A stretch of 64,000 bases of DNA from Plantibacter sp. PA-3-X8 (GTDB taxonomy: Bacteria; Actinomycetota; Actinomycetes; Actinomycetales; Microbacteriaceae), in NCBI RefSeq assembly GCF_003856975.1, contig NZ_CP033107.1, forward strand, positions 1,302,001 through 1,366,000, written 5' to 3'. Positions 1-64,000 of this stretch are shown piece after piece (position 1 is the first letter of the stretch; each line of letters starts with the position of its first letter). The position numbers were made by a program, and so were the translations under genes. Below the pieces are notes generated by a model, which did not search any database, was not told the DNA's origin, and worked only from the letters and a program-made list of their open reading frames with translations.

Positions 1-368
1 CACCGTTCGCTGACGCGGACATCCCGGTCACCCACGCCATCGCTGACGGTACGCGGCACGTGGTGATCGTCGAAGTCCCGCCGGGAGCGCGGCGTCACGG
101 TGCCGAGCGGTGCTCCGAACCGGCGGGCTTCCTGCGGGAATTCGTCGCTGTGCAGACGGGCGCGGTCGAGGTCGTGGTGCCGGCGGATGCCGGTGAGCAT
201 GCCGACGACCACCGGTTGGCCGGGAAGTTCCAGACGATGCTGACCAGGATGACCGCGGAGGCGCAGATCCTCTTCGGGGTCGCGAGTCGCCAGGCCCGTT
301 TCGGCGCGCCGAGGGTTCGTCGACCGGGCCGGCGTCGCGGAACGTGCCGCGCCCGTCGAACTCGGTGA
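1..368 (+). other. Unresolved coding-like stretch at left edge, possible 3' end of a gene
   Basis: A plus-strand frame enters from the left edge and stops at 366-368. About half of its codons begin with G and its third positions are GC-rich, which is coding-like. An overlapping minus-strand frame is also open, and part of its sequence looks protein-like with an apparent frame change near base 310, so the strand is uncertain. I recognise no domain in either. It could be the end of a gene starting left of the window, or a decayed remnant. No start codon with a ribosome site is visible inside the window. Confidence 0.3.
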
Positions 369-429
369 TGCCGTGCTCCTGCATCAGGAAGTGGGCGAGG
401 TCGGGCGCCGGGATGTCTGCGAGCGCGCC

Positions 430-469
430 TTGACAAAATAACTGAGTGGGCTCATGATTGAGTTTACTC
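430..469 (+). promoter_or_regulatory. Promoter with TetR-type operator for the MDR oxidoreductase
   Basis: TTGACA at 430-435 and CATGAT at 453-458 form a -35/-10 pair with 17-bp spacing. CTCATGATTGAG at 451-462, an inverted repeat CTCA-N4-TGAG, lies on the -10. It is flanked by a further TGAG (443-446) and CTC (467-469) at the same 4-base spacing. The same CTCA-N4-TGAG arrangement occurs in front of the TetR gene at 2417, so this is probably a binding site for that repressor (inference). Confidence 0.6.
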
Positions 470-508
470 GGGCTAAGCCGGGAAAACGACCCGGAAGGAG
501 CCCCACCC

Positions 509-1501
509 ATGAGAGCGTTCACCATCTCGAGCTACGCGTCCCCACTGCACGAGACCGAGGTGCCCGAGCCCGTCGTCGGTGCCGGCGACGTCCTCGTGCA
601 GGTGCAGGCCGCCGGCCTCAATCAACTCGACGAGAAGATCCGTCTCGGCGAGTTCAAGCAGATCCTGCCGTACCGGTTGCCGATCATCCTCGGCCATGAC
701 GTCGCCGGCACCGTCATCCGCGTCGGTGCGCAGGTCCGCGGCTTCAAGCCCGGCGACGAGGTCTACGCGCGTCCTCGTGATCACCAGATCGGCGCCTTCG
801 CCGAGCGCATCGCCGTCGCAGAGGCGGATGTCGCTCTCAAGCCGGCGTCGATCAGCATGGTGGAGGCGGGATCCCTACCGCTCGTCGCGCTGACCGCCTG
901 GCAGGCCCTCGTCGAGCTCGGCGACGTGCAGCCCGGTCAGCGGGTCCTCATTCACGCCGGTGCGGGCGGGGTCGGGTCGATCGCAATCCAACTCGCCAAG
1001 CAGCTCGGTGCGGAGGTCGCGACGACGGCCAGTGCCGCCAACGCGGACTTCGTTCGCGAACTCGGCGCGGACACCGTGATCGACTACCGCACCGAGGATT
1101 TCGAAGCGCTGCTCCAGGGGTATGACTTCGTGCTCGACAGCCTCGGCGGCGAGAACCTCGAGAAGTCCCTGCGCATCCTCAAGCGCGGCGGAACGGCCGT
1201 CGGCATCGCCGGACCGCCCACCCCGGACTTCGCCCGCTCCGCCGGCCTCAACGCGGTGCTCCGGCTCGCGATCTCAGCACTCAGTGGCAAGATCCGCAGG
1301 CAGGCCAAGCGGCTCGGGGTGAGCTACCGGTTCCTCCTCATGCGGGCGAGTGGTGACCAGCTGCGCGAGATCGCCGCCCTCATCGACAGCGGGGCGATCC
1401 GTCCCGTCGTCGGACGGGTGTTCCCCTTCGACGACACGGTGGAGGCCCTCGGCTCGCTCGCTGGCGGTGGCATCCGCGGCAAAGCCGTCATCGTGGCGTA
1501 G
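509..1501 (+). CDS. NADP-dependent zinc-free MDR oxidoreductase (quinone reductase-like)
   Basis: A 330-residue medium-chain dehydrogenase/reductase, expected to reduce quinones, enones or other electrophiles with NADPH in the cytosol. The N-terminal GroES-like fold includes GHDVAGTV near residue 62; the Rossmann part has AGAGGVG at 150-156. The zinc ligands of true alcohol dehydrogenases are missing, which favours the quinone oxidoreductase branch. The start at 509 is preceded by GGAAGGAG 8 bases upstream; an earlier TTG at 458 would lie inside the promoter and is less likely. A perfect hairpin follows at 1522. The CTCA-N4-TGAG box over its promoter suggests control by the TetR protein at 2417, as for the SDR at 1572. 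The substrate is unknown. Confidence 0.85.
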   Translation: MRAFTISSYASPLHETEVPEPVVGAGDVLVQVQAAGLNQLDEKIRLGEFKQILPYRLPIILGHDVAGTVIRVGAQVRGFKPGDEVYARPRDHQIGAFAERIAVAEADVALKPASISMVEAGSLPLVALTAWQALVELGDVQPGQRVLIHAGAGGVGSIAIQLAKQLGAEVATTASAANADFVRELGADTVIDYRTEDFEALLQGYDFVLDSLGGENLEKSLRILKRGGTAVGIAGPPTPDFARSAGLNAVLRLAISALSGKIRRQAKRLGVSYRFLLMRASGDQLREIAALIDSGAIRPVVGRVFPFDDTVEALGSLAGGGIRGKAVIVA

Positions 1502-1521
1502 CCCGCGGACGAAAGCGCGCA

Positions 1522-1554
1522 AAACGCTCCCGAACGCGAGGTTCGGGAGCGTTT
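1522..1554. terminator. Bidirectional terminator hairpin
   Basis: A perfect 14-bp stem (1522-1535 pairs with 1541-1554) has a 5-base loop. The A-run on the left and T-run on the right make it usable on both strands, which suits its place between the convergent MDR and SDR genes. Confidence 0.85.
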
Positions 1555-1571
1555 CGAGCGCTTTCGGAGCG

Positions 1572-2285
1572 TCAGCTACGCACTGCGGCGAGCTGCGGGT
1601 AGACCGCCTCGAGCGGGGCGCTGAGCCCGGCTTTGAGCTGCACCGAGGTGTCGTCAGCGAGGACTTCGTACTCGCCGGCCTCCGTCGCGTCGAGTACCTT
1701 CGTCACGAGGACGGCGGGGTCGAGCTTCGGGTCGGTCGCACCGGCGGCCATCGCCGTGTCCACGTAGCCGACATGCACGCCGACGACGTGCACGCCCGCC
1801 GGGGCGAGCTCGAGGCGCAGCGAGTTGGTCGCCGACCAGAGCGCGGCCTTCGTGGCGCTGTAGATGCCCGCGACCGCGTACCAGCTGAGGGCGGAGTGGA
1901 TGTCGATGATCGCGGATCCAGTGTTGGCGGCGAGGATCGGTGCGAACGCGCGAGCGAGGAAGAGCGGGCCGAGGAAGTTGGTCTCCACGTTGGTGCGGAT
2001 CTCCTCGTCGGTGTGCGACAGGATGCCGGGCGTCGACGCGTTCGTGCCGGCGTTGTTGATGAGGATCGTGACGTCGGGGGCCGCGGCGACGACGGCGGCG
2101 ATCGAAGCGGGGTCGGTGACGTCGAGTGGGAGCGGGACGACACGCTCGTCGTCCCAGGTGCGCGGGTTCCGAGCCGTGGCGTAGACCTTGCTGGCGCCGC
2201 GTTCGAGGGCGTCGCGGACGAAGTTCGTCCCGATGCCGCCGTTCGCGCCGGTGACGAGGACGACTGCTCCGTTGAGTGAGGGCAT
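1572..2285 (-). CDS. Short-chain dehydrogenase/reductase (SDR)
   Basis: A 237-residue classical SDR. The nucleotide site TGANGGIG is at 12-19, NNAG at about 77-80, the catalytic serine in IIDIHS at about 131, and YSATK gives Tyr142 and Lys146. It is therefore expected to be an active NAD(P)-dependent oxidoreductase of unknown substrate. The ATG at 2285 is chosen because the fold begins there; the longer frame from 2336 would run into the TetR promoter. No clear Shine-Dalgarno sequence precedes it. It is divergent from the TetR gene, and the intergenic CTCA-N4-TGAG site probably controls both. Its 3' end meets the shared terminator. Confidence 0.85.
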   Translation of the reverse strand: MPSLNGAVVLVTGANGGIGTNFVRDALERGASKVYATARNPRTWDDERVVPLPLDVTDPASIAAVVAAAPDVTILINNAGTNASTPGILSHTDEEIRTNVETNFLGPLFLARAFAPILAANTGSAIIDIHSALSWYAVAGIYSATKAALWSATNSLRLELAPAGVHVVGVHVGYVDTAMAAGATDPKLDPAVLVTKVLDATEAGEYEVLADDTSVQLKAGLSAPLEAVYPQLAAVRS

Positions 2286-2374
2286 GTGGCTGACCGTTCT
2301 GTTCGAGTAAGTGGTTCCGAAGTGGTCGTGGAACAATGAGCGACATCCAGCGATGCCGCGATCCAGTGACTATG

Positions 2375-2386
2375 CTCACAACTGAG
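2375..2386. promoter_or_regulatory. TetR-type operator CTCA-N4-TGAG
   Basis: CTCACAACTGAG is an inverted repeat, extended to GCTCA/TGAGC, between the divergent SDR and TetR genes. It matches the site at 451-462 in both arms and spacing. Autoregulation by the adjacent TetR protein is inferred. Confidence 0.6.
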
Positions 2387-2416
2387 CGCAATCATCTTCT
2401 ATTCCCGAAGGACACC

Positions 2417-3058
2417 ATGACCGTCGAATCCCGACCGCTCGGTCGTCGCGAGCGCAACAAGCTCGACAAGCTCGAACGCATCACCGCCGCCGCCGGCGAG
2501 CTGTTCGCCGAGCACGGGGTCGACGACGTGACGACGCAGCAGATCGCCGACCGGGCCGACATCGGCACCGGCACGCTCTTCCTCTACGCGAAGACGAAGG
2601 GTGAGCTCCTGCTGCTCGTGCAGAACTCCACCTATGCGGATGCACTCGTCCGCGGGGTGGCCGACGCCCAAACCGCAGCCGACCCGCTCGATGCGGTCAT
2701 GGCGATCATCCGTCCGGTCGTGGAGTGCAACCGGAAGCAGGTCGACAACGGCCGCACCTATCTGCGGGAGATCGTCTTCGGCGATCCCGAGGAGCCGTAT
2801 CACCGCGCCGCACTCGCTCTCACCATGCAGACCGAGGAAGCGATCGCCACGGTGTTGCGACGAGACGACCTCATGACCGCCGAGCGTGCCGCGACGACGG
2901 CGCACATCGTGTCCGCGATCATGTTCGTCAGCATGGCGGCGACGATCAACGCCGGGAACACCATCGACGCGATCGTCGCCGAGATCGAAGCGCAGGTGCG
3001 GGTGATCCTGCCAGGCTGGCGATCGACCGTCACGCAGCTCGGTCTCCGGTCACCCTGA
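2417..3058 (+). CDS. TetR/AcrR family repressor
   Basis: A 213-residue TetR-type regulator. The N-terminal helix-turn-helix covers about residues 19-65 (TTQQIADRADIGTGTLF), and the C-terminal ligand domain is not assignable. The ATG at 2417 has AAGGAC just upstream; a longer frame from 2336 would place the operator inside the gene. It lies divergent from an SDR and close to an MDR reductase that carries the same operator, so it probably senses a reactive or lipophilic small molecule that those two enzymes reduce (inference). An 11-bp stem-loop follows the stop codon. Confidence 0.88.
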   Translation: MTVESRPLGRRERNKLDKLERITAAAGELFAEHGVDDVTTQQIADRADIGTGTLFLYAKTKGELLLLVQNSTYADALVRGVADAQTAADPLDAVMAIIRPVVECNRKQVDNGRTYLREIVFGDPEEPYHRAALALTMQTEEAIATVLRRDDLMTAERAATTAHIVSAIMFVSMAATINAGNTIDAIVAEIEAQVRVILPGWRSTVTQLGLRSP

Positions 3059-3063
3059 CGTGA

Positions 3064-3095
3064 ACAACGGGTGAATCCGCCCGCTCACCCGTTGT
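3064..3095. terminator. Stem-loop between tetR and the phosphate transporter gene
   Basis: Arms 3064-3074 and 3085-3095 (core CAACGGGTGA/TCACCCGTTG) pair perfectly over 11 bp around a 10-base loop, without a T-run. It could end the tetR transcript or sit in the 5' leader of the next gene. Confidence 0.5.
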
Positions 3096-3127
3096 CGATC
3101 CAGCGATCGAGGAGCAAGCTCGTCGCC

Positions 3128-4339
3128 GTGGACCCCATCATCCTGCTCTCGCTCGTCGTGATCACGGCACTCGCCTTCGACTTCACCAACGGCTTCCACG
3201 ACACCGCGAACGCGATGGCGACCTCCATCGCCACCGGTGCGCTGTCGCCGAAGGTCGCGGTCACCCTCTCGGCGGTGCTGAACCTCGTGGGCGCGTTCCT
3301 CAGCATCGAAGTCGCGCTCACCGTCACGAACGCGGTCGTGAAGATCCAGGACTCGTCGGGAGCTCCCGATCCGGCGCTCCTCGAGGGAGGGGGCTCGGCG
3401 CTCCTGCTGATCGTGCTCGCCGGACTCATCGGTGGCATCATCTGGAACCTGCTCACCTGGCTGCTCGGTCTTCCGTCGAGCTCGTCGCACGCGCTGTTCG
3501 GCGGTCTCATCGGCTCGACGCTCGCGGGCCTCGGCCTGAACGGCGTGAACTGGGCCGGTGACGGCTCGAAGCTCGACGGCGTCGTCGGCAAGGTCATCCT
3601 CCCGGCGCTCATGTCGCCGGTGCTCGCCGGCGCGGTGGCGGCGATCGGCACCTGGCTCGTCTTCCGCGTCATCGGCAACCTCGCCCAGGGGCGTCTCCAT
3701 CGCGGCTTCCGGATCGGGCAGATCGGCAGTGCGTCCCTCGTCTCGCTCGCCCACGGCACGAACGACGCGCAGAAGACGATGGGCGTCATCACCCTCGCGC
3801 TCATCGCGGCCGGCGGCTGGGACGACACCGAGTCGGTCCCACTCTGGGTGAAGCTCGCCTGTGCCCTCGCGATCTCGCTCGGCACGTACATCGGCGGGTG
3901 GCGGATCATCCGCACCGTCGGCAAGGGCATCGTGGAGTTGAACACACCGCAGGGCATGGCCGCCGAGAGTTCCTCCGCCGCCGTCATCCTCGCCTCGAGC
4001 CACCTCGGCTTCGCCCTCAGCACCACGCACGTCGCGACCGGATCGATCCTCGGCTCCGGGGTCGGACGACCGGGCGCGCAGGTGCGCTGGCGGGTGGCCC
4101 TGCGGATGGTCGTCGCCTGGATCATCACCCTCCCGGCTGCCGCGCTCATGGGCGCGGTGATGTGGTGGGTCGGTCACCTCGTGGGCGGAGCGATCGGCGG
4201 AATCCTCATGGTCGCGATCCTCGTCGGTGTCGCGCTCGCCATCTACCTCCGGTCGCGCCGCGACAGCATCGGATCCCACAACGTGAACGACGACTGGCAG
4301 GACGCCCCCGCCCGCTCGTCGCAGAAGACCACAGCGTAA
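3128..4339 (+). CDS. pit: Low-affinity inorganic phosphate transporter, PiT family
   Basis: An integral membrane symporter of about 403 residues for metal-phosphate/H+. Both family signatures are visible: FDFTNGFHDTANAMATS near the N-terminus and AHGTNDAQKTMG in the second repeat, with about ten hydrophobic helices. GTG 3128 is chosen because MDPIILL begins the first helix; GAGGAG lies 13 bases upstream, which is long, so the start is only fairly sure. It is followed by two genes in close succession (12- and 2-base gaps). The same order of a PiT transporter, a small membrane protein and a DUF3349 protein is known from Mycobacterium tuberculosis (Rv0545c-Rv0543c), so this is a conserved actinobacterial set. 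Confidence 0.92.
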   Translation: MDPIILLSLVVITALAFDFTNGFHDTANAMATSIATGALSPKVAVTLSAVLNLVGAFLSIEVALTVTNAVVKIQDSSGAPDPALLEGGGSALLLIVLAGLIGGIIWNLLTWLLGLPSSSSHALFGGLIGSTLAGLGLNGVNWAGDGSKLDGVVGKVILPALMSPVLAGAVAAIGTWLVFRVIGNLAQGRLHRGFRIGQIGSASLVSLAHGTNDAQKTMGVITLALIAAGGWDDTESVPLWVKLACALAISLGTYIGGWRIIRTVGKGIVELNTPQGMAAESSSAAVILASSHLGFALSTTHVATGSILGSGVGRPGAQVRWRVALRMVVAWIITLPAAALMGAVMWWVGHLVGGAIGGILMVAILVGVALAIYLRSRRDSIGSHNVNDDWQDAPARSSQKTTA

Positions 4340-4350
4340 GGACGTCGGAC

Positions 4351-4659
4351 ATGTTCATGCTCTTCCTCGAAGCCGCCGCCCAGGTGGCTGTCATCGCGCT
4401 CGTGCTCGGCGCCGGGCTTCCCGCGCTCTTCGCGCTGGGTGTCCGCTCGTTCGCGGTCGCCGGAGGCGCCGGGTCCGACGACCGGAGCGGGTCGGCCGCG
4501 CCGACGATCCCGTCGGGGCTCCTCCGCGCCATCGGCGTGCTGTGCTTCGCCGTCGTCGTCGCCGCCGTGTTGGTCGGACTCACGATCATCGTGGCGACCG
4601 GTCTGGGGCAGGAGGTCAGCTTCGACCACGTCTTCCCGACCTTCACCCCGAAGGACTGA
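4351..4659 (+). CDS. Small two-helix membrane protein linked to PiT
   Basis: A 102-residue protein with two hydrophobic segments (about 7-32 and 55-80) joined by a Ser/Gly/Asp-rich loop, and a short polar tail. ATG 4351 has AAGGA 8 bases upstream. It corresponds by position and topology to the small membrane protein between pitA and the DUF3349 gene in mycobacteria. A role as accessory subunit of the phosphate transporter is only suggested by the conserved order. Confidence 0.75.
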   Translation: MFMLFLEAAAQVAVIALVLGAGLPALFALGVRSFAVAGGAGSDDRSGSAAPTIPSGLLRAIGVLCFAVVVAAVLVGLTIIVATGLGQEVSFDHVFPTFTPKD

Positions 4660-4661
4660 GC

Positions 4662-5363
4662 GTGTCGCACGAGAACGGGACGGACCTCACCGGCCACGGG
4701 TCCGGCGTGGTGGCGCGCGTTGTCGGCTGGCTCCGCGCCGGATACCCGACGGGCGTGCCCGAGCACGACTACGTGCCGCTGCTCGGCATCCTCCGACGGA
4801 GCCTCACCCCCGAGGAGTTGGACCAGGTCGTCGAGGGACTGCTCGTCGAGGCGGTGAACGCCGATGCGAGCGGTGAGCCGGTCGGCCACGATCGTCTGCG
4901 GGCGCGTGTCGAACAGCTCCTCCTCGGTCCGGCGCTCCCGGAGGACCTCGTCCGCGTCTCCGCCCGGCTCGCGAGCGCGGGCTGGCCGCTCGGCAGCCCG
5001 GACGACGTCCGCGCGGTGGCGACTGACCAGGACGACGCCGGTCGGGATGCGCGCGCGACCCTCCTCGAGGAACGCGGAGGGCTGGTCGCCCGCATCGTGC
5101 GCTGGCTCCGAGCCGGGTATCCCGCAGGATTCCCCGACCAGGACTTCGTCCCGCTCGTGGCGCTCCTCCGTCGGCGGCTGAGCGACGCCGAGGTGGCCGA
5201 GGTGGGTGCGCGCCTCGCGGCCGAGGGCGACACGTCGCTCAGTCGGGTCGACGTCGCCACCGCGATCGCGCGGGTCACCGCGGAGCTGCCGAGTGACGAG
5301 GACGTGGAGCGTGTCCGCCGGTCGCTCACCGACCACGGGTGGCCGAGCGACTTCGCGGTCTGA
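4662..5363 (+). CDS. Tandem DUF3349 protein
   Basis: A 233-residue protein made of two copies of DUF3349. Copy 1 (about 16-110) carries WLRAGYPTGVPEHDYVPLL, and copy 2 (about 141-228) carries WLRAGYPAGFPDQDFVPLV; each ends with an SAGWPL or TDHGWPS motif. The mycobacterial homologue has a single domain of about 100 residues, so this is an internal duplication, with a divergent linker (110-140). It has no signal peptide or membrane segment, so it is cytosolic. The GTG start lies 2 bases after the previous stop, implying co-translation with the PiT pair. Its function is unknown. Confidence 0.8.
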   Translation: MSHENGTDLTGHGSGVVARVVGWLRAGYPTGVPEHDYVPLLGILRRSLTPEELDQVVEGLLVEAVNADASGEPVGHDRLRARVEQLLLGPALPEDLVRVSARLASAGWPLGSPDDVRAVATDQDDAGRDARATLLEERGGLVARIVRWLRAGYPAGFPDQDFVPLVALLRRRLSDAEVAEVGARLAAEGDTSLSRVDVATAIARVTAELPSDEDVERVRRSLTDHGWPSDFAV

Positions 5364-5432
5364 CGGTCGAGCGGTGGTGCTGACGTGACGACCACTGCAT
5401 CCTCGCTCGTGGCCGGTGTCGGGGGCCCGTCG

Positions 5433-5438
5433 TAGGTT
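5433..5438 (+). promoter_or_regulatory. -10 box of a probable leaderless transcript
   Basis: TAGGTT lies exactly 6 bases before the GTG at 5445 and there is no Shine-Dalgarno sequence. Transcription would begin at or next to the start codon. Confidence 0.5.
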
Positions 5439-5444
5439 GGGCTC

Positions 5445-6311
5445 GTGCCGGAACGTGTCGAAGCGTGGTGGGCCCGCCGTCAGTGGTCGAAGGGCCTCGA
5501 GACGCCGTACCCGGTGGGCGCCTACCGGCAGGCCTGGGCGTCGTTCCCAGCGCTGTGGCGTCAGTACCACGCGGATCTCAACGCCGGTGTCGTCCTCAGT
5601 CAGGTGCCGCCGGCCGCCGATGTCCTGCTGCAGTGGCAGTGTGACCGGGGACACCGGTTCGTCGCGACGCCGGCTGAGCAGCGCTCGCGGCCCGGACGCG
5701 AGCGCCGCCGCAGTGCGTGGTGCCCGGAATGCTCCGACGAGGCGGATCCGTCGAGGATCGTCGCACTGCCGATGCGGGAGTCGGTGACCGATCCGGTGCC
5801 CGCGGCCGCGGGGCTCATCCGGGAGCGTCGTGCGCGCCCGAAGCCGTCGCTGTGCGAGAAGACCCCTGACCTGCCGGTGGGGGAGGCCTTCACGTCCGAG
5901 TGCGCGCCGAAACCGGCGTCCGCTGTCGAGGCTCAGCTGCGCGCGGATCTCCACGGGCGACTCACGCTGACCGAAGGACTGAACGCCGTGCGGGTGCAGC
6001 GTCCGTTCTTCCAGCACCTGGAGGTGTGGCCCGACCTGGTCTACCCGGAACTGCGCATCGCCATCGAGTACGACAGCATCGGCCGGCACGGACTCGAGCA
6101 TGTCGGTCGCCGCGAGGAAGCGGACCGACGGAAGGACCGCGCGCTGCGGTCGGCTGGCTGGGAGGTAGTCCGCCTCCGCACCGGGAAGCTCGAACCCCTT
6201 GGCCCCCACGATCTCCAGCTCTCGTCGTGGAACCGACGCGCGCTCGACCGGTTGGTCGATACGCTCAGGGCCATCCGGGGTCCGTTCATGGTCGACGCGT
6301 ATCTGCGCTGA
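5445..6311 (+). CDS. Zinc-ribbon plus PD-(D/E)XK-like (Vsr/DUF559-type) endonuclease domain protein
   Basis: A 288-residue protein. An N-terminal segment (about 64-108) has CDRGH...CPECS, four cysteines in the treble-clef zinc-ribbon pattern often joined to nuclease domains. The C-terminal part (about 165-285) has PDLVYPELRIAIEYD followed by EADRRKDRALRSAGWEVVRL, the arrangement of DUF559/very-short-patch-repair nucleases, in which an Asp and Glu before the second strand bind metal. It probably cleaves or nicks DNA. There is no methylase or other restriction gene beside it, so a stand-alone repair or defence role remains open. The GTG start is predicted from the upstream TAGGTT box. Confidence 0.65.
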   Translation: MPERVEAWWARRQWSKGLETPYPVGAYRQAWASFPALWRQYHADLNAGVVLSQVPPAADVLLQWQCDRGHRFVATPAEQRSRPGRERRRSAWCPECSDEADPSRIVALPMRESVTDPVPAAAGLIRERRARPKPSLCEKTPDLPVGEAFTSECAPKPASAVEAQLRADLHGRLTLTEGLNAVRVQRPFFQHLEVWPDLVYPELRIAIEYDSIGRHGLEHVGRREEADRRKDRALRSAGWEVVRLRTGKLEPLGPHDLQLSSWNRRALDRLVDTLRAIRGPFMVDAYLR

Positions 6312-6443
6312 TCCGCGAGCGCCACGAGAGGGCGATGATGCGTTACCCTCGTCGCAGAGGGAAAAATCCCGTCGTGCTCCGGCCGACGGAAACGCGCACG
6401 CGGCTCATGGGAGCCGTCACTTCTTCATCGAAGGAGTGCGCCC

Positions 6444-7913
6444 ATGTCCGAACCCTCAACCTCCGCGGTCGTCGCAGCCTCGCCGCCACGTCTCCGCGAC
6501 GCCTGGGTTGCGCTGGCCGGTCTCTCGGCCGTGTTCCTGTTCGAGATGCTCGACAACTCCGTCCTGAACGTCGCGCTCCCGACCATCGGTCGTGACCTCA
6601 CCGCTTCAACCGCGTCACTGCAGTGGGTGTCGGGCGCGTACTCGGTCACGTTCGGTGGTCTGATGCTGCTGTTCGGCGCGGTCGCCGACCGGTTCGGCCG
6701 GCGTCGGGTCATGCTGATCGGCCTGACGCTGCTCGCCGTCGTCAGCGTGCTGACCGTGTTCGTCGCCTCGGTGGAGCAGTTGATCGCCGTGCGCGCCCTG
6801 ATGGGTGTCGCCGCGGCGATGACGACTCCGGGATCGATGGCGTTGGCGTTCCGTCTGTTCGATCGGGACGACCTGCGCGTTCGCGCGCTGACGGTCATCT
6901 CGACCGCCGGGCTGGTCGGCCTCGCCGCCGGGCCGACGATCGGTGGCTTCGTGCTCGCCGTGGCGCCGTGGCAGGTGCTCATCGTCGCCAACGCCCCGAT
7001 CGCGGTGATCGCCTGGATCGGGATCCGCGCCGGGATCGTTACCGACGAGCGGTCGCACCTGCACCGGGACCGGATCGACGTGCTCGGCGCTGTGCTCGGG
7101 ACCGCGACCGTCGTCGGCGTCCTCCTCACCCCGACCCTGTTCGTCGGTGGCACCGACGTCGCTGCGGCCTGGGGTGCGGCGGCGGCAACGGTGACCGCCG
7201 CGATCGGCTTCGTGGTCAGGGAGCGCACCGCCCGCCACCCGTTGCTGGATCTCCGTCTCGTGGCTCAGCCGCTCGTGGCCTCCGGCTTGGCGTACAAGGC
7301 CGCCGCCGGGCTGGCGATGGCCGGGCTGTCGTACCTGGCGACCCTGCAACTGCAGTTCGCCTGGGGGTGGCCACCGGCCCTGGCCGCTGTCGCGATGCTC
7401 CCGCAGGTCGTGGTGCTCTTGGCGAGCGGTCGCTTCGTCGGCCCGTTCGTGCACCGCGTGGGACTCGATCGTGCGGCATGGATGAGCGCCGCCGCGGTCG
7501 TCTCGGGGCTCGCCGTGTTCGCGCTGCTGAGCCGGTTCGGCTACCCGTGGGTGCTCGTCGCACTCATCCTCGTCGCCGCCGGGATGCGGGTGGTCGGAGC
7601 CGTCGCCGGCAACAACGTCCTTCGCGGGCTTCCCGCGGACCGCACGTCCATCGGTGCGGCCCTGGTCGACACCGCGAGCGAGATCGCCACCGCTGTCGGG
7701 ATCGCCGCGACCGGGACGATCCTCGCTGCGGTCGTCGGCGGCGGCATCACGACCGAGTACTTCACCCCGGCCCTCGTCGCGTCGTTCCAGCAAGCGATCC
7801 TCATTGCGGGATCGACCATCGCCGTCCTCGCTGCAGCCCTCGTGGCTGTCGGTGTCCTCCGTTCACATCACGTCCCATCTCAGCCCGCAACCCAGGAGCC
7901 ATCCCATGTCTGA
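6444..7913 (+). CDS. MFS drug exporter, DHA2 (14-helix) type
   Basis: A 489-residue permease of the EmrB/QacA group. It has the early motif FEMLDNSVLNVALPTIG (TM1), motif A GAVADRFGRRRV between TM2 and TM3, and about fourteen hydrophobic helices. Proton-driven export of a hydrophobic compound is the family role. ATG 6444 has AAGGAG 7 bases upstream. It overlaps the following esterase gene by 8 bases, so the two are translated together; export of a product or substrate of that esterase is conceivable. No regulator gene is adjacent. Confidence 0.85.
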   Translation: MSEPSTSAVVAASPPRLRDAWVALAGLSAVFLFEMLDNSVLNVALPTIGRDLTASTASLQWVSGAYSVTFGGLMLLFGAVADRFGRRRVMLIGLTLLAVVSVLTVFVASVEQLIAVRALMGVAAAMTTPGSMALAFRLFDRDDLRVRALTVISTAGLVGLAAGPTIGGFVLAVAPWQVLIVANAPIAVIAWIGIRAGIVTDERSHLHRDRIDVLGAVLGTATVVGVLLTPTLFVGGTDVAAAWGAAAATVTAAIGFVVRERTARHPLLDLRLVAQPLVASGLAYKAAAGLAMAGLSYLATLQLQFAWGWPPALAAVAMLPQVVVLLASGRFVGPFVHRVGLDRAAWMSAAAVVSGLAVFALLSRFGYPWVLVALILVAAGMRVVGAVAGNNVLRGLPADRTSIGAALVDTASEIATAVGIAATGTILAAVVGGGITTEYFTPALVASFQQAILIAGSTIAVLAAALVAVGVLRSHHVPSQPATQEPSHV

Positions 7914-8910
7914 CCTCATGCCCCGTCCCCCGTTCGATCCCGAACTCACCCCCTTCCTCGCCGCGCTCGAGGCGCGCGGGCCGTTCAGGCTGACGACCGA
8001 GATGCTGCCGCGGATGCGCGGCCTCGACACGACCGAGGAGGCCCTCGACGAACGGCTGCGCTCGCGCGGGTTCGAGCGGCGCTCCCTCACGGTGCCCGGC
8101 CATCTCGGGGATCCGATCACGCTCGCTGTCGTCCAGCGGATCGGGCGCTCCGGCGCGACGACGGCGGTCTATACGATCCATGGCGGAGGGATGATGTTCG
8201 GTCATCACCTCGGCAACCTCGAGTCCTACGACGACTGGCTCCTGAACGACCACGACGTCGTGCTCATCAGCGTCGACTACCGCCTCCCCCCCGAGTACCC
8301 CGACCCGTACCCGGTCGAGGACTGCTACGCCGGACTCGTCTGGGTCGCGGAGCACGCGGATGAACTCGGTATCGACCCGGACCGCATCGTGATCGCCGGG
8401 CAGAGCGCTGGCGGCGGGCTCGCGGCCGGCACCGCCCTGCTCGCCCGGGACCGCCGTGGGCCGGCCCTCTTCGGGCAGATCCTCGTCTCGCCGATGCTCG
8501 ACGATCGGGATGCCACCGTGTCGACGATGCAGATCGACGGGGTCGGGGTCGCAGATCGGCAGATGACCCGGTTCGGCTGGGAGGCCTATCTCGGACACCG
8601 TCGCGCCGGTGAGGACGTTTCCATCTCCGCCGCGCCGGCGCGGGCGACCGATCTCACCGGGCTTCCGCGCACCTACCTCGACTGTGGCAGCGCCGAGGTG
8701 TTCCGTGACGAGACGGTCGCCTTTGCCAGCGCGATGTGGGCTGCGGGTGGCGACGCGGAACTGCACGTCTGGCCGGGGGCGTTCCACGGCTTCACGAGCA
8801 TGGTGCCGAGAGCCGCCATCTCGCGGGCCGCCATCGCGGCCCTGGCCGACTGGACGAGGCGACTGCTCGGAACACCCGCCGGCGAGGTCGCTCTGCCGGG
8901 TGCATCATGA
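7906..8910 (+). CDS. Alpha/beta hydrolase, hormone-sensitive-lipase-type esterase
   Basis: A 334-residue cytosolic esterase. The oxyanion motif HGGG is at 92-95, the nucleophile GQSAG has Ser167, the acid is Asp268 in VFRDE, and His294 is in WPGAFHGF, so the triad is complete. Families with this layout hydrolyse short acyl esters. The ATG lies within the end of the MFS gene and has AGGAG upstream, indicating coupled translation. Its end overlaps the convergent TauE/SafE gene by 6 bases. Confidence 0.88.
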   Translation: MSDLMPRPPFDPELTPFLAALEARGPFRLTTEMLPRMRGLDTTEEALDERLRSRGFERRSLTVPGHLGDPITLAVVQRIGRSGATTAVYTIHGGGMMFGHHLGNLESYDDWLLNDHDVVLISVDYRLPPEYPDPYPVEDCYAGLVWVAEHADELGIDPDRIVIAGQSAGGGLAAGTALLARDRRGPALFGQILVSPMLDDRDATVSTMQIDGVGVADRQMTRFGWEAYLGHRRAGEDVSISAAPARATDLTGLPRTYLDCGSAEVFRDETVAFASAMWAAGGDAELHVWPGAFHGFTSMVPRAAISRAAIAALADWTRRLLGTPAGEVALPGAS

Positions 8911-9726
8911 ACCGGTGAACTGCACCACGGTGTCCCAGGCCAGCTTCACGATGAGGATGGACAGGGTCACCAGGAACACGATGCGCACGAAGCCGCTTCC
9001 GCGTTTCGTCGCCATACGGGCGCCGATGAACCCTCCGGTGATGTTCATGACGGCCATGGCGAGACCGAGCGCGAGCAGGACCTCGCCATGCACCCCGTAC
9101 ACGACGAGGGCGGCGAGGTTCGTGGTGAGGTTGGCGATCTTCGCGTTGACGCTGGCTTGCAGGAAGCCGTACCCGAGCACGCCGACGATGAGGATGACGA
9201 AGAACGAACCCGTTCCCGGTCCGAGGATGCCGTCGTAGAAGCCCACCAGCAGCCCGATCAACGCCGCCCGCCAGGCGACGGCGGTGGCGCGGTCATGGCG
9301 GGGTTCGTGGTGCAGGCCCATGGTCGGCTTGAAGAGGGTGTACAGCGCCACAGCGATCACGGCCACGAGCACGATGGGCGTCAACACGTCGCGAGGGACG
9401 TACCGCGACAAGGCTGCACCGACGGTCGACCCGGCGTATGCACCGGCGACGAGGGGCACCAGGAGCACGAACTGCACCCTGATCTTGCGCAGGTACACCC
9501 AGCTCGCCGACAGGGTGCCGAAAAACGACGACAGCTTGTTCGTACCCAGGATGAAGGGGGTCGCGACGTCGCTCGGTACGGCGATGACGAGCGCGGGCAA
9601 CTGGATGAGTCCGCCGCCGCCGACGACCGCGTCGACCCAGCCGGCCACTCCCGCCGCGACGAGGAGGAGGACGAGCGCGGCCACCGAGACGGGGAGCCAT
9701 TCGGCGATCAGCGGTCCATCGAGCAC
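8905..9726 (-). CDS. TSUP (TauE/SafE) family permease
   Basis: A 273-residue membrane protein with about eight hydrophobic helices in two similar halves. GWVDAVVGGGGLIQLPAL in the first half and GFYDGILGPGTGSFF in the second are the paired signatures of the family, which exports sulfite, sulfoacetate or other organosulfur anions. The GTG start at 9726 is preceded 8 bases upstream by TAGGCT on the same strand (plus-strand 9735-9740), consistent with a leaderless message. The substrate cannot be read from the sequence; it faces the zinc-sensing ArsR gene divergently. Confidence 0.85.
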   Translation of the reverse strand: MLDGPLIAEWLPVSVAALVLLLVAAGVAGWVDAVVGGGGLIQLPALVIAVPSDVATPFILGTNKLSSFFGTLSASWVYLRKIRVQFVLLVPLVAGAYAGSTVGAALSRYVPRDVLTPIVLVAVIAVALYTLFKPTMGLHHEPRHDRATAVAWRAALIGLLVGFYDGILGPGTGSFFVILIVGVLGYGFLQASVNAKIANLTTNLAALVVYGVHGEVLLALGLAMAVMNITGGFIGARMATKRGSGFVRIVFLVTLSILIVKLAWDTVVQFTGS

Positions 9727-9814
9727 AGTCGCCCAGCCTAATCGTCAGAGTGATGATCCATCGGGCGGACGTCGAACGGGGTCTTCGAGGATTCAGGCGA
9801 TCCTGATGCATTCA

Positions 9815-9836
9815 CATCTGCTTATATGTATAGATG
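9815..9836. promoter_or_regulatory. Probable SmtB-type operator overlapping the arsR start
   Basis: An imperfect 22-bp palindrome, CATCT...AGATG, with an AT-rich core (GCTTATATGTAT) in a very GC-rich region. It overlaps the start codon of the ArsR gene. Its GCTTAT-N5/6-AGATG layout recurs at 10154-10169 before the histidine-rich gene. Confidence 0.5.
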
Positions 9837-10115
9837 AACGAGGATCTCGAACCCGCTGCCGAGTTGTTCAAGGCCCTGTCCTCCTCCTCGCGGTTGCGGT
9901 TGCTGCGCATCCTGGCCGCCGGCACGTCCACGGTCGGTCAGCTCGCCGAGCAGAGTCAGTTGTCGCAGCCGTTGGTCTCGCAGCACCTGCGGACGCTGCG
10001 ATCAGCCGGCCTCGTCTCCGTGCAACGGATCGGTCGAGAGGCGCACTACGACGTTGCCGACGTGCACGTCTCGCACATCGTCGACGATGCCGTGCAGCAC
10101 GCGCTCGAGGGATAG
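9834..10115 (+). CDS. ArsR/SmtB family zinc-responsive repressor
   Basis: A 93-residue winged-helix regulator, with its recognition helix in LSQPLVSQHLRTLRSAGLV (about 43-61). The last helix carries Asp76, His78, His89 and Glu92, matching the spacing of the alpha-5 zinc site of SmtB (Asp104, His106, His117, Glu120). It therefore most likely releases DNA when Zn(II) (or Co(II)) binds at the dimer interface. The absence of the CVC-type arsenic motif supports this. It is followed by a histidine-rich protein gene with a similar upstream motif, its likely target. Its promoter contains an AT-rich palindrome suggesting autoregulation. Confidence 0.85.
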   Translation: MNEDLEPAAELFKALSSSSRLRLLRILAAGTSTVGQLAEQSQLSQPLVSQHLRTLRSAGLVSVQRIGREAHYDVADVHVSHIVDDAVQHALEG

Positions 10116-10153
10116 CGAGAACCACTATCGATTAGCTGCATGTATTGCAATTC

Positions 10154-10169
10154 GCTTATGAATAAGATG
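10154..10169. promoter_or_regulatory. Operator-like motif before the histidine-rich gene
   Basis: GCTTATGAATAAGATG contains the perfect palindrome CTTAT-GA-ATAAG (10155-10166) and resembles the site at 9820-9836. It lies within an AT-rich promoter stretch (10130-10175). Binding by the neighbouring SmtB-type repressor is inferred. Confidence 0.5.
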
Positions 10170-10227
10170 TACTGATGACGCGTCGCCGCCCGTCGCGACA
10201 CCCGATCTCTTCCTTCGAAAGGCAATC

Positions 10228-10524
10228 ATGAGCACGACTGACATCCACGCCGAGCACTCCGTCACCGAGCACGAGCACGGTGCCGAATGCGGCCACGAGG
10301 CCGTGCAGCACGACGATCACACCGACTACGTGCACGGCACGCACCACCACGCTCTGCACGACGGTCACTACGACGAGCACGAGAGCGTCGCCGAGCACAC
10401 CGTCGCCGACCACGAGCACGGTGCGGCGTGCGGTCACGACGCCGTCGACCACGACGGTCACGTCGACTACGTTCACGACGGCCACCAGCACGCGGCGCAC
10501 GGCGAGCACTACGACGAGCACTGA
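10228..10524 (+). CDS. Histidine-rich putative zinc-binding protein with internal duplication
   Basis: A 98-residue protein with 26 histidines, many Asp/Glu and two cysteines, and no signal peptide or membrane segment. Residues 10-51 and 57-98 form two tandem copies with a 47-residue period (H10/H57, C21/C68, DYVH at 33-36 and 80-83). The composition strongly suggests a cytosolic metal buffer or chaperone for Zn(II), Ni(II) or Co(II). GAAAGG lies 5 bases before ATG 10228, and a strong terminator follows. Its position directly after an SmtB-type zinc sensor with a shared promoter motif makes zinc storage or delivery the best guess. Confidence 0.75.
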   Translation: MSTTDIHAEHSVTEHEHGAECGHEAVQHDDHTDYVHGTHHHALHDGHYDEHESVAEHTVADHEHGAACGHDAVDHDGHVDYVHDGHQHAAHGEHYDEH

Positions 10525-10543
10525 TCACACGTCGTCGTACGAC

Positions 10544-10581
10544 GCACGAGGGGGCCGGCTTTCGAGTCGGCCCCCTCGTGC
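10544..10581 (+). terminator. Strong terminator hairpin
   Basis: A perfect 14-bp GC-rich stem (10544-10557 with 10568-10581) around a 10-base loop, 20 bases after the histidine-rich gene. There is no long T-run, as is common in actinobacteria. Confidence 0.8.
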
Positions 10582-10638
10582 TGTTGAGGGGCTGGCGTTC
10601 GGTCAGTCCTCCGTCAGTCGTTGTTCCTCGGTGGCCGT

Positions 10639-10644
10639 TACGCT
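10639..10644 (+). promoter_or_regulatory. -10 box of a probable leaderless transcript
   Basis: TACGCT sits exactly 6 bases before ATG 10651, with no Shine-Dalgarno sequence between. Confidence 0.5.
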
Positions 10645-10650
10645 CGCTGC

Positions 10651-11004
10651 ATGGAACCGGACTGGATCGAACATCGGCGCTCGGAGGATCGGGAGCGACT
10701 GGGGTGGATGAAGCCTGTCGGTGAGGGGTTCGTCGTCATCGATCTCCTGGGCCGTCAGCGAACCGATGCGCTGGACTGGTTCCATGCCGAGGAGGCGCTC
10801 GACGAGATCGGCATCGGCTATCTCGCCGACCCGCACGAGCTTCGTCTGGAGGACGGCTCCTGGTTGCGCGTCCGGATCGCCGAGGTCTCGACCGCCGGTA
10901 TCCGGGTGAAGAAGGATGATTGGGGCGACATGACCGCCACGCAGCTGTACTACGAGGTGTCCTTCCCCGTGACCGAGGATCAGCTGCGACCGTTGCCGCG
11001 CTGA
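10651..11004 (+). CDS. Hypothetical protein
   Basis: A 117-residue, soluble, mixed alpha/beta protein rich in charged residues, with motifs such as ALDWFHAEEALDEIGIGYLA and, near the C-terminus, LYYEVSFPVTEDQLRP. I do not recognise a family. Coding composition is clear (GC-rich third positions) and the leaderless-type promoter supports expression of this frame. It is bracketed by a terminator upstream and a convergent gene downstream, so it is a single-gene unit. Confidence 0.65.
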   Translation: MEPDWIEHRRSEDRERLGWMKPVGEGFVVIDLLGRQRTDALDWFHAEEALDEIGIGYLADPHELRLEDGSWLRVRIAEVSTAGIRVKKDDWGDMTATQLYYEVSFPVTEDQLRPLPR

Positions 11005-11077
11005 GCGGCGTGGCGGCCCGCACGCTCCGGGCCACCACGGCCGGATGTCGGGATCGACGCCGCCGGGGGCAGGGGTG

Positions 11078-11710
11078 TCAGTTGCTGATCCGGAGCTCCT
11101 GCTGGGCGTATCGCAGGTCATCGGCCTGGGCGAGCATGAATCGGGCGAGGTCGGCGCGAGCGACGCGCAAACGGAACCGGTCGCCGGATCCGCTCGCGGT
11201 GCGCACCCTGACCGTTCCCGTTCCGGGCTTGTCGTGAGGCATCGTGACGACCACGGTCGTCCAGTCGCGATCAGAGCCGCGAATGGCCTCGCCCACCTCG
11301 GTGGACTCGGGCCCTAGCCTGAGCAGGCTGTAGCTCGCTCTGCTCACTGCCCGCATCAGCGGGCTGCGGGGGATCAGAATGCTCGGCCCCCAACTGAAGA
11401 CGAGTCGGCGGACTCCGTGCGTGCGCATCGCGGCCACGATGTTGCGCGTTCCGGCTGCGACGGGCATGTCCTGGGACCCGCCGACGATCTGTGGAGTCAG
11501 GGTGGCCAGGACGGCGTCGGCACCGCGGACGACGTCCTCAACGGCGACCGCGTCGGTCAGCTCGCCCTGCACGACCCGTAGTCGGTCGTGGCGCAGGTCG
11601 AGCTTCGCCGGATTGCGGATGAACGCCACCACGTCATGCCCGGCGGCGAGTGCCTGTTCGACCAGGTGGATACCGGTGCGCCCGGTGGCGCCGAAGATGA
11701 TCAGCTTCAT
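11078..11710 (-). CDS. NAD(P)H-binding protein, NmrA/atypical SDR type
   Basis: A 210-residue protein starting MKLIIFGATGRTGIHLV, the nucleotide-binding GATGRTG motif of atypical SDRs (NmrA, BVR-B, NAD-dependent epimerase-like). It lacks a YxxxK active site, as many members do; these act as redox sensors or quinone/flavin reductases. AAGGGAG lies 6 bases before ATG 11710. It is 26 bases downstream of the SDR at 11737 on the same strand, so both are in one operon, probably repressed by the TetR protein at 12523. Confidence 0.82.
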   Translation of the reverse strand: MKLIIFGATGRTGIHLVEQALAAGHDVVAFIRNPAKLDLRHDRLRVVQGELTDAVAVEDVVRGADAVLATLTPQIVGGSQDMPVAAGTRNIVAAMRTHGVRRLVFSWGPSILIPRSPLMRAVSRASYSLLRLGPESTEVGEAIRGSDRDWTTVVVTMPHDKPGTGTVRVRTASGSGDRFRLRVARADLARFMLAQADDLRYAQQELRISN

Positions 11711-11736
11711 GACGTCTCCCTTGCGGAGCCTGCGGG

Positions 11737-12402
11737 TCAGCTGTTGTAGGCGACGTAGTGCAGCTCGGCCTGCTGACGCTCGTCGTGCAACTGCGCCAGG
11801 GCCTCCGCGATGACCTCGGGCTCGGCGTCGGGGTGGCCGCCTCCGATGAGTGCGGTGATGCCCAGGTGCGCGACGTAGACGCCCTTCGGTTGCAGTGCGT
11901 TGTGCAGGTTGAGGGCCCAGTTGCGAAGTCCCGCTGCGGCGATGTTCACGTTGCCGAGGAAGGGCATGGGGCTGATGGATCCGCCGCCGGTCGTGATGAG
12001 GACGGTTCCCTTGCCTGCTGCGATCATGTCCGGCAGCACTGCCCCGACGGCGGCGAGCGCGCCCCCGAGATAGAAGTCGATCTGTGGTTGCAGGTTCTCC
12101 ATCGTCACCTCGAGGACGTCGACGGGCGTGAGGGACGGGTCCGCGGGCGAGAACTCGAGCACGTCGATCGGGCCGAGCGTGTCCGTGATCGAACGCAGGG
12201 CGGCGGTGACGGTGTCCGGTCGCCTGATGTCTGCAGCGAACCCGTGAGCGGTGATACCTTCGCCCGCGAGGGTCTGGGCGAGCGAGTCGAGCTTGGACTG
12301 CGTTCGTGCGACCAGCGCGACGTCGAAGCCCCTGCGTCCGAAGGCGCGGGCGATCTCGAGGCCGAGGCCCGGTCCGGCTCCGATGATGGTGATGAGCGGC
12401 AT
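11737..12402 (-). CDS. SDR-fold protein lacking the YxxxK pair
   Basis: A 221-residue Rossmann protein with GAGPGLG at 8-14 and the usual SDR strand order. Where the active-site YxxxK is expected there is NVNIAAAGLRNWAL, so the catalytic tyrosine and lysine are absent. Related sequences of this divergent SDR group share that loss, so it may bind NAD(P) without classical reductase chemistry. GAAAGGA precedes ATG 12402. It is the first gene of a two-gene operon divergent from a TetR gene, with two operator palindromes between. Confidence 0.75.
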   Translation of the reverse strand: MPLITIIGAGPGLGLEIARAFGRRGFDVALVARTQSKLDSLAQTLAGEGITAHGFAADIRRPDTVTAALRSITDTLGPIDVLEFSPADPSLTPVDVLEVTMENLQPQIDFYLGGALAAVGAVLPDMIAAGKGTVLITTGGGSISPMPFLGNVNIAAAGLRNWALNLHNALQPKGVYVAHLGITALIGGGHPDAEPEVIAEALAQLHDERQQAELHYVAYNS

Positions 12403-12456
12403 GATGTGTCCTTTCGAATCCCACGGGTTCGTGGGGTGTCGCGTCGTTGAGCTAAG

Positions 12457-12505
12457 TTGAGGGTGTCCTCAAACAAGCTCGAGCATAACTTGAGACCACC
12501 CTCAA
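12457..12505. promoter_or_regulatory. Twin TetR operators TTGAGG-N4-CCTCAA
   Basis: TTGAGGGTGTCCTCAA at 12457-12472 is a perfect palindrome. TTGAGACCACCCTCAA at 12490-12505 is a near copy with one arm mismatch. Their centres are 33 bp apart (three helical turns), between the divergent SDR operon and the TetR gene, which suggests cooperative autorepression. Confidence 0.75.
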
Positions 12506-12522
12506 TATCCATAGGAGCCGGC

Positions 12523-13086
12523 ATGACCGCGGAACGGAGTCTGCGTCGCGATGCTCAGTCGAACGTCGAGAAACTGCACGCGGCGGCGCTGGCGGTGTTC
12601 TCGGATCGAGGTCTGTCCGCTCCGTTGGAGGACATCGCGAAAGCAGCCGGGGTGAGCATCGGCACGCTCTACAACCGAGTGGGTTCGCGCGATCAGTTGA
12701 TCGATGCCGTCATCCCTGCGGTTGTGGGGGAGAAGCTCCTCGCGCTCAAAGAACGGACCATGGCGGAGCCGACTCCGCGAGCGCGGCTGGAGAGGTTCGT
12801 CACCTGCATGATCGACCTGCAGCTCAGCGATCCGGCCCTCAACGACGCGATGCTCCGGCGGTTCCCCGACGCAACGGCGCTCATCAACGCCTGCGATCGG
12901 TCAACGGCCTTGGGGGCGGAACTCATCGAGGATGCGCACGCCGCCGGTGTCCTCTCCCAGGACTTCACGACCGAAGACCTCATGGCGGTGTTGTGGATGG
13001 CGGGCACGGCGAGTCACGACCCGAGAGCGCCGTCCGGATGGCGACGACTCGTCGAGCGTGGTGTCGCTGCCGCCTGGATCGAGTAG
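12523..13086 (+). CDS. TetR/AcrR family repressor
   Basis: A 187-residue regulator with an N-terminal helix-turn-helix at about residues 15-62 (LEDIAKAAGVSIGTLYNRVG) and a C-terminal domain with no obvious ligand signature. ATG 12523 has TAGGAG 6 bases upstream; the longer frame from 12457 would read through both operators and is rejected. It probably represses itself and the divergent SDR/NmrA operon through the twin TTGAGG palindromes. The inducer is unknown. Confidence 0.87.
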   Translation: MTAERSLRRDAQSNVEKLHAAALAVFSDRGLSAPLEDIAKAAGVSIGTLYNRVGSRDQLIDAVIPAVVGEKLLALKERTMAEPTPRARLERFVTCMIDLQLSDPALNDAMLRRFPDATALINACDRSTALGAELIEDAHAAGVLSQDFTTEDLMAVLWMAGTASHDPRAPSGWRRLVERGVAAAWIE

Positions 13087-13231
13087 ATCCGGCGGCTGAC
13101 GGTCGCCGTCACCAGCGCGACGTTCACGGGTCCGTGCGGCTGCAGTTGGGCGCCGGGGTGGCGGCCTCAGCTCTCGACCTCCGCCTGCGGGCGCTCGTGG
13201 ACCTCGTCATCGTTGTGCTGACCTGATGACG

Positions 13232-13263
13232 ACTTTGATTAATTAGTCATGAAAGTTCTTGAC
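13232..13263. promoter_or_regulatory. AT-rich regulatory stretch before the GH26 gene
   Basis: ACTTT (13232-13236) and AAAGT (13252-13256) form an inverted pair around TGATTAATTAGTCA, itself nearly palindromic. AAAGTTCTTGAC at 13252-13263 resembles the GntR-region motif AAAGTTGCTTGAC at 15292-15304 except for one base. Shared control with the esterase/ABC operon is possible but unproven. Confidence 0.4.
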
Positions 13264-13329
13264 CTCTGAAGGGAGACAGGGGAGCCTGTTGGGACCGCCG
13301 CTTCAACGAGGAAGCGCGGGGAGGAGACG

Positions 13330-14340
13330 ATGATGAAATCACATGTTCGTGCCGGACGACTGGCGCTCGCCACCGCGCTCGTGCTCGGCTTGGCAGGAGC
13401 GGCGGTCGGGCAACCGGCACCCGCTGAGGCGTTCCCGGCCAAGACGAAAGCGTCGGTGATCCAGTACCTCCGTTCGATCACCGGCTCGAACGTCGTGTCG
13501 GGCCAGCACAACAAGGAGCCCGCGAGTGCGCCGGGCCAGTACACCCAGCAAGTGAAGGACATCACCGGTCAGTATCCCGGTCTCTGGGGCGGTGACCTGA
13601 TGTTCCGAGCGCAGGACGCGGCCAACCGTCAGCGAGTGATCGATCAGGCGAAGACCGAGTGGGCGAACGGTTCGCTCGTCGCGTTGACGTGGCATGCATG
13701 CTCACCGACCGGCCCCTCGACCTGTGAGTTCGACGGCGGTGTCAAGACGCAGATCACCAACGCGCAGTTCACGCAGATCGTCACGGGCGGCACCGCTCTC
13801 AACACCACCTGGCGGCAGCGGATGGCCGAGGTCGTCCCATATCTGCGGCAGCTCAAGGACGCCGGAGTCCCGGTCCTCTTCCGGCCCTTCCATGAGATGA
13901 ACGAGACCTGGAACTGGTGGGGCGGCCGATCGGGAGCGAACGGCGGGGCGAAGATCTTCCAGCAGATGCGTGACTACTTCGACTCACAGGGGCTCGACAA
14001 CCTCATCTGGGTGTGGAACGTGCAGGACAACCCGGCGGGAGGGTGGGCGAACTACTACCCGGGGAACTCCTACGTCGACGTGGTCTCACTCGACGTCTGG
14101 TACAAGAACTATCCGAGCGCGGCCGACTACCAGCAGATGCAGACGATCGCCGGTACGAAGCCGATCGCGATCGCGGAGTTGGGGAAGGCGCCGGATGCGA
14201 ACCTCCTGCAGTCGCAAACGCGTTGGTCGTACTTCATGATCTGGTCGGAGCAACTGCGTGGCAACAACTCCAATGCCGAGATCCAGAACGCGTACTTCCA
14301 TCCGCGGGTGTTCAATCAGGGCGAAGTGGTCCTGCCGTAG
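13330..14340 (+). CDS. Secreted beta-mannanase, glycoside hydrolase family 26
   Basis: A 336-residue exported endo-1,4-beta-mannanase. Residues 1-34 form a Sec signal peptide with a probable cut after AEA. The catalytic domain fills the rest: RPFHEMN holds the acid/base Glu189, and IAIAELGKAP holds the nucleophile Glu283, the two family markers. There is no carbohydrate-binding module or wall anchor, so it is released to the medium. GGGAGGAG precedes the double ATG at 13330/13333; the first is used. It stands alone between a TetR gene and a convergent GntR gene. It is expected to cut mannan or glucomannan into oligosaccharides for the importers downstream. Confidence 0.88.
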   Translation: MMKSHVRAGRLALATALVLGLAGAAVGQPAPAEAFPAKTKASVIQYLRSITGSNVVSGQHNKEPASAPGQYTQQVKDITGQYPGLWGGDLMFRAQDAANRQRVIDQAKTEWANGSLVALTWHACSPTGPSTCEFDGGVKTQITNAQFTQIVTGGTALNTTWRQRMAEVVPYLRQLKDAGVPVLFRPFHEMNETWNWWGGRSGANGGAKIFQQMRDYFDSQGLDNLIWVWNVQDNPAGGWANYYPGNSYVDVVSLDVWYKNYPSAADYQQMQTIAGTKPIAIAELGKAPDANLLQSQTRWSYFMIWSEQLRGNNSNAEIQNAYFHPRVFNQGEVVLP

Positions 14341-14431
14341 GCGGGATGCCGTGACCTCGTCGGTCCGCGCCCGCTCTGACCGCGCGGCCGCCGGGGTCAC
14401 GGTCGGGGCCCTCGTGAACGGGTGCGACGAC

Positions 14432-15157
14432 TCAGCGGATCCCCAGCAGTGCGGCGACCCGCTGGCGGAGCCCGGCTCGAACGAGCCTGGCGTGCTCTCG
14501 AGCGGCGGTTCTCGCGTCATCGGGCTTTCCCGCAGCGACGGCGTCGAACAGCTGCTCGTGGACCGCGAGCGAATCCACGGTGCTCTCGTCGCGGACGAGT
14601 CGGCCCCCGTAGGCGGAACGCTGTGTCGAGACCAACGCGCTCTCGATCCCGTCGAGGAGGAAAGACAGCACTTCGCTGCCCGCTGCGTCGATGAGGGCCG
14701 CATGGAACTCGCCGTTGGCCACGCCGAGTGCATCGCCCGACGCCGCGTCGCGCATGCGCCCGAGCGCGGATCGAGCGGAGTCCACTGCGTGGGATGCCGA
14801 AGGCGACGACTGTTCGGCGGCGCGCTGGGCGACGAATTCGTCGAGGAAGTCCCTGATCTGCGCGAGCTCGATGAGACGCTGCGGGTCCCGTCGGACCAGT
14901 GCGCCGAGTTGGATCCCGAGCACCTGGCTCGTCGGACGGGTGACCGTGCCTCTGCGGCCGCGGCCCAATTCGATCAGACCCCGGCCGCTGAGGATCTTCA
15001 GGACCTCGCGGACGGTCGCCCGGCTGATCCCGTACCGCTCGGAGAGCTCGGACTCACTGGGAAGCTTCGCGCCGAACTCGAACTCGTCGGCGATCCGCTG
15101 CTGCAGGGCGTCGGCGATGTCCTCGACCCGCGTCTCGGTGGATCCTGCGTGTTCCAT
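14432..15157 (-). CDS. GntR family regulator, FadR/FCD type
   Basis: A 241-residue repressor. The winged helix-turn-helix spans about 12-75 (LPSESELSERYGISRATVREVLK), followed by an all-helical FCD ligand domain whose usual metal-binding Asp/His pattern (for example FHAALIDAA) is visible. It is divergent from the esterase and LplABC-type operon. Three copies of an AAAGTTG-type motif lie between the two promoters, so repression of that operon, relieved by an imported sugar or its breakdown acid, is the likely role. Confidence 0.85.
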   Translation of the reverse strand: MEHAGSTETRVEDIADALQQRIADEFEFGAKLPSESELSERYGISRATVREVLKILSGRGLIELGRGRRGTVTRPTSQVLGIQLGALVRRDPQRLIELAQIRDFLDEFVAQRAAEQSSPSASHAVDSARSALGRMRDAASGDALGVANGEFHAALIDAAGSEVLSFLLDGIESALVSTQRSAYGGRLVRDESTVDSLAVHEQLFDAVAAGKPDDARTAAREHARLVRAGLRQRVAALLGIR

Positions 15158-15165
15158 GACGTGAA

Positions 15166-15219
15166 GGTATCAGACAACTTTCCACGTCAAGGCGAGTTCT
15201 TTCAAAGTTGTCTGACACC
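15166..15219. promoter_or_regulatory. Inverted pair of GntR operators
   Basis: Two 16-bp elements face each other: AAAGTTGTCTGACACC at 15204-15219 and its inverted copy with one base change at 15166-15181. The perfectly paired part is 12 bp (15170-15181 with 15204-15215). Each element contains TGTCTGACA or a near version, the usual GntR TGT..ACA half-site layout. Confidence 0.72.
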
Positions 15220-15291
15220 ATTAGCGATGAGATCACTAGATTGTCGTGCCAAAACTCGGGACTTTGCGCTCTCGAAGGGGTTCTGCTTGAA

Positions 15292-15310
15292 AAAGTTGCT
15301 TGACAACTTT
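15292..15310. promoter_or_regulatory. Third GntR-type operator before the esterase
   Basis: AAAGTTG-CTTGA-CAACTTT is a perfect 7-bp inverted repeat about 50 bases before the esterase start, related to the two elements at 15166-15219. Confidence 0.6.
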
Positions 15311-15358
15311 ACGGCCCTGGAGCAGGATCGATCCATCAACGACGATGGGAGTCACGTG

Positions 15359-16873
15359 GTGGAGTTCGTCACATCGAAGGGCCGGGTGCTCGGTCACCGC
15401 GTCGAGACAGCAGACGGTGGTGCGTTCGCCGTCCTCGGGCTGCCGACGGCGAGGATCGCCGAACGGTTCCAGCCGGCCGTGCAAGCGGATGGCTGGCGCG
15501 GTGTCCGGAAGAGTGCTCAGGGTCCTCTCGCCTGGCAGGACGCCGGCCGCGCCGGCGGAGCACCGATGAGCGAACGAGACAGCCTCACCGCGAACGTCTG
15601 GCTTCCGGCTGAGCGGTCGGACACGCCGGCACCAGTCCTCATCTGGGTGCACGGTGGTGCTCACCTCTACGGATCCAACGCGCATCCGCTGTGCGACGGC
15701 GCGCGGCTCGCTGCCGCGCACGGCATCATCGTCGTCTCGATCTCCTACCGCCTCGGGGCACTCGGCTATCTCCGGCTCGACCACCTGCTCGGCGAGCGGT
15801 ACGCGGATGCCGGCAACCTCGCGCTCCGCGACACGCTCGCCGGTATCGAATGGGTCCGAGACGAGATCGCCGACTTCGGCGGTGACCCGAGCCGTATCAC
15901 CGTGATGGGGCAGTCGGCGGGCGGCGTCGCCGTGGCCGCATTGCTCGCCGAGAGCACCGGCGACGCCCCGTTCCAACGGGTGATCATCGAGAGCGCGACG
16001 GCGGAGCGCGTCCACACCCTCGACGAGGCCGCCGAAGTCACGGCGGAGTTGCTCGAGGAACTCGCCGGTCCGAGGGCCTCGGCCGGACGCCTCCTCACCA
16101 CGTCTGCGGCGGATCTGATCACCGCCCAGGAACGGGTCGTGGACCGTTGGCGGGCGACGCGTCGCGGGCCCGGCATCCCTTTCCGGCCCATCGTCGACCA
16201 TCGCTTCCTGCACGACGTGCCGTTGCGTTCGATCGCCGCCGGGGCCGGGTCGGGCATCGACGCGATCATCGGCACCAACCGTAACGAGGCCTCGGGCTAC
16301 GTGGACCTCCTCCGCCTGCCCGACGGCGAGGCGCTCGCCACGCTGGACCGCGAGGTCCGGGCGGACGGGCTGAACCGGACGGTCGACGACTACCTCGCCG
16401 CATGCGCTGCCGACGACGGCATCCCACCCGCGCCTCGCGAAGCACTCGAGTCATACGTGGCAGACCGCCTGTACCGGCAGCCCGTGAGTCGGCTGCTCGA
16501 CGCCCGACGTGGGGCGGCCGCAAACACCTACGGATACCTGTTCGCGTGGAGCCGACCGGACACCGCCGTGTGGGCACGACGCGCCGGTCACTCGCTCGAG
16601 CTGCCGTTCGTGTTCCGGCACCTCGACGACAGCGATGCCGCACGGGAGGAACTGGGCGACACACCTCCACCGTCGCTGGCGGCGTACATGAGCGAAGCGT
16701 GGGCGTCCTTCGCGGCCGGCGGCCGACCGGACACGTCGAGCGGACCCGCCTGGCACCCGGTCGGCGACACTCGCTCGACCATGGTGTTCGACGAGTCCGT
16801 CATCCTCGTCGACGATCCGCTCGCCGCTCGTCGGCGCTTCGCCCGCGCCGATGAGGGCGTGCCCGTCTCCTGA
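15359..16873 (+). CDS. Type B carboxylesterase
   Basis: A cytosolic esterase of about 504 residues. WVHGGAHLYGS supplies the oxyanion hole, VMGQSAGG the nucleophile Ser186, GTNRNEASGY the acid Glu310, and RRAGHSLELPF the base His411, a complete cholinesterase/pnbA-type triad. No signal peptide is seen. Two GTG codons (15356 and 15359) follow GGGAG; the second has better spacing, but the choice is uncertain. It lies 77 bases before a sugar-binding lipoprotein gene in one operon under the GntR operators. Removing acetyl or other acyl groups from imported plant oligosaccharides is plausible. Confidence 0.82.
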   Translation: MEFVTSKGRVLGHRVETADGGAFAVLGLPTARIAERFQPAVQADGWRGVRKSAQGPLAWQDAGRAGGAPMSERDSLTANVWLPAERSDTPAPVLIWVHGGAHLYGSNAHPLCDGARLAAAHGIIVVSISYRLGALGYLRLDHLLGERYADAGNLALRDTLAGIEWVRDEIADFGGDPSRITVMGQSAGGVAVAALLAESTGDAPFQRVIIESATAERVHTLDEAAEVTAELLEELAGPRASAGRLLTTSAADLITAQERVVDRWRATRRGPGIPFRPIVDHRFLHDVPLRSIAAGAGSGIDAIIGTNRNEASGYVDLLRLPDGEALATLDREVRADGLNRTVDDYLAACAADDGIPPAPREALESYVADRLYRQPVSRLLDARRGAAANTYGYLFAWSRPDTAVWARRAGHSLELPFVFRHLDDSDAAREELGDTPPPSLAAYMSEAWASFAAGGRPDTSSGPAWHPVGDTRSTMVFDESVILVDDPLAARRRFARADEGVPVS

Positions 16874-16950
16874 CGCGGCGACCGAGGCCAACGACGCTCG
16901 ACCAGGTTCCACATCCGCTCCATCAGCATCCGCTTCAGAGGAGAAGACCG

Positions 16951-18648
16951 ATGTCACACAACCCACTGCACGACCTGCAACTGACCCGCCGTTCGGCGCT
17001 CGGCCTCGGACTCGGTGGCCTCGCCGCCGTCGCACTCGCCGCTTGCACTCCCGGGGGAGTCTCGAGCCAAGCCGCTCGATCCGAACTCCTGCTGCCCACC
17101 TTCCGCGCCCAACGCGCCGCCGATGCGACCGCGATCGTGAGCAAGGTGGCCGGGGTCCAGCCCGTGTACACCGCCTACCCGGCGAGTTACTGGACCAGCG
17201 TCGCCGCTGCGCCCGGGCGCGGTGGAGAGCTCAAGACCTTCCAGATGCTGTACTTCTCGCCGCCAGCGGCGCTCGAGTCCAACCCGTTCTGGCAGGAGCT
17301 GAACAAGCGCATCAACGCCGACTTCAAGCCGAGCTATGCCTCTGGAGACAACTACGACGCGAAGGTCGCCACGACGCTCGCGGGCGGCACCCTCCCGGAC
17401 ATCATGTACCTCCGCGACGAGGTGCCGGCCGTCCAACAGGCGATCCAGGCCGGAGCGTTCGCGGACCTGTCCGACGCTCTGGGCGGGGACGCTGTCCTCG
17501 AATACCCGAACCTCGCCAACCTCGAGACCCATGCGTGGCGCAACTCGGCGAAGAGCAATCGCATCATGGGCGTCCCGCGGACGAGCCCACGGATGACGTC
17601 CTGCCCGGTCATCCGCACGGACCTCATGGAAGCGGTCGGTGCCACCGGACAGCCCGCAGACGCCGCCGCCTTCGCCGACGTCCTCGCCGAGATCGCGAAA
17701 CTCGGTGAGCACGCTGGCCGTCGCGTCTGGGCCGTCGGCGGTCTCGGTACCGGACAGATCCAGATGCTCACGCGGTGGATGTTCGGGGCCGGGGCCGATT
17801 GGACCTTGTCGTCCGGCGGCAAACTCGTCCACTCGATCGAGACGGACGCGTTCGAGGCGAGCATGGAGTACCTCGCGGACCTCTGGCAGCGGAAGGTCTT
17901 CCATCCCGACGCCATCGCGCTCGGCTCCGACTCGCAGCGCAGCAAGGAGAAGCAGCTCTGGCTCGAGGGTTCGATCGCCTTCGAGCTCGACGACCCGTCA
18001 TGGCTGTCGTCCCAGGGCATGCTGCAGGTCGAGGAGGGCACGCCGGGTGCGCGAGTGGGATACCTGATGCCCCCAGGGCACGACGGTGGTGAGATCGTCG
18101 TGCAGGCGGGCCCCGGCTACGGAGGGTTCGACGGTATCTCGGCGTCGGCCGCGAAGGACCCGAAGCGCCTGGCCGAGTTGCTGCGGTTCCTCGACTGGTG
18201 GGCGGCCCCGTTCGGCACCGAGGAGAACCTGTTCATCGGCGGCTCCGGTCTGGAAGGGTACAACTACACCTTCGGTCCGAACAAGCAGATCGTCTCCACG
18301 GATGACGCGACCGCTTTGGCGAACCTCCAGGGTCTGAAGTGGCTCGGCGTCACGGCTCCGCCCTACATCGTGCTCAACAACGAGAACGCGCCGCGCGCGG
18401 ACAGCCTCGTCGCGCAGATGGAGTACTTGACGACCGCGGCAGTGGACAGCCCGGTCGTCGGTCTGACCTCCACGACGCAGACGAGCCGAGGTGCACAGCT
18501 CACCCAGATCAACGACGACTACCGCAACAAGATCGTCTCCGGCAAGCTGTCGGTCTCCGCCATCAAGGACTGGCGGGCCGACTGGAGGAAGGCCGGCGGT
18601 GACCAGGTCAAGGCCGACTACCGCAAGCTCCTCGATGAGCGTGGGTGA
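16951..18648 (+). CDS. ABC importer sugar-binding lipoprotein, LipO/LplA type
   Basis: A 565-residue extracellular solute-binding protein of the large oligosaccharide-binding class (typically 500-560 residues). LTRRSALGLGLGG gives a twin-arginine-like signal, and ALAAC supplies the lipobox with Cys32, so it is a membrane-tethered lipoprotein. AGAGGAGA precedes ATG 16951. It is followed by two permeases with overlaps, and no ATPase is encoded here, as usual in this group, where a shared MsmK-type ATPase serves many importers. Plant-derived oligosaccharides are the likely cargo. Confidence 0.87.
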   Translation: MSHNPLHDLQLTRRSALGLGLGGLAAVALAACTPGGVSSQAARSELLLPTFRAQRAADATAIVSKVAGVQPVYTAYPASYWTSVAAAPGRGGELKTFQMLYFSPPAALESNPFWQELNKRINADFKPSYASGDNYDAKVATTLAGGTLPDIMYLRDEVPAVQQAIQAGAFADLSDALGGDAVLEYPNLANLETHAWRNSAKSNRIMGVPRTSPRMTSCPVIRTDLMEAVGATGQPADAAAFADVLAEIAKLGEHAGRRVWAVGGLGTGQIQMLTRWMFGAGADWTLSSGGKLVHSIETDAFEASMEYLADLWQRKVFHPDAIALGSDSQRSKEKQLWLEGSIAFELDDPSWLSSQGMLQVEEGTPGARVGYLMPPGHDGGEIVVQAGPGYGGFDGISASAAKDPKRLAELLRFLDWWAAPFGTEENLFIGGSGLEGYNYTFGPNKQIVSTDDATALANLQGLKWLGVTAPPYIVLNNENAPRADSLVAQMEYLTTAAVDSPVVGLTSTTQTSRGAQLTQINDDYRNKIVSGKLSVSAIKDWRADWRKAGGDQVKADYRKLLDERG

Positions 18649-19630
18649 CCCGGTGACGCAGCTCCAGACCGGGGCTGATCGGTCCGCCGCCCGCGACCGA
18701 CGCCGGGAGGACGCGGTGCGTCGTCATCGGACGCCGCTACCGACCCGCATGCGGCGTGAGTGGCGGATGTACGCCCTGATCCTCCCCGGGCTCCTCTTCT
18801 TCGTCCTGTTCGCCTATGTGCCGATCTTCGGCAACGTCGTAGCGTTCCAAGCCTTCTCACCCTTCCTCGGCATCGAGGGATCACCGTGGGTCGGGTTCGA
18901 GAACTTCTCGCGGATCCTCGGCGACCCGGAGGTCGGTCGGGCGGTCGTGAACACGATCCAGATCGCGCTCCTCCAGATCGTCTTCTCGTTCCCGGCTCCG
19001 ATCCTGCTCGCGCTGCTGCTGAACAGCCTGCTGTCGTCACGGATCAAACGCATCGTGCAATCGGTCGTGTACCTGCCGCACTTCATCTCCTGGGTCATCG
19101 TCATCTCGATCTGGCAGCAGATCCTGGGTGGTGCAGGACCGGTGGCTGGCCTCTTCGAGTCGATCGGCATCGACGGCGTCAACATCATGTCCAACCCGGA
19201 CACCTTCAAGCTCCTCGTGACCTCGCAGGTGATCTGGAAGGACATCGGTTGGGGCACCATCATCTTCTTCGCCGCGATCGCGGCGATCCCCCAGGAGCTC
19301 TACGAGGCCGCAGCGGTCGACGGCGCCAAACCCTGGCGCCAGATGTGGCACGTGACCCTTCCAGGCCTCGTCCCCGTCATCTCCCTGCTCCTCGTCCTCA
19401 CCGTCGGAAACGTGTTGACGGTCGGCTTCGAACAGCTCCTCCTGCAGCAACCGATCGTCGGCGCGGATGCGGCACAGGTCATCGACACCTTCGTGTACTT
19501 CCGCGGTGTGGTCGGCGGCGACTGGGGCATCTCTGCAGCCGCGGGACTCATCAAGGGCATCATCGGAACGCTGCTGGTGCTCGGCGCGAACCGCCTGGCG
19601 AAACGAATGGGAACGGAGGGCGTCCTGTGA
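18635..19630 (+). CDS. ABC sugar permease, LplB type
   Basis: A permease of about 331 residues with six hydrophobic helices after a charged N-terminus, and the EAA loop YEAAAVDGAKPW where the ATPase docks. It is closest in layout to LplB/YteP partners of LipO binding proteins. ATG 18635 overlaps the end of the binding-protein gene by 14 bases; GTG codons at 18641 and 18653 are alternatives because no strong ribosome site is present. It ends in a GTGA overlap with the next permease. Confidence 0.86.
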   Translation: MSVGDPVTQLQTGADRSAARDRRREDAVRRHRTPLPTRMRREWRMYALILPGLLFFVLFAYVPIFGNVVAFQAFSPFLGIEGSPWVGFENFSRILGDPEVGRAVVNTIQIALLQIVFSFPAPILLALLLNSLLSSRIKRIVQSVVYLPHFISWVIVISIWQQILGGAGPVAGLFESIGIDGVNIMSNPDTFKLLVTSQVIWKDIGWGTIIFFAAIAAIPQELYEAAAVDGAKPWRQMWHVTLPGLVPVISLLLVLTVGNVLTVGFEQLLLQQPIVGADAAQVIDTFVYFRGVVGGDWGISAAAGLIKGIIGTLLVLGANRLAKRMGTEGVL

Positions 19631-20601
19631 CGACCACGACAGCACGATCGACCACCACGACGGACGCGCCGCAGGAGGACCGCACTCGGCGGATTCCGCT
19701 GCCGCGCAGACCACGACGGCGGGTCGTGAGTGATCGTCCCGCCTGGATGGGACGACCCGCTGTCCACGTCCAAGCGCTCAAGGCGATCGTGATCGCGTTC
19801 ATCGTCGTCGTGATGCTGTACCCGTTCGTGTACATCATCGCGATGAGCTTCGCGTCGCGTGACGCCCAGACCAGCGGCTTCCTGCCCACCTCCTTCTCCC
19901 TCGATGCCTACGAGGCCATCCTCTCGGGTGACATCGTGACCCGGTCGCTCCTCATCTCCGCGTTCGTGACGATCGTCGGCACGACCCTGTCGCTCGTGTT
20001 CACAGTGACGATGGCGTACGGGCTGAGCCGCACCCGGCAGGTGCCGGGGACCAGGGCGATACTGCTCATCGTCGTCTTCACCATGTTCTTCGGCGCGGGC
20101 ATCATCCCGAACTACCTGCTCATGAAGAACCTGGGTCTCCTGAACACGCTGTGGTCGCTGATCCTCCCGGGCCTGATCTCGGCGTTCAACATGGTGGTCG
20201 TGCGCAATTTCTTCATGAGCATCCCCGCGAGCCTGGTCGAGTCCGCGCGGATCGACGGGGCGAGCGACTTCCGGATCCTGTGGAAGATCATCCTGCCGCT
20301 CTCAAGGCCCGTGCTCGCTGTCGTCGGTCTGTTCTACGCCGTCGGCTATTGGAACAGTTACTTCAACGCCCTGCTGTACATCAACGACTCGAACCTGTGG
20401 CCGGTGCAGGTCGTACTGAACCAGTACGTGATCCAGGGGTCCGTGCTCACGGACATCATCGGTTCGGACGTCCCGACACCACCCTCGCAGTCCGTGCAGA
20501 TGGCGGTCGTGGTCCTCGCTACGTTGCCGATCCTGATCGTCTACCCGTTCATCCAACGGCACTTCACGAAGGGCATGCTGACCGGCGCGATCAAGGGGTG
20601 A
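19627..20601 (+). CDS. ABC sugar permease, LplC/YtcP type
   Basis: A 324-residue permease with a Thr/Arg-rich N-terminal tail, six hydrophobic helices and the EAA loop VESARIDGASDF. GTG 19627 overlaps the preceding stop (GTGA) and has GGAGGG upstream, so it is translationally coupled. It forms a heterodimeric channel with the 18635 product. The operon ends here; the next gene is convergent. Confidence 0.87.
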   Translation: MTTTTARSTTTTDAPQEDRTRRIPLPRRPRRRVVSDRPAWMGRPAVHVQALKAIVIAFIVVVMLYPFVYIIAMSFASRDAQTSGFLPTSFSLDAYEAILSGDIVTRSLLISAFVTIVGTTLSLVFTVTMAYGLSRTRQVPGTRAILLIVVFTMFFGAGIIPNYLLMKNLGLLNTLWSLILPGLISAFNMVVVRNFFMSIPASLVESARIDGASDFRILWKIILPLSRPVLAVVGLFYAVGYWNSYFNALLYINDSNLWPVQVVLNQYVIQGSVLTDIIGSDVPTPPSQSVQMAVVVLATLPILIVYPFIQRHFTKGMLTGAIKG

Positions 20602-20688
20602 CCTCGCCCCGCCCATGATCCACCATGCGCCATGGATCGCGACGCCTCGGACCTCCCTCGGTCCGGGGCGTCGCTCCGTGGTCCGCCG

Positions 20689-21897
20689 TCAGTCGATGGG
20701 GTCGAGGCGTCCCGGCCGGACGACGACCCACAGGATGATGATCGCGGCGAGCTGTCCGACCACCATGACCGCGGCCACGGGGGCGGCGCTCGTCACACCG
20801 ATGAACCCCGCGATCGGGGTGGCGAGCGCGCCGAAGCCCTGCCGAGTGGCATTGAGCAGGCTCGCCGCCGTGCCGGCATCGCCGCCGTGCCGAGCGAGCG
20901 CGAGGGTCTGGATGCAGGGGGTGTTCACCCCGAGGAAGAAGGTGAACGCCCAGAGGAACACCATGATGCTCACGAGCGGCCCCACCGGGAGCAGCCCGAC
21001 GATGAGCAGCCCGATGGCGGAGATCCCGAGCCCGGCGGTGGACAGCATCACGATCCGGCGCGGTTCGATGCGATGGGCGATACGAACCCCGAGCTGCGTG
21101 CCGAGGAGCATCATGAGCGCGTGCGAGGCGAAGACGAGGCCGTACTGCAGCTCACTGAGGCCGTAGACGCGCTGGAACAGGAACGACGATGCCGCGAGGT
21201 AGCTGTACATGCCAGCCCAGGCGAGCGAGGTCACGAGCACGAGCCCGACGAAAGGCCTGTCGGAGGCGACTCGACGCATCGCCGAAGCGCGGGCGCGCAG
21301 TCCACCGGGGTGTCGGCGTTCCGGTGGCAGCGTCTCACCGATGAGGATCAGGACCAGCAGCCCGATCGCGAGCCCGTATCCAGCGAGGGACGCGAAGACC
21401 CCCCGCCATTCCATGACCTCGAGCAACAGCGATCCGAACAACGGTCCGACGGCGATCGCCATACCGGAGATAAGCGACATCGAAGCCAACATGCGCATCA
21501 TCGGGAGTCCGGAGTAGAGGTCGCGGACGATGGCGAGCGCGATGACACCCGTGGCGGCGGAAGCCGCGCCCTGGAGGACGCGCGCGGCCACCAGCATCTC
21601 GACCGACGGTGCGAGGGCACACGCGATCGAGGCGGCGACGTGCACGACCGTCGCGATGAGCATCGGTTGGCGCCGACCGACGGCGTCGCTCCACGGGCCG
21701 GCGAAGAACTGCCCGAGGACCATGCCGATCATCGCGCCCGTGAAGGTGAACTGGATCGACGACTCCGAGACATCGAACGTGCCCGCGATCTGCGGGAAAG
21801 CGGGGAGGTAGATGTCGATCGTGAAGGTGCTGAGTGTCTGCAGTAGGCCGAGCGCGATGACGTAGGCGATCCGCCTGCGCGCGAAGTCGTCGGCCAT
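20689..21897 (-). CDS. MFS transporter, Bcr/CflA type
   Basis: A 402-residue 12-helix exporter. TFTIDIYLPAFPQIAGTF in TM1, the loop GPWSDAVGRRQP and the later GASLINATRQ-like region (here AASLLNATRQGFGAL) are Bcr/CflA features. Family members export bicyclomycin, chloramphenicol or sulfonamides, and some export arabinose or metabolites. The ATG at 21897 is chosen as the first methionine before TM1, but there is no good ribosome site. It lies 64 bases downstream of a ROK regulator on the same strand and may be co-transcribed; sugar efflux is a possibility. Confidence 0.82.
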   Translation of the reverse strand: MADDFARRRIAYVIALGLLQTLSTFTIDIYLPAFPQIAGTFDVSESSIQFTFTGAMIGMVLGQFFAGPWSDAVGRRQPMLIATVVHVAASIACALAPSVEMLVAARVLQGAASAATGVIALAIVRDLYSGLPMMRMLASMSLISGMAIAVGPLFGSLLLEVMEWRGVFASLAGYGLAIGLLVLILIGETLPPERRHPGGLRARASAMRRVASDRPFVGLVLVTSLAWAGMYSYLAASSFLFQRVYGLSELQYGLVFASHALMMLLGTQLGVRIAHRIEPRRIVMLSTAGLGISAIGLLIVGLLPVGPLVSIMVFLWAFTFFLGVNTPCIQTLALARHGGDAGTAASLLNATRQGFGALATPIAGFIGVTSAAPVAAVMVVGQLAAIIILWVVVRPGRLDPID

Positions 21898-21961
21898 CGG
21901 GGTCGCGTCGCCCGCGCTCAACGCCGGTGTCCCGTCGAGGACACCGGTCGGGGCGTGTGGC

Positions 21962-23155
21962 TCATGCGATCGCTTCGAGGGCGGTGAAGCCGAGTGGATC
22001 ACGGAGGAGCGCGGCGAACGCGACGTCGCTGGCCCCGGCCAGGAGCTGGCTCTCGCCGAGCCGCGGCTCGACGAGTCGAGCGGGGCTGCGCAGGGCGGAG
22101 ATTGTCTCGTCGGACAGTCGCCGCCGGATCGCCCCGTCGCCCTGTTCGAGGAGCAGGCCGAAGAATCCACCCATGACGACGATCTCGGGGTCGTAGATGT
22201 TGGTGATGATCCGGATGGCGGTCGCGACGTGTTCCAGCTGCCGATCGAGGACACCCGTCTTGTAGGGCGCCGAGCTCTCGGCCAGTGCGGTACGGAGGTC
22301 GGCGAGGGCGACCGAGGCCGCACCCGTGGCCGTCGCGATGGCATGTGAGGAGACGACGGTGGTGAGGCAGCCGACGTTGCCGCAACTGCACACAGGGCCG
22401 TCGGGTGCGACGAGCAGGTGACCGAGGCGGGCGACGCCACCGTTCGCCCCCTGCAGGATGCGGCCGTCGACGAGAGCCGCTGCTCCGATGCCGCCGGGGC
22501 CGCCGTACAGGTACACGGCGTCGTCGGTGTCGCGAGCAGCCCCCCAGTGGCGTTCAGCGGTCAGTCCCACGGCGGCGTCGAAGGCGACGCGGGAGGGGAT
22601 GCCGGTCGCTTCCTGCAGCATCGACGCGAACGGCACGTTCCGCCACCGCAGGTGCGGTGCGTAGACGACGTCCTCGCCGGCCTTGTCGACGCGCCCCGGC
22701 ATGGCGGCGCAGAGTGAGACGAGACGGGAGTCCGGCACGGTCGTCTGCAGCTCGCGGACGGCGTCCGCGGTCATAGCCGCGGCTTCGCTCGGGGTGACGA
22801 CCCGGTCGCTCGGGCGGAAGGTCCTCGCCACGATCCGTCCGCCCAGGGCGCAGAGCGCCACCTGGACTCCGTCGACGTCGGGGTTCACGGACACCGCGAG
22901 GAAGCGATCGGTCGGGATGACCACCGGAGACGGGCGTCCGACCCTGGTTGCCGGGGGAGCGGCCTCCTGGCGGACGACGCCGGCGAGCTCGAGGTCGGAG
23001 ATTACGGTCGCCACCGACGAGCGGGAAAGGCCGGTGCGCCTGGTGAGCTCCGCCCGGGAGAGCCCTCCGTCACCGTGGACGAGAGCGAGGACGGCCGAAA
23101 CGTTTCGCCGGCGGATGTCCTCGAGGGTGTGCCCGGAGGCGGTTCCGATGCTCAT
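21962..23155 (-). CDS. ROK family transcriptional repressor
   Basis: A 397-residue NagC/XylR-type regulator. The N-terminal winged helix covers about 12-75 (LSRAELTRRTGLSRSSVATVISDL); the sugar-binding ROK domain follows. The zinc motif reads CSCGNVGCLTT, retaining the cysteines but not the usual final glutamate. GAGAGGA lies 5 bases before ATG 23155. It is divergent from the ThuA-like/ABC operon, and a TGTnCAAG..CTTG.ACA palindrome occurs at both promoters of that operon, its likely binding site. Confidence 0.87.
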   Translation of the reverse strand: MSIGTASGHTLEDIRRRNVSAVLALVHGDGGLSRAELTRRTGLSRSSVATVISDLELAGVVRQEAAPPATRVGRPSPVVIPTDRFLAVSVNPDVDGVQVALCALGGRIVARTFRPSDRVVTPSEAAAMTADAVRELQTTVPDSRLVSLCAAMPGRVDKAGEDVVYAPHLRWRNVPFASMLQEATGIPSRVAFDAAVGLTAERHWGAARDTDDAVYLYGGPGGIGAAALVDGRILQGANGGVARLGHLLVAPDGPVCSCGNVGCLTTVVSSHAIATATGAASVALADLRTALAESSAPYKTGVLDRQLEHVATAIRIITNIYDPEIVVMGGFFGLLLEQGDGAIRRRLSDETISALRSPARLVEPRLGESQLLAGASDVAFAALLRDPLGFTALEAIA

Positions 23156-23204
23156 GGGGTCCTCTCGACGGGTTCCTCCGCGACGGGTGCCGCGCGAGCT
23201 GATA

Positions 23205-23221
23205 AGTTCTAGTCTTGCACA
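23205..23221. promoter_or_regulatory. Putative ROK operator, copy 1
   Basis: AGTTCTAGTCTTGCACA lies between the divergent ROK and ThuA-like genes. Its reverse complement matches the palindrome at 23932-23948 in 13 of 17 bases. Confidence 0.5.
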
Positions 23222-23247
23222 AATACGACGTGATCGAGGAGACCGGC

Positions 23248-23928
23248 ATGCACAACGTACTCATTCTTCGTGGCGAGGGGCGCTATGCGGACCCCTGGCA
23301 CGATTTCGTAGCGACCTCGGACCGGCTCGCCGGGCTCGTGCGCGACGAGGGGCTCGAGGTCCGGGTGAGTGGCGCGGTCGAGGAGGAGCTGGCGTCACTC
23401 GACGATGTCGACCTCCTCGTCCTCATGGTCGGCAATCCCACACGGCACGGACTGGAGTCGTCGACCTTCGCGGCGGCGCAGGAGGGGTTCGAGGCCTACG
23501 CGCGCGATGGCGGGTCGATCTGGTCGCATCACGTCTCAGCCACGTCGTTCCCCCACATGCCGGCTTGGGAGCGGGTGATCGGGGGTCGCTGGGTCGGCGG
23601 TGTCTCGATGCACCCCGAGATCGGCGAGGCGCTCATCGAGGTGCCCGACACCGGGCACCCGATCACGCGGGGTCTCGGCGACTTCACCGTCTGGGATGAG
23701 CGCTACACGCACCTCCGGGTCTCCGAGGCGGTCCACCCGCTCGCGTTCCACGAGCACGAGGGGGTGCGTCATCCCGTGTTGTGGACGCACCGGTCGGGGC
23801 TCGCTCGCGTCGTGTACGACGCGCTGGGGCACGACGTCCGCTCGTTCGACTCGCCCGAGCGCCAGATCCTCGTGCGCCGCAGCCTCGGATGGCTGCTTGG
23901 CGGCGAAACGGTGGATGCACTCGCCTAA
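23248..23928 (+). CDS. ThuA-like domain protein
   Basis: A 226-residue cytosolic protein with the glutamine-amidotransferase-like ThuA fold. It has an N-terminal strand NVLILRGEG, the core segment DLLVLMVGNPT, and the conserved SIWSHHVSATSFPHMPAWERVIGGRWVGG with HP..I...LGDF..WDERY later. ThuA proteins act in sugar oxidation pathways (for example 3-keto-trehalose or sucrose breakdown in rhizobia). ATG 23248 has GAGGAGA upstream; the earlier TTG at 23215 is rejected. It heads an operon with an ABC importer, aldo/keto reductase and glycosidase, hinting at an oxidative step on the imported sugar. Confidence 0.78.
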   Translation: MHNVLILRGEGRYADPWHDFVATSDRLAGLVRDEGLEVRVSGAVEEELASLDDVDLLVLMVGNPTRHGLESSTFAAAQEGFEAYARDGGSIWSHHVSATSFPHMPAWERVIGGRWVGGVSMHPEIGEALIEVPDTGHPITRGLGDFTVWDERYTHLRVSEAVHPLAFHEHEGVRHPVLWTHRSGLARVVYDALGHDVRSFDSPERQILVRRSLGWLLGGETVDALA

Positions 23929-23931
23929 GTT

Positions 23932-23948
23932 TGTCCAAGGCTTGAACA
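23932..23948. promoter_or_regulatory. Putative ROK operator, copy 2
   Basis: TGTCCAAGGCTTGAACA, a 17-bp palindrome with one arm mismatch, stands in the 98-base gap before the binding-protein gene and probably lies at an internal promoter. Confidence 0.6.
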
Positions 23949-24026
23949 TAAGCTACTGTTCCTGACAACAGCATCGGCCGTCCTGACGACCGGTGCATCA
24001 GCGAAGGATTACGAGGAGGTAATTCC

Positions 24027-25334
24027 ATGAAGCGATCAGCCGTCTGGATCACCGCAGCAGTCGTCGGAGCCCTGTCGCTCGGCGGATGCTCCGCCGGGAG
24101 CGACAGCACAACCGCCACCGAGAGCGGGCCGGTGACCCTGACCTGGTGGACCTGGTGGGCCGGCGCACCAGGCATCGCCGACGCCTGGAACGCCGAGCAC
24201 CCCGATATCCAGGTCAAGGTCACCAACGTCGGTGGTGGCACCGACCAGTTCACGAAGCTCAACGCGGCCGTCCGTGCCGGGGAAGGCCCCGACCTCGCCC
24301 TCGCCGAATACCAGTGGCTCCCCTCGTACATCTCGAGCGGCGTCGCGGCGGACATCAGCGAGTACGTGGGCGGGATCGAGGATCAGTACAGTCCGGCCGT
24401 CTGGAACCTCGTCAACCTCGGCGACGGCGGGGTCTACGGCGTCCCGCTCGACCAGGCCCCGATGCTGCTCATGTACCGAGCCGACCTCTTCGAACAATAC
24501 GGACTGTCCGTGCCGACCACCTGGGACGAGTTCGCAGACACCGCTCGCCTGTCGAAGCAGGCCGCACCGGACGCGGTCCTCGCGAACTTCCCGACCAGCG
24601 ACGCCGGGTGGCTCGCCGGACTCACCGCCCAGGCAGGAGGCGACTGGTGGTCGCTCGACGACGACACCTGGTCGGTCGACATCGACGGCACGGCGCCGAC
24701 GAAGGTGGCCGACTACTGGAACGGACTCGTCAGTGAGGGCGTCGTCTCCGCCGGCGCGAGCGGGACACCGGAGTTCAACGCCCAGTTGAACTCCGGCAAG
24801 ATCCTGACCCAGGTCATCGGATCCTGGGGTGCGACCGGATCCTCCGTGAAGACCGGAGCACCGGACACCATCGGGAAGTGGCGGATCGCGCCACTGCCGA
24901 GCTGGACCGACGACGACCCCGGCGTCGGGTTCCAGGGCGGCTCGTCCAGCCTCGTCACGACGACGTCGAAGCATCCGAAGCAGGCGGCGGAGTTCCTCGC
25001 CTGGCTCGGCTCCACCACCGAGGGTCAGGGCGCCATGATCGAGCAGGGCGGCAACTTCCCGGCGTCGGCACCCGGCCTCGACGTCTATGCGAGCATCCCG
25101 CAGCCGGCCGACAAGGCCGCTGCAGGCCAGGAGGACTTCCACGACATCCTGCTCGACGTCGCCGCCGACACCACCGATGTGACCTGGGGACCGAACACGA
25201 CGGTGGCCTTCAGCGCGTACACGGACCAGGTCGGCAAAGCGCTCCAAGCCGGTCGCTCCCTCGCCGATGCCCTCCGGGCCGTCCAGAGGACGGTCCGTGC
25301 GGACCTGGCGAAGTCGGGATTCGACGTCGAATGA
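24027..25334 (+). CDS. ABC importer sugar-binding lipoprotein
   Basis: A 435-residue family 1 solute-binding protein. The signal ends in the lipobox SLGGC with Cys21. The mature part begins with VTLTWWTWWAG and has the typical MalE-like segments GKILTQVIGSWGATG and FLAWLGSTTEGQG. GAGGAGGT precedes ATG 24027 at ideal spacing, predicting high expression. It is followed by two permeases, each linked by an ATGA overlap. The ligand is unknown; the neighbouring GH5-like enzyme suggests a beta-linked oligosaccharide. Confidence 0.9.
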   Translation: MKRSAVWITAAVVGALSLGGCSAGSDSTTATESGPVTLTWWTWWAGAPGIADAWNAEHPDIQVKVTNVGGGTDQFTKLNAAVRAGEGPDLALAEYQWLPSYISSGVAADISEYVGGIEDQYSPAVWNLVNLGDGGVYGVPLDQAPMLLMYRADLFEQYGLSVPTTWDEFADTARLSKQAAPDAVLANFPTSDAGWLAGLTAQAGGDWWSLDDDTWSVDIDGTAPTKVADYWNGLVSEGVVSAGASGTPEFNAQLNSGKILTQVIGSWGATGSSVKTGAPDTIGKWRIAPLPSWTDDDPGVGFQGGSSSLVTTTSKHPKQAAEFLAWLGSTTEGQGAMIEQGGNFPASAPGLDVYASIPQPADKAAAGQEDFHDILLDVAADTTDVTWGPNTTVAFSAYTDQVGKALQAGRSLADALRAVQRTVRADLAKSGFDVE

Positions 25335-26305
25335 ACACCACGCCGCTCCTGACGCCCACGAGCGCGTCGCCTCCGCCCACTGACCGTGCCCGCACCCGGG
25401 TACCGCGACATCGGACCCCGGTCCCGTTCGCGCCCTACCTGTTCCTCCTCCCGGCCATCGTGCTCTTCCTGCTGTTCCTCGTGGCCCCCATCGGCTACGC
25501 CGTGGTGCTGAGTCTGTTCGGTCAACGCGTCCCGGCCGGCTCCGGCGGGTACGGTGCCCGCGAGCAGACCTTCGTCGGCATCGACAACTACGTCACCTCG
25601 CTCACCGATCCCGAGTTCGTCGCCAGCGTCGGTCGGCTCGGTCTGTACGCCGTCATCGTGATCCCGTGCACCCTCGGCATCGCGCTCCTCTTCGCGCTCC
25701 TGCTCGACCTCCCCAGCATCCGGGGTGCACGGATCTGGCGGACCGGGATCCTGCTGCCGTATGCGATCCCCGGCGTCATCGCGGCAATGATGTGGGGTTT
25801 CCTGTACCTGCCGTCGACCAGTCCCCTCAACGCGGTGCTCACGACAGTCGGGCTCCCCGCGGTCGAACCACTCGCCTCCGGGTCGGTCATCGCCGCACTC
25901 GCGAACATCAGCATCTGGGGATCGCTCGGTTTCAACATGGTCATCATGTTCACGGCACTCCGCGCCGTCCCGGCCGAGGTCTACGAGGCGGCCCGCATCG
26001 ACGGTTGCTCCGAGTTCGACATCGCGGTGCGGATCAAGATCCCCCTCATCGCGCCGTCGCTCGTCCTCACCTCCCTGTTCGCCCTCATCGGGACGCTCCA
26101 GGCCTACGCGGAGCCGACCGCCCTCCGTCCACTCACCGACACCATCAGCTCCACGTTCTTCCCGCTGATGAAGGTCAACACCGACGCGTTCACGAACGAC
26201 AACATCAATGGCGCAGCGGCGACCGCGGTCATCATCGCCGCCTTCACCCTCGTGGCCTCGGCCATCCTGCTGCGCGTGACCCGGGATCGGAGCGACGCCT
26301 CATGA
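25331..26305 (+). CDS. ABC sugar permease, MalF type
   Basis: A 324-residue inner-membrane permease with six hydrophobic helices and the EAA loop VYEAARIDGCSEF. Its ATG overlaps the stop of the binding-protein gene. It pairs with the 26302 product. Confidence 0.9.
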   Translation: MNTTPLLTPTSASPPPTDRARTRVPRHRTPVPFAPYLFLLPAIVLFLLFLVAPIGYAVVLSLFGQRVPAGSGGYGAREQTFVGIDNYVTSLTDPEFVASVGRLGLYAVIVIPCTLGIALLFALLLDLPSIRGARIWRTGILLPYAIPGVIAAMMWGFLYLPSTSPLNAVLTTVGLPAVEPLASGSVIAALANISIWGSLGFNMVIMFTALRAVPAEVYEAARIDGCSEFDIAVRIKIPLIAPSLVLTSLFALIGTLQAYAEPTALRPLTDTISSTFFPLMKVNTDAFTNDNINGAAATAVIIAAFTLVASAILLRVTRDRSDAS

Positions 26306-27192
26306 CCACCACCACCCTCCCCGTCGGAGCTCCGGCTTCGGGTGCCGTCGTGCCCCGACGACACCACCGCGGATCGTTGATCCCGACGGTCATCCTCGTC
26401 GTGGGTGCCGCGTACTGCCTCGCGCCACTCGTCTGGGTCGTCATGGCCTCGACGAAGTCACCGCAGGAGCTGTTCTCCACCTTCACGCTCGCCCCGGGCA
26501 CCGGCTTCCTCTCGAACCTCGAGAAGCTGTTCACCATGCAGGACGGCGTCTTCCTGTCGTGGATCGGCAACACCATCGTCTACTCGCTCGGCGGTTCCGT
26601 GCTGTGCGTGCTCGTCTCGGCGCTCGCCGGGTACGCGCTGGCGAAGTTCCGGTTCCCCGGCCGCGACACGATGTTCCGGATCCTCCTCGGCGGGGTGCTC
26701 ATCCCCGGGATCGCACTCGCGATCCCGCAGTACTTCGTGATGGCGGGACTCGGTCTTACGAACACGTATTGGGCGGTGCTCCTGCCGATGGTGATCAGCC
26801 CGTTCAGCATCTTCCTCTGCCGGGTCTACGCCACCTCCTCGGTGTCGTCGGACCTCCTCGAAGCGGCCAGGATCGACGGGGCGGGGGAGTTCTCGATCTT
26901 CCGAAGGATCGCGCTCCCGATCATGGTGCCGGGGCTCGTGACCGTGTTCCTGCTGCACTTCATCGGCACCTGGAACAACTTCCTGCTGCCGTACCTCATG
27001 CTGTCCAACGAGCGGCTGTATCCGCTGACCCTCGGGCTCTTCACGCTCCTGAGTACCGGGGACGGGAAGGAGCTGCTATACACGACGGCCATCGTCGGCG
27101 CGTTCGTGTCGCTCATCCCGCTCGTCGCGCTCATGCTGTTCCTGCAGCGTTTCTGGAAGCTCGACCTCATCAGCGGCGGATTGAAAGGATGA
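26302..27192 (+). CDS. ABC sugar permease, MalG type
   Basis: A 296-residue permease with six helices, the EAA loop LLEAARIDGAGEF and the C-terminal RFWKLDLISGGLKG typical of MalG-type subunits. It overlaps the preceding gene by ATGA. No ATPase gene is present in the operon. Confidence 0.9.
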   Translation: MTTTTLPVGAPASGAVVPRRHHRGSLIPTVILVVGAAYCLAPLVWVVMASTKSPQELFSTFTLAPGTGFLSNLEKLFTMQDGVFLSWIGNTIVYSLGGSVLCVLVSALAGYALAKFRFPGRDTMFRILLGGVLIPGIALAIPQYFVMAGLGLTNTYWAVLLPMVISPFSIFLCRVYATSSVSSDLLEAARIDGAGEFSIFRRIALPIMVPGLVTVFLLHFIGTWNNFLLPYLMLSNERLYPLTLGLFTLLSTGDGKELLYTTAIVGAFVSLIPLVALMLFLQRFWKLDLISGGLKG

Positions 27193-27194
27193 CC

Positions 27195-28166
27195 ATGACG
27201 GATCGGATCGCGACGCTCGTCGAACCACGGGCCCTCGGCGACACGGGTGTGTCGGTGAGTCCGATCATCGCGGGCGCAGCCGGGTGGCGGCGTCGGGAGG
27301 ACGGCTCGGGGTCCTCGCCGGAGGAGAGCCTCGAACTCGCCGCCGCCATGGCGGACGACGGTGTCGTCACCACGATCGACACCGCCAACAACTACGGCTT
27401 CGGTGACAGCGAGCGCCGCATCGCCTGGGTGCTTGCGCAGCTCGGCGGTGCAGGCGGACGGCTGTCGGTGCAGACGAAGGCCGATCGTGAGCCGGAGACC
27501 GATGACTTCTCCGCGCCGCAGATGCGTCGATCGCTCGAGCAGAGCATGGAACGGCTCGGCGTCGACCAGCTCCCGATGGTCTACCTGCACGATCCGGAGA
27601 ACACCACCTGGGAGCTCGCGATGGCCGATGAAGGCCCGGTGGCGGCGCTCGTCGCCGCTCGGGAGGAGGGACTCATCGGTGGTCTCGGGATCTCGGGTGG
27701 CCCGGCGGAGCTGCTGTCGCGATTCGTCGACACCGGCTGGTTCCAGGCGCTCATCACGCACAATCGCTTCACGCTCGTCGACCGCTCGTCCGATGCGTTG
27801 CTGACCCAGGCCGCGGCTGCGGGTCTCGGCGTCCTGAACGCGGCGCCCTACGGTGGTGGGCTGCTCACCAGGTGGCCCGTCCGCACCACGCGATACGCGT
27901 ACGGGACCGCGCCCGACATGATGCTCTCGGCCGTCGACCGCATCGGTCGCCTGTGCGACGAGGCCGGGGTCCCACTCGCCGCCGCCGCACTGCAGTGGTC
28001 GCTCCGCGACCCGCGCATCACCGGGACGATCGTCGGCTTGGAACGACTCGAGGACTACACGCACACGCTCGACCTCGCCGCCGTCCGGATCGACGACGCG
28101 CTCTGGACGGCGATCGAGTCGGTGCAGCTGGACCATTCGACGTGGCAGGACGCAACGCCGCACTGA
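27195..28166 (+). CDS. Aldo/keto reductase
   Basis: A 323-residue NADPH-dependent oxidoreductase with the TIM-barrel AKR fold. The tetrad is present: Asp62 and Tyr67 in TIDTANNYGFG, Lys95 in SVQTKAD, and His132 in VYLHDPE. The second ATG (27195) is preferred because GAAAGGA sits 5 bases before it; ATG 27189 overlaps the previous stop. Placed between a sugar importer and a glycosidase and behind a ThuA-like gene, it may reduce or oxidise a keto-sugar formed from the imported substrate. Confidence 0.85.
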   Translation: MTDRIATLVEPRALGDTGVSVSPIIAGAAGWRRREDGSGSSPEESLELAAAMADDGVVTTIDTANNYGFGDSERRIAWVLAQLGGAGGRLSVQTKADREPETDDFSAPQMRRSLEQSMERLGVDQLPMVYLHDPENTTWELAMADEGPVAALVAAREEGLIGGLGISGGPAELLSRFVDTGWFQALITHNRFTLVDRSSDALLTQAAAAGLGVLNAAPYGGGLLTRWPVRTTRYAYGTAPDMMLSAVDRIGRLCDEAGVPLAAAALQWSLRDPRITGTIVGLERLEDYTHTLDLAAVRIDDALWTAIESVQLDHSTWQDATPH

Positions 28167-28232
28167 CCGGTGCTCCATCCAGCCGATGAGCCCGGGCGTA
28201 CAAGCCAACTCACCCACCACTGAAGGACATCC

Positions 28233-30191
28233 ATGAAGCGGAATGCCGCCAAACTTCCGACCCCGGACGGCGTCGATGCCCTGATCGGGGTGAACTACTG
28301 GTCGCGCACCGGTGGGCCCCTCATGTGGCGGGACTACGACGGCGATGTCGTGGCGGAGGAGCTGGAGCAGCTCCGCGCGCACGGCATCACGCACACCCGC
28401 AGTTTCCTGTATTGGCCGGACTTCCATCCCGAGCCCGGCCGGCTGTCCGAGGAGATGCTGTCGCACTTCGCGGACTTCCTCCAGCGGCATGTCGACGCGG
28501 GGATGTGGACGATCCCGACGTTCCTGGTCGGACACATGTCCGCGCAGAACTGGGACCCGATCTGGCGTGACGGGCGGGACGTCTTCTCCGATGTGTGGTT
28601 CGTGGGCCGTCAGGCCTGGTACATCCGCGAGGTCGTCTCGCGGTTCACGGACAGTCCGGCGATCGACGGTTGGCTCTTGACGAACGAGGTGCCGATCTAC
28701 GCCGACTGGCGATCGCGTGGGATCGACACGATCGACGCCGAGGCGGTCACCGCCTGGGCACAGTTGCTGATCGACGCCGTACGGGCCGGTGGCGGAACCC
28801 AGCCGGTGTCCGTCGGCGAGGGTGCTTGGGGCGTCGAGATCACCGGGAACGACAACGGCTTCCGGGTCCGCGAACTCGAGCCGCTGATCGACTTCTTCGG
28901 GCCACACGTCTACCGCATGGAGGATGACCCGGTGCGCCAGCACCTCGGTGCGGCCTTCATCTGCGAGCTGCTGGACCTCGGTGGCAAGCCGGTCGTCATG
29001 GAGGAATTCGGGGTGACCTCGGACTACGTCGACGACGAGAACGCCGCGCACTACTACCGTCAGGTGCTGCATTCGACGCTCCTCGCCGGTGCCACAGCGT
29101 GGATCCCGTGGAACAACGTGGACTACGACGCGTTCTCTGACCGTGAGCCGTACACGCACCACCCGTTCGAGATGCACTTCGGTCTCGTCACCGAGCAGGG
29201 GGTCCCGAAGGCGCAGCTGCTCGAGGTACGCGACTTCGCGGCGACGCTCGCCGAGCTGGACTTCACCGGCCTCGAGCGGCCGGACACTCGTGTCGGTCTG
29301 CTGGTGTCGTCCTTCCTCGAGTCGCCCTACGCCTTCACCGCACGGGAGGACGGGCCGACGGTGTTCCAAGTCGCGCGGCAGGCGTACGTCGCGGCACGAA
29401 CGGCAGACCTGCCCATCGGCGTCGTCCGCGAGCTGGACGGACTCCCAGACGATCTCGATCTGATCATCGTCCCGTCGACCAAAGCGCTCCTCGCCCCGAC
29501 CTGGGCTGAGCTGGAACGGCGTGCCTCGGCGGGAGCGACGGTCTACGCCTCGTACTTCAACGGGATCCACGCGAACCAACGCGGCTCCTGGTGGCCGAAA
29601 CTCGACGATCTCTTCGGGGTGCGCAAGCGCCTGCGGTACGGCCTCATCGAGCCAGTCCTCGACGACACCGTCACTCTCGAGTTCCAAGCGGACTTCGGCG
29701 GGATCGCCCGCGGCACGACCCTCACATTCGTGGTCGGCGGCACGGTCGAAGGCCGTTCCCATCTGCCCGTCGAACCGGTCGACGCCGAGGTGATCGCGAC
29801 GGACGGGGCCGGCCGGCCGGCCCTCATCAGGCGCCGGGTCGGCAGCGGCTCGATGATCCTGTCCACCTACCCGATCGAGTACTTCGCCTCAGCGGTTGCC
29901 CGAGTCAACCCCGAGCCGACCTGGGAGCTCTACGCCGCGCTCGCTGCTGAGGCCGGCGCGGAACCCGAGGTCCGCGTCGAGGACAGCACGGTCATGACCG
30001 GGGGGATGCGGCATCGGGACGGTCGACGATTCGTGTGGTTCATCAGCCAGAGCGACCAGCCGACGACCTTCACCGCCGTCACCGACGGATTGCTGTACGA
30101 GCTCGGAGGCGAGACCGTCGTCGGGCCGGTGTCCCTGCCGCCCTTCGGGGTCGGCGTCTACGAGTTGGGTGCTGCTGCGCGGCTCGGCTGA
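28233..30191 (+). CDS. GH5-like cytosolic glycosidase with C-terminal amidotransferase-like domain
   Basis: A 652-residue enzyme. Residues about 15-350 form a clan GH-A barrel: LLTNEVP has the acid/base Glu152, and VVMEEFGV has the nucleophile Glu258. Residues about 360-560 look like the glutamine-amidotransferase-like (beta-galactosidase trimerisation) domain, followed by a small beta domain. There is no signal peptide, so it acts on imported oligosaccharides. GAAGGA lies 5 bases before ATG 28233. It is close to beta-mannosidase or beta-mannanase-like GH5 enzymes, but a beta-glucosidic or galactosidic substrate cannot be excluded. Confidence 0.78.
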   Translation: MKRNAAKLPTPDGVDALIGVNYWSRTGGPLMWRDYDGDVVAEELEQLRAHGITHTRSFLYWPDFHPEPGRLSEEMLSHFADFLQRHVDAGMWTIPTFLVGHMSAQNWDPIWRDGRDVFSDVWFVGRQAWYIREVVSRFTDSPAIDGWLLTNEVPIYADWRSRGIDTIDAEAVTAWAQLLIDAVRAGGGTQPVSVGEGAWGVEITGNDNGFRVRELEPLIDFFGPHVYRMEDDPVRQHLGAAFICELLDLGGKPVVMEEFGVTSDYVDDENAAHYYRQVLHSTLLAGATAWIPWNNVDYDAFSDREPYTHHPFEMHFGLVTEQGVPKAQLLEVRDFAATLAELDFTGLERPDTRVGLLVSSFLESPYAFTAREDGPTVFQVARQAYVAARTADLPIGVVRELDGLPDDLDLIIVPSTKALLAPTWAELERRASAGATVYASYFNGIHANQRGSWWPKLDDLFGVRKRLRYGLIEPVLDDTVTLEFQADFGGIARGTTLTFVVGGTVEGRSHLPVEPVDAEVIATDGAGRPALIRRRVGSGSMILSTYPIEYFASAVARVNPEPTWELYAALAAEAGAEPEVRVEDSTVMTGGMRHRDGRRFVWFISQSDQPTTFTAVTDGLLYELGGETVVGPVSLPPFGVGVYELGAAARLG

Positions 30192-30199
30192 CCGGCGAC

Positions 30200-31423
30200 T
30201 CAGCGTGTGAGCGCCGGCCCGTGTCCCGGGGCGATCGTGCCTTGTAGGACCAGCGACGCGGCGCCGATCGCTGCCGCGTCGCGCGGGTTGGCGGAGAGCT
30301 CGACCACGATCGGGTGGGCCCGCCGGGCGAAGAACCGCTGCTCGAGACGTTCGCGGATCGCACGGGCGTAGAGCGAACCGGCCACCGCCATGCCAGGGCC
30401 AGCGAGGACGAGCCGATCGAGGTCGAGCAGGTTCGCGAGTGTCACCGTGGCCGCGGCGACCCGGTCGGCCGAGTTCTGGATCAGGTCGAGCGCCACGTCA
30501 TGGCCGCTGACGGCGGCTCGGGCGAGCTGGTCGAAGTCGCGGCTGAGCGTCTCCGGTGCGAAGCCGAGCCCGAGTCCGTCGAGGCGATCCCGCGAGGCCT
30601 CGGCCGCCGCCATCACGGCTGCCGGTGCCGCGTAGCGCTCCAGGCATCCGCGGTTGCCGCAGTGGCAGGGGACGCCGTCGACCTCGATGCTGATGTGACC
30701 CAGCTCACCGGCGTTGGAGCTCGAACCACGATAGAGCGCACCGCCCAGCACCATTCCTGCGCCGATCCCGGTGCCCATGTAGACGCATGCGAAGGACTCC
30801 GTGCGCGACACCTGGCGACTCCAGAACTCACCGACCGCGGCGGCGGCGGCGTCGTTGTCGACGACCACCGGAACGTCGAGGCTCTCCTGCAACGCCTGCT
30901 GCAGGGGGAAGTCGTCCCAGCGTACGAGCGTGGGCGGACCGAGGAGGACACCGCCGAGTTGGGCGATCGGGCCGGGGGCGACGACGGCGACGCCCGCGAT
31001 CGACGGGGCCGCGAGCCCGACGCCGGCGACGAAGTCGCGGTAGAGCGTGACGAGTCGGTCGGTCACCTGCTCCGGCGTGGCCGAGCCTGCGCCGTCGACG
31101 AGCTGTCGGCCGACGACGCCGCCGCGGACGTCGGTGGCGACGAGCGTGATCGACTCGAATCCGAGCTGGATCCCGACGGCGTACTTGGCGCTCGCGTTGA
31201 TCTCGAGGAGGGTCCGCGGCTTGCCGCCGCGGGGCGCGGCCCGACCGGTCTCGCGGACGAGTCCGTCCTCGATGAGGCGGCGGACGATGTTGGAGATCGA
31301 CGGCTGGGTCAGACCCGTCGCCTCGGTGAGCTCGGTGCGGCTGATGGTGCCGGCCGAGCGGATGAGGTCGACGATGAGCGCCTGGCTGCCGGGACCCGAC
31401 TGCACGGACTCACGTCTGGCCAA
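30200..31423 (-). CDS. ROK family transcriptional repressor
   Basis: A regulator of about 407 residues with an N-terminal winged helix (ISRTELTEATGLTQPSISNIVRRL) and a ROK sugar domain with the complete zinc motif CHCGNRGCLE. The TTG at 31423 is chosen because GGGAGG stands 5 bases upstream; the GTG at 31474 would extend into the divergent promoter. It is divergent from the HTH-less LacI-type gene and the mannan operon and so is the best candidate repressor for them. Its end lies 8 bases from the convergent GH5-like gene. Confidence 0.86.
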   Translation of the reverse strand: MARRESVQSGPGSQALIVDLIRSAGTISRTELTEATGLTQPSISNIVRRLIEDGLVRETGRAAPRGGKPRTLLEINASAKYAVGIQLGFESITLVATDVRGGVVGRQLVDGAGSATPEQVTDRLVTLYRDFVAGVGLAAPSIAGVAVVAPGPIAQLGGVLLGPPTLVRWDDFPLQQALQESLDVPVVVDNDAAAAAVGEFWSRQVSRTESFACVYMGTGIGAGMVLGGALYRGSSSNAGELGHISIEVDGVPCHCGNRGCLERYAAPAAVMAAAEASRDRLDGLGLGFAPETLSRDFDQLARAAVSGHDVALDLIQNSADRVAAATVTLANLLDLDRLVLAGPGMAVAGSLYARAIRERLEQRFFARRAHPIVVELSANPRDAAAIGAASLVLQGTIAPGHGPALTR

Positions 31424-31453
31424 CTGTCCCTCCCGGCGATCTTCGAGCGCGTA

Positions 31454-31468
31454 GTGTGAGGGCCACAC
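31454..31468. promoter_or_regulatory. Short inverted repeat in the divergent promoter
   Basis: GTGTG-AGGGC-CACAC lies in the 74-base gap between the ROK and LacI-type genes, a possible operator. Confidence 0.35.
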
Positions 31469-31497
31469 GACCACTCCTCACGAAAGGCCGCGTCCCG

Positions 31498-32367
31498 ATG
31501 GGTCTCGATGCCGAACAGACTATCGCGCAGCCCCGGCCGATCGGCCTCACGCTGTTCCGGGCCTCGGAGATCTACGGCGCGGAGCCGTTCTACCACGAGC
31601 TCATCGCCGGCATCGATCGCGTCGTCCGCCCGCACGGCCTGTCCGTGTTACTCCGCGTGCTGCCGACGCGGGAGGAGGAGCTGCTGCAGCTCGGGCGCTG
31701 GCAGCAGGACGGAACGGTGAGCGCCGTCATCCTCGTGGACCTCATCGACGACGACGAGCGGGTGGCCTTCGTCGAGCGGTCCGCGATCCCGGCGATCGTG
31801 ATCGGCGCTCCGACGACGGCTCAGGGGCTCCCGGCGGTCTGGACCAACGACGCGGTCACGATGCACGAGGCCGTCGACCACCTCGTCTCGCTCGGGCACC
31901 GGCGTCTCGCGCACGTCACGGGTCCGCGCGAACTCACCCACACGCTGTCCCGGATGGAGGCGTTCACCCTCGCCTCCGACCTGCCCGACGTGGACACGGT
32001 CTCGATCGGCGGCGATTACTCGCGGACGTCCGGCTACCAGGCCATGCAGACGCTGCTCGCCCGAGAGCCCAGACCGACGGCGGTCGTCTTCGACAGCGAC
32101 GTGATGGCGCTCGGCGGGCTGCAGGCGGTGCAGGAGGCCGGGTTGCGGGTGCCCGACGACCTGTCGATCGTGGCGTGGGACGATTCGGCGCAATGCCAGC
32201 TGTCGGATCCGCCGATGTCGGCGCTCAGCCACGACGTGCAACGCATCGGCGAGATGGCGGGCGAGGAGCTGCTCGAGCTGTTGGCGGGTCGCCCAGGTGC
32301 CACAAGGGAAGCGCCGCACGCCGTGGTCATCGAGCGCTCCACCTCGGGTCCCGTCCCCGTCGCTTGA
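31498..32367 (+). CDS. LacI-type sugar-sensing domain protein without DNA-binding domain
   Basis: A 289-residue protein that aligns in layout with the effector half of LacI/GalR regulators: IGLTLFRASEIYGAEPFYHEL opens the first subdomain; later come HEAVDHLVSLGHRRLAHVTGP, the SDVMALGGLQAVQEAGLRVPDDLSIVAWDD signature and a final HAVVIERST strand. The first 50-60 residues of the family, with the helix-turn-helix and hinge, are absent, and none is found in any frame upstream, where the divergent ROK gene begins. GAAAGG precedes ATG 31498. It may sense a sugar and act through a partner, or be an inactive remnant; the intact frame favours function. Confidence 0.78.
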   Translation: MGLDAEQTIAQPRPIGLTLFRASEIYGAEPFYHELIAGIDRVVRPHGLSVLLRVLPTREEELLQLGRWQQDGTVSAVILVDLIDDDERVAFVERSAIPAIVIGAPTTAQGLPAVWTNDAVTMHEAVDHLVSLGHRRLAHVTGPRELTHTLSRMEAFTLASDLPDVDTVSIGGDYSRTSGYQAMQTLLAREPRPTAVVFDSDVMALGGLQAVQEAGLRVPDDLSIVAWDDSAQCQLSDPPMSALSHDVQRIGEMAGEELLELLAGRPGATREAPHAVVIERSTSGPVPVA

Positions 32368-32403
32368 GGTTTCGAGGGCGCGAGTGGGGTGGATTCCCTG
32401 TGA

Positions 32404-32440
32404 TCGATTTGTTATATAAATTAATAATGTTTAGTCTTGA
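32404..32440 (+). promoter_or_regulatory. AT-rich promoter/operator of the mannan operon
   Basis: The stretch GATTTGTTATATAAATTAAT and the bases after it up to TTTAG are almost free of G/C in a 70% GC region, with a loose GTTAT...ATAAT symmetry. ROK repressors often bind such AT-rich sites. The exact promoter boxes cannot be fixed. Confidence 0.5.
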
Positions 32441-32522
32441 CGGGCGTGAGACGGCAGACGATGCTGGACAGCGAGCGACGAGGCGACCCGGCCCTTCGCC
32501 CTCATGAACGAAGGAGTTCCCC

Positions 32523-33821
32523 ATGTCCCGGAGACCGATCATCGGCCTCGCCGCAACGGCTGCGGCCGCGGCACTCGTCCTCAGCGGCTGCTCCGGTGGA
32601 GCGGCCAACGACGACGGCGACCCGAGCGGCGAGATCACCGTCCTCACGAACCGTACCGACCTCGTCGACACCACCTTCAAGGACTACGCGACCGAGTTCG
32701 AGAAGCAGTACCCCGGCACCACCGTCAAGTTCGAGGCTCTGACCGACTACGAGGGCGATGCCAAGATCCGGCTCAACTCGAAGGACTACGGCGACGTGCT
32801 CCTCATCCCCTCGTCGAACGTCACCAAGGACCAGTACGCGAACTTCTTCGAGCCGCTCGGCAGCACCGACGAGCAGTCCAAGACCTACCGCTTCGCGAAC
32901 GAGGCCTCCTTCGACGGCACGGCCTACGGCGTCTCGACCTTCGGTTCCGCCATGGGCTACGTCTTCAACCGCGACGTGTGGACCAAGGCCGGGATCACCG
33001 AGCCTCCGGCCACTGAGGAGGAGTACCTCGCCGCACTCGAGAAGATCAAGGCGACCGGCTCGATCCCGTACTACACGAACTACAAGGACGGCTGGCCGCT
33101 CGCGACGCTCGAGGGCAACCTCGGAGCCGTGCAGGGCCCGAAGGTCCGCACCGAGATGATCGCGACCGACAGCCCCTGGACCGAGGGCAACGACCAGTAC
33201 AACATCGACGGTCTCCTCTTCGACACCGTCGCCGCCGGCCTGAGCGAGCCGGACCCCACCACCACCAACTGGGAGGAGTCGAAGAACCTCCTCGCCTCCG
33301 GTGAGATCAGCTCGATGGTGCTCGGCTCCTGGGCCGTCTCGCAGATGCAGGACGCGGCCGAGAAGGCCGGCGAGTCCCGCGACGTGATCGGCTTCTGGCC
33401 GATGCCGTGGAAGACCGACGACGGCTTCACCTCCGTCACCGCCTCCGACAAGTTCCTGGCGGTCAGCAAGTACTCGAAGAACAAGGCGACCGCGAAGGCC
33501 TGGATCGACTGGTTCACGAACGAGTCCGGATTCGCCGCGAGCCAGGGTGCCATCAGCCCCGTCATCAGCGACCCGGCACCCGACACGCTGGCCGACTTCT
33601 CCGATCTCGGCGTCACCTACCTGGAGCTCGCTCCGGACCCGGTGGGCAAGGAGGCCGTGATCAACGACATCGCCAACGCCGCCGAGATCGACCTCTTCGG
33701 CAACACCTACCGCCAGAAGCTCATCGACATCGCCCGCGGCGCAGCCGACGGCGACAAGGAGAGCGCCTTCGCCGACCTCAACGAGCGCTGGGCGGCCGCC
33801 CGCGCGGACGTCGCCGAGTAG
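32523..33821 (+). CDS. ABC importer sugar-binding lipoprotein of the mannan operon
   Basis: A 432-residue family 1 binding protein. The lipobox LVLSGC gives Cys23. Segments such as GVSTFGSAMGYVFNRDVW and MVLGSWAVSQMQ are typical of cytoplasm-facing MalE-like folds. AAGGAG lies 6 bases before ATG 32523. A 14-bp stem-loop separates it from the permease genes, an arrangement that raises binding-protein levels over permease levels. Because the operon continues with beta-mannosidase, mannanase and mannose-6-phosphate isomerase, manno-oligosaccharides are the likely ligand. Confidence 0.9.
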   Translation: MSRRPIIGLAATAAAAALVLSGCSGGAANDDGDPSGEITVLTNRTDLVDTTFKDYATEFEKQYPGTTVKFEALTDYEGDAKIRLNSKDYGDVLLIPSSNVTKDQYANFFEPLGSTDEQSKTYRFANEASFDGTAYGVSTFGSAMGYVFNRDVWTKAGITEPPATEEEYLAALEKIKATGSIPYYTNYKDGWPLATLEGNLGAVQGPKVRTEMIATDSPWTEGNDQYNIDGLLFDTVAAGLSEPDPTTTNWEESKNLLASGEISSMVLGSWAVSQMQDAAEKAGESRDVIGFWPMPWKTDDGFTSVTASDKFLAVSKYSKNKATAKAWIDWFTNESGFAASQGAISPVISDPAPDTLADFSDLGVTYLELAPDPVGKEAVINDIANAAEIDLFGNTYRQKLIDIARGAADGDKESAFADLNERWAAARADVAE

Positions 33822-33834
33822 CACCCATCCGATC

Positions 33835-33871
33835 GACACCCGGGCCCGTCCCCACGGCGGGCCCGGGTGTC
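33835..33871 (+). terminator. Intercistronic stem-loop between binding protein and permeases
   Basis: A perfect 14-bp stem (33835-33848 with 33858-33871) and a 9-base loop with no T-run. It probably protects the upstream message or partially terminates, setting a high ratio of binding protein to permease. Confidence 0.75.
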
Positions 33872-33903
33872 CTCCACCCCGCGCAGCGAAGAAGGCAACC
33901 AGC

Positions 33904-34863
33904 ATGGTCACAGTCCAGGGAGCGTCACCCGCCACCCGAGCGGTGGTGACGAACCATCCACGCCCGCCGCGCACCCTGCGCCCGGGCAGACCCCCGAAGG
34001 CCACCGGGTCGCGTGTCACCCCCTGGCTCTTCCTCGTGGTGCCGCTCGCCTTCCTGATCGTGCTCACCTACGTGCCGGTCGCGAACATGTTCTGGTACAG
34101 CCTCACCTCGTGGGACGGACTCGAACCAGAGCAGGAGTTCGTCGGCATCGACAACTTCGTGCAGATCTTCACGAAGCCGGAGATCTTCCAGGTCTTCTTC
34201 GTGAGCCTGTACTACCTCGTCGGGGCCGTCGCCCAGCTCGTCCTGGCGCTGTACCTCGCCACGCTGTTGAGCTTCCGCACCCGCTTCAAGAACCTCTTCA
34301 AGGGCGTCATCTTCTTCCCCTACCTCATCAACGGGGTCGCCATCGGGCTGGTCTTCCTCTACTTCCTCCGCCCAGGCGGCACCCTCGACGCCCTCCTCGC
34401 GGCGGTCGGCGTGCAGGACACCCCGCAGTGGCTCGGCGACCCCTCGTTCGTGAACGCCTCCCTCGCCGCCACGTCCGTCTGGCGGTACATGGGCCTCAAC
34501 TTCGTCCTGTTCCTCGGTGCGATCCAGTCGGTCCCGTCCGAGCAGTACGAGGCCGCGGACCTCGACGGCGCCAACTCGTGGCACAAGTTCCGCTTCATCA
34601 TCCTGCCGAGCATCCGGCGCATCCTCGGCCTCTCGTTCATCCTGGCCATCGCCGGAGCACTGTCCGCCTTCGAGATGCCGTACGTCATGACCGGCGGTGC
34701 CAACGGCTCCGAGACCTTCGTGATCCAGACGGTGAACACGGCTTTCAAGTTCTCGAAGGTGGGTTTGGCGTCCGCGATGGCCGTCGTCCTGCTGCTGATC
34801 GTCCTGGTCATCACCTTCGTCCAACGCCGGGTCTTCCCCGACGAGAAGGGAGGCGAATCGTGA
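33904..34863 (+). CDS. ABC sugar permease, MalF type (mannan operon)
   Basis: A 319-residue permease with a Pro/Arg-rich cytosolic N-terminus, six hydrophobic helices and the EAA loop QYEAADLDGANSW. ATG 33904 follows GAAGG. It ends in a GTGA overlap with the next permease. Confidence 0.9.
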   Translation: MVTVQGASPATRAVVTNHPRPPRTLRPGRPPKATGSRVTPWLFLVVPLAFLIVLTYVPVANMFWYSLTSWDGLEPEQEFVGIDNFVQIFTKPEIFQVFFVSLYYLVGAVAQLVLALYLATLLSFRTRFKNLFKGVIFFPYLINGVAIGLVFLYFLRPGGTLDALLAAVGVQDTPQWLGDPSFVNASLAATSVWRYMGLNFVLFLGAIQSVPSEQYEAADLDGANSWHKFRFIILPSIRRILGLSFILAIAGALSAFEMPYVMTGGANGSETFVIQTVNTAFKFSKVGLASAMAVVLLLIVLVITFVQRRVFPDEKGGES

Positions 34864-35780
34864 CCGCCACCGCCGACCGACCGGTCTCCGCTGCCACACC
34901 CGAGCCCCGACGCGCACTGCGACGGACGCGGCGCGGGCCGAAGCGCCCACAGGGTGCCGTCGCCCTCACCGCGACGACGATCAAGTACGCCTCGCTCATC
35001 ATCGCGAGCCTCTTCGCGGTGGTCCCCCTGGCCACGATCTTCATGCTCGCCTTCAAGACCGACCGCGAACAGCGGACGACCGGTCCCCTCACCCCGCCGT
35101 CGAACTGGTTCAACTTCGACAACTTCGTCGTCGCCTTCGACCAGGGCGGCATGGTCACCGGATTCCTCAACACCGCGATCATCCTGCTCGTGTCCGTGGC
35201 CGGGACCATCCTGATCGGCACCATGTCGGCCTACGCACTCGACCGGTTCCGCTTCCGCGGACGGAAGCTCGTCATGGGCCTGTTCCTCCTGGCGACGCTC
35301 GTGCCGTCGGTCACGACCCAGGTGGCCACGTTCCAGGTGGTGTCCGCACTCGAGCTGTTCAACACCCGTGGCGCCGCGATCCTCCTCTTCATGGGGACCG
35401 ACATCGTCGCGATCTACATCTTCCTGCAGTTCATGCAGTCGATCCCCGTCTCCCTCGACGAGGCGGCGATGCTCGACGGCGCGAACCGCTTCACGATCTA
35501 CTGGCGCATCATCCTCCCGCTGCTGAAGCCCGCCGTCGCGACGGTCGTCATCATCAAGGGCATCGCCATCTACAACGAGTTCTACATCCCCTTCCTGTAC
35601 ATGCCGTCGCAGGACCTAGGGGTGATCTCCACCTCGCTGTTCCGGTTCATGGGACCGTTCGGCGCCCAGTGGCAGATCATCGCGGCCGGGACGATCCTCG
35701 TGATCATCCCGACGCTCGTCGCCTTCCTCTTCCTGCAGCGATACATCTACAACGGCCTGACTTCTGGAGCAACCAAGTGA
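34860..35780 (+). CDS. ABC sugar permease, MalG type (mannan operon)
   Basis: A 306-residue permease with a basic N-terminal tail (RRALRRTRRGPKRP), six helices and the EAA loop LDEAAMLDGANRF. The GTG start overlaps the previous stop, with GGGAGG upstream. It ends in a GTGA overlap with the beta-mannosidase gene, showing that transport and hydrolysis are translated as one unit. Confidence 0.9.
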   Translation: MTATADRPVSAATPEPRRALRRTRRGPKRPQGAVALTATTIKYASLIIASLFAVVPLATIFMLAFKTDREQRTTGPLTPPSNWFNFDNFVVAFDQGGMVTGFLNTAIILLVSVAGTILIGTMSAYALDRFRFRGRKLVMGLFLLATLVPSVTTQVATFQVVSALELFNTRGAAILLFMGTDIVAIYIFLQFMQSIPVSLDEAAMLDGANRFTIYWRIILPLLKPAVATVVIIKGIAIYNEFYIPFLYMPSQDLGVISTSLFRFMGPFGAQWQIIAAGTILVIIPTLVAFLFLQRYIYNGLTSGATK

Positions 35781-38263
35781 GCATCATCGACACCGCCACC
35801 GTCCGTCCCCTGACCACCCGCCTCCTGCACGAGGGGTGGAGTCTGCGTGCGGTCGGTGGCGCGATCCCCGAGGCATTCGTCGGGACGAGCGTGCCCGCGA
35901 CGGTGCCCGGCCTCGTGCACACGGACCTCCTCGACGCCGGGCTCATCCCCGACCCCTTCCTCGACCGCAACGAGCACCTCGTGACGTGGATCGGATCGAC
36001 GGACTGGGAGTACCGCACCACCTTCACGTGGGAGCCGGACGGCCACGAGCGGCACGACCTCGTGTTCGAGGGACTCGACACCGTGGCGACGGTGACCGTG
36101 AACGGCTCGGTCGTCGCGACCACGCGGAACCAGCACCGCACCTACCGCATCGACGTCGGTGCCGTCCTGCGCGAGGGTGAGAACGAGCTGGTCGTGCACT
36201 TCGCCTCGCCCGTTGCGGCTGCCGACCTGGCCAGCCTCGAGATAGGCTACCGCCCCCACACCTACTCCCACCCGTTCAACGCCATCCGCAAGGCCGCCTG
36301 CAACTTCGGCTGGGACTGGGGACTCGACGCCGCCTCGTCGGGACTCTGGAAGCCCGTGAGTCTGCAGTCATGGTCGACGGCCCGGCTCGCCTCGGTGCGT
36401 CCGGTCGTGACCGTCGATGGCGGCGAGGGCCGGGTGGCCGTGCACGTCGACGTGGAACGCGCCGGCGACGGTGACGCGCCCCTCGCGCTCACAGCGACGG
36501 TCGCCGACGCGAGCACTGATGTCGTCCTCGCGGCCGGTGCCGACACCGCGGTGGTCGAGCTCACCGTCGCGGATGCCGAACTGTGGTGGCCTCGCGGGTA
36601 CGGCGAGCAGCCGCTGTACGACCTCGACGTCGTGCTCGGACAGGACGAGGCACGCCTCGGCGAGTGGTCGAGGCGTATCGGGTTCCGGACCGTCGAGGTC
36701 GAACTCGAACCCGACGCGGAGGGCACCTCGTTCCGCTTCGTCGTGAACGGCGAGGCCATCTGGGTGCGAGGCGCCAACTGGATCCCCGACGACGCCTTCG
36801 TGACCCGCGTGGATCGCGCACGGCTCGCGCGCCGGATGGACCAAGCCGAGTTCGCGAACCTCAACCTGCTCCGAATCTGGGGCGGCGGCTACTACGAGTC
36901 CGACGACTTCTACGAGCTCTGCGACGAGCGCGGGATCATGGTCTGGCAGGACTTCCTCTTCGCCTGCGCGGCCTATGCCGAGGAGGAGCCGCTGTGGAGC
37001 GAGGTCGAGGCTGAGGCACGCGACAACATCACGCGCATCATGCCGCACGCGAGCCTCGTGCTGTGGAACGGCAACAACGAGAACATCTGGGGCTTCGAGG
37101 AGTGGGGCTGGGAGAAGCGCGTCCAGGGCCGTACCTGGGGCATGGGCTACTACCTCGACCTGCTGCCGCGGCTCGTCGCCGAGCTCGACCCGGCCGGCAA
37201 CTACACCGCGGGCAGCCCCTGGTCGGGAACGCCGGACATCCCGGCCAACGACCCGGACCACGGATCCGTGCACCTCTGGGAGCTGTGGAACCGCGTCGAC
37301 TACCCCGCCTACCGCGACGTCTCGCCGCGCTTCGTGGCCGAGTTCGGTTGGCAGGGTCCGGCGACGTGGTCGACGATCGATCGAGCCATCTCGGACTCCC
37401 CGCTCACGCCGGAGTCGCCCGGCATGATCCACCATCAGAAGGCGACGGACGGGAACGACAAACTGACCGACGGACTCGTCGCGCACCTGCCGCTGCCGGA
37501 CGACACCGAGGACTGGCACTGGGCGATGTCGCTCAACCAGGCCAACGCCGTGACCGTCGCGATCGAGCACTTCCGGTCGTGGAGCCCACGCTGCATGGGG
37601 TCGATCGTCTGGCAGCTGAACGACTGCTGGCCAGTCACGTCCTGGGCGGCCGTCGACGGCGACGAGCGCGCGAAGCCGCTGCTCTACGCCTTGCGACACG
37701 TCTACGCCGACCGGCTCGTGACCGTGCAGCCGCGAGGGGAGTCCCTCGTGGTCGCCGTGCTCAACGACGGCCCGGATGCCTGGGCGGACGACCTCGTCAT
37801 CCGGCGCCTCCGGTTCGACGGGACCGAACTCGCCTCGGTGCGCGTCCCGGTCGACCTGGACCGACGCTCCTCGACGCTCGTCGAGATCCCCGAAGCGGTC
37901 GCGGTCGCGGGCTCGGCACCCGATGAAGTGCTCGTCGCCACAGTCGGGGCGGAACGCGGCTTCTGGTCCTTCGCCGAGGCACGTGATTCGACGATCCCCG
38001 CCCCTCGGTTCAGCGCCGAGGTCGCCCGCCAGGAGGACGGTTACGCCGTGACCATCACGGCCGAGTCGTTCCTTCGCGACCTCACGCTGCTCGTCGACAA
38101 GCTGGACCCGGCCGCCGTCGTCGACGACCAGCTCGTGACCCTCCTGCCGGGAGAGCGCGTGACGTACCACGTGCGGACCGAGGTGGAACTCGGCGAGGAC
38201 GAGCTCCTGTCGACCCGGGTCGTGCGCACCGCGAACCAGCTGGTCGAGGACTGGGCACGGTGA
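35777..38263 (+). CDS. Beta-mannosidase, glycoside hydrolase family 2
   Basis: An 828-residue cytosolic exo-enzyme that removes terminal beta-mannose from oligosaccharides. Domains in order: sugar-binding jelly roll (about 10-175), immunoglobulin-like (190-305), TIM barrel (about 310-640, acid/base Glu435 in NGNNENIWG, nucleophile Glu522 in FVAEFGWQG), then C-terminal beta domains. The phrase FNAIRKAACNFGWDWG is typical of the beta-mannosidase branch of GH2. There is no signal peptide. The GTG start overlaps the permease stop. It feeds mannose to the ROK kinase encoded next. Confidence 0.93.
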   Translation: MSIIDTATVRPLTTRLLHEGWSLRAVGGAIPEAFVGTSVPATVPGLVHTDLLDAGLIPDPFLDRNEHLVTWIGSTDWEYRTTFTWEPDGHERHDLVFEGLDTVATVTVNGSVVATTRNQHRTYRIDVGAVLREGENELVVHFASPVAAADLASLEIGYRPHTYSHPFNAIRKAACNFGWDWGLDAASSGLWKPVSLQSWSTARLASVRPVVTVDGGEGRVAVHVDVERAGDGDAPLALTATVADASTDVVLAAGADTAVVELTVADAELWWPRGYGEQPLYDLDVVLGQDEARLGEWSRRIGFRTVEVELEPDAEGTSFRFVVNGEAIWVRGANWIPDDAFVTRVDRARLARRMDQAEFANLNLLRIWGGGYYESDDFYELCDERGIMVWQDFLFACAAYAEEEPLWSEVEAEARDNITRIMPHASLVLWNGNNENIWGFEEWGWEKRVQGRTWGMGYYLDLLPRLVAELDPAGNYTAGSPWSGTPDIPANDPDHGSVHLWELWNRVDYPAYRDVSPRFVAEFGWQGPATWSTIDRAISDSPLTPESPGMIHHQKATDGNDKLTDGLVAHLPLPDDTEDWHWAMSLNQANAVTVAIEHFRSWSPRCMGSIVWQLNDCWPVTSWAAVDGDERAKPLLYALRHVYADRLVTVQPRGESLVVAVLNDGPDAWADDLVIRRLRFDGTELASVRVPVDLDRRSSTLVEIPEAVAVAGSAPDEVLVATVGAERGFWSFAEARDSTIPAPRFSAEVARQEDGYAVTITAESFLRDLTLLVDKLDPAAVVDDQLVTLLPGERVTYHVRTEVELGEDELLSTRVVRTANQLVEDWAR

Positions 38264-39273
38264 CCCTGGCGGACATGACCGCGGAGCGGGATCCGTCGGG
38301 GTCGGTCGCGCTCGCGGTCGACCTCGGCGGCACCAAAGTGGAGGCCGCGCTCGTCACGGCCGAGGGCGTCGTGGTCGACGGCAGCGCGCATCGGGCGCCG
38401 ACGGGGCCCGATGCAGGGCGCCGTGCACTGGAAGACGCCGTCGACCGAGTGGTCCTCGCCTCGATCGCGCACCTGCCGGACGGTTCCGCGCTCGTCGGCG
38501 TCGGCATCGGTTCGGCGGGTCCCGTCGACCTCGGCCGCGGCACCGTGAGCCCGAAGAACCTCCCGCGACTGCACGGCTTCGACCTCCGGACACACATCGC
38601 GCGGCTGTTACCGGACGCCCCGGTGGTGGTCCGTCTCGACGGGACCTGCATCGCGCTCGCGGAGCACTGGCTTGGAGCGACCCGCGGCACCGAGAACTCG
38701 ATGGCGATGATCGTCTCGACCGGTGTCGGCGGCGGGATCATCCTGCACGGGCGGTTGATCGCCGGCCGGAGCGGCAACGCCGGCCACATCGGTCAGGTGC
38801 AGATCGCCTCGCGCGTACCTGGAGAGTCCGCCGACGACGCGACGCTCGAGCGCATCGCCTCCGGACCACGGAGCGTCGCCTGGGCGCGGGCCCACGGCTG
38901 GGACGGCCGCACCGGCGAGGAGCTCGCCGTCGACGCCTCGGCGGGGGATCCCGTCGCGCGGTCCGCTGTCGTCCGTTCGGCCACCGCGGTCGGACAGGCG
39001 ATCGCGAGTGCCGCGACCCTGCTCGACCTGGAGGCGGTCGCCGTCGGCGGCGGGTTCACCGCCGTCAGCACCGACTATCTCGACCTCGTCCGTGCCGCGG
39101 TGCAGGACGCCATCGTCCTCGACTACGCGGCCGGCGTCGTCGTGACCGGTTCCGCTCTCGACGGCGCGGGTCCGATCCTCGGCGCCGCAGCACTCATCCA
39201 CCGACCGGAGGCACTCGGCCTCCCACCGCTCGACCCGATGCACCATCCCAGACGAAGGAGCCTGGCACGATGA
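38260..39273 (+). CDS. ROK family sugar kinase, probable mannokinase
   Basis: A 337-residue kinase with the phosphate-binding motif ALAVDLGGTKVEAA near residue 17 and the second ATP segment IVSTGVGGGIILHG, but no DNA-binding domain, so it is an enzyme, not a repressor. The usual zinc cluster CxCGxxGC is absent; the region after GNAGHIGQ has no cysteines. GTG 38260 overlaps the GH2 stop; ATG 38275 is an alternative. Sitting between beta-mannosidase and mannose-6-phosphate isomerase, its substrate is inferred to be mannose. Confidence 0.82.
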   Translation: MTLADMTAERDPSGSVALAVDLGGTKVEAALVTAEGVVVDGSAHRAPTGPDAGRRALEDAVDRVVLASIAHLPDGSALVGVGIGSAGPVDLGRGTVSPKNLPRLHGFDLRTHIARLLPDAPVVVRLDGTCIALAEHWLGATRGTENSMAMIVSTGVGGGIILHGRLIAGRSGNAGHIGQVQIASRVPGESADDATLERIASGPRSVAWARAHGWDGRTGEELAVDASAGDPVARSAVVRSATAVGQAIASAATLLDLEAVAVGGGFTAVSTDYLDLVRAAVQDAIVLDYAAGVVVTGSALDGAGPILGAAALIHRPEALGLPPLDPMHHPRRRSLAR

Positions 39274-42011
39274 ATCGCACCCCCGACCCCCGCCCATCGC
39301 ACCGCGACACGAGCGGCCGCCTCGCCGCCGGCATGCTCGCGGCGGCCGTCACCGCCGCACTGCTCCCGGCGCTCGCGGCGCCGGCAGCTGCCGCCCCGGC
39401 CGACTGGACCTCGCGCAACACCTCGTTCGTCGAGCGTGACGGCTCCCGCCTCGTGCTCGACGGCGAGACCTTCCGCTTCAGCGGTCCGAACATCTACTGG
39501 CTCGGTCTGGACGAGAACGTGGGCGGGGTCGACTACCCGACTGCGTTCCGCATCGCTGACACCCTCGATGCGGCGGCCAGGATGGGTTCGACCGTCGTGC
39601 GGACGCACATGATGACCTCGACGGGCCAGGACGGTGCGAACCCCCTGGCGATCATGCCGGCCCTCGGGCAGATGAACGACGAGGCGTTCGCGACGATCGA
39701 CTTCGCCGTCGCGTACGCCGGCAAGCTCGGCATCCGGCTGGTGCTCCCGCTCACCGACGAGTGGGAGTACTACCACGGCGGGCATCGCGACTTCACGACC
39801 CCGTACGGGCTGACGTCGGCCGACTTCTACACCGACGAGCGGCCGATCGCCGCCTACCAGGCCTACGTCGACGCGATCCTGCAGCGGACGAACGCGCTGA
39901 CCGGCGTCCCGTACATCGAGGACCCGACGATCATGGCGTGGGAGCTCGGGAACGAGTTGGAGGGGATGACCGCAACGTGGATCGACCGGCAGGTCGCGTT
40001 CATCAAGGAACGCGCCCCACAGCAGCTCGTCGCGGCCGGTCGGCGATTCGACATCGACCCGGACACGCTCTCCGCGCCGGAACTCGACATCGTCGATGTG
40101 CACTACTACCCGCCCACCGCCGCACGCGTGTCCGCGGACGCGGCCACGGTCACCGCCGCGGGCAAGGTCTACCTGGCCGGCGAGTACGCCTCCACTGCTG
40201 CGAGCCCGGCGTTGCTCGAACCGCTCGTCGCCGACCCGAACGTGACCGGCATGCTGTTCTGGTCGCTGTTCGGCAACAGCGACCGTGGTGGGCTCGTCCC
40301 GCACGACGACGGGTTCACGATCCATGCACCCGGTGCGACCGATGCCGAGCGCGCCCGGGTCTCCGCGATCACCGCCTATGCCGCTGCGATCGGTGCCGTG
40401 CCGGCTGCTCCCGCCGTCGGGACACCGCTCATCACAGCGGTCGACCGCGCGGACGGCATCAACACCGTCCGATGGCGCGGGGCCGGCGGCGCGGTCTCGT
40501 ACCGGCTCGAACGCTCGCTCGACGGGATCTCGTGGACCGCGGTCGACACCGGCGCGCTCCGGGCCGATGCCGGGTCCGCGACGGACTTCGCCTCGCCGAC
40601 GGGAGCGGTCTACCGCGTCGTCGCGATCGACGGGGCCGGGGCCGACGCGGCGCTGTCGGACCCGGTCACGACCGAGACCGACACCCGCGTGCTCGTCGAC
40701 CCGCTCGAGTCCTGGCTGCTCACCGAGGCGCACGACGGTGCGACGATCGTTCCACGCGCAGATGGGACGAGCGTGGTCGCCGCCTCCGATGGAGCCAGCG
40801 TCACCTGGAAGCAGGACCGACTCTCGGCGGCGTCGTTCATCGTCTCCGGATCGGTCGTGGTCGAGTCCAGCGCTGACGGTTCAGCCTGGGTGACCGCCGC
40901 GGCCGAGGTCGGACCCGGCGGCACGGTGATCGCTCGCGATCTGGCGGGGCCGTACCTCCGGGTGACCCTCGCCGCCGACGCGACCGTGTCGCGGGCCACC
41001 ATCTGGTCGGCGGTGGACGCTCCGAGCGGGCCGCCGGCGGCGTTCGCATCCGTCTCACCGGCGCCCGGCACCGTCGATGTGACCGCGACGCCGACCTTCA
41101 CCTGGGAGTCGGCGGCCGGTGCGGCCTACTACCGCTTCACGCTCGCCGCGCAGGCCGACCTCGGAAACCCGGTCGTCGTCGTCGACGGTGTCGGAACCCC
41201 CTCGGTCACCCCGACGGTCTCCCTCATGCCGGGACAGCGGTACTGGTGGTCGGTCACCGCGGTCAACGGAGCCGGGACGACCGCAGCGAGCACGGGAGCG
41301 GCGGACTTCCTCATGAAGGCGCTGCCGAGCGAACCGCTCGTCGTCGAGGACTTCGAGTCGTACGCCGATGACGCCGCCCTGCAGGCCGCCTACGTGCGGA
41401 ACAGCGGGGGCGGCGCCGTGACACCGACGCTCACGCCGAACCCCGACACCGGCACGAACGCGATGTCGGCCGCGTACGACCTCGCCGGTCCCGGCTATGC
41501 CGGCGTCGTCCGCACCTTCCAGACACCGCAGGACTGGTGGGGCTACACCGGGCTCCAGCTCTGGGTGCAGGGGACACCGGGCGACGACGTCACCGTCCAG
41601 TTCGTGACGCGTGGGACGTACTGGGAGACGGTCGCGCCCATCGAGGGCGAGGGTTGGCAGCTGATCGAGATCCCGTTCTCGGCCTTCGCCCCACCGGCCT
41701 GGGCCGGCGAGGCGGCGTTCGACCCGACCTCCGTCACCCAGATCGGGTTCTACCTCGGTGGTGAAGGATCCGGCACCCTGCTGGTCGACGACGTCGTCAC
41801 GACGGTCGCGGCGGTGGAGCCGGAGCCGGAACCGGGCACGGGACAGCCGGGCACGGGACAGCCTGGAGGGTCGGGCGGCACCGACCCGGTGGCGCCGACG
41901 GGCGACCTCGCCCGCACCGGCCTGGACGCCACGCCCTGGATCGTCGGCGCGTTCGCGCTGCTCGCGATGGGTGGTCTGCTGCTGGTCCGCGGTCGACGGC
42001 GGGCTCTCTGA
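39270..42011 (+). CDS. Cell-wall-anchored GH5 beta-mannanase with LARTG sorting signal
   Basis: A 913-residue exported enzyme. Residues 1-42 are a signal peptide; 45 to about 375 form a GH5 barrel with acid/base Glu229 in WELGNELEG, VHYY at 277-280 and nucleophile Glu305 in YLAGEYAS. Then come fibronectin-III-like modules (about 385-470 and 600-685) and a galactose-binding-like (CBM11-type) module at about 690-848. A PEPEPGTGQPGTGQPGG linker leads to LARTG (880-884), a hydrophobic stretch and the tail RGRRRAL. LAxTG is the motif of class E sortases in high-GC actinobacteria, so the enzyme is probably fixed to peptidoglycan. ATG 39270 overlaps the kinase stop, with AAGGAG 9 bases before. Confidence 0.88.
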   Translation: MNRTPDPRPSHRDTSGRLAAGMLAAAVTAALLPALAAPAAAAPADWTSRNTSFVERDGSRLVLDGETFRFSGPNIYWLGLDENVGGVDYPTAFRIADTLDAAARMGSTVVRTHMMTSTGQDGANPLAIMPALGQMNDEAFATIDFAVAYAGKLGIRLVLPLTDEWEYYHGGHRDFTTPYGLTSADFYTDERPIAAYQAYVDAILQRTNALTGVPYIEDPTIMAWELGNELEGMTATWIDRQVAFIKERAPQQLVAAGRRFDIDPDTLSAPELDIVDVHYYPPTAARVSADAATVTAAGKVYLAGEYASTAASPALLEPLVADPNVTGMLFWSLFGNSDRGGLVPHDDGFTIHAPGATDAERARVSAITAYAAAIGAVPAAPAVGTPLITAVDRADGINTVRWRGAGGAVSYRLERSLDGISWTAVDTGALRADAGSATDFASPTGAVYRVVAIDGAGADAALSDPVTTETDTRVLVDPLESWLLTEAHDGATIVPRADGTSVVAASDGASVTWKQDRLSAASFIVSGSVVVESSADGSAWVTAAAEVGPGGTVIARDLAGPYLRVTLAADATVSRATIWSAVDAPSGPPAAFASVSPAPGTVDVTATPTFTWESAAGAAYYRFTLAAQADLGNPVVVVDGVGTPSVTPTVSLMPGQRYWWSVTAVNGAGTTAASTGAADFLMKALPSEPLVVEDFESYADDAALQAAYVRNSGGGAVTPTLTPNPDTGTNAMSAAYDLAGPGYAGVVRTFQTPQDWWGYTGLQLWVQGTPGDDVTVQFVTRGTYWETVAPIEGEGWQLIEIPFSAFAPPAWAGEAAFDPTSVTQIGFYLGGEGSGTLLVDDVVTTVAAVEPEPEPGTGQPGTGQPGGSGGTDPVAPTGDLARTGLDATPWIVGAFALLAMGGLLLVRGRRRAL

Positions 42012-43216
42012 TGGCGCTGCACCGCATCACCAGCGACCCCAAGCGGTACGCCTGGGGGTCGACGACGGCCATCCCGGAGCTGCTGGGGGTACCCGCCGAC
42101 GGTTCGCCCCAGGCGGAGCTCTGGCTCGGGGCACACCCTGGCAGCGTGACCGAGTTCGTCGAGCCGGGTCACGGTCGTCCCGACAGCCTCAACGACTGGA
42201 TCGCGTCGGACCCCGACGCGGCTCTCGGTGGGCGCCCCAGGATGCCGTTCCTGGTGAAGCTGTTAGCCGCCGCGAGGCCGCTCTCCCTCCAGGTCCACCC
42301 CACGCCCGACCGGGCCAGGGCGGGGTTCGCGGACGAGGACCGCCGCGGCGTGTCACTGGACGCACCGCATCGGAACTACAAGGACGCCTGGCACAAGCCG
42401 GAGATCATCGTCGCCCTGCAGGACGGCTTCCGCGCCCTCTGCGGATTCCGGGCGGTCGAGGAGTCGCGCGCATTCCTCATGCACCTGTCCGCCTACGTCG
42501 AGGGGCGTGACCGGATGGTGCTCGAGGCGTTCGAGGCGGAGCTCCGTGACGCCGGTCTGGAACCGACGGTGCGAGCGGTGCTCGAACGACGGACGCCCGG
42601 CGTGGTCGCTGCCCTGGTGACGGCCGCCGGTGTCGGCACCGACAGCGGAGCGGTCCCGGACGCCGACGGTCGATCGCGCTGGTCGGCCGAGCGCGAGCTC
42701 ATCCTGCAGCTCGCCGAAGAGTACCCGGGGGACCCCGGCATCGTCGTCGCGGCGCTCCTCAACCTCGGGACGTTGCGGGAGGGTGAGGCGTTGTTCCTGC
42801 CCGCGGGGAACATCCACGCCTACCTCTCCGGCTTCGGGGTCGAGGTCATGGCCTCGAGTGACAATGTGCTCCGCGGCGGACTGACGCCGAAACACGTCGA
42901 CGTTCCGGAGCTTCTCGCGGTTCTCGATTTCGAACCATCGCCGGTCCCGTTCGTCGAGCCGATCGTGCGAACCGGCGGTGGGGTCATGTACCCGGTGCCG
43001 GTCGACGACTTCCGGCTCGTCCGGATCGGTCCCGGGACGGCGACCGACCTTGCTCGCGGCCAGGCGGCGGTGATCCTCGTGACCGGCGGTACGGCGCGGG
43101 TGGAACAGGGTGCGGACACCGTCGTGCTCGAGCGCGGGACAGCGGTGTTCGTCTCTCCGGGGCCGGAGCCGGTGACGGTGTCCACGGACGGTAGGGTCTT
43201 CGTCGCCACCGGCTGA
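42011..43216 (+). CDS. manA: Mannose-6-phosphate isomerase, class I
   Basis: A 401-residue zinc enzyme converting mannose-6-phosphate to fructose-6-phosphate. The metal ligands are visible in SLQVHP, HKPE and GNIHAY, with the catalytic arginine region in VLRGGLTPKHVDV. Its ATG shares a base with the preceding stop (TGATG). As last gene of the operon it joins released mannose to glycolysis; GDP-mannose supply may also depend on it. No strong terminator follows, only a short direct repeat of ACCGGCTG. Confidence 0.94.
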   Translation: MALHRITSDPKRYAWGSTTAIPELLGVPADGSPQAELWLGAHPGSVTEFVEPGHGRPDSLNDWIASDPDAALGGRPRMPFLVKLLAAARPLSLQVHPTPDRARAGFADEDRRGVSLDAPHRNYKDAWHKPEIIVALQDGFRALCGFRAVEESRAFLMHLSAYVEGRDRMVLEAFEAELRDAGLEPTVRAVLERRTPGVVAALVTAAGVGTDSGAVPDADGRSRWSAERELILQLAEEYPGDPGIVVAALLNLGTLREGEALFLPAGNIHAYLSGFGVEVMASSDNVLRGGLTPKHVDVPELLAVLDFEPSPVPFVEPIVRTGGGVMYPVPVDDFRLVRIGPGTATDLARGQAAVILVTGGTARVEQGADTVVLERGTAVFVSPGPEPVTVSTDGRVFVATG

Positions 43217-43422
43217 CCGGCTGACCGGCCGACACTGTCGGTGGCTGCTGTCCACCACATGGAGGCGTGAATCCGTGCGCGGACGTTCGGTCGTGACGAC
43301 AGGCGTGCGCTGCTCGAGCCGCTTCGCGTCGGATGACTCTTGACGTCATCGGCCATCCTCGTCATCATTCAACAACGATCGACGGCAACGGGCCGCCGGC
43401 ACCCTCGAGAGAGACGGCCCCG

Positions 43423-43875
43423 ATGCCCACCATGATCTTCATCAACCTGCCCGTCAACGACCTGGCGCGGTCACGCGTGTTCTTCGAAGCACTCGGGTAC
43501 TCGATCAACGAGGGTTTCAGCGACGAGAACGCGACCAGCGTGGTCATCAGCGACACGATCACGGCGATGCTGCTCACGCGGGAGTTCTTCGCGGAGTTCA
43601 CGAGCAAGTCGATCATCGACGCCACCACCTCCACCGAGGTGCAGCTCGCGCTCAGCGCTGAGAGCAAGGGCGACGTCGACTCGATCGTCGAGAAGGCCAT
43701 CGCGAGCGGGGCTACACCTGCCGGCGAACAGGACCATGGCTTCATGTACTCGAAGAGCTTCGACGACCTCGACGGCCACCACTGGGACTTCGTCTGGATG
43801 GACCCGGAGGCGGCCGCCGGCGGCGCGCCGGAGATGACCGTGGAGGAGATGCGGGCGAACACGACGCACAGCTGA
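43423..43875 (+). CDS. VOC family (glyoxalase-like) protein
   Basis: A 150-residue vicinal-oxygen-chelate protein with paired beta-alpha-beta-beta-beta modules, starting FINLPVNDLARSRVFFEALGY and ending with DLDGHHWDFVWMDP. Members include metal-dependent lyases, resistance proteins and many of unknown role. The start at 43423 follows a GAGAGAGACGG stretch. It is followed 8 bases later by a GNAT gene. The function is not predictable. Confidence 0.82.
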   Translation: MPTMIFINLPVNDLARSRVFFEALGYSINEGFSDENATSVVISDTITAMLLTREFFAEFTSKSIIDATTSTEVQLALSAESKGDVDSIVEKAIASGATPAGEQDHGFMYSKSFDDLDGHHWDFVWMDPEAAAGGAPEMTVEEMRANTTHS

Positions 43876-43883
43876 GCGCGGCG

Positions 43884-44429
43884 ATGGACGAGTTGAAGGT
43901 CCGTCGGGCCGTTCCGGCGGACGCAGGCGCAGTGCTGGCGCTCTTCGATGCAGCAATCGCGTGGTTCGTGCGGACCGGCAACACACGGCAGTGGGGTACC
44001 GAGCCTGCATCTGGGCAGGAGCGCTGGATCACGCGTGTCGAGCAGTGGTGTGCCTCATCCGATGCCTGGGTCGCCGAGCATCCCGCGGTCGGCGTCTGCG
44101 GAGCGCTCGTGCTGGGCGAGGCGCTCGAGTACGTGCCGGCCGCCACCGAGCCGGAGGTCTGCGTCCGCGTGTTGATCGGCTCGCGCGATCCACGCGTGAA
44201 AGGCACCGGTCGCCGCTTGCTGGCATTCGCCGAGGAGCGCGCGCGGGCTGCCGGGGTCGGTCGCATGCGGGTCGACTGCTACGCGGGTGGCTCGGGAGAT
44301 CTCGTCCGCTTCTACGAGGCCGCCGGCTACGAGCGTGACGTGACGTTCATGGTCGGCGACGGGGCTGACGCATGGCCGGGCCAGGTGTTGTCACGGCGAG
44401 TCGATGTGGCGAACGGCCTGGTGCGATGA
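43884..44429 (+). CDS. GNAT family N-acetyltransferase
   Basis: A 181-residue acetyl-CoA-dependent transferase. The acetyl-CoA loop reads RDPRVKGTGRRLLAFAEERA (about 107-126), followed by VDCYAGGSGDLVRFYEAAGYE, the usual motif B. The substrate is unknown. Its end overlaps the convergent NUDIX gene by 39 bases. The N-terminal part (AIAWFVRTGNTRQWG) resembles a subgroup acting on small molecules. Confidence 0.8.
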   Translation: MDELKVRRAVPADAGAVLALFDAAIAWFVRTGNTRQWGTEPASGQERWITRVEQWCASSDAWVAEHPAVGVCGALVLGEALEYVPAATEPEVCVRVLIGSRDPRVKGTGRRLLAFAEERARAAGVGRMRVDCYAGGSGDLVRFYEAAGYERDVTFMVGDGADAWPGQVLSRRVDVANGLVR

Positions 44430-44855
44430 GGTGATGAGCGCCGGGTAACGGAGGAGGCGTGTGACACCTGCCGGGTAGAAGGGGTGATCGGTCTCGCTGA
44501 TCGACACCCACCGAACCGGACTTCCCTCGTCCAGGACGTGGAGGCGGGCGTCGAGCGGTATGGCATCGATCTCGGCGGACTCGACGGCGAAGATATGGGC
44601 GATCTCATGGCCCGGCTCACCTTCGTATTCGAAGATGTTCTCCGCGACGTCGAGGAGGGTGACGGGGCCCAGCGTGACGCCGAGCTCCTCGACGAACTCG
44701 CGGCGCAGAGCGGCTTCCGCGGTTTCGCCGAACTCGATGCCGCCCCCGATCGCGCGATGGAAGGCCTGGTCCTTCACGGTGTCCACGCCGTTCAAGACGA
44801 GTACGTGACCGTCTCGGATGGGAAGGCCGACGGAGATGTTCCGAATCGAGGGCAT
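44391..44855 (-). CDS. NUDIX hydrolase
   Basis: A 154-residue hydrolase of nucleoside diphosphate-linked compounds. The Nudix box is complete: GGGIEFGETAEAALRREF then VEELGV, with the metal-binding glutamates in REFVEELG. The target could be an oxidised nucleotide or a sugar-nucleotide. ATG 44855 is preceded by TAGAGT 7 bases upstream on the same strand and no Shine-Dalgarno sequence, suggesting a leaderless transcript. Confidence 0.88.
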   Translation of the reverse strand: MPSIRNISVGLPIRDGHVLVLNGVDTVKDQAFHRAIGGGIEFGETAEAALRREFVEELGVTLGPVTLLDVAENIFEYEGEPGHEIAHIFAVESAEIDAIPLDARLHVLDEGSPVRWVSISETDHPFYPAGVTRLLRYPALITSSHQAVRHIDSP

Positions 44856-44890
44856 GTCGTCGACTCTAGGGCGACCGCTGACCTGGTGTT

Positions 44891-44964
44891 TGGAGCGGAT
44901 GACGGGAATCGAACCCGCGCTATCAGCTTGGGAAGCTGAAGTTCTACCATTGAACTACATCCGC
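44891..44964 (-). tRNA. tRNA-Gly (anticodon CCC)
   Basis: A 74-base cloverleaf on the minus strand. The acceptor stem GCGGATG pairs with CATCCGC, the anticodon arm is TCAGC-TTCCCAA-GCTGA with anticodon CCC, the T-loop GGTTCGATTCC is normal, and the CCA end is encoded. It reads GGG codons. Confidence 0.95.
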
Positions 44965-45004
44965 GTGGCGCCGGAGCGTCCTGAGTAATCGTACATGACC
45001 CGGC

Positions 45005-45310
45005 GGGCCTCCGTTCGGACCCGGCGCGGAGGCCTCCGGTCGGACCCGGCGTGCGCCCCTTGTTCGGTCCCGGCGTGCGGCCCTTGTTCGGTCCCTGAGC
45101 TTGTCGAAGGGCGAGGTGTGGTCGTGTGCCCTTCGACAAGCTCAGGGACCGGGGTGGGCTCAGGGATCGGGGCTGGGCTCAGGGACCGGGGGCTGGGCTC
45201 AGGGATCGGGGCTGGGCTCAGGGACCGGGGCTGGTGCTGGCTCAGGGACCGGGGGATCGGTGACGAGGGTCGGCTCAGGGACCGGGATCGGTGACAAGGG
45301 TCGGCTCGGT
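45005..45310. repeat. REP-like repeat locus A with tandem remnants
   Basis: The core is a perfect 23-bp inverted repeat (45090-45112 with 45128-45150, inner arm CTTCGACAAGCTCAGGGACC). Upstream, a 24-bp unit containing CCCTTGTTCGGTCC is repeated. Downstream, to about 45310, the half-palindrome GGCTCAGGGACCGGGG is repeated seven or so times with small changes. It fills the gap between the tRNA and the next gene. Confidence 0.85.
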
Positions 45311-45328
45311 GTGTCGGGTGCCCGGAGC

Positions 45329-45334
45329 TAGGCT
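45329..45334 (+). promoter_or_regulatory. -10 box
   Basis: TAGGCT lies about 40 bases before the GTG start at 45376, after the repeat locus; a GAGGG ribosome site follows. Confidence 0.4.
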
Positions 45335-45375
45335 GGTTCACCGTTCCCCGAGCGGGACGGGATCGAGGGTGTGAC

Positions 45376-46464
45376 GTGAAGCGCAGCGCGGGTATCGTCG
45401 TGGCCGGCCTTGCCACCGTTGCGGTCGCGGGATTCGGGGTCGCGAGTGCCATGGTCGCCCGGCGCGTCATCGGAGCAGGACGCGTGCACTACAGCGACGT
45501 GCTGCCGACCTCGTCGCCGATGACCGTGCGGCTCGAACGGAACGCTGCCACCGCGCTGCCGGGACGATACGGGCTCGAGTTCGACGACGGCTCACGGGTC
45601 ATCGTCGGACCAGTGATCGGCCGCGAGACGACGGACGGTTCGGTGATGCGGAGTGTGGTCAGCGGCCGCGTTCCCGCAGGGGCGACCCGTGCGCGGTTCA
45701 CCGGCGCGGCCGTGACACCCGCGGAACTCGGGGTGGACGAGGAGCGCGTGCCGAGGACGCGGTCAGGGGCGTGGCGATTCGACGGCGATGACAGCGAGGC
45801 CCGCGACGGCACCTGGGTCGTGCACACCCACGGACTCGGGGCCTCGCCGCTCGCGACTCTCCGCTCCGTGCAGGCCGTGCAGCGCGCGGGACTGCCGTCG
45901 CTCGTCACCTGCCTCGGGTCCGCGTTCGACGAGCGTCGCTCCGGGGCTGACGCCACGGACGTCGACCGCGTCATCGCTGCCATCGACGACGCCGTGGCGC
46001 TCGGTGCGCGACGGGTCATCGTCTGCGGGTGGTCCTACGGCGCCGCACTGAGCCTCGCAGCGGCACGCGAGCGACCCGATGTGGTGCAGGGCGCGATCCT
46101 CATCTCGCCGATGCTCGGCCTCAGCGAGACGGTGCTGCACGCTGCCGCGGTCGCCGGGGTGCCGCGGGTGCTCGTGCACTCGGCGCTCGCCGTGCTCTCG
46201 ACGCCGGTGCTGGCGCGAGCGGCCGGCGTGCGTGGCGCGGTTCCTGTCCGTGCGTTGTCCGCCGGGCCGATCGACGGCCTGCCGACGCTCGCGATCCACT
46301 CACCCGGTGACACGACGATCCCCGTGGAGCTCACGCGGGACGTCGCTCGCCGCGTACCCTCGTTCGAGCTCGTCGAGGTCGACGCGGCACCCCACGGGCT
46401 GGAGTGGAACGTCGCGTCGGAAGCGTTCGAAGCGGCCGTGAGGGAGTGGCTCGGAGTGCGCTGA
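45376..46464 (+). CDS. Membrane-anchored alpha/beta hydrolase
   Basis: A 362-residue protein. An N-terminal hydrophobic segment (about 7-29) anchors it to the membrane. The hydrolase core has VVHTHGLG as oxyanion region, VCGWSYGAAL with nucleophile Ser220, HSPGDTTIP with the acid Asp and DAAPHGLEW with the His. It is probably a lipase, thioesterase or peptidase-like hydrolase; the substrate is unknown. GTG 45376 is used. REP-like repeats flank both ends. Confidence 0.8.
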   Translation: MKRSAGIVVAGLATVAVAGFGVASAMVARRVIGAGRVHYSDVLPTSSPMTVRLERNAATALPGRYGLEFDDGSRVIVGPVIGRETTDGSVMRSVVSGRVPAGATRARFTGAAVTPAELGVDEERVPRTRSGAWRFDGDDSEARDGTWVVHTHGLGASPLATLRSVQAVQRAGLPSLVTCLGSAFDERRSGADATDVDRVIAAIDDAVALGARRVIVCGWSYGAALSLAAARERPDVVQGAILISPMLGLSETVLHAAAVAGVPRVLVHSALAVLSTPVLARAAGVRGAVPVRALSAGPIDGLPTLAIHSPGDTTIPVELTRDVARRVPSFELVEVDAAPHGLEWNVASEAFEAAVREWLGVR

Positions 46465-46477
46465 TCGGGCGCTCCTC

Positions 46478-46836
46478 GGTCCTGAGCTTGTCGAAGGGCG
46501 GGGTGTACTCGTGCTGCCCTTCGACAAGCTCCGGGACCGAGGTGGCTGGGGGCCGGGTCGCGGTCGGTTGGGTGCGTTGTGCCCTTCGACGGGCTCAGGG
46601 AGCGAGGGGGCTGGGGGAGCGGGTCGCTGTCAGTTGGGTGCGTGGTGCCCTTCGACAGGCTCAGGGACCGGGGTGGTTGGGGGAGCGAGTCGCAGTCGGT
46701 TGGGTGGGTGGTGCCCTTCGACAAGCTCAGGGACCGAGGTGGTTGGGGCTCCGGGACCGACGCCCTTCGACAGGCTCAGGGGCCGGTGCCTTCGACAGGC
46801 TCAGGGACCGGTGCCCTCGACAGGCTCAGAGGCCGG
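46478..46836. repeat. REP-like repeat locus B with 66-bp tandem units
   Basis: An inverted REP pair (46479-46500 with 46516-46538) opens a tandem array. Units beginning GCCCTTCGAC start at 46516 (65 bp), 46581 (66 bp), 46647 (66 bp) and 46713, followed by short units at 46762, 46788 and 46812. Each unit keeps the REP half-site CTTCGACARGCTCAGGGACC; the 66-bp units share a 45-bp spacer ending GTTGGGTGNGT. It lies between convergent genes. Confidence 0.88.
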
Positions 46837-46847
46837 CGGGGCCGGAC

Positions 46848-48218
46848 CTACTTCGCGTAGCGGTAGCGGGCCCCGGTGTGCTCCTCGGGAAGACGGTCGC
46901 CACGACCGTGGAGCTTGTGGCGGAGGCTGCCCTCGACGTACTCCTCGGGGTAGGCGCCACGACGACGCAGCTCGGGGATGACGAACTCGACGATGTCCTC
47001 GAAGGTGCCCGGCGTGATCGCGTAGGCGAGGTTGAAGCCGTCGACGTCGGTCTCCTCCACCCACTCCTGCAGGGTGTCGGCGATCTCCGACGCACTCCCG
47101 ACGATCCGCGGACCGAGACCACCGATCGCGCCCATGCGCGCGATGTCCTTCACCTTGAACTCGCCGCCCTCCTCGTTGGCCGCCTGGTAGTTGGCGACCG
47201 CCGACTGGATGGCGTTGCTCTTGACGTTGCCGATCGGCTCCTCCGGGTCGTATTGCGACAGGTCGATGCCCATCCAGCCCGACATGAACACGAGCGCACC
47301 CTCCTGCGACGCGTACTGCAGGTAGTCCTCGTGCTTCGCCTGGGCCTTTTCGCTCGTCTCGTCGGTGATGATCGTGAGCAGCGTGTAGATCTTCGCCGAG
47401 TACCGGTCGCGACCGGCGGCTTCGAGAGCATCGCGGATGCGTCCGACCGTCGCCTTCAGGCCGGCCTTCGTCGACGCACCGACGAAGATCGCCTCCGCGT
47501 TGCCCGCGGCGAACTGGATGCCGCGCGGCGACGCACCGGCCTGGTAGATCACCGGCGTGCGCTGCGTGGACGGCTCGGACAGGTGGATGCCGGGCACCGT
47601 GTAGTGCTTGCCGAAGTGCCCGATCTCGTGGACCTTCGTCGGGTCGGTGAACACGCCCGTCTCGCGGTCGCGCACGACGGCGTCGTCCTCCCACGAGCCC
47701 TCCCACAGCTTGTAGAGGACCTCGAGGTACTCGTCGGCGACGTCGTACCGCTCATCGTGCTCGAGCTGGTCGTCGTGCCCCATGTTGCGCGCCGCACTCG
47801 GCAGGTAGCCGGTGACGACGTTCCAGCCGACCCGCCCCTTGGTCAGGTGGTCGAGCGTCGACATGCGCCGCGCGAACGGGTACGGGTGCTCGTACGCGGT
47901 GCCGGCCGTGACGCCGAAGCCGAGGTGCTTCGTCACCGCTGCCATCGCCGAGACGAGCAGGATCGGGTCGTTCACGGGCACCTGCGCGCCGTTGCGGATC
48001 GCGGCCTCGTTGCTGTCGCCGTAGACGTCGTACGTGCCGAGGACGTCGGCGATGAAGATGCCGTCGAAGTTGCCGCGCTCGAGCAGCTGCGCCAGGTCCG
48101 TCCAGTAGGAGAGGTCCTTGTAGGTGCTCGAGCGGTCGTCGGGGTGACGCCACATGCCCGACGCCTGGTGGGCGACGCAGTTCATGTCGAAGGCGTTGAA
48201 GCGGATCTGTCGGGTCAT
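46848..48218 (-). CDS. LLM-class flavin-dependent monooxygenase, NtaA/DszA type
   Basis: A 456-residue FMNH2-using monooxygenase of the NtaA/SnaA/SoxA (DszA) group. RQIRFNAFDMNCVAHQ at the start, TYDVYGDSNEAAIRNGAQVP, TAYEHPYPFARRMSTLDHLT and GRVGWNVVTGY are family hallmarks. It oxidises sulfur, nitrogen or carbonyl compounds and needs a separate flavin reductase, which is not encoded nearby. ATG 48218 with AGGA upstream is chosen over GTG 48224. Substrate is unknown; sulfone or chelator oxidation are family examples. Its 3' end abuts REP locus B. Confidence 0.88.
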   Translation of the reverse strand: MTRQIRFNAFDMNCVAHQASGMWRHPDDRSSTYKDLSYWTDLAQLLERGNFDGIFIADVLGTYDVYGDSNEAAIRNGAQVPVNDPILLVSAMAAVTKHLGFGVTAGTAYEHPYPFARRMSTLDHLTKGRVGWNVVTGYLPSAARNMGHDDQLEHDERYDVADEYLEVLYKLWEGSWEDDAVVRDRETGVFTDPTKVHEIGHFGKHYTVPGIHLSEPSTQRTPVIYQAGASPRGIQFAAGNAEAIFVGASTKAGLKATVGRIRDALEAAGRDRYSAKIYTLLTIITDETSEKAQAKHEDYLQYASQEGALVFMSGWMGIDLSQYDPEEPIGNVKSNAIQSAVANYQAANEEGGEFKVKDIARMGAIGGLGPRIVGSASEIADTLQEWVEETDVDGFNLAYAITPGTFEDIVEFVIPELRRRGAYPEEYVEGSLRHKLHGRGDRLPEEHTGARYRYAK

Positions 48219-48301
48219 ACGCACGATCCTGCATCACGAGTCCCGGACGTCGCCTGGCAATCGGCCTCGCCCGTAACAGGGCGTCATCTGGGCGCAGCGC
48301 A

Positions 48302-49771
48302 CTACCTGCGCGAGGTGTCCTCCGCGGCGATCGCCTCGGCGTACTCCGCGTCACTGAGGGCACCGACCGTCGAGTGCCGACGTCCGTATCCGAGGTAGAG
48401 CGCCGCGCCGACGAGCATCCAGATGAGGAACACGATCCAGGTCGTCCCGCCGAGCGACACCATCAACCCGAGGCACATGACGATGCCGAGCGCGGGGACC
48501 ACCGGGAACAGCGGGACGGAGTAGCTGCGGTCGAGATCGGGACGCAGGCGACGCAGCAGGATGACCGAGAGGTTCACGAGGGCGAACGCGAACAGCGTGC
48601 CGATGCTCGTGGCGTCGGCGAGCTCGCCGAGCGGGATGAGGGCGGCGACCACGGCGACGACCGCACCGACGATGACGGTCCCGGCGACGGGTGTCCCGCT
48701 GCGGCGACCGACGCGCGAGAACACCCGCGGCACCATGCCGTCCTGCGCCATCCGGTACAGGATGCGCGTCTGGCCGTAGTAGACGGTGAGCACCACGCTC
48801 GCGATGGCGATCACCGCGCCGATGGAGAAGAACAGGGCGACGATCGGCTGTCCGGTGATCTCGGTGAGGATGCCGACGAACGCGGACTCGTCGTCGGCGA
48901 AGGCGGTCCACGGCCGGGCACCGATCGCGGCGATGGCGACGAGGATGTAGACGGCGGTGACGATGACCATCGACAGGATGATCGCGCGCGGCAGGTCGCG
49001 ACGCGGGTTCGTCGCCTCATCGCCGGCGGTCGACGCCGCATCGAAGCCGATGTAGGAGAAGAACAGTCGGCTGGAGGCTGCCGCGATGCCGGCGACCCCC
49101 ATGGGCGCGAGCGGTTCGAAGTTGCCGAGGGAGAACGCCGAGAACGCGATGACGACGAAGACGAGCAGCACGGCGAGCTTCACGAACACCATGATCGTGT
49201 TCGCCCAGGCGCTGTCCTTCGCGCCGCGGACGAGCAGCAGCATCGCGAGGAGGACGAGGGCCGCGGCCGGCAGGTTGATCAGTCCGTCGGCGACGCCGAT
49301 CGGGTTCGCGAGTGCCGGCGGCAGCCCCAGACCGAACACCGCGAGCGCCTCGTTCACGTACTGCCCGGCACCAACGGCGACCGCGGCGACGGAGACGCCG
49401 TACTCGAGGACGAGGCACCACCCGCACACCCAGGCGACGCCCTCACCCATGGTCGCGTAGGCGTAGGAGTAGCTGGACCCGGAGACCGGCACCGAACCGG
49501 CCATCTCGGCGTAGGACAGGGCCGACAGGAGTGCTGCGAGCCCGGCGACCGCGAACGCGATCCACACGGCGGGCCCGGCGAGCGGGACGGCAGTGCCGAG
49601 GACGACGAAGATGCCGGTGCCGAGTGTCGCGCCGACGCTGATCATCGTGAGCTGCCAGACGCCGAGCGAACGGCGGAGCGACGTCCCCGAGTCGGCGGGA
49701 TCCGTCCCGAGTCGGACGAGCGGCATGCGCCGGCGCAGCTGCGCGAGGAGCGGGAGTCGGCGATCAGTCAC
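48302..49771 (-). CDS. APC superfamily amino acid permease
   Basis: A 489-residue transporter with about twelve to thirteen hydrophobic helices. VGATLGTGIFVVLG in TM1 and SYIGFDAASTAGDEATNPRR in TM6 are the cationic amino acid/polyamine permease signatures. Proton-coupled uptake of an amino acid is expected. GTG 49771 has TACCAT 8 bases upstream on its strand, so the message may be leaderless. It is separated from the LacI gene by 43 bases. Confidence 0.87.
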   Translation of the reverse strand: MTDRRLPLLAQLRRRMPLVRLGTDPADSGTSLRRSLGVWQLTMISVGATLGTGIFVVLGTAVPLAGPAVWIAFAVAGLAALLSALSYAEMAGSVPVSGSSYSYAYATMGEGVAWVCGWCLVLEYGVSVAAVAVGAGQYVNEALAVFGLGLPPALANPIGVADGLINLPAAALVLLAMLLLVRGAKDSAWANTIMVFVKLAVLLVFVVIAFSAFSLGNFEPLAPMGVAGIAAASSRLFFSYIGFDAASTAGDEATNPRRDLPRAIILSMVIVTAVYILVAIAAIGARPWTAFADDESAFVGILTEITGQPIVALFFSIGAVIAIASVVLTVYYGQTRILYRMAQDGMVPRVFSRVGRRSGTPVAGTVIVGAVVAVVAALIPLGELADATSIGTLFAFALVNLSVILLRRLRPDLDRSYSVPLFPVVPALGIVMCLGLMVSLGGTTWIVFLIWMLVGAALYLGYGRRHSTVGALSDAEYAEAIAAEDTSRR

Positions 49772-49814
49772 GGGTACCCATGGTAACCGTGAGGATCTGC
49801 GGAGCTTGCCGCGG

Positions 49815-50852
49815 TCACCGCACCGAGCTGCGCCGGACGACGAGTTCCGGTTTTAGGACGACCGTACGGTGCTCGTGCGTCGCCGGTTCGTCGACCTCCT
49901 CGGCGAGCAGTCCGGCTGCGATCACGCCCATCTCCCGACCGGGCTGCGCGATGGTCGTCACCGGGACGGCGCTCTCGGCGGCGTAGTGGTTGTCGTCGTA
50001 CCCGGTGACGGCGATGTCGTCGGGGACGCTGACCCCGGCTGCGACGAGGTGCTCGATGCACCCGACGGCCAGTGAGTCCGCGGCGCAGACGACCGCGTCG
50101 GGGCGATCCGCAGCCGCGCGGTCGGCCAGCTGCTGACCGAGGATGCGGCCGACCCTGGTGGTGAGGCTGTGGGTCTCGGGGACCTCGAGCTCGACGCCGG
50201 CGTGCTCGGACACGGCCCGTCGCACGCCCGCGAGACGGTCGGCGACGGCATGCAGGTGAAGTGGCCCGCCGGCGTACAGCAGCCTGGTCCGTCCGAGGCC
50301 GATGAGGTGGCTCGCCGCCAGGTAGCCGCCGAACTCCTCGTCGACGATGACGCCGCAGGACTGCGCGGGATCGCCCGGCCAGTTCACGAACACCACCGGC
50401 CGGCCGTGGCTGCGCACGCGGGCAGCGCCGCGCTGTTCGCCGTCGAGTGGAGCGAGGATGATGCCGCGCACGCGGGTCTCGTCGAACAGGTCGAGGTAGT
50501 CGTTCTGGCGTTGGAGGTCGACGTCGCTGTTGGCGAGGAGCAGTTTCAGTCCGGCTTCCGCCGCAGCGGACTCGATCCCGCGCGCGATGTCGACGAAGAA
50601 CGAGTTCCCGATGTCGACGAGCACGGCGCCGACGGTGTTGCCGGTGCCTTTCGCGAGCGTGCGGGCTGCGTCGTTGGGGACGAAGGCGAGGGCGTCGACC
50701 GCGGCGGCGACCTTCTCGCGCGTCGCGTCACTGAGCAGGTGGGGTCGGTTGAAGAAGTTCGACACCGTGCCGTGCGACACGCCCGCGCGCTCGGCGACGT
50801 CGCCCATCCGCGAGTCGCCCTGCTGCCCGCGCCGTGCTCTCGCTTCCGACAT
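49815..50852 (-). CDS. LacI family repressor of the rhamnoside operon
   Basis: A 345-residue regulator with an intact N-terminal helix-turn-helix (MGDVAERAGVSHGTVSNFFNRP, shown here only in outline) at about 16-40, a hinge, and the periplasmic-binding-like sugar domain. It is divergent from the SBP/permease/GH78 operon, and a long perfect palindrome lies at the operon promoter. It is therefore the probable repressor, induced by rhamnose or a rhamnoside. Confidence 0.9.
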   Translation of the reverse strand: MSEARARRGQQGDSRMGDVAERAGVSHGTVSNFFNRPHLLSDATREKVAAAVDALAFVPNDAARTLAKGTGNTVGAVLVDIGNSFFVDIARGIESAAAEAGLKLLLANSDVDLQRQNDYLDLFDETRVRGIILAPLDGEQRGAARVRSHGRPVVFVNWPGDPAQSCGVIVDEEFGGYLAASHLIGLGRTRLLYAGGPLHLHAVADRLAGVRRAVSEHAGVELEVPETHSLTTRVGRILGQQLADRAAADRPDAVVCAADSLAVGCIEHLVAAGVSVPDDIAVTGYDDNHYAAESAVPVTTIAQPGREMGVIAAGLLAEEVDEPATHEHRTVVLKPELVVRRSSVR

Positions 50853-50888
50853 CTTCGCCCACCCTCGTCGTGATCCGCGTCGATCGGT

Positions 50889-50904
50889 GAATCGTTACCG
50901 ATTC
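50889..50904. promoter_or_regulatory. Palindrome GAATCG-TTAC-CGATTC
   Basis: A perfect 6-bp inverted repeat with a 4-base centre, 37 bases upstream of the LacI start. It may be a second LacI-type operator for autoregulation. Confidence 0.55.
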
Positions 50905-50943
50905 CACCTTGCGGATCGAGGCCAGTTTACCTAGTCTCATCAC

Positions 50944-50971
50944 TTGACGCGCATCAATTGATGCGCGTCAA
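50944..50971. promoter_or_regulatory. 28-bp perfect palindrome, double LacI operator
   Basis: TTGACGCGCATCAA (50944-50957) is followed directly by its reverse complement (50958-50971). Each 14-bp half is itself a near-palindrome with a central CG/GC step, like a LacI-family operator, so the site may hold two dimers. It lies about 45 bases before the binding-protein gene. Confidence 0.8.
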
Positions 50972-51016
50972 CAACACACGGCACCGCTCGGGGCCTGCAT
51001 TCAAGGAGGAATCGCA

Positions 51017-52318
51017 ATGACACGACCCATGCGCCGGGAAGCCGTCCTGGCTCCGCTGGCCGCCAGCGCCGGAGCGCTCGCTCTCGTCCTCACCGGTTGC
51101 GGTGGCGGTGGTGGCTCGACCACGGCGTCCTCGTTCACCTACCTCATCAACTCCGAGAACACGATGATCCCGGGGCAGATCACGGCCCTCAGCGAGAACC
51201 AGTGCAAGGCCGAGAACACGGCCCTGCCGCTCAAGGTGGAGACGGTCCCGCAGACGAACCTCGACCAGAAGCTCCAGCTGCTCGCCGGGCAGAACTCCCT
51301 CCCCGTCATGTACGCGGCGGGTAACGCCCCCGATCTCACCAAAACGCTCGACGGCTCCGGCAACGTCGTCGACTTCGAGCAGGCCCTCACCGACCTCGAC
51401 GCGCTCGACGACATCGAGCCCGCGGCGATCAGCACCATCAAGGCGCTCTACGGTGGCAAGTTCAACGTGCTGCCCTACCAGTACAACATCGAGGGGATCT
51501 GGTACAACAAGCAGATCTTCGCCGACGCCGGCGTCGAGATCCCGCAGACGTGGGACGAGCTCGTCACCGCTGCAGACACCATCTCGAAGACGGGCGTCAC
51601 CCCGTTCTCCGCCTCCGGCGAGCAGGGCTGGCCGCTCACGCGTCTCGTCGGCGACTACCTCTTCCGCGACCTCGGCGCCGACGCGCTGCAGAAGGTGGCC
51701 GACGGCGACGCGAAGCTCACCGACCCCGAGTACGTCGAGGCGGCCGCTGCCGTCGCCGACCTCGGCGCGAAGGGCTACTTCGGGCAGGGCGTCGGATCGA
51801 TCGACTACGACACCGCCGCGCAGCAGTTCCTCACCGGCAAGGCCGCGATGTTCTACATGGGCAGCTGGATCCTCGAGTCGATGAACGACGAGACGGCGAA
51901 CCAGATCGGCATCGACAACGTCGGCTTCATGCCGTTCCCGGCCGTGGAGGGCGGCAAGGGCTCGATCGACGAGTACCCGGCGAACGTCGGCCTGCCGACG
52001 ACCATGAACGCGAAGCTCTACGACGACAAGGTCGGCGACTGGCTCGGCTGCATCGCCGAGAACTACGGCAGCGCGGCGCTCCAGGACCAGGGCACCATCT
52101 CGGGGTTCAAGACGAACACCGAGGTGACCGGCGTCGCACCGCTCACGCAGGAGATCCAGACGACGATCTCCGAGTCGACGTCGAGCGTGCTCTGGTTCGA
52201 GGCGCTCTTCTCCACGAAGGCGACGACCACCAGCCAGACGAACGCCGCACAGCTCGTGACCGGGGCCATCAGCCCCGAGGAGTTCATGCAGCTCGTCCAG
52301 GCGGACCTCGACAACTGA
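51017..52318 (+). CDS. ABC importer sugar-binding lipoprotein of the rhamnoside operon
   Basis: A 433-residue family 1 binding protein. The lipobox LVLTGC gives Cys28. GKFNVLPYQYNIEGIWYNKQ and AMFYMGSWILESM are typical ligand-lobe segments. AAGGAGGA precedes ATG 51017 at 6 bases. It is the first gene after the LacI palindrome. Because the operon ends with an alpha-L-rhamnosidase, rhamnose-containing oligosaccharides or glycosides are the likely ligand. Confidence 0.9.
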   Translation: MTRPMRREAVLAPLAASAGALALVLTGCGGGGGSTTASSFTYLINSENTMIPGQITALSENQCKAENTALPLKVETVPQTNLDQKLQLLAGQNSLPVMYAAGNAPDLTKTLDGSGNVVDFEQALTDLDALDDIEPAAISTIKALYGGKFNVLPYQYNIEGIWYNKQIFADAGVEIPQTWDELVTAADTISKTGVTPFSASGEQGWPLTRLVGDYLFRDLGADALQKVADGDAKLTDPEYVEAAAAVADLGAKGYFGQGVGSIDYDTAAQQFLTGKAAMFYMGSWILESMNDETANQIGIDNVGFMPFPAVEGGKGSIDEYPANVGLPTTMNAKLYDDKVGDWLGCIAENYGSAALQDQGTISGFKTNTEVTGVAPLTQEIQTTISESTSSVLWFEALFSTKATTTSQTNAAQLVTGAISPEEFMQLVQADLDN

Positions 52319-52323
52319 CCCGC

Positions 52324-52354
52324 GGCGGGCGGCGGTCTCGCGCCGTCGCCCGCC
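52324..52354 (+). terminator. Intercistronic stem-loop after the binding-protein gene
   Basis: Twelve-base arms (52324-52335 and 52343-52354) pair fully in RNA with one G-U pair, around a 7-base loop. It is placed as at 33835 and probably adjusts binding-protein to permease ratio. Confidence 0.65.
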
Positions 52355-52387
52355 TCCCACCGCGGCTGCACACGGAAGTGACATGAC

Positions 52388-53272
52388 ATGAAACACGTAC
52401 TCGGCGACAAGCGGGCGATCGCGATCCTGCTCGGTCCCGCCCTCCTCGTCTACACCCTGGTGATGCTCGTCCCGGTCATCTGGTCGCTCGGCTACACGGT
52501 CTTCGAAGGCAACACCATCACCGGCTTCACCTTCGTGGGCGTGGACAACTTCGTGCGCGCAGCCGGCGATCCGAAGGTCTGGGACGCGGTCCTCTTCACG
52601 GTCAAGTACGCGCTGGTCGTCACGATCGGGCAGGTGTTCATCGGGTACCTGATGTCGCTCCTGTACGTGTTCGTCCTGAAGCGTTCGTCCGGCATCATCC
52701 GCACGCTCGTGTTCTTCCCGGTCGTCCTGCCGACCGTCGCGGTCGCGCTCCTCTTCCAGAAGATGTTCGAAGTGGCACCCTCCACCGGCGTCGTCAACAC
52801 GGTCATCACCAGCTTCGGCGGTGACTCCGTCGACTGGTTCGGCAGCGGCGCGAACGCGTTCCTCGTGATCGCGATCATGGACATCTGGCGCTCCATCGGC
52901 TTCTACGGCGTCCTGCTGTACGCGGGCATCGTCGAGATCCCCGAGGACACGCTGGAATCCGCCCGCCTCGACGGAGCGACCGGCTGGAGCCTCGTGCGCC
53001 ACATCGTCATCCCGCTGTCACTCCCCGTCCTGCTGTCGGCGATCATCTTCAGCATCAACGGAACGCTCAAGGTCTTCGACTCGATCATCGCGCTCACGAA
53101 CGGCGGGCCGGGCAACGCGACGAGCCCCCTGACGCTCTACATGTTCCAGACGTCGTTCTCCTACGGCGAGTACGGCTACGGCAGCACCATCGCCCTGCTG
53201 CTGACGATCATCTGCCTCGTCGTGACCGTGTTCATCTTCCGTTCCTCGCGTCGCGACCTCACGAAAGCCTGA
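52388..53272 (+). CDS. ABC sugar permease, MalF type (rhamnoside operon)
   Basis: A 294-residue permease with six helices and the EAA loop TLESARLDGATGW. It lacks the long N-terminal tail of its counterparts elsewhere in the window. It lies 4 bases before the next permease start. Confidence 0.9.
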   Translation: MKHVLGDKRAIAILLGPALLVYTLVMLVPVIWSLGYTVFEGNTITGFTFVGVDNFVRAAGDPKVWDAVLFTVKYALVVTIGQVFIGYLMSLLYVFVLKRSSGIIRTLVFFPVVLPTVAVALLFQKMFEVAPSTGVVNTVITSFGGDSVDWFGSGANAFLVIAIMDIWRSIGFYGVLLYAGIVEIPEDTLESARLDGATGWSLVRHIVIPLSLPVLLSAIIFSINGTLKVFDSIIALTNGGPGNATSPLTLYMFQTSFSYGEYGYGSTIALLLTIICLVVTVFIFRSSRRDLTKA

Positions 53273-53276
53273 GCCG

Positions 53277-54191
53277 ATGACCTCCAGCACCCTGCCCGTC
53301 ACCGCCGTTCCCACGAAGACCCCCGAGCGCCGACCGCGCGTCTCGCCCGGTGCCCGCCGCTTCCGCCGCGGGCTGGTCAAGCTGCCCCTGAACGTCCTCG
53401 TCGCGGTCATCCTCGTCATCACGATCTATCCGCTGTTCTGGCTGGTGATCAGCTCGTTCAAGACGAACGACGAGTTCATCAACGGCGACGCCTTCGCCCT
53501 GCCGTCCTCGATCGCCTGGGGCAACTACGTCGAAGCGTGGACCACCGGCAACATGGGCCAGTACCTCACGAACAGCGCGCTCGCGGTGTTCCCGGCGCTC
53601 GCGCTCATCATCATCCTCGGGACCGCCGCCGGCTTCGCTCTCGAGGTCATGGTGTGGAAGGGGAGGAACGGCGTCCTGCTGGCGTTCCTCGTCGGCATCA
53701 TGGTGCCGGGGCAGATGATCCTGCTGCCGCTGTTCACCGTCTACTTCCAGACCGGGCTCTCCGGCACGCTCTGGCCGCTCATCATCACCTACACCGCGAT
53801 CGGCCTCCCGCTCACGGTGTTCATGATGGCGACCTTCTTCCGGGCGATCCCGCGCGAGGTCTTCGAAGCGTCGACCCTCGACGGCGCGAGCATCATCCGC
53901 TCGTTCTTCGTCATCGGGTTCCCGATGGTCCGGAACGGGATCTTCACGATCGCCCTCGTGCAGTTCTTCTTCATCTGGAACGACCTGCTCATCGCGCTGA
54001 CCTTCACGAACAGCTCCGACCTCCGCACGATCCAGGTCGGGCTGCTCAACTTCACCGGCGAGTTCGGGGCCACGCAGTACGGCCCGCTGTTCGCAGCCAT
54101 CTGCATCAACGTGTTCGGCACCCTCGTGCTCTACCTCGTGCTGAACCAGCGGGTGATGAAGGGGCTTACGGCGGGCTCCGTCAAGGGCTGA
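53277..54191 (+). CDS. ABC sugar permease, MalG type (rhamnoside operon)
   Basis: A 304-residue permease with a basic N-terminal tail, six helices and the EAA loop VFEASTLDGASII. It partners the 52388 product; the ATPase must come from elsewhere. Confidence 0.9.
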   Translation: MTSSTLPVTAVPTKTPERRPRVSPGARRFRRGLVKLPLNVLVAVILVITIYPLFWLVISSFKTNDEFINGDAFALPSSIAWGNYVEAWTTGNMGQYLTNSALAVFPALALIIILGTAAGFALEVMVWKGRNGVLLAFLVGIMVPGQMILLPLFTVYFQTGLSGTLWPLIITYTAIGLPLTVFMMATFFRAIPREVFEASTLDGASIIRSFFVIGFPMVRNGIFTIALVQFFFIWNDLLIALTFTNSSDLRTIQVGLLNFTGEFGATQYGPLFAAICINVFGTLVLYLVLNQRVMKGLTAGSVKG

Positions 54192-54288
54192 TCCCTCAGT
54201 CGCCGCCGTCCCCAGCGCCCTTGATCGCGCTTCCCACCACTCCGCTCACCCGGGTCCGCTCCGACCGGGAGAAAGGCGACGTCTCGCC

Positions 54289-56967
54289 ATGACCACCTCC
54301 ATCACCGCCACCACGTCCGACCAGGCCGGCCGTCCTCCCACCGCCGTAGCCGAGCAGGTCACCGTGACCGCGCCACGCTTCGAGCACCTCCGTGAGCCGC
54401 TCGGGATCGGCGTCGCGTCGCCGCGGTTGTCCTGGAAGCTCACCGCTCCGTCCGACTTCGAGCAGTCCGCGTATCAGGTCGAGGCGGTGCGCGCCGACGG
54501 CCGCACGGAGGCGGAGCCGGTCGCCTCCTCAGAGCAGGTGCTGGTCGACTGGCCGTTCGAACCGCTCGAGTCGCGTGAGGCGGCAGTGGTTCGGATCCGG
54601 GTTCAGAACCGTGACGGTGCGTGGTCGGCGTGGAGCGAGTCGGCGACGGTGGAGGCCGGCCTGCTGGAGCCGTCCGACTGGTCGGCGGCGCCGGTGGGCG
54701 GCGCGTGGGACGAGGACCCGGAGGCCGAACGGCGACCGTCACTCGTCCGTCGGGAGTTCTCGCTGCCGGACGACATCGTCTCCGCCCGCCTGTATGTGAC
54801 CGCCCACGGGCTCGCCGAGGTCGAGATCAACGGGAGCCGTATCGGCGCGGACGCCCTGGCGCCGGACTGGACCGTCTACGGCGAGCGCCTCACGTACCGC
54901 ACGTACGACGTCCTCGACGCGCTGCGTGCGGGCGGGAACGCGATCGGGGCCTGGCTCGGTGACGGCTGGTACCGCGGCCGTATCGGCTTCCACGGCGGGT
55001 ATCCCAACCTGTACGGGGCCGACCTGTCGCTCATCGCGCAGCTCGAGGTGACGCACGCCGACGGCACGCGCACGACGATCGCCACCGACGCCGACTGGAC
55101 GGCCGGGTTCGGGCCGATCCTCCGCAGCAACCTCTACTTCGGCGAGCACTACGACGCGCGTGAGGAGGTGGCCGGGTGGTCGCTTCCGGGGTTCGACGGG
55201 GAAGGCTTCTCTCCCGTCGCCGTCGGGTCGCGCGATACCGGGACACTGGTGGCGCCGCAGGGGCCGCCGGTCCGGAACACGCAGGTCGTCTCGCCGGTGG
55301 AGGTGACCACCTCGCCCTCCGGCGCCACGGTGCTCGACTTCGGGCAGAACCTCGTGGGTCGCCTCCGCATTCGCGTCTCCGGAGCGCGCGGGACGACCGT
55401 GCAGCTCCGCCATGCGGAGGTCATGCAGGACGGCGAGATCTACACCCGTCCGCTGCGTGGTGCCCTCGCGACCGACCGGTACACGCTGCGTGGTCCGGCA
55501 TCCGACGCCGATGCCGCCGACGAGGCCGATCACGTCGAGGTCTGGGAGCCGCGCTTCACGTTCCACGGATTCCGGTACGCCGAGATCACGGGATGGCCGG
55601 GCGCTTTCGATCCGTCGGACGTCGAAGCGCTCGTCTACCACAGCGACATGGAGCGCACGGGGTGGTTCGAATCGTCCGACCCGCTGCTCGACCGGTTGCA
55701 CGAGAACGTGGTCTGGGGGATGCGCGGCAACTTCGTCGGCCTGCCGACCGACTGCCCGCAGCGGGACGAGCGGCTCGGCTGGACCGGGGACATCCAGGTG
55801 TTCGCCCCGACGGCGTCGTTCCTCTACGACTGCGCGGGGTTCCTGGGCGGGTGGTTGCGGGACGTGGAGGCGGAGCAACTCGACGACGGGACCATCCCCT
55901 GGTACGTCCCGGTCATCCCTGGTGGCAGCGAGTGGACGCCGATCCGGCCGGGCGCGGTGTGGGGCGACGTCGCCGTCCTGACGCCGTGGACCCTGTTCGA
56001 ACGGTTCGGAGACCGCGGGGTGCTCGCGACGCAGTATGAGAGCGCGAAGCGGTGGGTGGACCTCGTCGACCGTCTCGCGGGGCCCGGCCACCTGTGGAAC
56101 ACGGGCTTCCAGCTCGGCGACTGGCTCGACCCGGCTGCACCCCCGAACGACCCAGCCGATGCCGCGACCGACCGCTACCTCGTCGCGACCGCGTACTTCG
56201 CGTGGTCGGCGAAGCGACTGGGGGAGACGGCGGCCGAACTCGGACTGACGGCCGACGCCGAGCACTACGGGCGGCTCGCAGCGGCGGTCCGGGACGCCTT
56301 CGCCGCGGAGTACGTGCTCGAGACGGGCGAGCTGACGAGCGATGCGCAGACGGCGTACTCGTTGGCACTGGAGTTCGGACTGTTCCCGACCCCGGAGCAG
56401 CGGGACTGGGCAGGTCGTCGGCTCGCCCAGCTCGTCGCCGCGGCCGGCAACCGTATCGCGACGGGCTTCGCGGGGACACCGCTCATCACGGACGCGTTGA
56501 CCGACAGCGGCCACCTGTCGACCGCCTACGACCTGTTGTTCGAGGACGAGTGCCCGTCGTGGTTGTACACGGTGAAGCAGGGCGGCACGACGATCTGGGA
56601 GCGCTGGGACAGCCTCCGCCCGGACGGGACCGTGAACCCCGGCGGGATGACGTCGTTCAACCACTACGCCCTGGGGGCCGTCGCCGACTGGATGCACCGC
56701 ACCATCGGTGGGCTCACGAGTGTCGCGCCCGGGTACCGTCGGGTGCGGATCGCACCTCGACCCGATCCGCGACTGACGTCGGCCACGGTCGCGCACGAGT
56801 CGCCGTATGGGCGCATCAGTGTGTCCTGGCGGGTCGCCGGGGAGGCGTTGGAGGTCGATGTGGTCGTGCCCGTCGGTGTCACCGCGGAGATCGCCCTCAC
56901 CGGTGCGGAGGAGCAGGTGGTCGCGCACGGTGAGCACCGGTTCGTGGTGCCGGTCGTCTCGGACTGA
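54289..56967 (+). CDS. Alpha-L-rhamnosidase, glycoside hydrolase family 78
   Basis: An 892-residue cytosolic inverting hydrolase releasing terminal alpha-L-rhamnose from pectin fragments, flavonoid glycosides or saponins. Beta domains fill about 25-440. The (alpha/alpha)6 barrel follows, with the acid in TDCPQRDERLGWTGD (Glu494) and the base in TTIWERWDS (Glu771). A C-terminal beta domain ends it. There is no signal peptide. GAGAAAGG precedes ATG 54289. It is the last gene of the LacI-controlled operon, so the importer brings in the substrate it cleaves. It is convergent with the DUF222/HNH gene. Confidence 0.93.
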   Translation: MTTSITATTSDQAGRPPTAVAEQVTVTAPRFEHLREPLGIGVASPRLSWKLTAPSDFEQSAYQVEAVRADGRTEAEPVASSEQVLVDWPFEPLESREAAVVRIRVQNRDGAWSAWSESATVEAGLLEPSDWSAAPVGGAWDEDPEAERRPSLVRREFSLPDDIVSARLYVTAHGLAEVEINGSRIGADALAPDWTVYGERLTYRTYDVLDALRAGGNAIGAWLGDGWYRGRIGFHGGYPNLYGADLSLIAQLEVTHADGTRTTIATDADWTAGFGPILRSNLYFGEHYDAREEVAGWSLPGFDGEGFSPVAVGSRDTGTLVAPQGPPVRNTQVVSPVEVTTSPSGATVLDFGQNLVGRLRIRVSGARGTTVQLRHAEVMQDGEIYTRPLRGALATDRYTLRGPASDADAADEADHVEVWEPRFTFHGFRYAEITGWPGAFDPSDVEALVYHSDMERTGWFESSDPLLDRLHENVVWGMRGNFVGLPTDCPQRDERLGWTGDIQVFAPTASFLYDCAGFLGGWLRDVEAEQLDDGTIPWYVPVIPGGSEWTPIRPGAVWGDVAVLTPWTLFERFGDRGVLATQYESAKRWVDLVDRLAGPGHLWNTGFQLGDWLDPAAPPNDPADAATDRYLVATAYFAWSAKRLGETAAELGLTADAEHYGRLAAAVRDAFAAEYVLETGELTSDAQTAYSLALEFGLFPTPEQRDWAGRRLAQLVAAAGNRIATGFAGTPLITDALTDSGHLSTAYDLLFEDECPSWLYTVKQGGTTIWERWDSLRPDGTVNPGGMTSFNHYALGAVADWMHRTIGGLTSVAPGYRRVRIAPRPDPRLTSATVAHESPYGRISVSWRVAGEALEVDVVVPVGVTAEIALTGAEEQVVAHGEHRFVVPVVSD

Positions 56968-56984
56968 GCCCGGGTCGCCCAGGT

Positions 56985-58397
56985 TCACCCCGTCTCGGCG
57001 AGCTCGGGTCTGGTCTCGTGTCGTCGGCCGTCGGGTGTGGTCCAGGTGAGGACGCCGCCGGGGTGGTGCTCGAGGTTCCAACCCGGCAGGTGTTTCAGCC
57101 GGTGATGATGTCGGCAGAGACAGGCCAGGTTGTCGACAGCTGTCGTGCCGCCGTCCTGCCAGGCGACCGAGTGGTCGAGGTCGCAGCTCCGGGCGGCTCG
57201 TCCGCAGCCCGGGGCCCGACACGTGGTGTCTCGCAGGCGGACGGCGCGCGCCAGGTCTGCCGGTACCCGGTACTGCTCGCGCCCGACGGACACGACGGCT
57301 CCCGTTTCCGGTTGGGTGAGGAGACGGGTCATGGAAGGGGCCGTGACGGCGAGTCGGGCGGCGGTGTCGGGGTCGATCGGGCCGTAGCCGTCGAGCACGC
57401 CGGGTTCGTCGGTGACGCCGAGGGTGGACAGGGCCGGGACGGTCATCTGGACGGTGGCCCGGATGCGGGCCTCGATGCCGACGGGCTCGGCGAGCAAGGG
57501 GTCGGCCCCGGCGGCGACCGCCTCCTCCGCGATCCTGGCTGCGTCGTCGAGCGGCGCGGAACCGGGCAGCCAGGTGAACGTCCCGGTCGTCTCCGGGTCG
57601 ACCGGGATGGGACCGACGTCGTCGCTCACCGTGCCGGCCACGGCGAGCGACGCGAGGGCGTCGGCGCGCAGCTGCGAGAGCGTGCGGGTGTCGCCCGCGA
57701 TCCGCGCCGGGACCGCGACGGCGTCGAGGCGGTTCCTGATCGCGTGCGCCAGCGGGGCGGTGGTGAACAAGTGCAGCCAGGCCATGCCGTCGGCCGCAGC
57801 TTCGAGCTCGACACGGCGGTCGGTGATCGAGCGCGTGCGTCGAGCGGTGATCGATTCGGGGTGCAACCGCTCCCGTACGACCCTCGCGCGCTGCCGGAGG
57901 CGTGCGGTCGTCGATCGGAGGGCCACGGGCAGCACCTGCTCGAGGAACACCGAGCGGCCCTCTGCCGGGACGTCGCGCAGCTGGTCGGTGATCGCGCGGG
58001 CGTGACCGCCGCTGATGGAACCCTGCGCGAGGGCCTCGAGCACGGTGGGTGCGTGGTGGACGAGGGCCTCGGCGTCGCCGACCCGCGCCTGGAGCGTCGG
58101 TTCGGACATCCTCGTGGCGATCGCGAGCGACGCGCACATCGACCGCCGCGCGAGGTCGCGGGCGTCAGTCGAGGTGGTGCTCGCGGAGACAAGCGCTGAC
58201 GCGGTCGCATCGGCGTAGGAGAAGGCTTCAGCCAGCAGCTGCGCCTCCTCGGCGTCGACCGCCGCGCGTCGGCGGGCGAGGTCGACGAACCGATCGGTGA
58301 ACGACGCCATCCGAGCAGCGAAGGCATCGCTCGGGTGTTCCGGATGCCCCGTGCGCTCGTGCGTTTCGAGGCCCTGGATCGTGGCGGTCTCGGTCAT
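56985..58397 (-). CDS. DUF222 and HNH endonuclease domain protein
   Basis: A 470-residue protein. DUF222 fills about 30-330, a domain common in actinobacteria and present in many copies in Microbacteriaceae. The C-terminal HNH motif reads CRAPGCGR, CDLDHSVAW, then NLACLCRHHHRLKH, with paired cysteines and the His metal site, so it is an intact nuclease motif. Such genes spread by gene duplication and may be intein- or mobile-element-like; their role is not settled. ATG 58397 is chosen; the longer frame to 58478 lacks a ribosome site. Confidence 0.88.
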   Translation of the reverse strand: MTETATIQGLETHERTGHPEHPSDAFAARMASFTDRFVDLARRRAAVDAEEAQLLAEAFSYADATASALVSASTTSTDARDLARRSMCASLAIATRMSEPTLQARVGDAEALVHHAPTVLEALAQGSISGGHARAITDQLRDVPAEGRSVFLEQVLPVALRSTTARLRQRARVVRERLHPESITARRTRSITDRRVELEAAADGMAWLHLFTTAPLAHAIRNRLDAVAVPARIAGDTRTLSQLRADALASLAVAGTVSDDVGPIPVDPETTGTFTWLPGSAPLDDAARIAEEAVAAGADPLLAEPVGIEARIRATVQMTVPALSTLGVTDEPGVLDGYGPIDPDTAARLAVTAPSMTRLLTQPETGAVVSVGREQYRVPADLARAVRLRDTTCRAPGCGRAARSCDLDHSVAWQDGGTTAVDNLACLCRHHHRLKHLPGWNLEHHPGGVLTWTTPDGRRHETRPELAETG

Positions 58398-58525
58398 GAC
58401 CCCAGTCCACCATGGACCACTGACATTCGAGATGATCACGAGGATTCGGGCCGCTCGGACCCGCCCATCGCCTCGCACAGACGACCGCCGAACACCAGGG
58501 CGAGCCAGCCGTCACCGGTGGCTCG

Positions 58526-58531
58526 TACGAT
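58526..58531 (+). promoter_or_regulatory. -10 box of a probable leaderless transcript
   Basis: TACGAT lies exactly 6 bases before GTG 58538, the same spacing as at 5433 and 10639. Confidence 0.5.
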
Positions 58532-58537
58532 GAGCGG

Positions 58538-59998
58538 GTGGGTATGCGTTCGCTGCTGAGTCAGCTGGCCGGGGGAATCCGAGGAGCGGCGCCGGAGGGC
58601 GTCGACGAGCAGGCGGTCGTCCGCCTCAATGCGGAACGGCCCGTGCGCGAGGTGCTCGAGCTGGCCGGCCGGATCGGCGAGTCGATGCTGGCACTCGGAG
58701 CCGCAGCGGCCGAGGTCACCGACGCCATCCGTCGCGTGTGCCGTGCGTTCGACCTCGAATGCCAGGTCGACCTCACCTTCACCTCCATCCTCATCGCGCA
58801 CGACGGGTCCGAGCTGTCACCGGGCGTCACCGTGCTCCGCGTGGTCCGCTCGCCCTCCGCCGACTTCGACCGCCTCGCCAAGGTCGTCGTGGTCGCCGAG
58901 GGCATCACCAACCGATCCGAACCGATCATGACGGTCACCGACGTCGCCCGCGACGACGAGGCCGACCTCCGCGACGAACTGCACGCCCGCCTCGGCGCCG
59001 CCCACCGCGACCTCGACCGCATCCTCACCGCACGACGGACCTACCGCCGCGGCTTCGTCACCGTGCTGCTGTCGACGATGGCGGCGGCCGTCGCCGTCCT
59101 CCTCGGGGGCGGCGTCGTCTCGATGCTGCTCGCCGCCGCCACCACCGCGCTCATCGACAGCGCTTTCCGCGCACTGAACGTCTGGAAGCTGCCGGTCTTC
59201 TTCCTGCAACTCACCGGGGCGGCCATCGCCACGACCGTCGCCGTCCTCATCTCGATCCTCAGCCCCTACGTCCCGGACGACCTCTCGGCCCTGCCGCCCG
59301 CCCTCATCGTCGCGTCGGGCATCGTCGTCCTCCTCGCCGGCGCTTCGCTCGTCGGGGCGGCCGACGACGCGATCAACGGGTTCCCCGTCACCGCGAGCGG
59401 ACGGCTCGTCGAGGTGATGCTCCTCACCATCGGGATCGTGGTCGGCATCGGTGGCGTCCTCGACCTCGCCCGGCGCCTCGGCATCTCCCTCGTCCTCTTC
59501 GACCTCCCGGTGAGCCCGTGGCCCGTCGCCGTGCAGATCGTCGGCGCGGCCGTGGCCTCCGCCGCCTGGGCGATGGCCTCGCAGGCGGCCCTCCGTGCAG
59601 CGTTCTTCGCCGGGGTCACCGGCGCGATCGCGTTCTCCGTCTTCGTGTTCGTCTCCGGCAGTGGCGTCGCGCCCGCCGCAGCCAGTGCGCTCGCCGCGCT
59701 CATCATCGGCTTCGCCGCGGAGGCGCTCGGCCCGCGGCTGCGCATCCCGGCGATCATCCTCACCATCTGTGGGATCGTGCCGCTGCTGCCCGGGCTCGCG
59801 ATCTACCGCGGCATGCTCGCGCTCGTGAACGGCGAGCAGGGTTCCGAGGGGGTCGAACAGCTGCTGCAGGCGGGCCTCACCGGCCTCGCGCTCGCCGCCG
59901 GCGTCACGCTCGGCGAGATCCTCGCCCGCCGCACGGGCGTCTCCGGCCGCGTGCTGCTGCCCGGGTACATCCGGCGCTCCAAGCGCCACCCGCGCTGA
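58538..59998 (+). CDS. Threonine/serine exporter, ThrE type
   Basis: A 486-residue membrane protein. The N-terminal soluble part (about 20-160, the DUF1212 region) is followed by ten or so hydrophobic helices forming the ThrE_1 and ThrE_2 (DUF3815) halves. Corynebacterium glutamicum ThrE exports threonine and serine. The GTG at 58538 follows a leaderless-type promoter; the internal ATG two codons later is an alternative. It is convergent with the MFS gene across REP locus C. Confidence 0.85.
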   Translation: MGMRSLLSQLAGGIRGAAPEGVDEQAVVRLNAERPVREVLELAGRIGESMLALGAAAAEVTDAIRRVCRAFDLECQVDLTFTSILIAHDGSELSPGVTVLRVVRSPSADFDRLAKVVVVAEGITNRSEPIMTVTDVARDDEADLRDELHARLGAAHRDLDRILTARRTYRRGFVTVLLSTMAAAVAVLLGGGVVSMLLAAATTALIDSAFRALNVWKLPVFFLQLTGAAIATTVAVLISILSPYVPDDLSALPPALIVASGIVVLLAGASLVGAADDAINGFPVTASGRLVEVMLLTIGIVVGIGGVLDLARRLGISLVLFDLPVSPWPVAVQIVGAAVASAAWAMASQAALRAAFFAGVTGAIAFSVFVFVSGSGVAPAAASALAALIIGFAAEALGPRLRIPAIILTICGIVPLLPGLAIYRGMLALVNGEQGSEGVEQLLQAGLTGLALAAGVTLGEILARRTGVSGRVLLPGYIRRSKRHPR

Positions 59999-60006
59999 GC
60001 AGCCCC

Positions 60007-60140
60007 GGTCACTGAGCTTGTCGAAGTGCGCCCTTCGACAGGCTCAGGGACCGGGATGGTGTTGCTCAGGGACCGGGATGGTGTTGCTCAGGGACCGGCG
60101 ACTGCGGCTCAGGGACCAGCGGTTGCGACTCAGGGACCGG
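60007..60140. repeat. REP-like repeat locus C with 22-bp tandem units
   Basis: A REP hairpin (60007-60026 with 60033-60052, 18 of 20 paired) runs into tandem units GCTCAGGGACCGGGATGGTG plus TT at 60042 and 60064 (identical), then diverged copies at 60086, 60107 and 60129. The last copy supplies the stop codon and last residues of the MFS gene. Confidence 0.85.
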
Positions 60141-61365
60141 TAGGCGAGGCCGTCCGCTGCCGCTCCTGCGGCTTCGCCGCGGACGTCAGGAAGGACGCCA
60201 GGACGACCACCGCGAGCACGACGATCATCGCGCCGCGCAGACCGAAGTGCTCCCCGAGGAATCCGAGCAGCGGCGGCCCGACGAGGAACGCGACGTAGCC
60301 GGCCGAGGCCACGGCGCCGACGGTCGTCGTCGGATCGTCGCTCTCACCCGCCGCCGAGAGGGTCACCGGGAAGCCGAGCGCCGCACCGAGCCCCCACAGC
60401 AGCACCGCGAGCCCTGCGACGAGGACACTGTCGGAGAAGACGACGAGCCCGATCCCGACCGCCGACACGAGGGCGCTCACCCGCAGCACGTTGGCCTTGC
60501 CGAAGCGGGCGAGGAGCGGTTCACCGGCGAAACGACCGATCGTCATGGCGAGTGCGAACCCGGCGAAGACGATCGATCCGACGGCTGCCGTGGTGCCGTG
60601 CCCGTCGACCATGATGAGCGGCAACCAGTCGCCGGCGGCGCCCTCGGCGAGCGCGAGGGCGAGCACGATGAGCCCGAGGAAGATCACGCGCTGCTGCCGC
60701 CAGACCGCGAGCTGCGCACGGATCCCGGGGGAGCCAGCGCCCGTGTCCGACTGTCGTCCGGTCTCGGCCGGGATCTTCGGGATCGCCCACAGCAGCGCCG
60801 CCAGCGCGACGGTCGCGACGATCAGTAGATGGATCATCACCGGGAAGGCGATCGCCGTGAGCGCGATGCCGGCGACCGAGCCGATGACGGAACCCAGGCT
60901 GTAGCAGCCGTGGAGCACGGGCAGGATGGACCGCCCGGACAGCTGCTCGATCATCGCGCCCTCGATGTTGATCGCGATCTCGGCGAGGCCGAAGCCCAGA
61001 CCGATGCCGATCAGACCGAGGAAGACACCGACGCCCTGCCCGGCACCCGCCATGAGGGCGAGGAGCGCGAGTCCGATGACGAACGCCGCTCCGCCGATGA
61101 TGATCGGGCGACGCGCACCGAACCGACGGACGAGCGCTGCGGACGACAGGATGCCCGTCATCGATCCGACGGAGATGCCGAAGAGGATGAGTCCCATCTC
61201 GGCGGTGCTCGCGTGCACGAGGTCGCGGACGGCCGGCGTCCGGACGATGAAGGACGACAGGCCCACGCCGACAGTGAGCATGAAGACGAAGATCGCCCCG
61301 CGCCGCCGCCGAAGAGGGGCGGACAGCGCGGGGCGGGGGTTCGCCTGACCGGCGCGAGCACTCAT
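60130..61365 (-). CDS. MFS transporter, 12 helices
   Basis: A 411-residue permease with twelve hydrophobic helices, the loop ALVRRFGARRPIIIGG after TM2 and a charged central loop. The layout resembles YbjJ/FucP-like or sugar-efflux MFS proteins, but the substrate is not evident. ATG 61365 has TAGGCT 6 bases upstream on its strand (61372-61377), a leaderless pattern. Its last residues (TGP) and stop are encoded by a REP-like repeat copy, so the repeat has grown into the gene end. Confidence 0.83.
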   Translation of the reverse strand: MSARAGQANPRPALSAPLRRRRGAIFVFMLTVGVGLSSFIVRTPAVRDLVHASTAEMGLILFGISVGSMTGILSSAALVRRFGARRPIIIGGAAFVIGLALLALMAGAGQGVGVFLGLIGIGLGFGLAEIAINIEGAMIEQLSGRSILPVLHGCYSLGSVIGSVAGIALTAIAFPVMIHLLIVATVALAALLWAIPKIPAETGRQSDTGAGSPGIRAQLAVWRQQRVIFLGLIVLALALAEGAAGDWLPLIMVDGHGTTAAVGSIVFAGFALAMTIGRFAGEPLLARFGKANVLRVSALVSAVGIGLVVFSDSVLVAGLAVLLWGLGAALGFPVTLSAAGESDDPTTTVGAVASAGYVAFLVGPPLLGFLGEHFGLRGAMIVVLAVVVLASFLTSAAKPQERQRTASPTGP

Positions 61366-61371
61366 GCTCCG

Positions 61372-61377
61372 AGCCTA
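61372..61377 (-). promoter_or_regulatory. -10 box of a probable leaderless transcript
   Basis: On the minus strand TAGGCT lies 6 bases before ATG 61365; no ribosome site is present. Confidence 0.5.
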
Positions 61378-61412
61378 GAGGCGACGGGAGTGCCGGCCGG
61401 CGGGGATCAGGT

Positions 61413-61558
61413 GATCAGCCCGACGGATTCTCGACGGGGTCGCCGTCGGCGTCGGTCCCCGTCTCGGGGCGGTGCTCGCCTCGGACGGGCCGACGCCGGA
61501 GGATCAGCCCGACGGGTTCTCGACGGGGTCGCCCTCGGCGTCGGTGCCCGTCTCGGGG
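61413..61558. repeat. 57-bp direct repeat of the acidic-protein gene end
   Basis: 61413-61469 and 61502-61558 match in 54 of 57 bases. The right copy is the 3' part of the small acidic gene; the left copy lies after its stop and is non-coding, a partial tandem duplication. Confidence 0.85.
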
Positions 61559-61644
61559 TCGACCTCCTCGGGCTTCGGCACGTCGTGCTTCACGTCGTCG
61601 TCGTGCGTGTGCGGGGGACCGGGGCGGGGGCCGTCACTCGACAT
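61504..61644 (-). CDS. Tiny acidic disordered protein
   Basis: A 46-residue protein rich in Asp, Glu, Pro and Gly (HTHDDDVKHDVPKPEEVDPE in its middle), with no hydrophobic core, so probably disordered. Its ATG lies inside the last codons of the SRPBCC gene (11-base overlap), which predicts coupled translation. The coding case rests on composition and this overlap. Function is unknown. Confidence 0.6.
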   Translation of the reverse strand: MSSDGPRPGPPHTHDDDVKHDVPKPEEVDPETGTDAEGDPVENPSG

Positions 61645-62086
61645 CGCCACGCCATCCCTGTCCGGTCTGGCCCTCGGATTCGACGAGCTGCTTGAAGTTG
61701 CCGAGGTCCTTCTTGACCGCATGGCCGGCCACACCGACGGCTGCGCCGAGGTGCTCGAGGAGGCCCTTGGGCTCCCAGTCCAGCTGCACGGTGACACGCG
61801 TCTTGGCGTCCTCCAGGCGGTGGAAGGTGACGACGCCGGCGTGGTCCGCCTCGCCGCCGGTGCTGTTCCAGGCGACGCGCTCGTCGGGGTGCTGCTCGGT
61901 GATCTCCGCCTCGAAGGTGCGGGTCTGTCCGGCGACGGTGACCGTCCACTCCGTGAGGGTGTCGGTGACCTGCGTGATCGAGTCGACCTCGTCGAGGAAC
62001 TTGGGGAAGTCCTCGAAGCGGGTCCACTGGTTGTAGGCGACGGAGACGGGAACGTCGACGTCGATGGTTTCGATGACCTGGGTCAT
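61634..62086 (-). CDS. SRPBCC (polyketide cyclase/dehydrase-like) protein
   Basis: A 150-residue START-like lipid/ligand-binding fold protein. TIDVDVPVSVAYNQWTRFED and WDQ-type successor segments (VAWNSTGGEADHAGVVTFHRL, given in outline) match the cyclase/dehydrase family, in which small hydrophobic ligands are bound. Related proteins are often stress-induced in actinobacteria. ATG 62086 is chosen because GAGAGG lies 9 bases upstream; ATG 62095 would be too close to it. It overlaps the tiny acidic gene downstream. Confidence 0.82.
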   Translation of the reverse strand: MTQVIETIDVDVPVSVAYNQWTRFEDFPKFLDEVDSITQVTDTLTEWTVTVAGQTRTFEAEITEQHPDERVAWNSTGGEADHAGVVTFHRLEDAKTRVTVQLDWEPKGLLEHLGAAVGVAGHAVKKDLGNFKQLVESEGQTGQGWRGDVE

Positions 62087-62125
62087 GGGCGCCATCCTCT
62101 CTGGTTCTGCGGTACCTGCATGGGT

Positions 62126-62144
62126 CTCGTCCGGAAAGCCCGGA
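62126..62144. other. Small stem-loop upstream of the SRPBCC gene
   Basis: CGTCCGG-AAAGC-CCGGACG, a perfect 7-bp stem in the 154-base gap between kdpE and the SRPBCC gene. A 12-bp palindrome GCGAGCGCTCGC at 62229-62240 touches the kdpE stop and may help end that transcript. Confidence 0.4.
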
Positions 62145-62240
62145 CGCGACTGCGACGGTACGCGTGCAAGCTGCGATTCCGGGGGCATGGCCTCGGGCGC
62201 TGCAACCTGTTACCCTGCCCGACTCGACGCGAGCGCTCGC

Positions 62241-62927
62241 TCAGAGCTGGAAGCGGTACCCCATGCCGGCCTCGGTGAGCAGGTGGCGAGGGGTGGCGGG
62301 CTCCGGCTCGAGCTTCTTCCGCAGCTGCGCGATGTAGAGGCGCAGGTAGCCGGTGTCGGTCACGTGCGTCGGACCCCAGATCTCCGTGAGCAGCATCTGT
62401 CGGGTCACGAGCTTGCCGGCGTTCCGGATGAGCAGCTCGAGCACCTGCCATTCCGTCGGCGTCAGACGGACGGTGGCCGGGGACGCACCAGGGGTCTGCT
62501 TGGTGACCTGCTTCGCGGCGAGATCGACCACGATGTCGCCGAACCGCACGGTGGGTTCGGCCTCGGCGCCGGGGACCCGCCGGGTGAGCGCGCGGATCCT
62601 CGCGAGCAGTTCGTCAATGGCGAACGGCTTCGTCACGTAGTCGTCGGCTCCGGCGTCGAGCGCCTCGACCTTGTCCGTCGATCCGGCACGACCGGACACC
62701 ACGAGGATGGGCGCGTCGGTCCAGCCGCGGAGGCCCTCGATCACCTGCCGCCCGTCGAGCCCCGGCATGCCGAGGTCGAGCAGGTACAGGTCGGGGCGGT
62801 GCGTCGTCGCGGCGTTGAGCGCAGCGGTGCCGTCTTCGGCCGTGATGATCTCGTAGCCCCGGGCGGTGAGGGTGATGCGCAGGGCCCGGAGGATCTGCGG
62901 GTCGTCGTCGGCGATCAGGATCTTCAT
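62241..62927 (-). CDS. kdpE: Response regulator KdpE (OmpR type)
   Basis: A 228-residue two-component regulator. The receiver domain has acidic residues DDD at 7-9, phospho-acceptor Asp51 in LLDLGMPG and Lys100 in YVTKPF. The C-terminal winged helix ends with YLRLYIAQLRKKLEPEP and GMGYRF. It activates a high-affinity potassium-uptake (kdpFABC) operon at low K+ or high osmolarity. Its ATG overlaps the kdpD stop, so sensor and regulator are co-translated. kdpFABC is not in the window and probably lies beyond the right edge. Confidence 0.92.
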   Translation of the reverse strand: MKILIADDDPQILRALRITLTARGYEIITAEDGTAALNAATTHRPDLYLLDLGMPGLDGRQVIEGLRGWTDAPILVVSGRAGSTDKVEALDAGADDYVTKPFAIDELLARIRALTRRVPGAEAEPTVRFGDIVVDLAAKQVTKQTPGASPATVRLTPTEWQVLELLIRNAGKLVTRQMLLTEIWGPTHVTDTGYLRLYIAQLRKKLEPEPATPRHLLTEAGMGYRFQL

Positions 62928-64000
62928 CGAGCGGTCCCCTCCTGATCACGTGCCGCCGGCAGTGACACCACCATGGTGAGGCCCCCACCCGGCGTGTCCT
63001 CCGGTTCGAGTGTGCCACCCATCCCCTCGACGAAGCCCTTCGACAGCGCGAGTCCCAGGCCGAGACCGGTGAGGTTGTCGGTGTCGCCGAGCCGCTGGAA
63101 GGGGACGAACACGTCCTCCCGCCGGTCGGGCGCGATCCCCGGACCGTGGTCGACGATGCGGATCTCGACGGCGTCGCGGAACCAGCTCGTCGCGATCCGG
63201 ACCGGGGTGTCGTCTGGGCTGAAGCGCTGCGCGTTCGTCAGGAGGTTCACGATGACGCGTTGCAGCAGGCCGGCGTCCGCGAGGACGGGTGGAAGATCGG
63301 GCGCGAGGTCGAGCTCGGCGTCGTGCGGCCCGATGCCGAGCTCGTCGAAGGCCGGCAGGATCGCGTCCTCGACGTCGATCGGCGCGACGGTCACGGCGAG
63401 GACACCGGCCTGGAGGCGACTCACGTCGAGCAGGTTCGTGACGAGGGCCGCGAGCGTGCGCAGACTGTCGTCCGCGGTCTCGAGGAGGTCGTGGCGGTCC
63501 GCCGTGGTGAGTTCGACGTCGGTCGCGCGCAGGCCGGTGACGGCGGCGGTCGCGGCGGCGAGGGGGCGCCGGAGGTCGTGACTGACCGCCGAGAGCAGCG
63601 CGCTCCGCACCCGGTCTGTGGCAGCCAGCGGGCCGACCTCCCGGGCGGTGGCGCGCAGATCGGTGTGCTCGAGCGAGGCGTCGAGCTGCGCTGCGATGAC
63701 GGCGAGCAGGCGGCGGTCGGACGCGGCGAGCACCCCGCCGTGCAGTTCGAGTACCGCGCGGGTGCCGATCGGGATGCTCGTGAAGTCGCCGCCGCGGGTC
63801 GGTTCGCCGTCGACCGCGAGGACCTGCTCACCCGCGACGAGGCGCACCCCGGCGAGCGAGAAGGACTCGCGGGTCCGGCTGACGAGCGCCTGCAGGGCGC
63901 CCTCGCCGCGGAGCACGCTGCCCGCGACCGTCGCGAGCAGCTCGGACTCCGCGGCCGCGCGCCTCGCCGTGCGAGCCCGTCGCGCCGAGAGGTCGACGAC
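62924..64000 (-). CDS. kdpD: Sensor histidine kinase KdpD, C-terminal part (runs off the window)
   Basis: The last 358 residues of a potassium/turgor sensor kinase; the start is outside the window. Visible: LSARRARTARRAAAESELLA and a GAF-like region, the phosphorylated histidine in LLSAVSHDLRRPLA, the N box NLLTNAQRFS, the G1 box VDHGPGI and the G2 box GLGLGLALSKGF. The N-terminal universal-stress/KdpD domain and membrane helices must lie to the right. It phosphorylates KdpE. Confidence 0.9.
   Translation of the reverse strand, partial: VVDLSARRARTARRAAAESELLATVAGSVLRGEGALQALVSRTRESFSLAGVRLVAGEQVLAVDGEPTRGGDFTSIPIGTRAVLELHGGVLAASDRRLLAVIAAQLDASLEHTDLRATAREVGPLAATDRVRSALLSAVSHDLRRPLAAATAAVTGLRATDVELTTADRHDLLETADDSLRTLAALVTNLLDVSRLQAGVLAVTVAPIDVEDAILPAFDELGIGPHDAELDLAPDLPPVLADAGLLQRVIVNLLTNAQRFSPDDTPVRIATSWFRDAVEIRIVDHGPGIAPDRREDVFVPFQRLGDTDNLTGLGLGLALSKGFVEGMGGTLEPEDTPGGGLTMVVSLPAARDQEGTAR

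Follow-up and report, generated by a model that had tools for sequence, protein, structure and literature searches.

How is a bacterial gene cluster for mannan use controlled when the LacI-type protein encoded at its head lacks the domain through which LacI regulators usually bind DNA? Few families of sugar repressors are as well known as LacI and ROK, and each is usually treated as self-contained. In the Plantibacter window analysed here (the whole stretch of DNA, 64 kb in length), one gene of each type stands start to start beside a set of predicted mannan-degrading enzymes. The cluster is ordinary in its enzymes, and its control pair seems unusual. With a probability of roughly 0.7, we read positions 31498–43216, together with a GH26 gene at 13330, as a β-mannan regulon under a ROK repressor and a sugar sensor of the LacI type that is devoid of a helix–turn–helix (HTH) domain.

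The probable mannan operon and its enzymes

The operon occupies positions 32523–43216 of the forward strand and encodes a solute-binding lipoprotein (SBP, 32523–33821; PF01547, with a lipobox-like LSGC) of a CUT1-type sugar ABC importer, permease A (33904–34863) and permease B (34860–35780; both PF00528), a predicted GH2 β-mannosidase (35777–38263), a ROK sugar kinase (38260–39273), a predicted secreted GH5 mannanase with a CBM11 and a C-terminal LARTG (39270–42011) and ManA, a type I mannose-6-phosphate isomerase (42011–43216; PF20511). Profile matches recovered all seven products that a first-pass annotation had named. The stop–start overlaps it reported through most of the operon extend from permease A to ManA (4, 4, 4, 4 and 1 bases, the first between the two permeases) but not to SBP and permease A, which are separated by an 82-base gap. 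Its search proposal was also borne out, as the order SBP–permease–permease–GH2–(ROK kinase)–(GH5 or GH26) is found again in other Microbacteriaceae and beyond (loci L002–L079).

The predicted GH2 enzyme (PF22666 and PF00703) has the β-mannosidase 5n6u as its best PDB match (452 bits), and β-mannosidases head the list. It combines this kinship to characterised enzymes with both candidate catalytic glutamates, Glu435 in NGNNEN and Glu522 in VAEFG, which we take to be the acid/base and the nucleophile, respectively, and it is predicted to act as a β-mannosidase. The kinase matches PF00480 only; it has the DxGxT-like ATP motif intact (DLGGTK) and no HTH, as in ROK kinases, and its nearest PDB chains are the glucokinase 3vov (best) and ManNAc kinases. 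The GH5 protein (PF00150, 33.6 bits against a cut-off of 23.5; PF03425) has 16 PDB matches, all of which are named mannanases or exo-mannosidases (1uuq under its second name, MAN5A). Its N terminus is signal-like, and LARTG from residue 880, a hydrophobic stretch and RGRRRAL together read as a cell-wall sorting motif, which fits the earlier description of the enzyme as wall-anchored. Some 18 kb away, the forward-strand gene at 13330–14340 encodes a predicted secreted GH26 endo-β-mannanase with a signal-like N terminus. It is the sole PF02156 match in the Plantibacter genome (158.6 bits), and its PDB matches, led by 6q75 (GH26A; 195.8 bits) with mannanases next, are mostly named mannanases.

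In the proposed pathway, the secreted GH26 and the wall-sorted GH5 would cut mannan chains outside the cell, and the products would enter through an ABC importer that lacks an ATPase gene of its own and then meet GH2, the ROK kinase and ManA, probably ending in fructose-6-phosphate. The first-pass annotation had drawn the same route, with which the enzyme families and their best structural matches agree, except that the sugar of the kinase cannot be read from sequence. Its word ‘complete’ was too strong, both for this reason and because profile matches and open reading frames revealed no ABC ATPase gene within the operon, in which the CUT1 importer is represented by SBP and the two permeases. 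Elsewhere, the genome contains a second ManA-type gene and a single MalK-type OB match, the latter at C1:2115031.

The cluster is adjoined by a GH5_18-like protein (28233–30191) that has a separate transporter. Its PDB matches include ScGH5_18 and BlGH5_18, relatives that presumably have a role in N-glycan use. The operon of this protein has its own ROK, and a position weight matrix (PWM) scan of the 64-kb window found no mannan-type operator there.

A LacI-type protein without its HTH

The first-pass annotation was silent on regulation, which is the unusual part of the locus. Its interval begins exactly at a LacI-like gene on the forward strand (31498–32367) that is missing from its gene list. 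The product is 289 amino acids long from the ATG at 31498 (the open frame begins with GTG at 31456) and matches the sugar-binding profiles PF13377 and PF00532 (113 and 58 bits). The available portion of PMC4052901 defines a LacI-family transcription factor by its N-terminal HTH, PF00356. This domain was found neither in the Plantibacter protein nor in any of the 32 members of one aligned set, all of which (32/32) have the C-terminal PF13377/PF00532 part. Among the best 120 of 1,577 homologues, every protein is without PF00356 (47–96% identity, 268–326 amino acids). An HTH missed through a wrong start or a frameshift is ruled out by a six-frame search of up to 600 bp upstream, which found an HTH in 0 of 82 HTH-less rows and, as a control, recovered the domain in every one of 28 HTH-bearing relatives. 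Judged by its sequence, the protein cannot bind DNA through the usual LacI domain.

The sensor part is strongly conserved. Across 51 aligned HTH-less rows, 33 columns have at least 95% identity, and R152 and D228, which we take to be canonical LacI pocket residues, are kept at 98–100%. The next LacI protein in the Plantibacter genome scores 116 bits, versus 449 for this one.

On a tree of 134 rows, loss of the HTH maps to a single event (support of 94). A first tree, built from a different set and with HTH-less rows from at least seven named families, required two changes, with L074 and L077 apart; without an outgroup, its set placed the HTH-less rows on one side with a support of only about 20.

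Conserved linkage to the gene of a ROK repressor

The neighbouring reverse-strand gene (30200–31474, starting at GTG 31474 or slightly inside) encodes a protein, here ROKrep1, that joins a ROK domain (PF00480, 183 bits) to a winged helix (PF12802/PF13412), the combination of a ROK transcriptional repressor. Its best PDB match is the ROK repressor Lmo0178, and Mlc is also matched. On reading the protein, the zinc and ExGH motifs, that is, the motifs of the sugar pocket, are kept.

The start-to-start packing of the two genes recurs in most named loci, and ROKrep1 relatives lie within 3.5 kb of the HTH-less gene in 74 of 80. In the other six, the genes are fused (one), the ROK gene is around 9–20 kb away on the same contig (four) or the contig is cut (one). 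GH2, GH5 or GH26 relatives occur within 12 kb in 74 of the 80 loci. Across 249 Microbacteriaceae genomes, a ROK gene was found within 25 kb of 38/38 HTH-less copies versus 1/76 HTH-bearing LacI relatives, a base rate that rules out chance proximity. The pair persists where other genes intervene or the order changes. The link is looser in the opposite direction, as 48 genomes carry a ROK that scores at least 280 bits and 11 of these have no HTH-less match at the cut-off used. Because loss of the HTH maps to one event, the 38/38 linkage counts as a single association, kept over a long time, and not as several separate origins. Many independent gains were rejected as an explanation; the tree needs one change, and an independent-pairs test yielded one pair and no significance.

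Five natural proteins (P0121–P0125) fuse a ROK to a LacI-type part. One belongs to locus L080, the other four are 65–88% identical to it, and all form a single lineage that is related to Propionibacteriaceae. The best AlphaFold2 model of the L080 fusion has a pLDDT of 87.8 and a pTM of 0.84, although one of the five models reached a pLDDT of only 72.9; such values appear too high for two halves with undefined mutual placement. Foldseek matched the model to 4o5a with a TMt of 0.91 (the LacI sugar-binding part). A large alignment of ROK, LacI and fusion proteins misplaced the LacI sequences (16–23% identity), and a smaller set was used.

A predicted operator shared by two promoters

Upstream of the SBP operon lies a predicted operator, TATATAAATTAATAATGTTTAGT (32413–32435, forward strand; 36.2 bits with a PWM for which it was a training site), followed by CTTGACG at 32436. 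Upstream of GH26, a forward-strand site at 13235–13257 that was not used in training scores 26.2 bits, the second-best place in the 64-kb window, and is followed by the −35-like CTTGACC at 13258. Because the same operator stands 7 bases before CTTGAC at both promoters, GH26 and the operon are probably co-regulated, and the earlier assignment of the distant GH26 gene to the operon gains a common operator in its favour. The joint operator–promoter pattern is exact at these two promoters only, with no other place in the genome at fewer than two mismatches; it was written from the two sites found, and its reversed control also gave two matches.

The core motif, ATTANTAAT, is present in 68 of 81 loci and in none of three rounds of shuffles, and it also stands beside the fusion gene. 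A site of at least 20 bits was found in 75 of 80 loci with the PWM, which was trained on these same loci; in L055, L077, L042, L056 and L074 the predicted operator scores poorly (15.4 and 14.0 bits) or is missing. The PWM detected no site of at least 12 bits in any of the 15 examined loci of a second HTH-less subclade, nor in 28 of 29 loci of HTH-bearing relatives, the remaining one scoring 12.6. Scanning the 249 genomes for the exact pattern gave 17 matches across 15 genomes, of which 10, from 9 genomes, fall at the loci under study and 7 lie in other places; the reversed control gave 8, so the pattern is at background outside these loci. The conserved palindrome at the promoters is indirect evidence that ROKrep1 may bind there.

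Proposed mechanism and alternatives

We propose that ROKrep1 would bind the two-fold symmetric operator RATTANTAAT beside the −35 element at the SBP promoter and at that of GH26 and repress both, with the HTH-less LacI protein as its sugar-sensing partner. A mannoside, probably a β-manno-oligosaccharide, would bind in the cleft of the LacI-type protein, the signal of which, passed on by protein–protein contact, would release ROKrep1 from the operator or hold it there. As the sugar-pocket motifs of ROKrep1 itself are intact, the pair may respond jointly to two sugars. Somewhat more cautiously, we lean towards a general class of two-protein repressors in which an HTH-less LacI protein serves in trans as the ligand subunit of a ROK protein, bringing two pockets to one operator; such a class would have arisen once, by loss of the HTH within a clade of LacI proteins, reached several families of actinobacteria and become fused in a line related to Propionibacteriaceae.

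By itself, gene neighbourhood would also be consistent with two regulators that act independently on the same operon. In another reading, ROKrep1 alone controls the regulon by reading mannose, and the LacI-type protein is a separate cytosolic sugar-binding protein (a buffer or another sensor) that stays close only as the cluster moves together. The Thermotoga maritima ManR, described in PMC3750489 as a ROK regulator of mannan genes for which mannose is the effector, is a precedent, and the intact zinc and ExGH motifs are in keeping with it, as is the lack of an HTH-less match in 11 of the 48 genomes that have a similar ROK. We nevertheless regard it as unlikely, given the five fusions, the high pTM of the fused chain, the start-to-start arrangement that most named loci show for this gene pair alone and the persistence of the pair despite intervening genes and re-ordering. 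The LacI-type protein might instead pair with an HTH-bearing LacI encoded elsewhere, as a dominant-negative or heterodimer subunit, next to an independent ROK. LacI cores dimerise; of the 38 genomes that contain an HTH-less copy, 17 additionally encode an HTH-bearing family member by the same cut-off, and in L058 and L074 such a gene lies no more than 5 kb away. The other 21 genomes, including that of Plantibacter with its distant next LacI (116 versus 449 bits), have none at that cut-off, the operator is not found beside the HTH-bearing relatives (none of at least 12 bits in 28 of 29 loci, 12.6 in the other) and the fusions seen are to ROK, which makes this pairing highly improbable. It is scarcely credible that the gene is the decaying, functionless relic of a once complete LacI regulator, as the absence of the family-defining domain might suggest, when the reading frame over the sensor domain stays open in 82 HTH-less rows, which represent at least seven named families, with the conserved columns and uniform lengths described above.

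On a separate axis, the enzymes could serve another β-mannoside, such as the N-glycan core Man-β-1,4-GlcNAc, or a β-glucan in place of plant mannan. The specificities of GH2 and GH5 proteins are not readable from family alone, and the GH5_18-like protein with its separate transporter is adjacent; the co-regulated GH26, the mannanase matches of the secreted GH5 and the presence of ManA speak against such a substrate, as do the separate ROK and the missing mannan-type operator of the GH5_18-like operon in the window, and we consider it quite improbable.

Significance and comparison with known systems

If the two-protein reading is true, the database name ‘LacI family DNA-binding transcriptional regulator’ is wrong for the HTH-less genes, and the LacI and ROK families can divide sensing and DNA binding between them. 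With the fusions, an operator of 23 bp and, apparently, no more than two promoters in the regulon, a few proteins would suffice to test the idea, and the pair is a possible mannan-responsive switch for actinobacteria.

Parts of the system have known counterparts. The importer, with an SBP and two permeases and no ATPase gene, resembles those that use a shared MsmK-type ATPase, as mentioned in the available text of PMC4746261, and nothing notable differs. Thermotoga ManR belongs to Thermotogales and not to actinobacteria, and the accessible part of PMC3750489 mentions no HTH-less LacI partner. The Clostridium thermocellum GlyR2, a LacI-family regulator that responds to mannobiose, is likewise a LacI-type sensor for β-mannan control; it is described as a LacI regulator, and the consulted part of PMC10766802 names no partner of the ROK type. 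The combination of a GntR winged helix with a LacI sensor domain is mentioned in the available portion of PMC4052901.

In the literature searched, which was mostly open-access, we found no description of an HTH-less LacI protein paired with a ROK. An analogy on the ROK side is the Mlc–EIIB complex (PDB 3bp8), in which a ROK repressor has a sugar-reporting protein as its binding partner; there, the partner is a PTS transporter domain and not a LacI-type sugar-binding protein. Fusions of a GntR winged helix to a LacI sensor, which we take to be AraR-type regulators, similarly use a LacI sugar sensor with a non-LacI DNA-binding domain. However, they are covalent fusions to a bare winged helix, whereas the proposed partner in Plantibacter is a whole ROK repressor on a separate chain; the ROK–LacI combination is usually made of two chains and, among the proteins seen, is fused only in P0121–P0125.

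A LacI sensor family without a DNA-binding domain

The gene at the start of the interval, 31498–32367 (+), was absent from the product list of the first-pass annotation. Its 289-amino-acid protein has the LacI sugar-binding domain and lacks the LacI helix–turn–helix (HTH); the space upstream is filled by a divergent, HTH-bearing ROK repressor (30200–31474, −), the outermost start of which is 24 bases away. In the 4.08-Mb, single-contig host genome (window at C1:1302001–1366000), a LacI-sensor profile matched 38 places, with 449 bits at the 31498 gene and 116 bits at the next best, and none of 39 matches to the HTH domain PF00356 falls on this gene. PF00356 was also absent from all 120 homologues listed (of 1,577; lengths of 268–326 amino acids) and the sensor domain stands alone in 32 of 32 aligned members; thus, the HTH-less LacI is a conserved family and no local accident. 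Identity to the 31498 gene is 95–97% in relatives L002–L004 and 100% in L012 (Plantibacter, Microbacteriaceae), and 33 alignment columns are at least 95% conserved across 51 HTH-less rows. R152 and D228, the usual LacI sugar-pocket residues, are retained. By the usual definition of a LacI-family transcription factor, PF00356 plus sensor (PMC4052901), the gene is not one. An ordinary LacI arrangement, in contrast to this locus, occurs at 49815–56967, where a full-length HTH-bearing LacI is divergent from an operon with a solute-binding protein (SBP), a permease and a GH78 alpha-L-rhamnosidase; a DUF222 and HNH endonuclease protein (56985–58478) adjoins the GH78 gene.

The HTH-less LacI is linked to a ROK repressor

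Of 303 places confirmed when GTDB species genomes were scanned with the family alignment, the 80 best were used. Among these 80 loci, 74 have an orthologue of the window ROK within 3.5 kb, 68 on the opposite strand (start to start in most opposite-strand pairs) and 6 in tandem (L035, L039, L049, L062, L063 and L073). In L080, ROK and LacI form one open frame of 732 residues. The ROK lies farther off on the same contig in L055 (around 9 kb), L074 (12 kb), L058 (13 kb) and L077 (19 kb), with 338–448 bits and 47–54% identity; the L078 contig ends around 490 bases before the frame, and the best ROK match of that genome (221 bits) is on another contig. A relative of the window GH2, GH5 or GH26 occurs within 12 kb in 74 of the best 80 loci. 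L058 and L074, which hold an HTH-bearing relative as well as the HTH-less LacI within 5 kb and have the ROK 12–13 kb away, perhaps represent an intermediate state.

HTH-bearing relatives served as a control. In 249 Microbacteriaceae genomes, searched with the family profile (E ≤ 1e-60), searched separately for ROK and scored for HTH, we found 114 family members, 38 without and 76 with HTH. A ROK lies within 25 kb of all 38 HTH-less members (251–905 bits, 40–100% identity) and of 1 of the 76 HTH-bearing members. This sole exception is a second LacI, at a distance of 18 kb, in a Plantibacter genome where the HTH-less pair is present as well. Counting against pairing, 11 of the 48 genomes with a ROK of at least 280 bits have no HTH-less match; at 325 bits or more, 27 of 27 have one. 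As HTH loss maps to one change on a 134-row tree (support 94), the linkage represents a single association that has persisted in many layouts (start to start, in tandem, separated by about 4, 9, 12 or 20 kb, and fused), not a series of independent gains. Across the phylum, 22 of 396 evenly sampled genomes carry family members (E ≤ 1e-45), and HTH is absent from only two of these members, that of the window and L084. In four genomes (G490, G532, G471 and G583), two ROK paralogues flank a single HTH-less LacI and might share one sensor.

A predicted operator in one subclade

Between the stop of the HTH-less LacI and the next gene, directly 5′ of a −35-like TTGAC, is an AT-rich palindrome that is visible by eye from Plantibacter to Streptosporangiaceae, Actinoplanes and Bifidobacteriaceae. 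The pattern ATTANTAAT is present in 68 of the 81 loci (the window and L002–L081), and three rounds of shuffling these loci gave no occurrence; TTGA follows 4–12 bases downstream in 64 of the 81. With a weight matrix built on 56 distinct sites, the training site at 32413 scores 36.2 bits and the site at 13235, which precedes GH26 and lies outside the training set, scores 26.2 bits; all other window matches of at least 8 bits overlap these two. Sites of at least 20 bits occur in 75 of 80 loci.

The predicted operator is seen in one HTH-less subclade only, because 28 of 29 loci of HTH-bearing relatives score below 12 bits (the other, 12.6) and no site was found in 15 of 17 further Microbacteriaceae loci. 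These 15 (L215–L227, L230 and L231) form a second HTH-less subclade, with a ROK 40–50% identical to that of the window and 1–22 kb away, and a relative of the window GH2 in 12 loci. No SBP1-type match was found in them; instead, they carry uncharacterized ORFs of around 330 and 570 amino acids.

The putative mannan operon and neighbouring loci

The claimed operon (32523–43216, +) exists: it encodes an SBP, two permeases, GH2, a ROK kinase, a GH5 that carries CBM11 and a LARTG sorting motif, and ManA, with stop–start overlaps from permease one to ManA. The nearest solved structures are beta-mannosidases for GH2, mannanases for GH5 and GH26 mannanases for the protein at 13330–14340 (+). The operon contains no ATPase gene; the whole genome has one MalK-type OB match, a second ManA-type gene (C1:3543434) and a single PF02156 (GH26) occurrence. 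Enzymes and transporter are an already-known type of system. The proposed link between GH26 and the operon is supported by a shared operator–promoter pattern: ATTANTMATN7CTTGAC, at up to two mismatches, matches the GH26 and SBP promoters (0 mismatches each) and one other place (2) in the genome, and its reversed control matches twice; as the pattern was derived from the two promoter sites, its value lies in the absence of any other good match.

GH26 lies 18 kb before the LacI-like gene in the window and around 2.4 kb before it, directly adjoining ROK, in Plantibacter flavus (L003) and VKM Ac-1784 (L012), both with a site of 23 bits upstream of GH26. The intervening genes at 14258–20601, between GH26 and the other operons, may therefore be an insertion or rearrangement. 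They comprise a carboxylesterase-family ORF (14258–16873), in which the match begins at residue 372, followed by genes for an SBP and two permeases, and possibly serve mannan deacetylation and oligomer uptake. The neighbouring operon (21962–30191) has its own divergent HTH-ROK repressor (21962–23155) and encodes a ThuA-like protein, SBP, permeases, an aldo/keto reductase and a GH5_18-like protein. The last of these has a GH42M-like match below threshold and PDB matches to endo-beta-mannanase 7bob and GH5_18 enzymes. The weight-matrix scan found no operator of the above kind in this neighbouring operon.

Natural fusions and proposed two-protein control

Used as a protein query, the L080 fusion retrieved five full-length ROK–LacI proteins (P0121–P0125, 688–696 amino acids) from metagenome-assembled genomes and metagenomes; P0121 is the protein of L080 itself and the others are 65–88% identical to it. 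For the natural fusion, AlphaFold2, given 28 aligned natural sequences, produced five models; the best has a mean pLDDT of 87.8 and pTM of 0.84, with one segment, the linker (residues 405–418), below 50, and the fifth has a pLDDT of 72.9. As the chain has 696 residues in two rigid halves, we infer from the pTM of the best model that the position of one half relative to the other is predicted confidently. Foldseek matched one half to ROK repressors and the other to the LacI-family structure 4o5a.

The winged helix of the window ROK is intact, and the zinc motif of the ROK family can be read directly in its sequence. We propose that control is most likely shared by two proteins: ROK would bind the operator, and the HTH-less LacI would read a manno-oligosaccharide and then act on ROK. 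Conservation, linkage and fusion of the pair, and the operator, are observed; contact, ligand and direction of effect are what we infer. We found no description of such a pair in the literature searched, which mostly excludes subscription journals. Each half has a known parallel: ManR of Thermotoga is a ROK regulator of mannan genes with mannose as effector (PMC3750489), and GlyR2 of Clostridium is a LacI that reads mannobiose (PMC10766802). The pair would unite both kinds of sensing.
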